36,488 nucleotides of DNA from a virus, in the IMG/VR virus record IMGVR_UViG_3300020421_000066, positions 1 to 36,488 of that record; one strand, given 5' to 3'. Positions 1 to 36,488 of the stretch are shown here, one piece after another (the first letter of the stretch is position 1; the number at the start of each line of letters is the position of its first letter). The notes under the pieces were generated by a model, which saw only the letters and a list, made by a program, of their open reading frames with translations, did not search any database and was not told the DNA's origin. The position numbers and the translations under genes are program-made.

Positions 1-158
1 ATTACTTCACTAAGTTATCACAACATGAACTCAAAGAGGACATAGATTGTTATAACGAAGAATTGTATTCTGAGTTAGTTGATAACATTTTATCCCCTAC
101 AATCGTGTCATCTGTAGATGATACAAACTCTTACAAATCTATCCCATCTCGTTATTAG
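1..158 (+). CDS. Hypothetical protein, 3' part only
   Basis: An open frame enters the window from the left (first complete codon at base 3) and ends at TAG 156-158, giving 51 visible residues that finish in SIPSRY. No start is visible, so the N-terminus lies outside the window. The visible part is hydrophilic and rich in Asp, Glu, Ser and Tyr, with no membrane segment or motif I recognise. It is followed after 5 bases by another small gene on the same strand, which suggests a cluster of short early or middle phage genes. It could be the tail of any larger phage protein. Function unknown. Confidence 0.6.
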   Translation, partial: YFTKLSQHELKEDIDCYNEELYSELVDNILSPTIVSSVDDTNSYKSIPSRY

Positions 159-163
159 TAACC

Positions 164-337
164 ATGCCTAAGTTTACACACCTTTCTTATCAACAATCTG
201 ATGAAGATTACCAAGCAGATTTTGACTATGACCAAGACAATTACTATGACAAAAGTGATTACTTAGAGTGCCTAATCCATGAAGAGGTTAGTGATAATCT
301 ATCAAAGAAAGATCAGTTACTAATTGATAATTTCTAA
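164..337 (+). CDS. Small acidic hypothetical protein (57 aa)
   Basis: The frame starts at ATG 164 and ends with TAA 335-337. The product is strongly acidic and Tyr/Asp-rich (for example DYDQDNYYDKSDYLE near the middle), with no membrane segment. Its stop shares one base with the ATG of the next gene (TAATG at 335-339), a translational-coupling arrangement found at many real junctions in this window. That supports it as a gene despite its size. No function can be assigned; small acidic proteins of this type are common in phage early regions. Confidence 0.6.
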   Translation: MPKFTHLSYQQSDEDYQADFDYDQDNYYDKSDYLECLIHEEVSDNLSKKDQLLIDNF

Positions 338-519
338 TGTGTAATCATACCTATCCGCAGTATCAACGAAATCACCCTAATCCTTCCATGAAAAGTATTA
401 CAAACACAAGCAAATCTGTCTCATCTAATGTATATTCAGAACTGTTCAAATTACACCCTTATGATGCACAAATAGTGGGTGTAATCGTTCCTACGCAAAA
501 TGTAAAGAATGTCAAGTAA
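337..519 (+). CDS. Small hypothetical protein (60 aa)
   Basis: Starts at ATG 337, overlapping the preceding stop by one base, and ends at 519. The product is polar, Asn/Ser/Val-rich and lacks Trp, with no recognised domain. Two stretches of its DNA recur downstream in non-coding sequence: AGTATCAACGAA (359-370 and 979-990) and CACCCTAATCCTTC (373-386 and 614-627). Either this gene has grown into a repeat-bearing region, or the region downstream holds fragments of related sequence. The overlap with the upstream stop is the main support for translation. Function unknown. Confidence 0.45.
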   Translation: MCNHTYPQYQRNHPNPSMKSITNTSKSVSSNVYSELFKLHPYDAQIVGVIVPTQNVKNVK

Positions 520-785
520 AATGTATGTGAGTTCTTTATACTTTGTTATAATGTTATGATAATTGTTGTTACAAACCCTGTTCTAATTGCACTCAACAAA
601 ATGATAAGAAGTCCACCCTAATCCTTCGTGGTAATTGTTGTCTTAGCGAGCATAATATGAGTTCGTCAAGTGTTAACAACCGTACCACAGTTCTTCGTGT
701 ATTGTTAACATCTTCGTGGAATGACTTCGCCCACCGTTATTAACAACAAAGACAGTCAAACTTCGTCCCTTCGTTATTACAAACT
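520..785. other. Non-coding stretch rich in TTCGT and GTTAAC motifs
   Basis: No convincing gene lies here on either strand. A TATAAT box sits at 547-552, followed by a 21-codon frame at 556-621 without ribosome-site support. The rest repeats CTTCGTGG-like and GTTAACA/GTTATTAACAA-like words several times. It could be a small RNA or leader, an operator array or decayed coding sequence. The sequence alone does not decide. Confidence 0.4.
547..552 (+). promoter_or_regulatory. Possible sigma-70 -10 box (TATAAT)
   Basis: A perfect TATAAT lies 28 bases after the stop of the 60-aa gene. No good TTGACA-like element was found at the usual distance. It could drive the stretch that ends at the terminator at 905-935. 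Confidence 0.3.
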
Positions 786-881
786 ATGAGCAAGTCTCAA
801 GCACTAAGTGAACTCGAAACAGCACAAGATTCTCGTGCAGTTAGACACATTTTGTACAAATATTACAGGGGGGAATGGTAA
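786..881 (+). CDS. Possible 31-aa hypothetical protein
   Basis: ATG 786 opens a 31-codon frame ending TAA 879-881, just before a strong terminator at 905-935. The product begins MSKSQALSELETAQDSR and ends YRGEW. It is mixed-charge and probably helical. Support comes from its placement immediately before the terminator and from a plausible composition. No strong ribosome-binding site is seen. It might instead be part of an untranslated RNA. Confidence 0.4.
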   Translation: MSKSQALSELETAQDSRAVRHILYKYYRGEW

Positions 882-904
882 AACAATTACAGTAAGATTG
901 TCAG

Positions 905-935
905 TGCCTCAGTGTTAACCACACTGGGGCATTTT
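905..935 (+). terminator. Intrinsic terminator
   Basis: An 11-bp stem (905-915 with 921-931, one G-U pair) closes a 5-base loop and is followed by TTTT. It lies 23 bases after the 31-aa frame and would end the first small-gene transcript. Confidence 0.75.
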
Positions 936-1137
936 GCTGTGTATTGTTATAACATAGATGCAGTGATTTGTCAAGCTAAGTATCAACGAACACAGTGTAT
1001 TTGTTACCTTATGTTATAATTAGGGCGGGCGTGGCTAAAAAAGTACCTTCTTTCTAACCTACAAACCTTAACCCTGACGAGAGGTACCGAGATTTCAAAA
1101 TTTTTTTCTACATATAAAAAGCACCTATAGGTTTTTT
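936..1137 (+). promoter_or_regulatory. TATAAT box and about 110-base leader of the SGNH gene
   Basis: TATAAT at 1015-1020 lies 117 bases before the GTG start at 1138; no clear -35 element is present. The intervening leader contains a long-range inverted pair (GTACCT near 1050 with AGGTAC near 1083) and a perfect palindrome ACCTATAGGT at 1123-1132, followed by a T-run that overlaps the ribosome-binding region. It may be a structured leader that limits translation, or a leftover terminator. No other gene is seen here. Confidence 0.4.
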
Positions 1138-1725
1138 GTGAAAATTTATTTTGATGGTTGTAGTTTCTGTTGGGGTGGAGAACTAAAAGAAGAGGAAGAA
1201 AGATATAGTAAATTGGTCTGTGATGCACTGGGAGCCCATGAGTCTAATATGTCTAGACAGGGGTCAAGTAATTTTAGGATTGCCCGTCAGTGTCTGGTTA
1301 GATATAACATGAAGGATTACGATTTGGCAGTTATACAGTTAACTTATAATTCAAGAAATGAATTCTGGGATACAGAAAGGAGTAGGTTTACTCAGTTCAG
1401 TGTAAATCTAGCAGAGAGTAAAGGTAAATTATATAACAGATTCTATAAGGACATCTATGATCCCTTCTATGGAGACATGTATGAATATATGTTTGCTACT
1501 GCAATAAGGGATCACTGTAAGGTAATGGGAATACCACTTATATTACTTACTGTAGGTGTAAGTGAGAATAATAAGGTAAGTAAAACAAGATCAATGGATA
1601 AGAAGATTGATTGGGATATTGATATAACAGAGTTACTTCAATGGGATTGTTATGCACCTTTAGGTCATCCTAATCAAAAAGGGCATCAGAAGATTGCAAA
1701 TAAGATTCTAGAGATTGTAAATTAA
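1138..1725 (+). CDS. SGNH/GDSL-hydrolase-like protein
   Basis: The GTG start at 1138 is preceded by AGG seven bases upstream and puts the hallmark motif at the extreme N-terminus. Residues 6-10 (DGCSF) form the block I nucleophile region with Ser9. Residues 42-45 (GSSN) resemble the Gly/Asn oxyanion blocks. GHPNQKGHQ from residue 176 supplies the His of the C-terminal block. At 195 residues it is about the size of a minimal SGNH domain. The family comprises esterases, lipases and acyl- or acetyl-hydrolases; the substrate here is unknown, and a carbohydrate ester is a guess. The gene stands alone between a leader and a terminator. It is a shorter, diverged relative of the two SGNH genes at 4954-6491, with the same GCS and HP signatures. 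Confidence 0.7.
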   Translation: MKIYFDGCSFCWGGELKEEEERYSKLVCDALGAHESNMSRQGSSNFRIARQCLVRYNMKDYDLAVIQLTYNSRNEFWDTERSRFTQFSVNLAESKGKLYNRFYKDIYDPFYGDMYEYMFATAIRDHCKVMGIPLILLTVGVSENNKVSKTRSMDKKIDWDIDITELLQWDCYAPLGHPNQKGHQKIANKILEIVN

Positions 1726-1731
1726 CTAGAT

Positions 1732-1775
1732 ACTCTGTATCTGTTCTCCGAAGGGTGTACAGAGTTTTTATTTTA
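1732..1775 (+). terminator. Intrinsic terminator after the SGNH gene
   Basis: ACTCTGTA (1732-1739) pairs with TACAGAGT (1758-1765) and is followed by a T-rich tract (1765-1774). The T-run on only one side indicates termination of plus-strand transcription. It touches the 3' end of the convergent methyltransferase gene. Confidence 0.65.
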
Positions 1776-2738
1776 AAGGGATAATTCTATTACAGAAGGT
1801 GGTACTCTCTGTTGTATCAGATGCCCATAGTCTTCATGTAGTTCACAACCATAGTAATGTCTATTGTTTCTTCTTGCAGTATAGGCAGTTGTACCACTAC
1901 CCATGAATGGATCTAGTATAGTATCATATTCTTCACTTGCTGCTAATATACAAGGTTCAATCAGTTCAGATGGAAAGACTGCAAAGTGTGCTCCTTTATA
2001 TGGTTTAGTTGTTACTTTCCATACACTACGTTTGTTTCTCTTATCATACACCATTTGTCTTTCTCTTGTTAGTCCTGAGAAAGTATTCTCGTTGTCTTTT
2101 GAATTATTGATATTGATTGGTTTATTACCTGCCCATCTTTCCCCGACTGCATCTTCTTTGATTGCTTCATTATTATAGTAATAGTTCTTATTCTTACTAA
2201 GAAGGAAGATATATTCGTGAGACTTAGTACATCTATCCTTTACACTTTCGGGCATTGGATTAGGTTTATGCCATATAATATCCTGTCGTAAATACCAACC
2301 ATCTGCTCTAAGGGCAAATGCAAGCATCCATGGAATCCCTATAAGGTCTTTTTCTTTTAGGTTAGGGAGGCGTGTGCCTCTCTTGGGACTAGAATCGGGT
2401 AAATCCTGTTTGGTATTTGATACCGTCTGTTTCGGATAAGCAATGCTACCAGGTCTATAGTTATAATAGGAATCACCAATGTTCACCCACAGCGTACCAT
2501 CATCTGTCAGGACATTTCGTACCTCCCGAAACACCTCTACCAGACTTTGAATGTATTCTTCAGGGGTTTCTTCTTGCCCTATCTGGTGCTCCTCCCCTCC
2601 GTAATCTCTCAATCCATAGTACGGTGGCGAAGTAACACAACAACGTGCACTCTTTTCTGGGAACTCACTTAGGGTTTGGCGACAATCCCCAAATAATATG
2701 GAATCTTGCATATTAGTAAAGACTTCTGGTATTTTCAC
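1773..2738 (-). CDS. Orphan site-specific DNA methyltransferase (beta class, likely N4-cytosine or N6-adenine)
   Basis: S-adenosylmethionine-dependent amino-methyltransferase of 321 aa. The catalytic motif IV TSPPYY (residues 36-41) precedes the SAM-binding motif I DPFMGSGTT (276-284), which is the beta-class order. Between them lies the stretch with DIIWHKPNPMPESVKDR (153-169), typical of this family, and HFAVFP (251-256). Ser in SPPY rather than DPPY favours N4-cytosine methylation, but N6-adenine enzymes with SPPY exist. The start is GTG at 2736-2738, overlapping the upstream stop as GTGA, so it is probably translated by coupling. No restriction endonuclease is adjacent. As an orphan enzyme it probably protects phage DNA or alters expression. 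The recognition site cannot be read from sequence. Confidence 0.88.
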   Translation of the reverse strand: MKIPEVFTNMQDSILFGDCRQTLSEFPEKSARCCVTSPPYYGLRDYGGEEHQIGQEETPEEYIQSLVEVFREVRNVLTDDGTLWVNIGDSYYNYRPGSIAYPKQTVSNTKQDLPDSSPKRGTRLPNLKEKDLIGIPWMLAFALRADGWYLRQDIIWHKPNPMPESVKDRCTKSHEYIFLLSKNKNYYYNNEAIKEDAVGERWAGNKPININNSKDNENTFSGLTRERQMVYDKRNKRSVWKVTTKPYKGAHFAVFPSELIEPCILAASEEYDTILDPFMGSGTTAYTARRNNRHYYGCELHEDYGHLIQQRVPPSVIELSL

Positions 2739-2938
2739 TGATAATATGAAGGTTTATATGCATCTGGGGTTTTAGGGGCACCATAAGTAATTTTGATCTG
2801 GTTATATATTTCTCCTGATGAATTAGAAATAGTATATTTCTCCATCTTACCACCCAAGTCCTTGGCACATAATTCTATTTCATGTAATAAGTCTCTTTCT
2901 AAATCTTCAATTGGATCATGATGTCTATCTAATTTCAT
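2735..2938 (-). CDS. Hypothetical protein (67 aa)
   Basis: A 67-residue soluble protein with a charged N-terminal helix (MKLDRHHDPIEDLERDLL) and a C-terminal half ending in YGAPKTPDAYKPSYYQ. No domain recognised. Its ATG (2936-2938) overlaps the stop of the upstream gene as ATGA, and its own TGA overlaps the methyltransferase GTG. It sits inside a tightly coupled minus-strand set, which is the strongest evidence that it is real. Its position suggests co-expression with the methyltransferase, but no functional link can be shown. Confidence 0.75.
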   Translation of the reverse strand: MKLDRHHDPIEDLERDLLHEIELCAKDLGGKMEKYTISNSSGEIYNQIKITYGAPKTPDAYKPSYYQ

Positions 2939-3138
2939 AGTACAAATATAAAGACTGCTGCTGTAATTATAACACCTTCTAGGAAAGATAACCAGTATGT
3001 TTTGTAATAAGAAAGATTTAACTTATCTTGCCACCAACGTATATTCTCTTTATGCCACATAGAAAATTTCAACCTCCAGTCATTCAATAGACGAAAGGTT
3101 GAAACATACCATGGGAACTGCTTTCTCTGAAATGCCAT
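2935..3138 (-). CDS. Small membrane protein (67 aa) with C-terminal anchor
   Basis: The first about 50 residues are basic and Trp/Tyr-rich. The last about 17 residues (from FLEGVIITAAVFIFVL) form a single hydrophobic segment, so it is probably a tail-anchored inner-membrane protein with a cytoplasmic N-terminal part. The start is ATG 3136-3138. Its stop overlaps the next ATG as ATGA. A tiny hydrophobic frame (3142-3222) ends three bases upstream. No homologous family recognised; possible roles in host-membrane modification are speculation. Confidence 0.7.
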   Translation of the reverse strand: MAFQRKQFPWYVSTFRLLNDWRLKFSMWHKENIRWWQDKLNLSYYKTYWLSFLEGVIITAAVFIFVL

Positions 3139-3141
3139 GAT

Positions 3142-3222
3142 TTAAGTGTGAGGATCATATTGCCTTATGACTAGGTAACCGTATGCAAGGAAACCAATGG
3201 GTAGAAGAATCAGATAAGGCAT
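3142..3222 (-). CDS. Possible 26-aa hydrophobic microprotein
   Basis: The minus-strand ATG at 3220-3222 opens a 26-codon frame that ends TAA at 3142-3144, three bases before the start of the 67-aa membrane protein. The product (MPYLILLPIGFLAYGYLVIR then a polar tail) is one transmembrane helix with a positive, polar C-terminal end. Its tight fit between the tRNA and the membrane-protein gene, and its membrane-like composition, argue for a real microprotein. Its small size keeps confidence moderate. Confidence 0.5.
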   Translation of the reverse strand: MPYLILLPIGFLAYGYLVIRQYDPHT

Positions 3223-3237
3223 TTTATTTATGTGATA

Positions 3238-3311
3238 CGGGACAGATGGGATTTGAACCCACGACCTCTGCCGTGACAGGGCAGCATTCTAAACCACTGA
3301 ACTACTATCCC
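3238..3311 (-). tRNA. tRNA-Asp (GTC)
   Basis: The minus strand folds as a full cloverleaf. The acceptor arm is GGGATAG/CTGTCCC with one G-U pair, and the discriminator base is G as usual for tRNA-Asp. The anticodon arm is CTGCC-CTGTCAC-GGCAG with anticodon GTC, and the T-arm loop is TTCAAAT. The 3' CCA is not encoded. It sits between the radical SAM gene and the membrane microproteins on the same strand and is probably cut from a longer transcript. It is the only tRNA in the window. Confidence 0.93.
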
Positions 3312-3339
3312 TTTTGACTTATATATTATAGCATCCTAT

Positions 3340-4617
3340 TCAGTATTTGGCAAGTATTGGAAAAGTATCTCGCCAATTTGTTCCACGACTAGCATCTAAT
3401 TTATCCAGATATAATTTGCATTTATTCCAGTCACCAACAGGGGTTTCTTTCATCATATCACGGTAAACACTTTCATTGATAGATCTAACATCATTTTTTA
3501 TTTTATCTTTTATATCGTCTGGAAGATTTCTAGGACGTAGAATTCTTGGATCCTCAAGGCGGTTATAGATTTGAAACTTACCAGTTGCATCACGGGTTTT
3601 CAAACCTTCTTTTTCAAGAAAATCAAAAGTTTCTTTCATATTAAGTATACCGAGGTTTGATGGTGTAAATGTTACACTGAGTCTTCCTTTTTTTGTAACA
3701 TTTAGCCATTTTTTAACTGAGCGAACATTCTTCAAGGTTGCCTCCCAGTCAGTTGGATATCTCAAATAATGATTGACTTTATCGATACCATCAACACTCC
3801 ACTGAATATCAAAAGATTTGAAAGCAGTGATATACTTCCTCATCTTCTTTAGAGTAAAGAGTGTCATATTAGAAACATAATCCAAAGCAATATATTTCGC
3901 ATGACCTGATGCTATAATTGCATCTAATAATTCAAAGTGGTTAGTCATCAGACTAGGTTCACCACCACAGAAAGATATATGAGAAACAATTTCAATATTA
4001 TCAATAACTTCGCTGATAATTTTGTAAAACTGAGTTCTATCTCTTTTTTTGACATCTACAGAGTGTATTAGGTTCTCAACGATTGATAGTTCTCTTCCCA
4101 GTTCTTTTACAATAGAAGGATCACCTATTTCTTTAAGTCTTTTATAGCGTGTTGTTGAATCTGCTGGATTGCATCCAATACACTCTAAGTTACATGGAAC
4201 ACCCCATATGTTTAATTGTAAAGATAAAAAACGTAAATTTCTATTCTTGATATTACCATTATCATCAAATATTTCTTTAATCAGTTCTGCTCTTTCTTTA
4301 GTGGTTTTCATCAAACGAGGTGAATTACCAGTTCTATCTTCCCTCTCTTTACACCGAGAGCACATAGATTTTATGAGACTATCATTACGATCTCCAGCAA
4401 GCATTGCCTTGCGAATATGAGTTTGAAAATCTCCACTAAACCATTCTTTGATGGGAGTAGTATTGATTGGATCTCTTTTATAACTATCTTCTTTATCAAT
4501 TTTTTTAGACCAACAACAAGGAACATACCCTGCTACAGGAGAGTTTCTAATATTATGGAACGGATAAGCACAAAATCCCCCTGCCATCAATTCACGATAA
4601 TTTTCGGGGGTCATCAT
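3340..4617 (-). CDS. Radical SAM protein with N-terminal twitch/SPASM-like domain
   Basis: A 425-aa 4Fe-4S enzyme that would cleave S-adenosylmethionine to a 5'-deoxyadenosyl radical. The cluster motif CxxxCxxC is C142, C146 and C149, followed by GGEP at 218-221. Ahead of it lies a twitch/SPASM-like module: FCAYPF at 15-20, CC at 34-35, a helix with a RKAMLAGD-like stretch near 69-76, and CxxC at 86-89. This probably binds an auxiliary iron-sulfur cluster. The domain order, auxiliary module first, matches the family known as twitch domain-containing radical SAM proteins, seen in marine phages. Substrate unknown; SPASM/twitch enzymes modify peptides, proteins or sugars. It starts Met-Met, and either Met could be used. 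It lies last in the accessory minus-strand cluster. Confidence 0.88.
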   Translation of the reverse strand: MMTPENYRELMAGGFCAYPFHNIRNSPVAGYVPCCWSKKIDKEDSYKRDPINTTPIKEWFSGDFQTHIRKAMLAGDRNDSLIKSMCSRCKEREDRTGNSPRLMKTTKERAELIKEIFDDNGNIKNRNLRFLSLQLNIWGVPCNLECIGCNPADSTTRYKRLKEIGDPSIVKELGRELSIVENLIHSVDVKKRDRTQFYKIISEVIDNIEIVSHISFCGGEPSLMTNHFELLDAIIASGHAKYIALDYVSNMTLFTLKKMRKYITAFKSFDIQWSVDGIDKVNHYLRYPTDWEATLKNVRSVKKWLNVTKKGRLSVTFTPSNLGILNMKETFDFLEKEGLKTRDATGKFQIYNRLEDPRILRPRNLPDDIKDKIKNDVRSINESVYRDMMKETPVGDWNKCKLYLDKLDASRGTNWRDTFPILAKY

Positions 4618-4646
4618 ATAAATATTTTATTATTACATATTATAAC

Positions 4647-4769
4647 ATGGATGATCTTGAACCAGGTATGGAAGACTCTTCTCTAGCAGAGGATCTCCAA
4701 GATAGGTTAGCTGAAGGTGAAATTATTTTTGTTCCTGATGACGATTGGATTGACCTTTTGAACGAGTAG
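4647..4769 (+). CDS. Possible 40-aa acidic hypothetical protein
   Basis: ATG 4647 opens a 40-codon frame ending TAG 4767-4769. The product is highly acidic (MDDLEPGMEDSSLAEDLQDR, then a PDDDWIDLLNE end) and looks like protein rather than chance sequence. It overlaps the 3' end of the minus-strand coiled-coil gene by 47 bases tail to tail. A hairpin with T-run follows at 4793-4826. No ribosome-binding site is visible; ATTATAAC just upstream could be a promoter for a nearly leaderless transcript. It is the only plus-strand gene within this minus-strand block. Confidence 0.45.
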   Translation: MDDLEPGMEDSSLAEDLQDRLAEGEIIFVPDDDWIDLLNE

Positions 4770-4935
4770 ATAATATTTCAATTTGTTTTTTTAAAAGGTG
4801 AACTTCTTGACGGAGTTCACTTTTTTCTTGTTTAAGTAGTTCGATTTCTTGTTCGTAAACAATTAGCATTTGTTCTAGTTGTACAACTTCATTTTCGAGA
4901 TCCCACCTCGGTTTGGGATAATGTTTTTCTTCCAT
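4723..4935 (-). CDS. Coiled-coil hypothetical protein (70 aa)
   Basis: Residues about 12-58 show continuous heptads of Leu, Ile and Val with Glu, Gln and Lys between them (for example LIVYEQEIELLKQEKSELRQE), so it is a nearly all-helical coiled coil with a short polar basic tail. ATG 4933-4935 has AGAGG six bases upstream, one of the better ribosome-binding sites in this cluster. It starts 18 bases after the SGNH gene stop at 4954. The coding sequence contains a symmetrical hairpin flanked by A- and T-runs (4793-4826). Probably a small structural or scaffolding protein; function unknown. Confidence 0.65.
   Translation of the reverse strand: MEEKHYPKPRWDLENEVVQLEQMLIVYEQEIELLKQEKSELRQEVHLLKKQIEILSTRSKGQSNRHQEQK
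4793..4826. terminator. Symmetrical hairpin with A/T flanks, candidate bidirectional terminator
   Basis: GTGAACT (4798-4804) pairs with AGTTCAC (4814-4820). The A-run before it and the T-run after it extend the stem, so either strand reads as stem plus Us. It follows the 40-aa plus-strand frame, as a terminator would, but lies inside the minus-strand coiled-coil gene. Confidence 0.4.
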
Positions 4936-4953
4936 CTGCCTCTGTACTATAAT

Positions 4954-5733
4954 TTAGACATTTAATATTGTCTTTAGATGATGGTCGAACAAAGAGCAAA
5001 TGGTCTGATTACCTTGACGAGTAGGGTGAAAACTATGACGATTTACCATCCCTACTCGTTCTAGATGCTTAATTCTATCACAATCAATCAACCAACTGCT
5101 CCAATGATAGGAATCATTTAATGTTTCAAGTCCTGTAACAGTAGCAAGTTGTGACATTAGGTCTTTTTTACCTGGTTGACCAAAGTCTAAATGATGGTTT
5201 TCTATTGTATTCGTCTCATTTAGAATATCAAACCAATAATGCCGAAATCCTTTGGCAGTAAAGTAGTCTTGCCAGTGACGAATATTAGATTTTAACGATT
5301 TTATTGACTCTTCTTCATCAAAATGGTCGAAAAAATACTTTTTAGGACTGAAATCTCCATATTTTTTGCTATTGTCTCTTGCTGAATCACCAAAAGAGAA
5401 TGATGAGTACATTTTTAGACCATTGAACCATAATTCATCCCTATAATAAGAAGTAATACCCCATAATATAATAGTATCATCTGGATTAAAGTCCCTATTA
5501 GAGAACAGTCTCGTTGCACGTCTAAATTGAGACTGATTAGCAGACCCACCTTTTGATTTGTTTATATTTTTTAGCTTATATTTCTCAGATAATAGTGTTC
5601 TCCATGCATATTTCTCTGTTTTTTCATTATCTAAACAGTACGTTTTATATGTTTCTAGGTCATCTGGGTTATCAATATCATATGATGCACCAACACCTGC
5701 TACCCAACTACACCCAAAGGTAACTAAGTTCAT
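4954..5733 (-). CDS. SGNH-hydrolase-like protein A
   Basis: 259 aa. The N-terminus FGCSW (6-10) carries the block I nucleophile Ser9. GGSANQ (62-67) supplies the Gly and Asn of the oxyanion blocks. A buried strand with ILWGITS follows. RHSFHPTRQGN places the catalytic-type His at 236. This fits the SGNH/GDSL esterase fold. It is a close tandem paralogue of SGNH protein B upstream (shared GCSW, RxxQFRxAT, LWGIT, KxDLMSxL and HPT blocks). Its ATG (5731-5733) overlaps the stop of B as ATGA. Probable role: hydrolysis or transfer of an acyl or acetyl ester, perhaps on a glycan. Substrate and location cannot be read, and no signal peptide is present, so cytoplasmic action is likely. Confidence 0.75.
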   Translation of the reverse strand: MNLVTFGCSWVAGVGASYDIDNPDDLETYKTYCLDNEKTEKYAWRTLLSEKYKLKNINKSKGGSANQSQFRRATRLFSNRDFNPDDTIILWGITSYYRDELWFNGLKMYSSFSFGDSARDNSKKYGDFSPKKYFFDHFDEEESIKSLKSNIRHWQDYFTAKGFRHYWFDILNETNTIENHHLDFGQPGKKDLMSQLATVTGLETLNDSYHWSSWLIDCDRIKHLERVGMVNRHSFHPTRQGNQTICSLFDHHLKTILNV

Positions 5734-6491
5734 GTTATTTCCTTCATAATCATGTCAGCAATAGCAACATGAGCCTCTTTTGTAGGATGGTAACTGTGTG
5801 GGTTTACTTTCTTTGCCTCTAATAGTACTTGAATACGTTTTGAATCAGTCATAGCGTACTGAGACATGTGATATCCCCAGTCATTTGATTCTAAATCATA
5901 GTAATTACACAATAAAGACATCAAATCTCTTTTAGGTTTATCCCCAAACAGCATATTTGGTATCCTTATATTATAATGGTGGTGATTAAATGTGTCAAAC
6001 CAGTAATTTTTTATACCAAGAGACTCAAAGAAGATGTTCCAATGCTTTATATTGTACTCTAATTGTTGTATTTCATTCTCATGGTCATAATTATTCTTTA
6101 AATATGACCTAGTATCTACTCCTGACTTCTCCATATTCTTATCATGAGCAAAACCATTACCATATAATAGGTTCACATACTGTTTTTTGTGGACACTATA
6201 GACATCATGTCTTGCTGTAGAGGTAATTCCCCATAAAACAATCATGTCAGGGTCATGTTTCTCACTGAAATACTTAGTTGCTAGTCTAAATTGTCTCTGA
6301 TTACTAGATCCCATCCTAGAAAGGTTGATATTCTTAGCACCTAGACGTTCTGCTATGTGAGTTCTGAATGCATATTTGGTACATATATCCTTATCTTCAT
6401 TAATTGCTTCATATTCTTCTCTAGACATTCCATGTTCATAACCAGAACCAGTGCCTTTTGTCCAAGAACACCCAAGAGTTACTAATTTCAT
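5730..6491 (-). CDS. SGNH-hydrolase-like protein B
   Basis: 253 aa from ATG 6489-6491. A TTG 27 bases upstream would add nine residues. The ATG is preferred because the product then starts MKLVTLGCSW, aligned with the paralogue's MNLVTFGCSW, and because the ATG overlaps the stop of a 34-codon gene as ATGA. Motifs: Ser9 in GCSW, GSSNQ at 61-65, VLWGITS in the core, and HSYHPT with His235. Same fold family and probable chemistry as its downstream neighbour A; the two differ most in the middle about 60 residues. The tandem arrangement suggests duplication followed by specialisation on different substrates. Confidence 0.78.
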   Translation of the reverse strand: MKLVTLGCSWTKGTGSGYEHGMSREEYEAINEDKDICTKYAFRTHIAERLGAKNINLSRMGSSNQRQFRLATKYFSEKHDPDMIVLWGITSTARHDVYSVHKKQYVNLLYGNGFAHDKNMEKSGVDTRSYLKNNYDHENEIQQLEYNIKHWNIFFESLGIKNYWFDTFNHHHYNIRIPNMLFGDKPKRDLMSLLCNYYDLESNDWGYHMSQYAMTDSKRIQVLLEAKKVNPHSYHPTKEAHVAIADMIMKEIT

Positions 6492-6592
6492 GACGGTATA
6501 GTAAGCATTATTTTCCAAGCACGTTGATATTTGTCTCTAACCAGTTTCTGTATCATCAACATGGTCATAAAAGTCATCTGATAGCACTTCAT
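6488..6592 (-). CDS. 34-aa microprotein coupled at both ends
   Basis: ATG 6590-6592 overlaps the stop of sulfotransferase A (TGA 6589-6591) as ATGA. Its own TGA (6488-6490) overlaps the ATG of SGNH protein B as ATGA. The 34-aa product is Met-rich at its N-terminus (MKCYQMTFMTMLMIQKLVR) with a basic middle and a hydrophobic end. The double overlap is hard to explain by chance and fills an otherwise odd gap. It may be a real microprotein, or a leader whose translation carries ribosomes from one enzyme gene to the next. Function unknown. Confidence 0.65.
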   Translation of the reverse strand: MKCYQMTFMTMLMIQKLVRDKYQRAWKIMLTIPS

Positions 6593-7611
6593 TTTTTCCA
6601 TGATGTAGGCATGTAACCGAATGTTGACTCAAAGTCTTTGTAGTATGTATTCATATAGAAGAATGCTTGGTCATAATCATCAGCATTTAGGTCTTCAAGG
6701 TCAGACAACCACTGGTCTTCAAGGAATTCGTATTTAGGAGCATTGCTACCCATGTCAGGAACGTATACATTTTCGTGAAGAGTTGTAACTTGGTAATTTA
6801 GGAAGTTTGAAAGACTGGAAAGTTGCTCTTTTTCTTGCTCTTTATCCCATAAGTCTTCCATTATAGTAACATAACAGTTCTCTGTTCCAAATACATTGCT
6901 ATATTTAAGATAAGTGCCCGCAAAATCACATAATTCACTGAATTCATGTCGTTGTAATTTGTAAAAAAACAGTTTTTTATGTTCTTTTTTCCTCATCATC
7001 AATTTTTGTACCAAAGGTACCTTATAAGACATTATCGGACAGGTTACATAGTCTGAAGTTAGGTCTGGTGTAGCAAAATCTTCACAAAGTGACCCAATTT
7101 CCGAAAAATAACGTCTAATTGGATCTCTAAATTGAAAAGTGACCTTTACATTGAAGTGTTCTCGCAATTTAGGAGCTATTTCTTGTAAAAAATCATATGA
7201 TAACCCCAAATTTCCATTTGTAAAGTCTGCAACGGCAGCATAATCATCTTTTACGACTTCCCAAAGACTCAAATAGTAAGAAATATAATTTTCAATTGAT
7301 GCAGGTGTTGTTAAAAATGGTTTTAGGTCAACTTTAGTAGAATATTTGTTATAAAATGCTAAAATTTCACCCCAAGGATGTTCTCTCGGTCTTTTTCCTT
7401 CTTTAGGTCTTTTTCCAAGTTTTCTTCCGAAATACATGTTATTAAATTGTTTTCTAATATCATCAGTTTCATTGGATAATTTTTTTAAATACCAATTCTC
7501 CTTTTTATGCCCCATATGAGCATATTTGTTGTCTAGCGTCAAAGTATAATGAAAAGGAGTTGTTGCTGCCCAGCCACAACCAGGATTTAGTAATAGTGTT
7601 GGTTTGGACAT
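6589..7611 (-). CDS. Sulfotransferase-like protein A (degenerate phosphosulfate loop)
   Basis: 340 aa. It resembles PAPS-dependent sulfotransferases: an N-terminal strand and loop (GCGWAATTP, 11-19) in the place of the 5'-phosphosulfate loop, and RDPIRRYFS (162-170) matching the R-x2-P-x2-R-x2-S 3'-phosphate motif. A paralogue lies head to head at 7794-8690; shared blocks include DY-A-ADF, the TIMED stretch and YVPDMGS-AP. The loop here reads WAATT where the paralogue has WSGTT, so the usual Ser-Gly is lost and activity may be reduced or altered. Residues about 66-78 are a Lys/Arg/Pro-rich insertion. Predicted to transfer sulfate to a carbohydrate or similar acceptor in the cytoplasm. It heads the accessory minus-strand cluster. 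Confidence 0.72.
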   Translation of the reverse strand: MSKPTLLLNPGCGWAATTPFHYTLTLDNKYAHMGHKKENWYLKKLSNETDDIRKQFNNMYFGRKLGKRPKEGKRPREHPWGEILAFYNKYSTKVDLKPFLTTPASIENYISYYLSLWEVVKDDYAAVADFTNGNLGLSYDFLQEIAPKLREHFNVKVTFQFRDPIRRYFSEIGSLCEDFATPDLTSDYVTCPIMSYKVPLVQKLMMRKKEHKKLFFYKLQRHEFSELCDFAGTYLKYSNVFGTENCYVTIMEDLWDKEQEKEQLSSLSNFLNYQVTTLHENVYVPDMGSNAPKYEFLEDQWLSDLEDLNADDYDQAFFYMNTYYKDFESTFGYMPTSWKK

Positions 7612-7638
7612 ATATAGAATTAGGCGAAAGGAGGACGA

Positions 7639-7797
7639 ATGTCTTATGATGTCTACATAGACAAGAATATTGCCTTCTCTGATTTATCTAAGGAAGAAGC
7701 AGAGAAAATTGAACTGATGGGAAGGCAAATGATCATTGCAGGGGTAAAGACTAACTACACTCCTGAACAAATACATATTGAACTTCATTCGGAATGA
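7639..7797 (+). CDS. Hypothetical protein (52 aa) upstream of sulfotransferase B
   Basis: ATG 7639 follows AAAGGAGG with ideal spacing, the best ribosome-binding site in the accessory region. The frame ends TGA 7795-7797, overlapping the ATG of the next gene as ATGA. The product begins MSYDVYIDKNIAFSDLSKEE and contains a helical middle with an IEL-HSE end. No domain recognised. The strong ribosome site plus coupling suggest it is made in quantity and also delivers ribosomes to the sulfotransferase gene. Only 27 bases separate it from the divergent start at 7611. Confidence 0.8.
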   Translation: MSYDVYIDKNIAFSDLSKEEAEKIELMGRQMIIAGVKTNYTPEQIHIELHSE

Positions 7798-8690
7798 AAC
7801 CCACCCTATTTTTGAACGTTGGTACTGGTTGGTCTGGTACTACTCCTTTATATTATACATTAGGATGGAAAAATAAGTATTGTCACAGTGGACATCGTAA
7901 AGAAAAGGGATATTTGTGGTTATTGCAGTTACAAGAACAAAAAAGAGTAGTAGAAAGAGTAAAATTTTATAAAAAGTTTTTTGGACCTTCAAGAAAGTCT
8001 ACAACTAACAGAAAACCTCGAATATTTACTCATGAGTCCCAATATGTTAAGGGTTTATGGACTGATGAGGAGATAAAGAAGTTTTGGTCTGCACCATTTA
8101 CTATTAAGAAGTATATTGACTATAATTTGAAGAATTGGGATAATATAAAACATGATTATAAGGCAACTGCTGATTTTAGTAATCCTAATGGGTTTTGTTG
8201 TAGTGGATTACTTGAAGAAATCGCTCCTGAACTAAAAAAGCACTTTGATGTTAAAGTTCACTTTGTTTTCAGAGATCCTATTGCAAGATTGTGGTCTATG
8301 AGGCAAAAACAGAAACCAGATGACCCATTGAGTCATTTTTTACGTTCTGGTGTTGATTTTGACTATGTGGACATGTATGGTAACTGGGAAGTTGCATTTG
8401 GTCGAGATAATATCCATATAACCATTATGGAAGACTTCTGGAACGGTCATACGAAGCCTTTAAGTGATTTTATAGGATTTCCTATAGGAAAGGTACATCC
8501 AAACGCTTATGTGCCCGATATGGGGTCAAAGGCACCTCATATAGAGTATTTGAATGATCAATGGGAGTCAGATGTCATGGATATGACTCCAGAGATCATG
8601 GTAGAAGCAAAAAGGATGATGGAACCCGTTTATATGAATTTTAAGAATTATTTTGGTAAATTGCCTTCTCGTTGGGTTTTTAATTCTTGA
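7794..8690 (+). CDS. Sulfotransferase-like protein B
   Basis: 298 aa. The loop GTGWSGTTP (10-18) fits the 5'-phosphosulfate-binding signature with Ser-Gly-Thr-Thr. RDPIARLWS (160-168) fits the 3'-phosphate motif. It is a clear paralogue of the divergent 340-aa gene, with the same N-terminal start (KPTL-LN), the DYKATADF block, ITIMEDFW and YVPDMGSKAP. It lacks the basic insertion of A and is about 40 residues shorter. Predicted to use PAPS to sulfate a glycan or small molecule; acceptor unknown. Translation is coupled to the 52-aa gene by ATGA. Its last 43 bases overlap a convergent minus-strand gene. Confidence 0.8.
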   Translation: MKPTLFLNVGTGWSGTTPLYYTLGWKNKYCHSGHRKEKGYLWLLQLQEQKRVVERVKFYKKFFGPSRKSTTNRKPRIFTHESQYVKGLWTDEEIKKFWSAPFTIKKYIDYNLKNWDNIKHDYKATADFSNPNGFCCSGLLEEIAPELKKHFDVKVHFVFRDPIARLWSMRQKQKPDDPLSHFLRSGVDFDYVDMYGNWEVAFGRDNIHITIMEDFWNGHTKPLSDFIGFPIGKVHPNAYVPDMGSKAPHIEYLNDQWESDVMDMTPEIMVEAKRMMEPVYMNFKNYFGKLPSRWVFNS

Positions 8691-8824
8691 GATAGTCCCA
8701 TACTTTCCATTATTGGTGTATGATCTGGTAAATCGACACCAGGAGCTAATATTGCTGTTGTTGCAGACATAGAAAGTGCTGTAAATGCAATACTAACATG
8801 CATTAGTTCAAGAAGTTCTGCCAT
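8648..8824 (-). CDS. Small protein with N-terminal hydrophobic segment (58 aa)
   Basis: The minus-strand ATG at 8822-8824 shares a base with the stop of the 92-aa gene (TAATG). The frame ends TAA 8648-8650, overlapping the end of sulfotransferase B tail to tail by 43 bases. Residues about 9-27 (HVSIAFTALSMSATTAILA) are hydrophobic and could be a membrane anchor or an uncleaved signal. The rest is polar (APGVDLPDHTPIMESMG and a basic end). Coupling to the upstream gene and the membrane-like segment support it. Function unknown. Confidence 0.6.
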   Translation of the reverse strand: MAELLELMHVSIAFTALSMSATTAILAPGVDLPDHTPIMESMGLSQELKTQREGNLPK

Positions 8825-9102
8825 TAGTCGAATTTGAAGATGTTATCTAATTTTGCACTTAGAGCATCAATTTTTGCTTCTAAAGCATGACTATGCTCTA
8901 ATGAGTGTTCTAATTTTTCTAGTATAACATCAAATTCGCTACGTTGCGTAAAATCAATACAATCGGTACTTATATCGACTGAACCCTCAAAATTCCCTAT
9001 TGTTTCAGATATTGGTATTACTCCATCATTTGCTGTTGAAATAGTAATTCCATCTATAGGTTCTGTGGATATACCTGATGGTGGTACAGGATAAGTGTTC
9101 AT
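8824..9102 (-). CDS. Hypothetical protein with C-terminal coiled coil (92 aa)
   Basis: The N-terminal about 50 residues are low in charge, rich in Ile, Ser, Thr and Gly, and look beta-structured (for example GITISTANDGVIPISETIG). The C-terminal about 35 residues are a short amphipathic helix (FDVILEKLEHSLEHSHALEAKIDALSAKL). The start is ATG 9100-9102. A late-promoter motif lies 20 bases upstream on the same strand, and a 58-aa gene is coupled to its stop. Late expression and the beta-then-coil layout would suit a small virion or trimerising protein, but no family is recognised. Confidence 0.7.
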   Translation of the reverse strand: MNTYPVPPSGISTEPIDGITISTANDGVIPISETIGNFEGSVDISTDCIDFTQRSEFDVILEKLEHSLEHSHALEAKIDALSAKLDNIFKFD

Positions 9103-9122
9103 AGTTTTTTGGGAGTTGGATT

Positions 9123-9130
9123 TATTTATT
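9123..9130 (-). promoter_or_regulatory. T4-type late promoter for the 92-aa gene
   Basis: The minus strand reads AATAAATA, matching the NATAAATA late-promoter core known from T4-like cyanophages, 20 bases before the ATG at 9102. The site indicates late transcription of this small minus-strand pair. Confidence 0.5.
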
Positions 9131-9176
9131 TGGAAAAATGTGTTATACTACATACTCTTGTCCTAATCGATATATC

Positions 9177-9296
9177 ATGATTAAATTGTGGAGATGGTTA
9201 TTAGGTGAATACAAATTATGGAAACTTCGTCGTCAAGATCCCTTTATCTACGAGGGTGATGACGAAGATGACTACGACGAGGACGATGTTGCTTGA
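9177..9296 (+). CDS. Small protein with acidic tail (39 aa)
   Basis: ATG 9177 opens a 39-codon frame ending TGA 9294-9296, six bases before the carbamoyltransferase start. The first about 20 residues are basic and Trp-rich (MIKLWRWLLGEYKLWKLRRQ). The last about 15 are almost all Asp and Glu. The sharp charge division looks like a real protein. A TATACT box lies at 9144-9149. Function unknown; the amphipathic basic helix could touch membranes or nucleic acid. Confidence 0.6.
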   Translation: MIKLWRWLLGEYKLWKLRRQDPFIYEGDDEDDYDEDDVA

Positions 9297-9302
9297 CAAG
9301 GT

Positions 9303-10691
9303 ATGATTGGTTTTTCAGAAGGATTTCACGATGCTGCTGTAGCAGTAGTGAATAATGATGAGATTCTCTTCGCTGCACATTCAGAGCGTTACTCTAAGAA
9401 GAAGCACGATAAGAAATTGGATTTACATTCGGCATCCATTGCCCAGTGTATGAATATGTTTGATGAGACGGTTGCTTTTTATGAGAATCCGTTAATCAAG
9501 AGATCTAGGCAATTAGTTGCTGGACAGTCTGCATGGAGGAAAGAAAGAAATTTAGCATTAGAACCAACGGTTTATTTTGACCATCACAAGTCACATGCTG
9601 CTGCAGCCTTCCAAACTTCATCATTTGATAGATCTGCATGTGTTGTAATTGATAGTATTGGAGAATGGGATTGTTCTTCTATTTGGATTGCTGAAATGTC
9701 CAATGGTAAGGCAACATATGAAAAAGTGTGGTCTAGACAGTATCCTAACTCTTTAGGTCTATGGTACTCTGCTTTGACTAAATGGGCAGGTTTGAAACCA
9801 TTAGATGAAGAATATGTCTTCATGGGAATGGCAGCCTTCGGAGAACCCAGTCATACCAAGGCATTAGAGGAACTACTTTCTAAGAATAATCATAGGGGTA
9901 TAAGAGGACTGGAAGGTAAAGATGTTGATGTTGCAAAGAGTGCAGAAGTTGTTTTAGAGGAAGAAGTGGGTAAACTCTTCCAAATGGCAACTAAGTACAG
10001 TGATAATATTTGTTATGGGGGTGGCGTTGCACTAAATTGTGTGGTAAACTCTAAAATACAAAAAAGATTTAGTGACTATAATATCTGGATAATGCCAAAT
10101 CCAGGTGATGCAGGTGCTGCATTAGGAGCTGCTTTACTAGCAAATGAACAGAAAGTCCAATTCTCGCCATACCTCGGTCATAACATCAATCGCAAGATTG
10201 ATCCGAAAGAAGTGGTTAACTGCATACTCAAAAATAAAATCGTTGGTGTTGCAAATGGTCGTGCAGAGTTTGGTCCTCGTGCTCTTGGTAATAGAAGTCT
10301 TTTGGCGGATCCAAGAGAAATTTCCACAAAAGATCTCGTCAATACGATCAAGCAAAGGCAGAAGTTCAGACCATTTGCTCCAGCTATTCTGGAAGAGCAT
10401 TGTCACGAGTATTTTGATATGCCTGACTGTAGTCGCTACATGTCTTATACTTATCAATGTAACCTTCCAGACGCTATACCTGCCTGTCTACACGTTGATA
10501 ACTCAGCTAGAGTACAAACAGTCCCCGAAACCTCTGAGAGCATCCTGAGACCGATTCTAGAGTGCTGGTACGAACGTACTGGTTGTCCTGTACTATTGAA
10601 TACTTCTTTGAATATTCGTGGAATGCCTATGGTCAATGACTGGGATGATGCAGAATTGTTTGCCGAAAAGTACTCCGTAGACGTATTCTAA
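9303..10691 (+). CDS. Carbamoyltransferase (NodU/CmcH family)
   Basis: 462 aa. It matches the family that transfers a carbamoyl group from carbamoyl phosphate, via carbamoyl-adenylate, to a hydroxyl of a sugar or antibiotic. The N-terminal domain has GFHDAAVAVV and SERYSKKKHD, then DHHKSHAAAAF (histidine-rich metal site) and VIDSIGEW. Next come EEYVFMGMAAFG and YGGGVALNCVVNSK, and PGDAGAALGAA. The C-terminal domain has EFGPRALGNRSLLADPR, KFRPFAPAIL, HVDNSARVQTV and CPVLLNTSLNIRG. Family members are usually nearer 550-600 aa, so this is a compact form with every expected block still present. Related genes are widespread in marine T4-like phages; the acceptor is unknown. It lies between a small gene and a glycosyltransferase-like gene on the same strand. 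Confidence 0.93.
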   Translation: MIGFSEGFHDAAVAVVNNDEILFAAHSERYSKKKHDKKLDLHSASIAQCMNMFDETVAFYENPLIKRSRQLVAGQSAWRKERNLALEPTVYFDHHKSHAAAAFQTSSFDRSACVVIDSIGEWDCSSIWIAEMSNGKATYEKVWSRQYPNSLGLWYSALTKWAGLKPLDEEYVFMGMAAFGEPSHTKALEELLSKNNHRGIRGLEGKDVDVAKSAEVVLEEEVGKLFQMATKYSDNICYGGGVALNCVVNSKIQKRFSDYNIWIMPNPGDAGAALGAALLANEQKVQFSPYLGHNINRKIDPKEVVNCILKNKIVGVANGRAEFGPRALGNRSLLADPREISTKDLVNTIKQRQKFRPFAPAILEEHCHEYFDMPDCSRYMSYTYQCNLPDAIPACLHVDNSARVQTVPETSESILRPILECWYERTGCPVLLNTSLNIRGMPMVNDWDDAELFAEKYSVDVF

Positions 10692-10706
10692 ATAAGGTGG
10701 TATAAT
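10678..10706 (+). promoter_or_regulatory. Sigma-70-like promoter before the glycosyltransferase gene
   Basis: TAGACG (10678-10683) and TATAAT (10701-10706) are separated by 17 bases, a good fit to a host-type promoter. The start codon follows 24 bases later. The -35 part overlaps the end of the carbamoyltransferase gene. Confidence 0.5.
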
Positions 10707-10729
10707 TGATTTGCTAAGTCTTTCGTTTT

Positions 10730-11491
10730 ATGGCTAAAGGATTTAAGGTGGTTACGACTCCACCTGATGAAGAAACAAAAAAGTCAAATGATTTTGATAT
10801 TGAAAAGGCAAAAGAACTCATAAAGGGTAAGACTTTTGTATTCTGCCTACCTGGTAGAAATGTTTCATATATCTTCCTAAAGAACTTTGTTCAACTCTGT
10901 TTTGAGATTGTTCAGCGTGGTGGGGCAATACAAATCTCACAAGACTATTCATCGATGGTCAACTTTGCACGTTGTAAGTGTTTAGGTGCTAATGTTCTTC
11001 GTGGACCTGATCAATTACCTTGGGATGGTAAACTAAAGTATGATTATCAACTTTGGATTGATTCAGATATAGTATTTGGATTAGAGCAATTTTATCGTCT
11101 AATTTGGATGGATAAGGATCTTGCTGGTGGTTGGTATGTTACTGAAGATGGACAGACTACATCTGTTGCTCATTGGTTAGAAGAAGATGACTTCAAAGAG
11201 AATGGTGGAGTCATGAACCATGAAATGTTAGATGGTATTCAAAAACGTCGTAAACCTTTCCAAGTTGATTATGCTGGATTTGGTTGGTTGCTAATCAAGC
11301 ATGGTGTCTTTGAAAATGAGAAAATGAAGTATCCTTGGTTTGCACCTCAAATGCAGGTGTTTGAATCTGGTGAAGTTCAGGATATGTGCGGTGAAGATGT
11401 GTCTTTCTGCTTAGATGCTGAAAAGGCAGGTTTTGAAATTTGGATAGATCCTAAGTGTCGTGTAGGACATGAGAAAACTAGAATCTTATAG
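10730..11491 (+). CDS. GT-A-type glycosyltransferase-like protein
   Basis: 253 aa. A nucleotide-sugar-dependent transferase fold is suggested by WIDSDIVF with the DSD metal-binding motif at 111-113. Before it is an N-terminal strand (TFVFCLPGRNVSYIFLKNF, 35-53) and a segment ending MVNFARCKCLGANVL, as in family-2-like enzymes. After it are AGGWYV (132-137), DYAGFGWLLIKHGVF, and near the C-terminus CGEDVSFCLDAEKAGFEIW, ending in VGHEK. The first about 33 residues are charged and probably flexible. Donor and acceptor unknown. It follows the carbamoyltransferase and its own host-type promoter. Alternative: a phage glycosyltransferase that modifies DNA, but no modified-base genes are seen here. 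Confidence 0.75.
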   Translation: MAKGFKVVTTPPDEETKKSNDFDIEKAKELIKGKTFVFCLPGRNVSYIFLKNFVQLCFEIVQRGGAIQISQDYSSMVNFARCKCLGANVLRGPDQLPWDGKLKYDYQLWIDSDIVFGLEQFYRLIWMDKDLAGGWYVTEDGQTTSVAHWLEEDDFKENGGVMNHEMLDGIQKRRKPFQVDYAGFGWLLIKHGVFENEKMKYPWFAPQMQVFESGEVQDMCGEDVSFCLDAEKAGFEIWIDPKCRVGHEKTRIL

Positions 11492-11528
11492 ATAAGTTCA
11501 TACTGGACATATCTACAGGATTTTGTAA

Positions 11529-11687
11529 ATGGATCGCTACGACATAATAATTAATGGTGAGAAAGTGCATGAAGCGGTCTCAGAAGAAGAAATGGAAGAA
11601 ATCACGTTTGATTTAGCAGACGAATTCTACCAAGTTGGCTTCCCACATCCAGACGACGTAGAGGTCGTTTATATCGGTACAGAGTAA
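11529..11687 (+). CDS. Small acidic hypothetical protein (52 aa)
   Basis: ATG 11529 opens a 52-codon frame ending TAA 11685-11687, directly against a strong terminator. The product (MDRYDIIINGEKVHEAVSEE, then an acidic helix and VEVVYIGTE end) looks like a compact alpha/beta protein. AGGA lies about ten bases before the start. No family recognised. It closes the accessory gene block before the late operon. Confidence 0.78.
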   Translation: MDRYDIIINGEKVHEAVSEEEMEEITFDLADEFYQVGFPHPDDVEVVYIGTE

Positions 11688-11711
11688 AGGGTTCGCAAGA
11701 ACCCTTTTTTA
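11686..11711 (+). terminator. Strong intrinsic terminator
   Basis: An 8-bp perfect stem (11687-11694 with 11699-11706) has a GCAA tetraloop and a run of Ts (11705-11710). It separates the accessory genes from the late structural operon. Confidence 0.9.
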
Positions 11712-11724
11712 TTGCCTCTAAATA

Positions 11725-11732
11725 GATAAATA
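11725..11732 (+). promoter_or_regulatory. T4-type late promoter for the baseplate operon
   Basis: GATAAATA matches the NATAAATA late-promoter core, 20 bases before the GTG start of gp25 and just after the terminator. Confidence 0.7.
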
Positions 11733-11752
11733 CACAAGATTATAGGTCACAA

Positions 11753-12157
11753 GTGCCTCTTCAGAGAACGTCGCAAGGATTTAAGGATATTTCCTTATCC
11801 ATGATGCGTCATCCAGTCACAAATGATATATTAGCTCTGAAGAATGAGGATGCAATAAAGCGTTCTGTACAAAATTTAGTTCGTACCAGATTAGGTGAAG
11901 TTTTCTTCAATAATACTTTAGGAACTAGAATTACAGGAGCATTATTTGAACTTGCTAATACTGATTTTATTGATCCTATAAAGACAGAAATAGAGACTGT
12001 CCTTGATAACTATGAACCAAGAGTAAGTCTTACTGATACAGAGGTCAATGCTTTTCCTGATGATAATTCTTTGGAAATTACCATTCGGTACGATATTATT
12101 GGAATAAGTGCACCGTCCCAATCGATAAACTTCGTTTTAGAACCGACTAGACTATAA
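11753..12157 (+). CDS. 25: Baseplate wedge subunit gp25-like
   Basis: 134 aa. It matches the gp25/GPW-type baseplate protein that joins the sheath's first disc to the baseplate wedge. The conserved core includes ALKNEDAIKRSVQNLVRTRLGEVFFNNTLGTRI (27-60), with the Glu of the LGE stretch and the family's LFE element. After it come the FIDPIKTEIETVL helix and a final beta-hairpin ending SINFVLEPTRL. Length is typical. The start is GTG 11753 with AGG upstream. It opens the late operon, and its stop overlaps the gp6 ATG (TAATG at 12155-12159). Confidence 0.92.
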   Translation: MPLQRTSQGFKDISLSMMRHPVTNDILALKNEDAIKRSVQNLVRTRLGEVFFNNTLGTRITGALFELANTDFIDPIKTEIETVLDNYEPRVSLTDTEVNAFPDDNSLEITIRYDIIGISAPSQSINFVLEPTRL

Positions 12158-14061
12158 TGGCACTAACCCAGTTTACAAACTTAAATTTTGAGGATATAAA
12201 AACCTCAATAAAAGACTATTTGAAAGAGAATTCAGAATTCACTGATATGGATTTTGAAGGGTCTAACCTTTCAATGTTGATCAATATATTAGCATATAAT
12301 TCATATAGTACAGCATATAATACAAATATGGCAGTGAACGAGACGTTCATTGATTCTGCCACACTAAGAGAAAATGTAGTATCATTAGCAAGAAATATTG
12401 GTTATGTACCACGTTCTAGACGTGCTGCAAGAGCAACGTGTGACATACTCATAACAGGAATAACTACTACAGCAACACAAGCAGTAATTCAACCTGGTGT
12501 GGTTGCTAATGGTAATATTTCCAACGTAAACTATATTTTCTCTCTACCAGAGGCAACTACTATACTTGCTGACAATGGACAAGCAAATGGAAATATTGAG
12601 GTTTTTCAAGGTCAATATTTGACTGCTGATTGGGTTGTAAACGATTCTCTACCAAATCAACGTTATGTACTTCCTAATAATGGAATTGATACTTCTACGA
12701 TCACTGTAAAGATAAGAAATAGTGTATCTGATAATACTTCTACTGAATATACTTTAGTTGACAATATTGTTGGAATCACTTCACTTTCTAACATATATTT
12801 GATTCAAGAAACAACTGATGAGAAATATGAGTTATTATTTGGTGATGGAGTTTTTGGTAAGAAGTTAGAATCAGGTAATGTCATTAGTGCAAGTTATATC
12901 AAGACTGAGGGTAAGGAAGGAAATGGGGTTGCTGCTTTCAATTTTGTAGGTAGTATAAACAATGAAGATGGTGCTCAAGAAGATAATTTCGATGTTGATC
13001 TAATTCCACATGAATCTTCAGGAAATGGAGATGAAATAGAGTCAGTAACGTCAGTAAAATATTATGCACCTCGGTTATATGCTTCTCAACATAGAGCAGT
13101 AACTGCGAATGACTATGAAGCAATCTTACCGAGTATATACCCTAATATTGAATCTGTAAGTGCATATGGTGGAGAAGATCTTACTCCTCCTCAGTTTGGT
13201 AGGGTATTCATAGCAGCTAAACCTAAGAATGGTTCATTCTTATCTGAGTTGACTAAGAAGGAACTTCTAAACTCACTCAAAAACTATACTATTGCTGGAA
13301 TTGTTCCATCATTCATTGACCTCAAGTTCTTATATGTTGAGGTTGATAGTTACGTTTACTATAATGCCAACTTTGTTGGTGATTTAGAGAATTTGAAGAC
13401 TCTAGTGATGAGTTCACTAACCACTTATGCAAGTGGCACAGAGCTCAATAAATTTGGTGGTAGATTCAAGTATAGTAAGGTATTATCTACTATTGATGGA
13501 GTAGATACTGCTATTACATCAAATATAACTCTTGTGAAAATGAGAAGGAATTTGATTGCTAAAATTGATCAGTATGCACAATATGAACTTTGTTATCTAA
13601 ATCAGTTCTACAATCCAAATAGTCAGTATAACGTTCGTTCTACTGGATTTAATGTAGCAAGTGTTGTTGGAACCTGCTATTTGAGTGATAGTAAGGTTAC
13701 TGAGACTACTGGTACATTGTTCCTCTTCCAGATACTAGAAGATGGTACAGTCAAGATTATATCAAATACCTTAGGTAAAATAGATTATGTTAAAGGCGAA
13801 TTGATCCTTGATACGATCAATATCACTGGTACACTTCTTCCTGATAATGTTATTGAAGTTGAGGCAATTCCTCAATCTAATGACGTTCTTGCAAAAAATG
13901 AATTATATCTTCAGTTTTCTGTAGATAAAAGTGATTTCTATATGAGAGAAGATTCAATATCCACTGGTGCAAATACTTCTGGATCTAGATTCAATCCACA
14001 GTCTAGTTACTTCTCAGATTCTAAGGTTCGTGGTGCCATTATAACTAGCACTGGAGAATAA
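12157..14061 (+). CDS. 6: Baseplate wedge subunit gp6-like
   Basis: 634 aa, close to the 660 of T4 gp6. In T4, gp6 forms the continuous inner ring of the baseplate through dimers. The N-terminal domain fits the family: FTNLNFEDIKTSIKDYL, then LSMLINILAYNSYSTAYNTNMAVNETF and ATLRENVVSLARNIGYVPRSRRAARA. The middle contains a baseplate-J-like stretch (PRLYASQHRAVTANDYEAI, about 307-325, and SVSAYGGEDL). The C-terminal half is beta-rich and more diverged. It is coupled to gp25 by TAATG. The order gp25-gp6 followed by large wedge proteins is that of T4-like cyanophages. Confidence 0.92.
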   Translation: MALTQFTNLNFEDIKTSIKDYLKENSEFTDMDFEGSNLSMLINILAYNSYSTAYNTNMAVNETFIDSATLRENVVSLARNIGYVPRSRRAARATCDILITGITTTATQAVIQPGVVANGNISNVNYIFSLPEATTILADNGQANGNIEVFQGQYLTADWVVNDSLPNQRYVLPNNGIDTSTITVKIRNSVSDNTSTEYTLVDNIVGITSLSNIYLIQETTDEKYELLFGDGVFGKKLESGNVISASYIKTEGKEGNGVAAFNFVGSINNEDGAQEDNFDVDLIPHESSGNGDEIESVTSVKYYAPRLYASQHRAVTANDYEAILPSIYPNIESVSAYGGEDLTPPQFGRVFIAAKPKNGSFLSELTKKELLNSLKNYTIAGIVPSFIDLKFLYVEVDSYVYYNANFVGDLENLKTLVMSSLTTYASGTELNKFGGRFKYSKVLSTIDGVDTAITSNITLVKMRRNLIAKIDQYAQYELCYLNQFYNPNSQYNVRSTGFNVASVVGTCYLSDSKVTETTGTLFLFQILEDGTVKIISNTLGKIDYVKGELILDTINITGTLLPDNVIEVEAIPQSNDVLAKNELYLQFSVDKSDFYMREDSISTGANTSGSRFNPQSSYFSDSKVRGAIITSTGE

Positions 14062-14067
14062 GAAAGG

Positions 14068-17000
14068 ATGATCAGTACTTCGATCACGAGAGTAAAGATA
14101 AATGAAGTTGTTGAGAGTCAGGTACCACAGGCCATTGACTCGGACAATCCTCTTTTTGGTGAATTCCTAAAGACATATTATCATTCACAGGAGTTTCAAG
14201 GTGGACCTGCTGATATTGCTGAAAACCTTGTTGAATACAAAGGTCTTGACTTTCTAAACAATGAAAATCTTATAGGGTTTACATCAGTCTCTTCATATAT
14301 TAATGGTAGCTCTAAAACGATATATGTTGACTCAACAAAAGGTTGGCCAGAGCAATGGGGTCTACTTAAGATCAATGGTGAGATAATAACTTATACTGGT
14401 ATTGGTACTACTTCATTTACTGGGTGTAGTCGTGGTTTTTCAGGGATTGAAAATAATAAAAAGACAAATCAACCAGAGTTTCTTACATTCACTAAGTCTG
14501 GTATTGGTACTCATGCACAAGGAACTAGAGTACATAACCTTAGTAATGTCTTCCTCCAAACATTCTTACAGAAATTAAAGAAGCAAGTATTACCAGGTTT
14601 TTCTGAAAGAAAACTCAATAATAATATAGATCAATCGAATTTTATTCGTCAGGCAAAAGATTTCTATCGTACAAAGGGATCTGAGGAAGGATTTAAGATA
14701 TTATTTGGTGCATTATATAATAAACCAGTTGAAATGATTCAACCAGCGAAGTATATGATTCGCCCTTCAGATGCTGGATATATCACTAACGATATATTGA
14801 TTGCAAAGCATGTTAAAGGTAATCCACTTAATATTGCTGGTCAATCATTATTTCAAGGTAATGCCAGTGGTTCAGTCTATGGTATTGAATCAAGTCACGT
14901 TGGTATGTCTACGTACTATAATATTTCAATATCTGAGGGTACTATTCTTGGATTGTTCAAAGAGAAGAATAAAACTTTCGTAACAAAGAGTGCTCCTGTA
15001 AACTCAACTGTACTTAATGTTGACTCTACTGTTGGATTTACTACTTCTGGAACATTCAAAGTTGATGATGTTGATATAAATTATACTGGAAAAAATTATA
15101 CTCAGTTTACTGGTCTTACTATTGGTCAATTAGTTGGTACTGGTGCTACTTGTTCTCAGGGCACTAACGCATATGCATATGAAGATGGTGATGAACAAAG
15201 AAGAGTAGAATTAGAAATTACTAATCTAATCAATAAAGTTGACATAAATGCGTCTAGTCAGCAATCTGGAAGTGATATTAATCTAAAGTCTCTAGGAAAG
15301 GAGCAAGATACTCTAAGATTTACTAGCTGGATATACAATACTGCATCTAATTACAATATTCTAAACTTTTCTCAATTATCACCAACTAACTGGAGACTGA
15401 ACTTAGATACAGAGCACTCTTTCCATAGTAATGATGAATTGGGTATTATTGATATTGATAATAACGTTATCAATGCAACTATCGCCAATATTCTATCAGA
15501 TACGGATATTGAAGTAACTTGTAGTGTACTTGATCCAACTAAAAGGTATTTTATTAGAAGAAGTTTATTATTGAAGAATAATGCGACTGCTGATGTGCAG
15601 AATACCTACTCTGATGGTCAGGGTAATGTATTTGTTGCGTCAAATTCTCTACCTCATTGGACTATTAACCCACAAAAGCGGATTAAGTCATTTGCTACTG
15701 CAGCAGGTAATACGGCAAATCCGACATGGATTCCTATTGTAGACCATAATTTATTCGATGGTGATTTACTTACTTACAATGTAGAGACTGGTGTCAAACT
15801 TATTAATCTAACAGATGAAGAATCGTATTATGTCAAGAGGATCGATCAAAATAATATTGCTCTTGCTTATACCCCTGAAAATATTCGTTCTGGTGAGTTT
15901 ATTAACGCATTCACAGTCAGTGATGTCCATCCTGGAACACATACACTAACTCCATCTATATTTTACAATAGTGATTTGGGAGCACAGAGGTTACTTCGTA
16001 AGTTCCCTACACCTGTTGATGGTGACAGTTTCACTGAAACAGTTCAGGGTGGAGTAGGTTTATTTGTCAATGGTGTTGAATGTTATTCATATAAAGCAAC
16101 TGATAGTATATACTTCGGTCCATTAGACAGTATTGAAATCCTCAATTCAGGTAAGGATTATGATGTTATTAATCCACCTCGTATTGCTGTTTATCAGGAT
16201 GGACATACTGGAGTGGGTGCATCTGCCATAGCACAGATGAAAGGCACCTTACAGGAGATCCTAGTGGACACTGATGGGGTAGATTACCTAGAACCACCAA
16301 ATGTTGCTATGGTTGGTGGTAATAATGTTGGTTCTATTGTAAAAGCAAAGATAAAAAGATTATCAGAAACGAGGGAGTTTGATGCGACAACTGCTGGTAC
16401 TGTAGTCAATACAAAGACTGATAGATTTGTATTTTCAGAACCTCATCATTTCATAGATGGTGAAGAGTTGATTTATACCACAAATGGTACTACTCCTATT
16501 GGTATTGGTACTACTCCAGGTACTCTAATTGATGGTGCACCATATTACGTGGTCAAATTGAATGACCATGAAATGCATATATCAGAATCGCAAAGTAAGG
16601 CACTTGCGGGAATTGGTACGCTTCCTATATCGCAAAATGGTGGTGGAATGCACCAATTTAGAACAGCTAGGAGAAGAAGTAAGGTTGATAAAGTATTGGT
16701 AGAAGATCCTGGTGTTTTCTATAATCGTGAAGTTGTAACTATAGATGGTGTTAATACATATACTGATTCTATTGTTATAAAAGATCACCATTTCAGATCT
16801 GGTGAGGTCATGAAATATTCATCCTCAATTGGTGCTATTGGTGGATTGAGTAATGGTGCTGAATATTATTGTATAAGGATAGATGATGATACATTCCGTC
16901 TTTCTAATTCTAGTAAGTTAGATACTCATATCAATTTTACATCAGTAGGTACTGGTGTACATACTTTCCAAGATCCTCCTATTGTTGTAGAAATAACTGG

Positions 17001-20000
17001 TCGTCAAGGTGTTAGTACATACAATGCTACTGCGACACCAATTATAAGAGGTGAAGTAATTGCTGCTCATGTAAGTAATAAGGGTAATGAGTTTGGTTCT
17101 ACTGTTATAAACGATAACTTTAAACCTGAAATCAATACGGTAACTGGTAGTAAAGCGTTCTTACAACCATTTATTATCAATGGTAGAGTAGATCAAGTTA
17201 TCGTAAAGTCTGGTGGAGAGAACTGGTTTAGTACACCAGAGATTACAATTCTTGGTGATGGCGTGGGTGCTACCGCTAAAGCAATAATTGATTCGGGTAG
17301 AATAACTAAAATTATAATGATTGAGAAAGGAGGTGGGTATACTCAAGCAGCAACTACTGCAAGTGCTAGGAGTCCTGGTATAGATGCACTATATTCTGCG
17401 AATATTAGGAAATGGACGATTAATCAGGTTGATAGATATGCGAAATTCTTAGGTGTGGATGTTGATGATGGGTATCTTGAAGTTTCAAAAGATACTACTA
17501 AAGGAAATCCATATGCTAATTACTATGTTCCAAGGGAACTTCAAACATTCCTTGGGGATGATGGGGTAAAACATTCACCCATTGTAGGTTGGGCATACGA
17601 TGGTAATCCCATATATGGTCCTTCTGCGTTCAAGAAGACTGATGGTAGTGGTGGAGTAGATTATATAAAACCAAGTTATGTTAAGGTTGCTGGTCAAAGA
17701 GTAGATGGTCCTAACATTAGTGATTTCCCTATTGGGTTCTTCTGCGAGGATTATAGTTATCAGGCAGGTTATGGAGATTTAGATCAACATAATGGTAGAT
17801 TCAGCGTTACTCCAGAATTTCCAAATGGAGTATATGCGTACTATACTACTCTAAACCCTGCTGTTGTATCTGCTGCTGGTAACCCATTCCAAGGTTTTAG
17901 AGAACCATTATTCCCTTATATTATAGGTGAAACTTATAAGTCAGTTCCAGAACCGCTAAATCTTGACTTTGAATTTGATCAAAGAATAGATCCTTTGGAT
18001 TATGATCTAGTCAGAAATACAACACCATATAATATCAATAAGTATGAATTTATCTCTAGGGGTACTAAATCAGTATCAACACAAGCACGTATTCTATATG
18101 CAAGTGCTGGATCAGTAGAAGAGCTTGAAATTCTTGATAATGGTAGAGAATATAAAGTTGGTGATAATGTAGTATTTGATAATACAGATACTGATGGTTA
18201 TGGTGCTATAGGACGTGTTCGTAAGATTTTTGGACCACAACTTAGCTCAATTGGTGTAACTGTATATGAATTACCAAATGCCACATTCCAATACAAGGGA
18301 GGTGAAGTTCTTGGTATTTCAACTGTTCCTCATACTCTAGTTACTGGTGATGTAGTAGAAATTAGTAATATTCAGAATGAAGATTATAAGATGATTGAAG
18401 GTAAGCATAAAGTAACAAGAGTAAACCCTGCTAAGGCTGGAATTGTTACTGCAATGCAAGCGGTAAGTGGATCTGTGGGTCTTACCACTACTATCCAATT
18501 AGAAGATGATGTAAACACATTCAAGATAGGAGATATCTTGAGAATTGATCACGAGGAGATGGAAGTATATGATATTAGTACAAAATATTCAACTGTTAGT
18601 CTAATTCGTGCAAGAAATGGTACTGTTGGTGCAGCACACACTCAACCAAATGTACTTTCAAGACTACAAAAGGAGTTTACTTTTGAACTTGTTGATGAAG
18701 TACCAAATACTGACGAAGATGTTTCAAGATACTTTGGTAAAGATGTAGTTGGTGCTGGTATATCGTTTGGTACAGGAATTGGTCATACTATAACAACTGC
18801 TGAGTATGGATCAAGAAAGATTCCATCCAGAACTATCTTTATAAAGGATCATCCATTTATTAATGGAGAAAAACTATATTATAGTTCAGGTGCTCAAGGT
18901 ATAGGTGTAAGTATGAAGTACCAACCAACTGGGGTTGGAACTGCATCTGGTTGGATTGCAGACTTACCACCTGAAGTATATGCTTCAGTTATTGATAGAA
19001 ACTTAGTTGGTATTATAACTCAACTAGCAGATGCAACTGATCCTTCTAAGAGAGTAATGTTCCATGATCAACAGAATGTTGGTATGGGTAATACTCATTC
19101 ACTTACTACTAATAGAGTTGGAGTTTGTACTGGTGATCTTATAAGATATGAAGTTACTGCTACTACTCTTGGGACACATACTTTAGAACCACTTGATACA
19201 GTTGAAATGTCAGTTGTATCTACAGGTACAAGTTCTCTTGCTATGACATATGATGCAGGTAATCGTTTTGTTAGTATTGGGTCTTCTATCAACCCTGTAG
19301 TCAATGTTATTGAAGGTGATACTTTAGAATTTGATGTTTCAGATCCTTCTCTCGAAAATACTAAATTACAATTCTTCCTTGACCACAAATTCCAAAAATC
19401 ATTTGTTGGATCTGGTGTATCACGTCCAGAAGTCATCTATACTAATTCTGCTGGACAGATTGATTCTAAGGTATCTGTAAGATTTACTCCTCAAGTACCA
19501 CAAGTTTTATACTATAAAGTCAATTCTGAATTACCTACAAAAGTTGTTGAAGTAGATACTGATATTGATCAATACAATAAAATTATTGTTAATAACAGCA
19601 TCTTTACAGGAAAAGCTACAATTAGTTCTGTAACTAGCAATACTTTCAAATATAATATCTTCCAAAATACAGAAAAGGTTGGTTATACAACTGCTGTTGC
19701 TGACCTCAGTTACTTATTGGTAACAGGTAATGAAGGTGGTCCTATAGGACAAATTGATTTAATTTCTGGCGGATTGAGTTATAAAGATATACCTCAAGTT
19801 ACTATTGCCTCAACTACTGGTTCTTCAGCACTATTGAAAGCAAAAGGATCCTCTATTGGTGTATTAGATAATGTTGGATTGATTGATATTGGATATGATT
19901 ATCCAACAGATAGGACATTACGTCCAGAAGCATCAGTACCACAAGTTGTATTCTTGAAGGATAATTTCTCTGTTAGTAACGTAGCAATTACTTCAACTGG

Positions 20001-22320
20001 TAGTAAATATCTAACTGCTCCTGATTTGGTTATCTACAATAGTAAGACAAGAACAGAAAATGATACAACTAAATTTGATGTTGAATTGAGTGGTAATGCA
20101 GTAACACAAGCAAAGATTATTACTGGTGGTGGAAACCTAAGAAGTGGTGATAATGCTTTATATGCTGTCAATAATACTAATGGAGTTGGTATTGTTACCG
20201 TTACATACAGTGCTCCAAATGTTACTGTAACACTTCAGACACCTCCTGAAGGATATACAAATAAGGTTCCTATACCATTCGCAGTTGGTGATAGAGTATT
20301 TGTTGAGAATGTTGGTGTATCAACAGGACATGGATACAATTCTTCTACCTATGGATATGAGTTCTTTACTCTCAATAATGTAAATCAGGCAACAGGACTT
20401 GTTAATAAAGCAACTATTAGTTATGAGGTAGACGAAGATCCAGGAATATATGATTATGGTCAGTATGGATCAGTCTCAAATGAAGCAGATGTTGCTAAGT
20501 TCTCTATAGACTTACAAGAAGGTAGATTCTTTAAGGGTGAACCACTAATAACATCTAATGGTGATAAGGCAAGAGTTGTTGTTGGGTCAGGAAAGGCAAG
20601 AAATGTTTTGAGAGTTGATAATGTAGTTGGATTTAGTACTGGTCAATCAGTTACAGGTACAATATCTCGTGCTGGTGGTACTATTGAGAATATAGAAACC
20701 TATGAAGGACATTTTGAAACTGGTATTTTATATAATAAAGCATTTGGATGGGAAAGAGATACTGGTAAATTATCTGACTTCTATCAGAGAATTCAAGATA
20801 GTGACTACTATCAAAGTTTCTCATATTCTCTAAAATCAGAGGTTGGTATATCATCTTGGAGTGAACCAGTTGATGCATTAGGTCATATATCTGGATTCAA
20901 GAAGCATTCAGATCTTCTTGTACCTTCTGTTGCTTCTGGAATAGGAACTATAATGGGTACTGGTGGTGTCAGTGTTGGAGTAAGTACTGAACAGAAGTCT
21001 GTTGTTCTTATTGGTAGTCATGGATCACTTTCTAACTATCATAACTTTGATCTTGGTTATGAAATCCCAGATAATGACAATACTGTAAGTAATAAAGTAG
21101 TATTCAATTCTACAAGATTTGGTGATTCATTATTATGTGAAACAAATAGAGTTTTAGAAATTGATGATATTAGTCCTGGATTCTATACTGATCCAAATAT
21201 TGAAAGATTAGTTGAAATTGATGCATTTGATATGTCTCAAGCAACTGCTCCTAGTGCAATAAAATATCATGCTCAAGTAGTTTTAGATTCTAAGTTTGGT
21301 GCGATTTATAATCTGGTTCAATATTGTGAGTTTGTAGTATTCCACGATGGTACAAACGTATATCTAAACCAATATTCAGATCTTTCTGATGAATTTGACT
21401 TAGGACAGTTTACTGTCAATCATATTGGAAGTTTAGTTTCAGTTTCATTCTCACCATTCAATGCTAGTTACACTTTTGATATAACCTTCTACAAGGAGAG
21501 TATTCCTAAGACTTCATCAGGTATTGGACTTACAGCATATGCAAATATTGAGAAAATTGGTATTACCTCAGCATTTACATCAAGTGGTAGTCCAACAACT
21601 TCAACACTTTATGATATTGATTCCACTAAGTTCAAGTCTGGACATGTGATTATCGTTCATAATAAGGATGCTGGTAATCAAAAAGAAGTAGAAGAGTATA
21701 ACTGGCTTGCTGATGGTACGTCTAATGTTCTTTATACTGATTATGGTAACATGGATAGTGGTGAACAGATGGGTGATTTTGATATTGTCAATAACAGTGG
21801 AACTATAAAACTACAATATACTCCAAATGCAAACACTAATGTTAGTGTGAAATTACTTCAAACTAACGTTGGTGTAGCGACTTACGTTACAAATAACGTA
21901 TCGGATATTCCTTTGATAGAAGTTGGTGATGCTGAATTGAATGCTACAAGAACAACAATTGGTGCACTTGGTTCTCCATCACCCACAACTATATCCACAA
22001 AATCATTTGGTAACTTTACTTGTATGAAGTATTTTATCGAAATACATAATACAACTGATGATACATATTCATGCTTCAATATTGCTGCAAATGCATTTGA
22101 AAGTCGCATTAATTACAACACATATAATAACATTTCAACTGTAGCAGGTACACCTGCTGATAAGAAACGTGATATACGTGCTATTGATATGGTGGCATCT
22201 GGAACCAATGCAGTATTGAGGTTTGAACCATTACCAAATAAAGCATACATCACTAGGGTTTCCGAAATTCGGATTGATAAACCAGACAACGTACCAGACG
22301 ATAAAACTGTAGACATCTAA
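14068..22320 (+). CDS. Giant baseplate/tail structural protein with YHYH domain (2750 aa)
   Basis: ATG 14068 follows AGAAAGG. The N-terminal about 220 residues (FGEFLKTYYHSQEFQGGP, then FLQTFLQKLKKQVLPGF and FYRTKGSEEGFKILFGALYNKPVE) look like a virion-assembly domain. The rest is beta-rich and modular. Modules of the form H-x-F-x2-G-E-x3-Y recur near residues 557, 789, 905 and 1592. Modules with ING/IDxE then RG or RNGT recur near 88 and 1490. Gly-Gly-x-Tyr modules recur repeatedly. Residues about 1168-1262 form a YHYH domain (IVGWAYDGNPIYGP, then LDQHNGRF and FPNGVYAYYTT), a family linked to metal-binding extracellular proteins. It occupies the position of T4 gene 7 but is over twice as long. 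Probably a peripheral wedge or fibre component; direct homology to gp7 is not visible. Confidence 0.8.
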   Translation: MISTSITRVKINEVVESQVPQAIDSDNPLFGEFLKTYYHSQEFQGGPADIAENLVEYKGLDFLNNENLIGFTSVSSYINGSSKTIYVDSTKGWPEQWGLLKINGEIITYTGIGTTSFTGCSRGFSGIENNKKTNQPEFLTFTKSGIGTHAQGTRVHNLSNVFLQTFLQKLKKQVLPGFSERKLNNNIDQSNFIRQAKDFYRTKGSEEGFKILFGALYNKPVEMIQPAKYMIRPSDAGYITNDILIAKHVKGNPLNIAGQSLFQGNASGSVYGIESSHVGMSTYYNISISEGTILGLFKEKNKTFVTKSAPVNSTVLNVDSTVGFTTSGTFKVDDVDINYTGKNYTQFTGLTIGQLVGTGATCSQGTNAYAYEDGDEQRRVELEITNLINKVDINASSQQSGSDINLKSLGKEQDTLRFTSWIYNTASNYNILNFSQLSPTNWRLNLDTEHSFHSNDELGIIDIDNNVINATIANILSDTDIEVTCSVLDPTKRYFIRRSLLLKNNATADVQNTYSDGQGNVFVASNSLPHWTINPQKRIKSFATAAGNTANPTWIPIVDHNLFDGDLLTYNVETGVKLINLTDEESYYVKRIDQNNIALAYTPENIRSGEFINAFTVSDVHPGTHTLTPSIFYNSDLGAQRLLRKFPTPVDGDSFTETVQGGVGLFVNGVECYSYKATDSIYFGPLDSIEILNSGKDYDVINPPRIAVYQDGHTGVGASAIAQMKGTLQEILVDTDGVDYLEPPNVAMVGGNNVGSIVKAKIKRLSETREFDATTAGTVVNTKTDRFVFSEPHHFIDGEELIYTTNGTTPIGIGTTPGTLIDGAPYYVVKLNDHEMHISESQSKALAGIGTLPISQNGGGMHQFRTARRRSKVDKVLVEDPGVFYNREVVTIDGVNTYTDSIVIKDHHFRSGEVMKYSSSIGAIGGLSNGAEYYCIRIDDDTFRLSNSSKLDTHINFTSVGTGVHTFQDPPIVVEITGRQGVSTYNATATPIIRGEVIAAHVSNKGNEFGSTVINDNFKPEINTVTGSKAFLQPFIINGRVDQVIVKSGGENWFSTPEITILGDGVGATAKAIIDSGRITKIIMIEKGGGYTQAATTASARSPGIDALYSANIRKWTINQVDRYAKFLGVDVDDGYLEVSKDTTKGNPYANYYVPRELQTFLGDDGVKHSPIVGWAYDGNPIYGPSAFKKTDGSGGVDYIKPSYVKVAGQRVDGPNISDFPIGFFCEDYSYQAGYGDLDQHNGRFSVTPEFPNGVYAYYTTLNPAVVSAAGNPFQGFREPLFPYIIGETYKSVPEPLNLDFEFDQRIDPLDYDLVRNTTPYNINKYEFISRGTKSVSTQARILYASAGSVEELEILDNGREYKVGDNVVFDNTDTDGYGAIGRVRKIFGPQLSSIGVTVYELPNATFQYKGGEVLGISTVPHTLVTGDVVEISNIQNEDYKMIEGKHKVTRVNPAKAGIVTAMQAVSGSVGLTTTIQLEDDVNTFKIGDILRIDHEEMEVYDISTKYSTVSLIRARNGTVGAAHTQPNVLSRLQKEFTFELVDEVPNTDEDVSRYFGKDVVGAGISFGTGIGHTITTAEYGSRKIPSRTIFIKDHPFINGEKLYYSSGAQGIGVSMKYQPTGVGTASGWIADLPPEVYASVIDRNLVGIITQLADATDPSKRVMFHDQQNVGMGNTHSLTTNRVGVCTGDLIRYEVTATTLGTHTLEPLDTVEMSVVSTGTSSLAMTYDAGNRFVSIGSSINPVVNVIEGDTLEFDVSDPSLENTKLQFFLDHKFQKSFVGSGVSRPEVIYTNSAGQIDSKVSVRFTPQVPQVLYYKVNSELPTKVVEVDTDIDQYNKIIVNNSIFTGKATISSVTSNTFKYNIFQNTEKVGYTTAVADLSYLLVTGNEGGPIGQIDLISGGLSYKDIPQVTIASTTGSSALLKAKGSSIGVLDNVGLIDIGYDYPTDRTLRPEASVPQVVFLKDNFSVSNVAITSTGSKYLTAPDLVIYNSKTRTENDTTKFDVELSGNAVTQAKIITGGGNLRSGDNALYAVNNTNGVGIVTVTYSAPNVTVTLQTPPEGYTNKVPIPFAVGDRVFVENVGVSTGHGYNSSTYGYEFFTLNNVNQATGLVNKATISYEVDEDPGIYDYGQYGSVSNEADVAKFSIDLQEGRFFKGEPLITSNGDKARVVVGSGKARNVLRVDNVVGFSTGQSVTGTISRAGGTIENIETYEGHFETGILYNKAFGWERDTGKLSDFYQRIQDSDYYQSFSYSLKSEVGISSWSEPVDALGHISGFKKHSDLLVPSVASGIGTIMGTGGVSVGVSTEQKSVVLIGSHGSLSNYHNFDLGYEIPDNDNTVSNKVVFNSTRFGDSLLCETNRVLEIDDISPGFYTDPNIERLVEIDAFDMSQATAPSAIKYHAQVVLDSKFGAIYNLVQYCEFVVFHDGTNVYLNQYSDLSDEFDLGQFTVNHIGSLVSVSFSPFNASYTFDITFYKESIPKTSSGIGLTAYANIEKIGITSAFTSSGSPTTSTLYDIDSTKFKSGHVIIVHNKDAGNQKEVEEYNWLADGTSNVLYTDYGNMDSGEQMGDFDIVNNSGTIKLQYTPNANTNVSVKLLQTNVGVATYVTNNVSDIPLIEVGDAELNATRTTIGALGSPSPTTISTKSFGNFTCMKYFIEIHNTTDDTYSCFNIAANAFESRINYNTYNNISTVAGTPADKKRDIRAIDMVASGTNAVLRFEPLPNKAYITRVSEIRIDKPDNVPDDKTVDI

Positions 22321-25178
22321 TGGGATTTTCACTTGCGTCAATAAACAGACAGTTCAACAGCGAAACTGAAACTTTTCAACAGTCATTCGCATTGACTCAT
22401 GAAAGGAATCCTCTTTTTCATAAAGAATTTGATGGGTCAGATACTTCTGTAGTACTTCTTGGTGATGATTCTATTGTCATTAAGAATCACTATTTTGTGA
22501 CAGGTGAAGCAGTAACATATTCAGATAATGGTGCTCCCATTAACATTCAGAACGGTGTAAGTGGTGTAGGTGCTGCTACAACAATGCCTAAAACAGTTTA
22601 TGTTATCAAGGTAGATGAGAATAAAATAAGACTTGCTGGAACTAAAGCATTCGCTAAATCTGCAACCCCAATCAATATTTTATCAGTAGGTGTTGGTGTT
22701 ACTCATTCACTTACAGCAACTAAGAAGAATACTAAGTGTATAGTTGCTCTTGATAATATAATTCAATCTCCACTTTATGAAAGAGTAGGTGCTGCTACAA
22801 CTGTAATACAAGTTCTAAACCGTGAAGTAACTGTTGCTGATTCAAGCATATTCAAAGCATATGATCTTCTTGAGATCAATGGTGAGATTATGAGAGTGTC
22901 ATTGAATAATTTTGGTGGTGTTCAGAATAAGATGTTGGTAGATAGAGCATGGATGGGAACTACAAAATTATCACATGGTGCTAATGACGAATGTAAGTTA
23001 GTTCTTGGTGATTATAACATTGTAGATGATACTATAACGTTTGCTGATGTACCCTTTGGTGGTACTAGACAAGAAGTTGGTATAGCTTCTGGGGATTTCA
23101 GTGGTAATAATTTTGGATGCCTTACAGAGGTACTGAGGACAGGTACAAAGGTAAAGATTAGAAGTTTGAATCCACCATCACCCTTGATTGGTAATGAAGA
23201 TTATTTTATTATACAGCAAGCAGCAAACTATTTTTCATTTGCTGAAACTAAGGGTATGGCATTAACTGGTATTGCTTTGACTCTAACCAGTGCTGGAATT
23301 GGTACACATAAACTTATTGTTGCAGACACACCAGTTGGATCATCTTTCCAAGGAAGACAGTTTATTAGATCTGACTATGATGGTAACTTAGTACTTGATG
23401 ATGTTGCTACAAGTTTTACTGGTATTGGTAAAACATTTACACTTACAAGTGGTGGTAGTAATACTACTGGTATAACAAGTGATTATGGTGCCATATTGAT
23501 CAATAATATATTCCAGAAACCTGAAAATGATTATACTTTTATCAGTTCACCTAGTCCTGGTATTACATCTGTTAGATTTACTGGTAATGAAGCACCTGGT
23601 GTAACTGAGATATATTCTCTTACGGATGTAAATGCAAACAAGTTACCTAGAAAGGGTATTATTGCTGGTCTTGGAAATACACAAGGGTTTGGATATCAAC
23701 CTGGTTTTTATGATGACATTAAATTAGAGAGTTCTAGTACTGGTATCGGTGTTTCTATTAGTGTTGAGATTGGAGTTGGTAATAGTATAAAGGGATTTGA
23801 TATTGTTAATCCTGGTTTTGGATTTACATCAGGAGAAAATCTAACAGTTGTTGGTATACCTACAATTTCTACATTTGGATCCGATTTCCAATCTGCTATA
23901 TTCACAGTTACAGATACTGTTGATGATGAATTTACTGGTTGGGTATTTGGTAAGATGCAAATCTTAGATGATTTCTCTTCAGAATTTGATGGTAGAAAGA
24001 CTGTCTTTACTTTGAAAGAAGATAATAAACCCATTAGTATTGAAAAACCAGAAGGTAGTGTAATAAGTTTAGATGATGTATTATTAATCTTTATCAATGA
24101 TACATTACAGAAACCAAAAATTGCTTACAATTTCAAAGGTGGTACTCAAATAGAATTTACAGAGGCACCAACTGCAGGGTCAACTTTACAGATGCTTTTC
24201 TATAAAGGAACTGATGCTGATACTTCAAATACTACTGCTATACAATCAGTCAAAAAAGGTGATGGTATAACACTTGGAAAACAAACTCAAAGAACTGTTA
24301 GAGAAGTTATATCAAGAGATACTCTTCAAACTACCAACTATAAAGGTGTAGGTATTACTGGAGATAGACTTCCTTTCAGACCGATTGAATTAAGAAAACA
24401 AAGAGATGATGTATTTGTAGAAGGTGTAAAAGTAAGTAAGGCAAGAACTATATTTGCTGGTCGTATATTCCCTTCTTCACAACTTATCAAGACTGCTGAA
24501 AAGGGTGATGGAACATTATATGTTAGAGGTGGTTCAATGAGTTTCAAAAAGTCTGAGCAATCACAAGTTTATAGCCCTGAAGTAAATTTCCCTATAAAAG
24601 TTATTGATGGTCATTCATCTACTGTTGGGTTTGGTACAACTGGATATGAACATCCTGTATCCGAACATCCTGTTTCAAATATTTTTGGTGATGAAGGTCA
24701 TATTATTGGAATAGGATCTACTGCTCAAGGTGTTCAATTCAATTTCCATTTTCCAGCAAACTCCTTACTTAGACAATCTCTATATGGTGGTATTGTAAAA
24801 ACTGGTATTTCTACTGGAGATTATTTCCTTGTAACGAGATCTAATGTTGGTAATGGTGTTACTGCATTATCTCAAGATAGAACTGAAACTGTTGGTATAG
24901 CAACAGAATTCTTAGATGGTGTTTTTGAAGTTGCTCATGTTGATGATATTACTGCTCAAATCGTTAGAGTTCATACTAATGTTTCACCTGGTCATGGACT
25001 CAACTTTGTAGGTCTAGCAAGCGATATAGGTAATTACTACGGTCAGTTTAGTTGGGCAAAAGTAAGCACTGGAGGTATGGGTACAACCTTCACTGTGAAC
25101 GCAAATGAGGGTCTAACTGGGTTGTCTACTGCTCCTGTAGTAACGAGAACTGAAAAACTTCTCCTAGATTATCCATAA
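22320..25178 (+). CDS. Large modular virion structural protein (952 aa)
   Basis: Starts ATG 22320, sharing a base with the previous stop (TAATG). It is built from modules like those of the 2750-aa neighbour: IKNHYFVTGEAVTYSDNG near residue 54, EINGEIMRVSL with RAWMGTTKLSHG near 185-220, and an NEDYFIIQQAANYFSF unit near 270. A later section has repeated ILINNIFQKPENDYTF and VLLIFINDTLQKPKIAYNF units (near 395 and 582), a typical receptor-binding or fibre-like beta repeat. No catalytic motif. Likely a baseplate or tail-fibre protein assembled with its neighbours; T4 counterpart not identified. Confidence 0.75.
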   Translation: MGFSLASINRQFNSETETFQQSFALTHERNPLFHKEFDGSDTSVVLLGDDSIVIKNHYFVTGEAVTYSDNGAPINIQNGVSGVGAATTMPKTVYVIKVDENKIRLAGTKAFAKSATPINILSVGVGVTHSLTATKKNTKCIVALDNIIQSPLYERVGAATTVIQVLNREVTVADSSIFKAYDLLEINGEIMRVSLNNFGGVQNKMLVDRAWMGTTKLSHGANDECKLVLGDYNIVDDTITFADVPFGGTRQEVGIASGDFSGNNFGCLTEVLRTGTKVKIRSLNPPSPLIGNEDYFIIQQAANYFSFAETKGMALTGIALTLTSAGIGTHKLIVADTPVGSSFQGRQFIRSDYDGNLVLDDVATSFTGIGKTFTLTSGGSNTTGITSDYGAILINNIFQKPENDYTFISSPSPGITSVRFTGNEAPGVTEIYSLTDVNANKLPRKGIIAGLGNTQGFGYQPGFYDDIKLESSSTGIGVSISVEIGVGNSIKGFDIVNPGFGFTSGENLTVVGIPTISTFGSDFQSAIFTVTDTVDDEFTGWVFGKMQILDDFSSEFDGRKTVFTLKEDNKPISIEKPEGSVISLDDVLLIFINDTLQKPKIAYNFKGGTQIEFTEAPTAGSTLQMLFYKGTDADTSNTTAIQSVKKGDGITLGKQTQRTVREVISRDTLQTTNYKGVGITGDRLPFRPIELRKQRDDVFVEGVKVSKARTIFAGRIFPSSQLIKTAEKGDGTLYVRGGSMSFKKSEQSQVYSPEVNFPIKVIDGHSSTVGFGTTGYEHPVSEHPVSNIFGDEGHIIGIGSTAQGVQFNFHFPANSLLRQSLYGGIVKTGISTGDYFLVTRSNVGNGVTALSQDRTETVGIATEFLDGVFEVAHVDDITAQIVRVHTNVSPGHGLNFVGLASDIGNYYGQFSWAKVSTGGMGTTFTVNANEGLTGLSTAPVVTRTEKLLLDYP

Positions 25179-25181
25179 ATA
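25174..25181 (+). promoter_or_regulatory. T4-type late promoter before gp8
   Basis: CATAAATA matches the NATAAATA core, 22 bases before ATG 25204. It overlaps the stop of the preceding gene. Confidence 0.6.
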
Positions 25182-25203
25182 AGATGAAAAGTTAATTAGT
25201 GTA

Positions 25204-26739
25204 ATGCCAGCGATTATAACTGATCAGATTAGAGTATTGAATGCGTCTAACTTTGTTAGTGGAATTTCCACCACTGATAACAGTTATTACGTCTTTATTG
25301 GCTTGCCTAACGCTACAAGTGCTGTTACTGACTGGAACACAAATACCCCGTCACCTATTGATAATTTTGATCAACATGATGATGTATACGATACGCTAAT
25401 ATCTGCTAAGAAAATAAACTCTGCTGATGTACTAAGGGTAATTCGTAAACTAACATGGAAGAGTGGTTCTATTTACGAAATGTATCGTCATGATTACAGC
25501 ATCAATAATGTTAGCCCGCAGACAAGTTCAACAAGTTTATATAATGCAAACTACTATATTCTAAATTCTGATTTTAGAGTGTACGAATGCATCTATAATG
25601 GTGCTGCACCTTCTAATAGTGGAAATGGTATTGTATCGTTACAGGAACCTGTACATACTGACCTAGAACCAAGATTAGAGAGTGATGGATATATCTGGAA
25701 ATACCTTTATACTATAAAACCAAGTGATATTATAAAATTTGATAGTGCTGATTATGTTCCAGTACCAGCAGACTGGACAACCAGTACTGATGTACAAGAT
25801 GTAAGAAATTCTGCTGTTGATGGTAAGATAGAGGTAGTTACTATAGAAGAGAACGCAAGTGCTTCTTACCAGTTTACTGGTACGAAGAACGGAGTTCCTA
25901 TTAGAGGAGATGGACAAGATGGTTTAGCATCGGTTACATTCGTAAACGGTCAACCAACTGCTGTTCAGGTTACTAATGGTGGAACTGGATACAGTTTTGC
26001 TACTTTAGACCTTGATAGTTCTGTTGCTGGTAGTGGTGCTGAGTTCTCGGTAATCATACCCCCTGCTGGTGGTCATGGTGCAGATATCTACAGAGAACTA
26101 GGATCTAATAAAGTTCTTGTTTATAGTAGGATAGAGAATAGTGACGTAACAAACCCAGACTTTCCGACGGGTAACCAGTTTGCCAGAATTGGTATTCTGA
26201 AAAACCCTCAGGTAAATGGTAGTACAAATCTACTAGAGATACCTTCTGCTTCTGGTGTTTATGGTTTACGTTTGGCTGGTGCAGCTGCGACTACAATGAC
26301 AGTCGAAGTTGATGGTCAACTAACTCAAACAGTTGGTCTTGGATCAACTGCTATAGGAAGAATCATTGGTTACGATCCTATTACTAAGGTTTTACAATAT
26401 TGGCAAGATAGAAGTCTTGCTGCTGGTGACGTAACTTCCCTCAACCAATTCGCTCTAAATAAGTTCACAGCCTCACCAGATACAGGTAATGGTGGGAATC
26501 TGAACGTTGTAGTAACAACAACAGGAGGAACTGAAACCCTGTCAATTGATACAGCATTCACGGGAGTATCAACTTCAGTCAACGCTAGAACATATTACTT
26601 TGGACAATCCTATAATTCAGGTATTGCCAGTCCAGAGATTAAAAAATATTCAGGAGATATAATTTATCTTGACAATCGTCCTGAAGTGACCAGAGCAACA
26701 AACCAACGAGAAGATATCAAAATCATTTTAGAATTCTGA
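25204..26739 (+). CDS. 8: Baseplate wedge subunit gp8-like
   Basis: 511 aa. The N-terminal third fits gp8, which links gp7, gp10 and the fibres in the T4 wedge: TDNSYYVFIGLPN (a YVFIG-type strand), then VLRVIRKLTWKSGSIYEMYRHD, VYECIYNG, and LESDGYIWKYLYTIKPSD followed by YVPVPADW. The last block parallels the T4 gp8 segment DGYVWEYLFEI. The C-terminal part contains a Gly-Gly-x-Gly-Tyr module (VTNGGTGYSFATL) like those in the giant neighbours, then beta-rich sequence with a KKYSGDIIYLDNRPEVTR end. T4 gp8 is about 334 aa, so this is an enlarged form. It is the first gene after a late promoter. Confidence 0.85.
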   Translation: MPAIITDQIRVLNASNFVSGISTTDNSYYVFIGLPNATSAVTDWNTNTPSPIDNFDQHDDVYDTLISAKKINSADVLRVIRKLTWKSGSIYEMYRHDYSINNVSPQTSSTSLYNANYYILNSDFRVYECIYNGAAPSNSGNGIVSLQEPVHTDLEPRLESDGYIWKYLYTIKPSDIIKFDSADYVPVPADWTTSTDVQDVRNSAVDGKIEVVTIEENASASYQFTGTKNGVPIRGDGQDGLASVTFVNGQPTAVQVTNGGTGYSFATLDLDSSVAGSGAEFSVIIPPAGGHGADIYRELGSNKVLVYSRIENSDVTNPDFPTGNQFARIGILKNPQVNGSTNLLEIPSASGVYGLRLAGAAATTMTVEVDGQLTQTVGLGSTAIGRIIGYDPITKVLQYWQDRSLAAGDVTSLNQFALNKFTASPDTGNGGNLNVVVTTTGGTETLSIDTAFTGVSTSVNARTYYFGQSYNSGIASPEIKKYSGDIIYLDNRPEVTRATNQREDIKIILEF

Positions 26740-26743
26740 TACA

Positions 26744-29700
26744 ATGCCACAGAACACCAACCTAAACGTCAGCCCATATTTTGACGATTTTGATTCTGAG
26801 AAGAATTTCAATAAGGTCTTATTCAAACCAGGTACCCCTGTTCAGGCAAGGGAACTTACGACACTGCAATCAATTTTGCAAGGTCAAATAGAGAAGTTTG
26901 GTAAGCATATATTCAAAGAAGGATCAATAGTCATACCTGGTAAATTCAATTACGATTTTGAGTACACATATGTCAAGGTAGAATCTACATTTTTTGGTGT
27001 TCCTGTAGAAAGCTACTATGATAAACTTATTGGTGTAAGGATTAGAGGTAAGGATAGTGGTGTAACTGCAAAGGTAGTAAAGGTATTACCTCAATCAGAA
27101 TCACTTGAGAATTCAACTACTCTTTATATCAAGTATGAAGGTAGTTCTGATGACCTTACTCGTGAAACATTTCTTGATGGAGAAAACTTAGTTACACTGA
27201 AGGATATCACATATGGTGTAACAACTATTGCTGATGGTTCTGACTTTGCTACAGCATCCAGTTCTAATGCAACAGGATTTGGTTCTGCATTTAGTTTGAT
27301 TCGTGGTATATTCTTTGCTAGAGGTGCTTTTGTAGAAGTAAAGACAGAAACTTTAATATTGGATCAGTATGGAAATGAACCATCTTTCCGTGTTGGTTTT
27401 CTTGTAAGAGAAGAAATTGTTACTTCAGTAGAAGACGAGTCTTTATACGATAATGCTGCTGGTTTTAGTAACTTTACTGCTCCAGGTGCAGACAGATTAA
27501 AGATTGGCCTGGTCCTAACTAAGAAACCTCTTACAGATTTCAATGATGAGAACTTCATTGAATTGTTTAGAACTGATGTAGGAGAAGTCAAGCATCTTGT
27601 AGATAGAACTGTATATAACGAACTTGCTAAAGAATTTGCTAGAAGAACATATGATGAGTCTGGTAACTACTATGTTACCAAATTTGATTTAGAACCAAAA
27701 GAATGTTTGAATGATAGGTTCTCAAGATATGGTCAGTTTACAAAGGATCGTTTGACTGAGGATGGTAATGTACCATCTGAAGACTTGATGTGTATGCGTA
27801 TTGGACCAGGTAAGGCATACGTAAGGGGTTTTGAAGTAAGTGTTAATGGTACTAAGTATCTTGATATACCAAAACCAAGAACTACTAAGACAGCAGAAAC
27901 AAGGGCTGTTGGATTTGAAGCAGGTAATAGACTAAGATTAAATAATGTGCACCATGCTGCTCAAATAAGATTAGCTGCTGGTAATGCTGATTTTGTTGAT
28001 TTACGTAGTGCTAGACTAGGTTCTAATAAAGCAACTGCTGCTGGTGATAGTATTGGTCGTGCAAGAGTATATGATTATAAACTTCAAAGTTCTGCATATG
28101 TTGATAATTCATCTGTATATGAATTATATCTTTTCGATATTGTAACTGATACTAAACTAACAATCAACCAAGCAATATCTCTCAACGCTCCTGCTCTTGT
28201 CCAAGGTAGTAGGTCAGGTGCTAGAGGTATGTTAAGAAGCAATGCCAGTGGTAGTACTACTTTGATATTATCTGAAACTGCTGGACAGTTTGTTCTTGAC
28301 GAAGCACTTATCATCAATGGTGAGCAACAAGGAAGAGTAGTTACTGGTATTACTGAATATGATCTTACTGATGTGAAATCTGTTAGATCTACTGGTGGTG
28401 GTAGGACATTTGGTGCTGATGTCCTTATGGAAGAGATAGCGAACTTTGGTTCTGTAGCAGTCAATATTTCTGCTCCTTCTGGTGGTAAGAGTACTATTAG
28501 CTCTGGAGTAACTGGTTGGGCTAAGAAGATAAGACCTGGTAGTATTATTTCTTATACTGCTACTGGTATAACTGTCCCAGTTTTTCATAAGGTAACTTCT
28601 GTATCTGGTAGTGGATTTAGTGCTGAATGCGAAGCGGTACAGACCGTTACTAACGTATGTAATGGTGCTCTTCCTTCAGGTGCACTTACTGTTAGTGGAG
28701 TAAGAGTTTTAGGTGGTAGGGTAAAAGAATCTAAGAAAGGAACTTTAGTAGCAGATATGCCACATACAAATGTGGAATCTGTTGATCTGACTGAATCTAC
28801 AATATTTGTTCGTGATGAAGCAACAAGTCAATCTACATCAGGTGGTGGTCAGTTGACTTTACCTTCACTTGTAGGTAGTGATTACGTTTATGCAGCATTT
28901 GATGAGGAAAGATATAATGTAACTTATACTAACGGTACGACTGCTGTACTATCATCAGATCAATTTGCATTCACTAATGGTGGTAAGAGTGCAACTATAT
29001 CTGGTCTTACTGCAAGCCAAAGTGGTAATGTTATTGTTCAAGTAACTAAGCAAAAATCTAAAGTAAATTCAAAAGTTAAGACTCTTATTCAGTGTGCAAC
29101 ATTAGATATCACAGGTTCTAATAAAGCAAACTCTGGTGTAACAACTGGTCTAAAAGATGGATTAACTACAAATGGTGTATATGGTAAACGTGTACAAGAT
29201 AAAGAAGTATCTTTAGATAATGCAGATATCATTGAAGTTCATGCAGTATTTGAATCTTCAGGAAGTGGTACACCTACTATTCCAAAACTAACATTAGCTG
29301 CATTCAGTGGTCCTAATCAAAACAATACAGATATTCAAATTGGTGAAGTTGGTATTGGTAAGAGTTCTGGTGCTGCTGCATTAGTTCTTGCTCGTTCTGG
29401 TGTAGATGCTGTAGAAATTGTAACTAGGAATAATCAAAGCTTCTTTGAGACTGAAGAAATTAGTTTCCAGAAGAGTGGTGTGAAAGCAAACCTATCAACA
29501 AATGAACCAGGTGATCCTAACATCCGTAAGAATTATGTTCTCGATAATGGACAGAGGGATGAATATTATGATTTTGGACGTTTGACAAGAAAACCAAATG
29601 TATCTGAACCACAAGGCAGATTGAAGGTATTCTATGATAGATATGATATACAAGGCGATGATAGTGGTGATATAGTAACGGCTTCTTCATATGAAAAAGA

Positions 29701-32700
29701 ACAATATGATAGAGTCCCGTCTATGGGTAATGTTAGGAATACTGACACTATTGATATTCGTCCAAGAGTGGCTCAATATTCAGGGTCTCGTTCCCCATTT
29801 GAATTTGATTCAAGAATCTTCTCTGGAGGTGGATCAGCGACCAATGTATTGACTAGCGGTGAAAATGTAACCTTTGATTATGATTACTATGTTGGAAGAA
29901 AGGATAGATTATACCTCAATAGAAATCAATCGTTTACTATCATAGAGGGTACTCCAAGTGATAATCCTCAGTTACCAGAACCAGTAAGTCAGAGTTTTGA
30001 AATAGCACAGATTCATTATAAACCATACATTTATAATGCACGTTGGGAAGTTGACGTTAAGTACAAAGGTACTAAGCGTTTTACTATGAGAGATATTGGT
30101 AAACTTGAAGAGAGATTGGATACACTTGAAGAAGTAACTTCTCTTTCTCTTTTAGAATCTAAAACTGATAGTCTTGTAATTAGAGATCCTAGTACTGGTC
30201 TTGATAGATTCAAGAATGGATTTGTTGTTGACCCATTCAATGATTTCAATGTTACTGATAAGACTCAGACTGAAATCAAATATGAGATTGATGATGGAAT
30301 GATGATCTCTAAGAAGTATCGTGATAGTATCGATCTTCTAATTGGATCAAATAGTGTAGTTGGAGTAAATGGTGCTCCTGATCCTACTGTTGATCCACGT
30401 TTTGCTACTGACTTAGGTTCACCTAATGTCAAGAAAATTGGTAACCATGTTACTCTGAACTACACTGAAGTCGCAGACCGTGAGCAGTTATTTGCTACAC
30501 GTCTTGAAAGTGTAAACCCTTATATGTTCAGAGATTGGAATGGAATGCTTTCTCTAGATCCAGAAGATGATGTTTATATTGATAGAAATCAAGTTACTAT
30601 AACTGAAGGTGAAGGTTTTGCAAATGATTTCTTCTCTCAAGGTGCACCAGTTCCACATGTAAGAGAACAAAATATTGAGTTCAATGCAACAACTCTAAAA
30701 CCAGATACTAAACATTATGCATATTGGTCTGGTACTGATATGATAGATGAGAATAATTATATTATACCAAAACTATTAGAGGTAACACCAGTAAGCGGAT
30801 CATTCCAAATTGGTGAAACTGTATCTGGTCCTAACATAAGATTCCGTCTTGCATCACCTAATCATAAGGCAGGTCCATTCAATAGTCCTCAAATTGTATA
30901 TGATATAAACCCCTATTCTCCTAATGTTGGTTTATCATCTTCTTATTCAGAAACAAGTTCAGTTCTTAATGTTGACTGTGCTGCATTAAACCAAAAGTCT
31001 GATGGTAACTTCTTTGGTAGAGTTAGTACTGGTATAAGATTAGTTGGTGAAACAAGTGGTGCTCAAGCAGATATTGCTGATGTTCGTTTAGTAACTGATG
31101 ATCTTGGAACTGTACAAGGTTGTTATTATATTCCACCAGATACATTCCGTGATGGAACACATAGTTCTTTGATTACTCAAGTAAAACCAGAAAATGTAAT
31201 ACCTGGTAAAAATATTAGTAATGCTAATTCAGAATGGTTCTCTGAAGGATTTGAAATTACCGATACTACAGTTATTAGAACTGAACCTGCATTACCTATA
31301 CCTGTTATAAATCACAACTACTTTATAACAAATAATATTACTAATGTTACAAACATTACTCAGGTTCAGCCAGAACAGCATGATGATGACCCTCTAGCAC
31401 AGAGTTTTGAAGTTGCAGAAGAAGCTGGTATGTTTATGACTGGAGTAGACTTCTACTTCCAGAGTAGGTCTGAAAAGATTCCTTTGAAGGTTCGTATCGT
31501 TAGTATGGAAAGTGGTTTTCCTTCACAGAAGATAATGAAGAATAGTGAGGTTGAAGTAGATCCAATAAATGTTAACATTTCTGATGATGGTACTATACCA
31601 ACTCATTTTGGATTCAAAGCACCTGTATACTTACCTAAAGGTGATTATGCATTCTACTTAGGTTCTTCATCTGGTGACTATGATGCATGGATATCTCAAG
31701 TTGGTGAAGCAGATATTAGAACTGCTAATTTGAGTCAGTTCCAGAAAATTATTGTATCTAAACAGCCAACTCAAGGTTCATTGTTCAAAGCACAAAGTAA
31801 TGTTACTTGGACTGCATCACAGTTGGAAGACTTGAAATATAAGTCATATAGAGCAGAGTTTACAACAGAACCAGGAACGGTTCGTATGTATAATCCAGCT
31901 CTACAAACATATGGTACACGTAATAATCTACCTTCCAATCCTATTGAAACATTTGCTAAGAGAGTATATGTTGGATTGAGTTCTGGTTCAACTTCACCTC
32001 ATCTTATAAATGGTGCTGTTATATCACAGGTCAGTAATACTACTGCAAGAGGTGTGATTGCTGAGGCATTAGGACATGTAGCAAATAATGATGAAGATGC
32101 ACTTGGTATTACATATGGTGGTGTTGGATATGAAGATGGTGCAGCACAGTCTGTAAGTCTTGTTACTATGTCAGGTCGTGGACAAGGTGCTGTTGGTATT
32201 TTGACAGTTAGTGGTGGTATTATTACTTCAGCAACTATTGATCCAACAAGTACTGGTAATGGATATAAAGTTGGAGATACTCTAACAGCAAATCTAGGAT
32301 CTAAAGGTCTTGGAGAGAATTTACTTCTAACTGTTGGTGTTACTACAGCAACCAGTGGATTAGTTCTTACTAATGTATCTGGTGCTGAGTTCAATACTTC
32401 CGATGCAATTTCCATTGTTCCTCAATTAGGATCTGGTGTTGGTGTTGCTTCTGCACAATCAGGTATTGTTCCTAGTTCTGTAGTTGTGAATTCTGATGAG
32501 TATGATGGTAAGCATTTCAGAGTAACACATCCTAGTCATGGACATTATTCTAATAATGATCATGCTCAGTTAACTGGTGTTGGTGGAGATTCAGTTCCTA
32601 CAAAACTAACTGTTGGATATGCAGCAAGTGTTACTTCAATTGTTAGTGTAGGAAGTAGTACAGGATTCAGTTGGTTTGAAGGTGCACAGGTTTCTGCATC

Positions 32701-33799
32701 TAATATTGGATATGCATTGATTGATGATGAAGTTATTAGTTACACAAGTGTTGGTGTAAATCAACTTTCTGGTACTATTACTCGTGGAGTTGATGGTACT
32801 ATACCTATCAACCATGAAATAAATGCTCCTGTTCAGAAGTATGAAATTTCTGGTATATCATTACGTAAGATCAATACTGAACATGATCTTGCACAAGTAA
32901 ATGGTGCTGTCAATGCTAGTTTAGATTCTTATTTTGGTAAGATTACTGGTACTAAATTCTTTGAAAAGGATAAAGTTACTGGTGGAGATAAAGGTAAAGG
33001 ATCTATGAATATATGTTTTGATACAGTCAATCCAAATATTTCTCATAGTTTACCTATTGGTACAAAACTTACTGGTAAGATAAGAACCACTTCTGGTACA
33101 AGTATTGATGGAAATGAGACTGCTTTCTTAGATCAAGGTTATCAAGATATTTCATTGTTTGGTAGAACTCAATTAGATTCACCTAGAATAATTGCTTCTA
33201 AAGTCAATGAACTTGATAAGTCAACTCTATTAGCACTTCCTGGTGGTAAATCATTTACATTTGAAGCAACCTTATCAACAACTGATAAGAATGTTTCTCC
33301 TATAATCAATGTATTCAAGAGTTCTGTTCTAACAGAAGGTTCTAGAATAAATCGACCTATTACAAACTTCAAGACAGATCGTAGATCAAACTTACTTGAT
33401 GATCCACATGCTATGTTATATCAAACGAAGGAAATTTTATTAGAGAATCCTTCTCAATCTCTCAAAGTATTATTTGCTGCTGATAGACCTGCTGAAGCAG
33501 ATGTCAGAGTTCTATATCGCTTGAAGAGAGAAGATAATTCTGAGTTTGATAAAGTATTTGAATTGATGCCAGGTTATGAAAATATTGATAACCAAGGTGA
33601 TGTAATAGATCCTAAAAATAATAGTGGTAAACCTGATGCTCTTGTTCCTCCAAGTACGGATGGAAACTTTATAGAGTATGAATTTACTGCTGATAATTTA
33701 CCATCGTTTACTGCATTCCAAGTCAAAGTTGTTATCGGTTCTGTGTCCTCTTCTAAGACACCAAGATTATTAGACTTTAGAGCAATAGCAGTAGCGTAA
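26744..33799 (+). CDS. Giant virion structural protein, DUF4815-like N-terminus (2351 aa)
   Basis: Starts ATG 26744, four bases after gp8. The N-terminus (LNVSPYFDDFDSEKNFNKV, then PGTPVQARELTTLQSILQGQIEKFGKHIFKEGSIVIPG) matches the DUF4815 structural domain of marine T4-like phages. Long beta-rich sections follow. The block from about residue 1549 (DPLAQSFEVAEEAGMFMTGVDFYF, then PLKVRIVSM and YLPKGDYAFYL) is a fibre/baseplate-type carbohydrate-binding-like fold. Gly-rich modules shared with the 2750-aa and 952-aa proteins recur, including ALIDDEVISY with TRGVDGTIPINHE near 1990. The C-terminus ends in RLLDFRAIAVA. It occupies the position of T4 genes 9 and 10 and probably forms a peripheral baseplate or fibre-attachment complex. 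Confidence 0.82.
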   Translation: MPQNTNLNVSPYFDDFDSEKNFNKVLFKPGTPVQARELTTLQSILQGQIEKFGKHIFKEGSIVIPGKFNYDFEYTYVKVESTFFGVPVESYYDKLIGVRIRGKDSGVTAKVVKVLPQSESLENSTTLYIKYEGSSDDLTRETFLDGENLVTLKDITYGVTTIADGSDFATASSSNATGFGSAFSLIRGIFFARGAFVEVKTETLILDQYGNEPSFRVGFLVREEIVTSVEDESLYDNAAGFSNFTAPGADRLKIGLVLTKKPLTDFNDENFIELFRTDVGEVKHLVDRTVYNELAKEFARRTYDESGNYYVTKFDLEPKECLNDRFSRYGQFTKDRLTEDGNVPSEDLMCMRIGPGKAYVRGFEVSVNGTKYLDIPKPRTTKTAETRAVGFEAGNRLRLNNVHHAAQIRLAAGNADFVDLRSARLGSNKATAAGDSIGRARVYDYKLQSSAYVDNSSVYELYLFDIVTDTKLTINQAISLNAPALVQGSRSGARGMLRSNASGSTTLILSETAGQFVLDEALIINGEQQGRVVTGITEYDLTDVKSVRSTGGGRTFGADVLMEEIANFGSVAVNISAPSGGKSTISSGVTGWAKKIRPGSIISYTATGITVPVFHKVTSVSGSGFSAECEAVQTVTNVCNGALPSGALTVSGVRVLGGRVKESKKGTLVADMPHTNVESVDLTESTIFVRDEATSQSTSGGGQLTLPSLVGSDYVYAAFDEERYNVTYTNGTTAVLSSDQFAFTNGGKSATISGLTASQSGNVIVQVTKQKSKVNSKVKTLIQCATLDITGSNKANSGVTTGLKDGLTTNGVYGKRVQDKEVSLDNADIIEVHAVFESSGSGTPTIPKLTLAAFSGPNQNNTDIQIGEVGIGKSSGAAALVLARSGVDAVEIVTRNNQSFFETEEISFQKSGVKANLSTNEPGDPNIRKNYVLDNGQRDEYYDFGRLTRKPNVSEPQGRLKVFYDRYDIQGDDSGDIVTASSYEKEQYDRVPSMGNVRNTDTIDIRPRVAQYSGSRSPFEFDSRIFSGGGSATNVLTSGENVTFDYDYYVGRKDRLYLNRNQSFTIIEGTPSDNPQLPEPVSQSFEIAQIHYKPYIYNARWEVDVKYKGTKRFTMRDIGKLEERLDTLEEVTSLSLLESKTDSLVIRDPSTGLDRFKNGFVVDPFNDFNVTDKTQTEIKYEIDDGMMISKKYRDSIDLLIGSNSVVGVNGAPDPTVDPRFATDLGSPNVKKIGNHVTLNYTEVADREQLFATRLESVNPYMFRDWNGMLSLDPEDDVYIDRNQVTITEGEGFANDFFSQGAPVPHVREQNIEFNATTLKPDTKHYAYWSGTDMIDENNYIIPKLLEVTPVSGSFQIGETVSGPNIRFRLASPNHKAGPFNSPQIVYDINPYSPNVGLSSSYSETSSVLNVDCAALNQKSDGNFFGRVSTGIRLVGETSGAQADIADVRLVTDDLGTVQGCYYIPPDTFRDGTHSSLITQVKPENVIPGKNISNANSEWFSEGFEITDTTVIRTEPALPIPVINHNYFITNNITNVTNITQVQPEQHDDDPLAQSFEVAEEAGMFMTGVDFYFQSRSEKIPLKVRIVSMESGFPSQKIMKNSEVEVDPINVNISDDGTIPTHFGFKAPVYLPKGDYAFYLGSSSGDYDAWISQVGEADIRTANLSQFQKIIVSKQPTQGSLFKAQSNVTWTASQLEDLKYKSYRAEFTTEPGTVRMYNPALQTYGTRNNLPSNPIETFAKRVYVGLSSGSTSPHLINGAVISQVSNTTARGVIAEALGHVANNDEDALGITYGGVGYEDGAAQSVSLVTMSGRGQGAVGILTVSGGIITSATIDPTSTGNGYKVGDTLTANLGSKGLGENLLLTVGVTTATSGLVLTNVSGAEFNTSDAISIVPQLGSGVGVASAQSGIVPSSVVVNSDEYDGKHFRVTHPSHGHYSNNDHAQLTGVGGDSVPTKLTVGYAASVTSIVSVGSSTGFSWFEGAQVSASNIGYALIDDEVISYTSVGVNQLSGTITRGVDGTIPINHEINAPVQKYEISGISLRKINTEHDLAQVNGAVNASLDSYFGKITGTKFFEKDKVTGGDKGKGSMNICFDTVNPNISHSLPIGTKLTGKIRTTSGTSIDGNETAFLDQGYQDISLFGRTQLDSPRIIASKVNELDKSTLLALPGGKSFTFEATLSTTDKNVSPIINVFKSSVLTEGSRINRPITNFKTDRRSNLLDDPHAMLYQTKEILLENPSQSLKVLFAADRPAEADVRVLYRLKREDNSEFDKVFELMPGYENIDNQGDVIDPKNNSGKPDALVPPSTDGNFIEYEFTADNLPSFTAFQVKVVIGSVSSSKTPRLLDFRAIAVA

Positions 33800-33960
33800 T
33801 GCCCATTGCAACAATCTCATTGAAAGATATCTCGAATAAAAAAGCAGCCAAAAAACTAATCAAACTCGCCAAAAAACATCCTAACCTATACACTCAATCT
33901 GAAGTTTTATACGCTAAAATGATAAAGAGAGTAGAGAAAAGGAAAAAAGAAAACAAATGA
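33799..33960 (+). CDS. Small basic hypothetical protein (53 aa)
   Basis: The ATG shares a base with the giant gene's stop (TAATG at 33797-33801), and the TGA overlaps the next ATG as ATGA. The product is strongly basic and Lys-rich (NKKAAKKLIKLAKKH near 13-27, ending KRVEKRKKENK) and probably helical. Both junctions support it. Function unknown; a small nucleic-acid- or membrane-binding protein, or a structural accessory, are possibilities. Confidence 0.78.
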   Translation: MPIATISLKDISNKKAAKKLIKLAKKHPNLYTQSEVLYAKMIKRVEKRKKENK

Positions 33961-34151
33961 CAAAAAGAGCAAAAGTAAAAGATCATAAAAACCTAGAAAG
34001 GGATCTGAAAACTCAAGCAATAGTGTCAACTGATAAGCTTGGTTATGACCGTTATATGGGTCAAAGAGAGTTTCATTTGAAACAAAAAAATGAACTTGAT
34101 GGTTTGAAAGCACAAATAGAGGAACTTAAATCCTTGCTTTTGAATAAATAG
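33957..34151 (+). CDS. Small protein with C-terminal coiled coil (64 aa)
   Basis: ATG 33957 overlaps the previous stop as ATGA. The N-terminal half is basic (MTKRAKVKDHKNLERDLK). The last about 25 residues (LKQKNELDGLKAQIEELKSLL) form a short heptad helix. No known family. It ends inside the late promoter of the next gene. Confidence 0.75.
   Translation: MTKRAKVKDHKNLERDLKTQAIVSTDKLGYDRYMGQREFHLKQKNELDGLKAQIEELKSLLLNK
34143..34150 (+). promoter_or_regulatory. T4-type late promoter
   Basis: AATAAATA overlaps the stop of the 64-aa gene and lies 24 bases before ATG 34175. Confidence 0.55.
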
Positions 34152-34174
34152 CTAAGTCAATAAACTAAGTAGTC

Positions 34175-34513
34175 ATGGCAGTTCCTGTAGTTAATATACA
34201 AATTGAACAAGGGACTGATTTTGAAGCTGCCTTCACAATCAAGAAGGCTGATGGAACTCGTTATAATTTGACGAACACTACCCTGTCTGCCAAGATGAGG
34301 AAGTGGTCTGGATCTTCTGGATACATCGGTTTTGGTGTAACCTTTGGTGCAGTACCTGCTAATGGTGTTATTACCATATCTCTTACAGATGCTCAATCAG
34401 GTATTATTACATCAGGTAGATATAATTATGATATCTTAGTACAAGATAATGTAAGTACTAAGATAAACAAAGTGATTCAAGGTCAAGCTCAAGTAAATGA
34501 CACAGTATCATAA
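34175..34513 (+). CDS. Small virion-like protein (112 aa)
   Basis: The product begins VNIQIEQGTDFEAAFTIKKADGTRYNLT, a beta-sandwich signature of phage baseplate upper-fibre N-terminal domains (BppU-like), and continues as alternating strands through RYNYDILVQDN. No cysteines or catalytic motif. It follows a late promoter. Its stop overlaps the next ATG (TAATG). Probably a connector or small tail/fibre component; the family link is by pattern only. Confidence 0.7.
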   Translation: MAVPVVNIQIEQGTDFEAAFTIKKADGTRYNLTNTTLSAKMRKWSGSSGYIGFGVTFGAVPANGVITISLTDAQSGIITSGRYNYDILVQDNVSTKINKVIQGQAQVNDTVS

Positions 34514-34905
34514 TGGAAGTATCCTTAGCTGCTGGTAACGTATACATTGTAGAGTTAGGAGATTCTGGTGCTGTACTAGAACCTAATGAACTTGGTAGTG
34601 ATTTTACTGTAACCTTACAAGGAACTGAAATAGCAACATCATCAGGAGGAGACGTGGCTAACTTATCCGAATTACAAGACGTAGACACAGGTAACCTAAA
34701 CTCTGCTACTAATAGGTTTGTCCTTATCTACGATACCGTTTCAAGTAAATTCAAATTTGTTAATCCAGACGAGGTGGTTGATGCTGCTGTTGGTGCAACG
34801 GTTCCTGGAGGAGCACCTGCTGTATCTGGATTGACTCAAGCTGCAGTAGATTACTTAGATGAAACACTTGATGATAAGATCGATCTTGATGGCGGAAGTT
34901 GGTAA
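34513..34905 (+). CDS. Small acidic virion-like protein (130 aa)
   Basis: Coupled by TAATG to the preceding gene. The N-terminal part is beta-rich (VYIVELGDSGAVLEPNELGSD). The centre holds a typical phage-fibre linker (NLSELQDVDTGNLNSATNRFVLIYD, then SKFKFVNPDEVVDAA). The C-terminus is acidic (VDYLDETLDDKIDLDGGSW). The linker is similar to fibre-stem sequence that recurs in marine phage fibres. Likely a fibre-associated structural protein. Confidence 0.72.
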   Translation: MEVSLAAGNVYIVELGDSGAVLEPNELGSDFTVTLQGTEIATSSGGDVANLSELQDVDTGNLNSATNRFVLIYDTVSSKFKFVNPDEVVDAAVGATVPGGAPAVSGLTQAAVDYLDETLDDKIDLDGGSW

Positions 34906-34907
34906 CT

Positions 34908-34915
34908 AATAAATA
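34908..34915 (+). promoter_or_regulatory. T4-type late promoter before the fibre-like gene
   Basis: AATAAATA directly after the stop of the 130-aa gene, about 117 bases before the ATG at 35033. The long leader includes a hairpin at 34970-34991. Confidence 0.5.
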
Positions 34916-34969
34916 AAAATAACTTGTCAAAATGAGACAGAGACAGTCTTTACTGTTAAAGTGAATTAT

Positions 34970-34991
34970 AGACGGTACATATCGTCTTTTT
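34970..34991 (+). terminator. Weak terminator-like hairpin in the fibre-gene leader
   Basis: AGACG (34970-34974) pairs with CGTCT (34983-34987), followed by a short T-run. It lies 55 bases downstream of the late-promoter motif, so it may also shape the leader. Confidence 0.4.
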
Positions 34992-35032
34992 AGTATTGAG
35001 ATAATGGTTTATATCTTACAATTTGGATACAG

Positions 35033-36488
35033 ATGGCTGCACCTGTTTTACAGTTTAAACGGGGTAATCTAGCTGCACTTCCAGGTTTACAAGCAGGTGA
35101 ACCAGGATTTGTTACAGATACCTACGATTTGTTTGTTGGAATTGACTCAACAACAGGCAATAATAAATTTGTTGGATCCCATCGTTACTGGACAAAGGAG
35201 ACCACTACCACTGGTAGTGCTGTCAAGGTTGTTGAAGGTACCGATAATGGATCTAGTTACATAGAGTTGAAAGCTCCTGCAAGTTTAGGAGCAAATGAAA
35301 CTTACATCTTACCTGCCACTGCAACTAATGCAGGTTTCCTAAAGGTAGATGGAAGTGGAAATATGTCTTGGGATGTTAACCCAGGATCCTCTGGTACCAC
35401 AGAGATTGCTAATATCAATATTGATGGTGGTACAGATATCGGTGCTGCTATTGCAGATGCTGATCTATTCATAGTTGATGATGGTGGTGGTGGAACTAAT
35501 AGAAAGACTACTGCTTCACGAGTAAAAGACTACGTTCTTGGTGGTGGACAAGGAGCAAACTTCTCTGCTATATCAGTATCTGGTATTGGTACTGTAACGT
35601 TTGCTGATACCACGACCTTGAAGGTTGGTGCTGGTGCAACTGTTACTGGTGCTCTAGACGTAGATGGAGGTGCTAACATAGCATCTGGTCTTACTGTTAC
35701 TGGTGGTGCTACAGTAAACTCATTACAGGTTTCTGATCTTACAGACAACCGTGTTGTTATTGCTGGTACTTCTGGAGAACTAGAAGATAGTGGTAACTTA
35801 ACCTTCGATGGTTCCACATTAGGTGTTACTGGTACAGTAAACGCAACTCAATTCACTGGATCTGGTGCTGGTTTATCTGCTGGTACAACTCCAGTTACAA
35901 CATTAGATATAGACGGTGCTACAGACATTGGTGCTGCTATTGTAGATGGTGATGAGTTTATCATCGATGACGGTGGTAATGGAACTAACAGAAAGACTGA
36001 TGCTTCTAGAATCAAGGACTACGTTCTTGGTGGTGGACAAGGTGCTAACTTTAGTGCTATAAACGTCAGTGGTATTACAACTGCTACATTCCTAAAGGCA
36101 ACTACAGCAACAGTTGGTGCTGGACTAACAGTCACAGGTGCTCTTGATGTTGACGGTGGTGCTAACATCGCTTCTGGACTTACCGTAACTGGTGGAGCTA
36201 CAGTTGGTGGTGCTGCTGATTTCAATGGTGGAGTAACAGCTAACACATTAGTTGTTGAAGATCTTACAGACAACAGAGTTGTTATTGCTGGTTCTGGTGG
36301 AGAACTAGAAGACAGTGGTAATCTAACCTTCAATGGTTCTGAGTTGGGTGTTACTGGTACAGTAAACGCTTCTTCTACAGTTACTGCTTCTGCATTCCAT
36401 ACAGGTGCTGAAGGATCTGCTATTAGAGTTACATCTAATACCATTTCTGGTCCTGCGACCATGACTCTTGACCCTGCTGGTGTTGGAG
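35033..36488 (+). CDS. Repeat-built tail-fibre-like protein, 3' end outside window
   Basis: ATG 35033 opens a frame without stop to the window end (485 residues seen). The N-terminal FKRGNLAALPGLQAGEPGFVTDTYDLFVGI is a common phage-fibre attachment start. After about 120 residues come repeats of period 163 residues (489 bases): TDIGAAI, TNRKT-ASR-KDYVLGGGQGANFSAI and GALDVDGGANIASGLTVTGGATV recur. The second copy gains 12 residues before LTDNRVVIAG. The composition is Gly/Thr/Val-rich and nearly Trp-free, like a beta-helical fibre stem. It probably binds host receptors at its unseen C-terminal end. Confidence 0.85.
   Translation, partial: MAAPVLQFKRGNLAALPGLQAGEPGFVTDTYDLFVGIDSTTGNNKFVGSHRYWTKETTTTGSAVKVVEGTDNGSSYIELKAPASLGANETYILPATATNAGFLKVDGSGNMSWDVNPGSSGTTEIANINIDGGTDIGAAIADADLFIVDDGGGGTNRKTTASRVKDYVLGGGQGANFSAISVSGIGTVTFADTTTLKVGAGATVTGALDVDGGANIASGLTVTGGATVNSLQVSDLTDNRVVIAGTSGELEDSGNLTFDGSTLGVTGTVNATQFTGSGAGLSAGTTPVTTLDIDGATDIGAAIVDGDEFIIDDGGNGTNRKTDASRIKDYVLGGGQGANFSAINVSGITTATFLKATTATVGAGLTVTGALDVDGGANIASGLTVTGGATVGGAADFNGGVTANTLVVEDLTDNRVVIAGSGGELEDSGNLTFNGSELGVTGTVNASSTVTASAFHTGAEGSAIRVTSNTISGPATMTLDPAGVG
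35441..36418 (+). repeat. Long tandem repeat in the fibre-like gene (period 489 bp)
   Basis: GGTGCTGCT-containing DNA at 35441 recurs at 35930, 489 bases on, and most of the sequence between recurs after that. The second unit carries a 36-base insertion, so the LTDNRVVIAG region is displaced by 525 bases. The two copies differ at many synonymous positions. Confidence 0.8.

Follow-up and report, generated by a model that had tools for sequence, protein, structure and literature searches.

A clade-wide island of putative sulfotransferase, carbamoyltransferase and SGNH genes beside the baseplate genes of uncultivated marine cyanophages

Phages of one uncultivated marine clade carry a block of genes for sulfotransferase-fold proteins, a predicted O-carbamoyltransferase and SGNH hydrolase-like proteins at a fixed site upstream of the baseplate wedge genes gp25 and gp6. 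Our preferred reading, to which we assign a probability of roughly 45%, is that these cytosolic enzymes would sulfate, carbamoylate and acyl-edit a tail or fibre glycan with host PAPS, making the block a clade-wide virion-decoration island. The original prediction proposed an island acting on carbohydrates or small molecules beside structural genes; as a unit it holds up, through fixed location, shared descent, co-occurrence and purifying selection, but sequence does not decide between a virion glycan and the host surface.

The window, the whole stretch of 36,488 nucleotides analyzed here, contains every open reading frame previously named in it, with gp25 next in line at 11753. The left edge of the block is marked by tRNA-Asp(gtc) (3238..3311, minus strand). 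Also on the minus strand are genes for a twitch-type radical SAM enzyme (3340..4617), a small lineage-specific coiled-coil protein (4723..4935), the long-type SGNH hydrolase-like proteins SGNH1 (4954..5733) and SGNH2 (5730..6518, with a likely start ATG at 6491), and sulfotransferase A (6589..7611). A small plus-strand ORF of ~52 aa with an AGGAGG ribosome site (7639..7796) overlaps the start of sulfotransferase B (7794..8690, plus strand) through ATGA, and is followed by a small lineage-specific hypothetical protein (8824..9102, minus strand), the NodU/TobZ-type O-carbamoyltransferase (9303..10691, plus strand) and a GT-A-like protein (phrog_1574; 10730..11491, plus strand) that forms the island's right border. 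TAAATA motifs of a T4-type late promoter (11719..11734, plus strand; GATAAATA at ~11725) precede gp25 (11753..12157, plus strand), the fixed right-hand neighbor, and gp6 (12157..14061, plus strand). A third, short-type SGNH/GDSL hydrolase-like protein (1138..1725, plus strand) lies outside the core block, while the far end of the window holds an L-shaped tail-fibre assembly-type protein (phrog_3304; 34175..34513, plus strand) and a tail-fibre-like protein (35033..36488, plus strand) that continues past the window end. No signal peptide or membrane segment was found in the island proteins of the window. The tRNA-Asp gene was considered as a general insertion mark and rejected: only the near-identical contig L008 shares it, against none of the 14 other clade loci scanned.

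The combination had been thought possibly specific to this phage; it is instead a clade trait, present in all members sampled. Dozens of IMG/VR contigs have the block directly upstream of the GT-like gene, gp25 and gp6; in a tree built from these three genes, island genes are carried by 28/28 members of one fully supported clade and by 0/45 other rows. Such recurrence, at one site and on a single branch, rejects chance clustering. A sample derived from the GT-like gene, and so not chosen for island genes, provided 11 clade loci whose upstream sequence extends for 5 kb or more; these held the carbamoyltransferase (11/11), SGNH genes (11/11), sulfotransferases (8/11) and the radical SAM gene (5/11). 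Independent variation, which would speak against the island, is seen in part, for the radical SAM gene and the copy numbers, but not for a core of carbamoyltransferase and SGNH (plus sulfotransferase). Median dN/dS values of 0.12–0.21 indicate purifying selection, the pairs having been drawn more widely than window against L008, where differences are too few. The window is a 36 kb fragment; its gp25 and gp6, together with psbA/psbD-type genes in clade contigs of 192 kb and 122 kb, mark the clade as T4-like cyanophages. Among the cultured phages searched, the sulfotransferases, SGNH2 and any close relative of the radical SAM enzyme were all absent; of the individual genes, those phages have the GT-like gene and a distant carbamoyltransferase. 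The island also occurs in the single-particle virus genome AG-345-D19, which comes from a plate of sorted extracellular virus particles (AG-345; PMC6122165), so the block is no metagenome chimera; the independent contig L008 likewise speaks against misassembly.

Fold and family profile agree on the two sulfotransferase-like proteins. The predicted model (pLDDT 91.3) retrieved only sulfotransferases as its top 38 Foldseek matches in the PDB (best E 1.6e-6), albeit at TM-scores of only ~0.4–0.6; heparan sulfate 3-O- and N-sulfotransferases are among them, and tyrosylprotein sulfotransferases also rank high. The family profile, in turn, reached the bacterial structure 3RNL (6e-8) and a heparan sulfate 3-O-sulfotransferase (3e-4) in the PDB, and no tyrosylprotein sulfotransferase; taken singly, the window's proteins match no Pfam sulfotransferase family. 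Sulfotransferase B, to which the divergently transcribed sulfotransferase A is ~40% identical, carries G10-x-G12-W13-x-x-T16, R160-D-P-x-x-R165-x-x-S168 and K36-E37, the last of which resembles the KE motif near the 3-O-sulfotransferase catalytic base. The 3' phosphate-binding residues R160, P162, R165 and S168 are kept in 47/47 representatives. Sulfotransferases usually have Lys or Arg in the 5' PAPS (phosphosulfate) loop; here neither occurs in any of the 47, which instead have Trp (41), Phe (5) or His (1). Because of this replacement we file them as a sulfotransferase-fold family that probably binds PAPS, and make no claim of proven activity. Relative to PAPS carbohydrate sulfotransferases (the heparan sulfate 3-O/N-sulfotransferase superfamily and 3RNL), the fold, the 3' motif R-D-P-x-x-R-x-x-S, the K-E pair and a glycine-rich 5' loop ending in T-T/S are shared, while the Trp/Phe/His substitution and tandem multiplication set the island copies apart. 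What emerges is a paralogue family of widespread marine phages, under purifying selection and up to seven-fold at one locus, for which a pattern search on short conserved peptides found no relative in 84,980 cellular genomes, although distant ones could escape such a search.

For the SGNH hydrolase-like proteins, the predicted fold is supported and Ser and His are mostly kept. An AlphaFold2 model (pLDDT 93.4) has GDSL/SGNH esterases as its leading Foldseek matches in the PDB, to 2e-5 for SGNH1, which retains Ser9 and His236; SGNH2 is its paralogue at 36% identity. Across two alignments, the block I Ser is present in 26/29 and 40/40 sequences and the block V His in 26/29 and 40/40. The larger of these, the short-type family alignment through which the third copy was placed, has Ser9, Asn45 and His177 invariant in 40/40, and other members of that family match Lipase_GDSL_2 (best 2e-5). 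The GxND of block III is absent, the position three residues before the block V His, where DxxH has Asp, is variable, and three paralogues lack both Ser and His. Accordingly worded, our claim for these modeled proteins is the SGNH fold and not classical SGNH catalysis, with a Ser-His dyad plus another Asn a possible arrangement. They share fold, Ser, His and a conserved Asn with SGNH/GDSL esterases such as polysaccharide-deacetylating phage tail proteins and the O-acetyltransferase PatB, and differ in the unconserved Asp and the paralogues devoid of Ser and His. In other phages SGNH domains are active within tail proteins; those of the island are free-standing, cytosolic and arrayed, with no fibre fusion, and form a paralogue family of up to 8 copies under purifying selection.

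The carbamoyltransferase call is secure in its domains, with PF16861 (7e-51) and PF02543 (3e-36) both over cut-off, N- and C-terminal domains present, and the motifs HDAA (9), HHKSHA (94), GDAGAALGAA (268) and GRAEFGPRALGNRS (319); PDB relatives include TobZ and GdmN. Domains and active-site motifs are those of NodU/NolO/TobZ enzymes (phrog_1601, "Nol-like" in cyanophages), a family found in many cyanophage isolates. Unlike the isolate genes, which in P-SSM2 and S-SSM7 lie tens of kb away, the island gene is a separate lineage beside the GT-like gene and gp25, 67% identical to that of AG-345-D19 and at most about 39% to others. The radical SAM enzyme is twitch-type as predicted, scoring 251 bits where the NCBIfam model NF033640 (twitch domain-containing radical SAM) sets its cut-off at 170; its CxxxCxxC (Cys141/145/148) and auxiliary-cluster cysteines (Cys15/33/34/85/88) are invariant among 22 sequences, and its weak family matches include peptide maturases. 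A pattern search requiring short conserved peptides, which distant relatives could escape, found no cellular relatives. The GT-A-type assignment fared less evenly: a glycosyltransferase match (phrog_34859, 8e-6) and an invariant D111-S-D113 speak for it, but no PDB profile or Pfam family matched, and the gene is at best weakly assignable to the glycosyltransferases from its sequence. Since it occurs in 105 phage records as a conserved core cyanomyovirus gene, we rejected it as a member of the accessory set.

How might these proteins work together? In our model the host cytosol would contain several soluble phage-made enzymes, namely PAPS-dependent sulfotransferases, an O-carbamoyltransferase dependent on ATP and carbamoyl phosphate, and SGNH proteins acting as acyl-hydrolases or acyltransferases, joined in some members by the radical SAM enzyme. 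Together with the GT-like protein, these may build and trim sulfated, carbamoylated, acyl-edited sugars on tail proteins, with fibre or baseplate the most likely carrier. PAPS would come from the host, an assumption based on the lack of an APS kinase in nine contigs, which also led us to reject phage-made PAPS. Duplication and turnover of sulfotransferase and SGNH genes could alter the pattern of charged groups and so change contact with the host surface or evade recognition. Beyond the genes themselves, we infer a glycan acceptor, its placement on the virion and the benefit. That the clade builds such a tail glycan, with fast-turning paralogues as a variable surface code and virion sulfation encoded by the phage, is a slightly more tentative proposal than the island's decorating role itself.

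Placement on the virion is favored over the host surface by further sulfotransferases behind a tail-fibre gene, seen in L180, L181, L182, L054, L188, L200 and AG-345-D19; they occur in only part of the clade and at no non-clade fibre locus. In one genome, a TRAP-type solute-binding protein lies amid the fibre-linked sulfotransferases. The main rival, which we consider a real if distinctly lesser prospect, is that the targets are LPS or exopolysaccharide of the host, modified during infection and thereby blocking superinfection or the loss of progeny onto cell debris. The enzyme types fit decoration of a surface polysaccharide, and nucleotide-sugar genes occur in the same genomes. Promoters leave room for earlier expression as well. 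A naive count of late promoters looked positive, but against permuted motifs only gp25 (60/70 loci) and the long SGNH genes (16/89 versus about 4) stand out, which favors the virion reading; the lack of enrichment before the sulfotransferase, carbamoyltransferase and radical SAM genes weighs against it, and we rejected these motifs as island-wide timing evidence. Against host-surface modification stand the binding of the block to baseplate genes and of the extra copies to fibre genes, and a block without membrane protein, flippase or anchored acyltransferase. O-antigen conversion cassettes typically include a membrane flippase and a glucosyl- or acyltransferase, whereas the window's island proteins have no membrane segment.

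Two further explanations are unlikely, and nearly equally so. Metabolic genes are frequent in cyanophages, and the set might make or detoxify a sulfated or carbamoylated host metabolite, the gp25 region being simply a tolerant insertion site; the predicted solubility of all island proteins and the TRAP-type protein would suit this. The location is strict, however, two enzyme families alone are multiplied, and the extra copies are linked to a fibre gene. A shade less probable is modification of the tail protein itself, by tyrosine sulfation, side-chain carbamoylation or radical SAM chemistry on fibre residues. The high structural rank of tyrosylprotein sulfotransferases means that the acceptor could be a protein tyrosine, and the peptide maturases among the radical SAM matches and the fibre-linked copies point the same way. 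Conversely, heparan sulfate 3-O-sulfotransferases come up with the sequence profile but tyrosylprotein sulfotransferases do not, SGNH esterases are better suited to acyl sugars, and the NodU/TobZ carbamoyltransferases whose activity is known modify sugars or hydroxyl groups of small molecules.

We know of no DNA role for sulfotransferases or SGNH proteins, which counts against DNA hypermodification. This disfavored and very improbable scheme, in which the carbamoyltransferase would make 5-carbamoyloxymethylcytosine and the other enzymes add groups, draws on proven activity of the same superfamily on 5-hydroxymethylcytosine (PMC8670742) and on the DNA methyltransferase gene at 1773-2738, but carbamoyltransferase and thymidylate synthase are reported together only in modified contigs (PMC8670742), and the required thymidylate-synthase-family dCMP hydroxymethylase (PF00303) was missing from all nine clade contigs tested, which are partly incomplete and include ones of 192, 122 and 119 kb, with positive controls.

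Returning to a decorated tail glycan, the Nod-factor set offers a working analogy only: NodU carbamoyl transfer, NodH sulfation and acyl editing converge on one glycan there, and the same trio is predicted here. The island is phage encoded, no NodA/B/C backbone genes were seen in the block, and the likeness implies no common origin. Other phages also encode sugar enzymes for virion glycosylation in linkage with their structural genes; the island differs in joining predicted sulfation and carbamoylation in a multi-paralogue array, a combination for which we found no literature. Phage-encoded sulfation is itself hardly documented, with no description found in the literature searched. Acting on the virion, the island would make tail chemistry a new layer of host recognition and evasion in marine cyanobacterial phages; acting on the host surface, it would be a new infection-time remodeling system. 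With the locus fixed, the genes restricted to one clade and the conserved residues listed, either reading is directly testable on recombinant proteins. Finally, in L184, nucleotide-sugar genes lie near another sulfotransferase–SGNH cluster.

A multi-paralogue sulfotransferase/SGNH island at a fixed site beside the baseplate genes, confined to one uncultivated clade, appears to be new; every enzyme family in it is already known singly, and our literature search found no description of this enzyme set in cyanophages. Within the window, an IMG/VR virus record of 36,488 bases, the island (3340-10691) is bordered on its right by a conserved GT-A-like gene (GT; 10730-11491, plus strand) and the T4-type baseplate genes gp25 (11753) and gp6 (12157). 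Beyond these lie gp7-gp10-type genes of very large size, a tail-fibre assembly-type gene (34175; phrog_3304) and a tail-fibre-like gene running from 35033 past the window end, whose counterparts in isolates (S-B05, for example) bear the annotation 'tail fiber-like'. ORFs called in the window agree with the list and coordinates of the original prediction. ORFs longer than 60 aa are almost absent from the first 1.1 kb (1-1100), which is unusual for such a phage, and an N6/N4-type DNA methyltransferase (1773-2738, minus strand; PF01555, 1.8e-53) is encoded nearby; few relatives have a DNA methyltransferase.

Single scans with a six-sequence sulfotransferase profile and a radical SAM profile recovered 69 and 24 viral loci, respectively. 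Annotation of the fetched loci, which span a wide range of divergence, revealed a recurrent order: [SGNH]n-[sulfotransferase]n-carbamoyltransferase-[SGNH]-[radical SAM]-GT-gp25-gp6. Within 10 kb, a locus can hold as many as seven sulfotransferases (L050, L065) or eight SGNH genes (L063). The window's radical SAM gene lies on the minus strand, left of the SGNH genes, whereas relatives such as L009 carry it on the plus strand between carbamoyltransferase and GT; the association has therefore outlived a rearrangement.

For a less biased sample, loci were picked by the neighbouring GT gene, ignoring island content, and fell cleanly into two sets. In a tree of GT, gp25 and gp6, 28 island-carrying rows, including the window, form one group with support of 100, the 45 rows without island genes make up the rest, and a single change of state accounts for all rows. 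Rows outside the clade with enough upstream sequence (20 with at least 3 kb, 12 with at least 5 kb) have no island gene. The suggestion that the combination might be specific to this phage thus fails, since it recurs in many loci, with all 28 island rows in one clade. GT-derived clade loci with at least 5 kb upstream carry carbamoyltransferase and SGNH genes in 11/11 cases, sulfotransferase in 8/11 and radical SAM in 5/11, and the core is therefore stable, with radical SAM as an optional member. Four clade members (L098, L111-L113) have several SGNH genes and radical SAM with no sulfotransferase in the flank, possibly representing island subtypes.

Genes of psbA/psbD type are present on two long contigs of the clade, identifying its members as cyanophages. 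Among 50,697 phage records, the only match to sulfotransferase B (7794-8690, plus strand) is AG-345-D19, a single-particle virus genome; AG-345 is a sort plate of extracellular (virus-particle) type (PMC6122165). Radical SAM matches AG-345-D19 and, distantly (22%), two Vibrio phages; SGNH2 (5730-6518, minus strand) has no match in this set. The GT-like protein occurs in 105 records, mostly at 60-80% identity, and the carbamoyltransferase family in 134, with AG-345-D19 at 67% and all others at most about 39%. AG-345-D19 also holds the closest gp6 (62%; isolates at most 53%). Its contigs comprise the island (L007: radical SAM, carbamoyltransferase, SGNH, sulfotransferase), GT-gp25-gp6-gp7 (L267) and gp10-fibre-sulfotransferase (L266).

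The carbamoyltransferase assignment is certain (PF16861, 7e-51; PF02543, 3e-36; PDB relatives GdmN and TobZ). The radical SAM protein scores 251 bits against a curated cut-off of 170 for twitch family NF033640, and its CxxxCxxC motif and five auxiliary cysteines are invariant in 22 relatives. Searched singly, the window's sulfotransferases have no Pfam match; a 42-member family profile matches PDB 3RNL (6e-8) and heparan sulfate 3-O-sulfotransferase 5 (3e-4), and the first 38 PDB matches of an AlphaFold2 model (pLDDT 91.3) are sulfotransferases. K36, R160, P162, R165 and S168 are invariant in 47 representatives and E37 is present in 43; in all 47 an aromatic residue or His replaces the usual basic residue of the 5' phosphosulfate loop, which is unusual. 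The SGNH model (pLDDT 93.4) matches GDSL esterases, with PatB and carbohydrate esterases among them. Ser and His are retained in 66/69 SGNH sequences and one Asn is invariant; the block V Asp is not conserved. Paralogues at the far array end (L009:2240-3046, L019:4061-4906, L023:2216-3040) have lost Ser and mostly His, and may be pseudoenzymes. GT is called GT-A from an invariant DSD motif and a weak PHROG match (phrog_34859); a PDB profile search gave no match.

Membrane segments and signal sequences are absent from the window's island proteins, which would therefore act in the cytosol. Median pairwise dN/dS is 0.12-0.21 across island families, an approximate range given the high dS. An APS kinase search of nine contigs gave no match, so PAPS would be host-supplied. 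Upstream of gp25, the late-promoter motif ATAAATA occurs in 60/70 loci (permuted motifs, mean 9); upstream of long SGNH genes it occurs in 16/89 (mean 4), and before the remaining island genes it shows no excess over permuted motifs; island timing would thus be late in part.

A search of nine long contigs recovered additional sulfotransferase copies outside the island. In L180, L181 and L182 they follow a fibre gene, ahead of the next structural genes, and in L054, L188, L200 and AG-345-D19 they likewise follow a fibre gene; this linkage is found in part of the clade, not universally, and in no fibre locus outside it. Our best reading is that the island decorates a glycan carried by tail proteins, because the sulfotransferases are closest in sequence to heparan-type carbohydrate enzymes, the carbamoyltransferase is of the sugar-modifying kind and accompanied by acyl-editing SGNH proteins and a GT-like neighbour, and both sulfotransferase sites are linked to tail genes. 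Here we infer activity from fold, and a virion acceptor from activity. Modification of the host surface by the same enzymes competes seriously with this reading. The acceptor could also be protein tyrosine, as tyrosine sulfotransferases are among the fold matches of the model. DNA hypermodification via 5-carbamoyloxymethylcytosine (PMC8670742) is disfavoured because a thymidylate-synthase-family gene was sought in nine clade contigs and not found.

L184 holds another cluster (8925-11948) of a sulfotransferase, three SGNH genes and a eukaryotic-type phosphomannomutase, with mannose-6-P isomerase and sugar-nucleotide dehydratase genes (17768-18971) a few kb from the sulfotransferase/SGNH cluster. 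Conserved P-loop-like 'TGPQGSGNHLF' proteins, on the opposite strand behind the fibre gene (L180:12144-12776 and L181:15416-16820, both minus), have no Pfam or PHROG match and appear sulfotransferase- or kinase-like. A TRAP-type (DctP) solute-binding gene, odd cargo in a lytic phage, sits among the fibre-linked sulfotransferases of L180 (13962-14915; about 43,960-44,910 in the contig of L024; PF03480, 2.5e-32). In the contig of L024, a sulfotransferase copy at 74,532-75,209 contains one in-frame TAG and is probably decaying.
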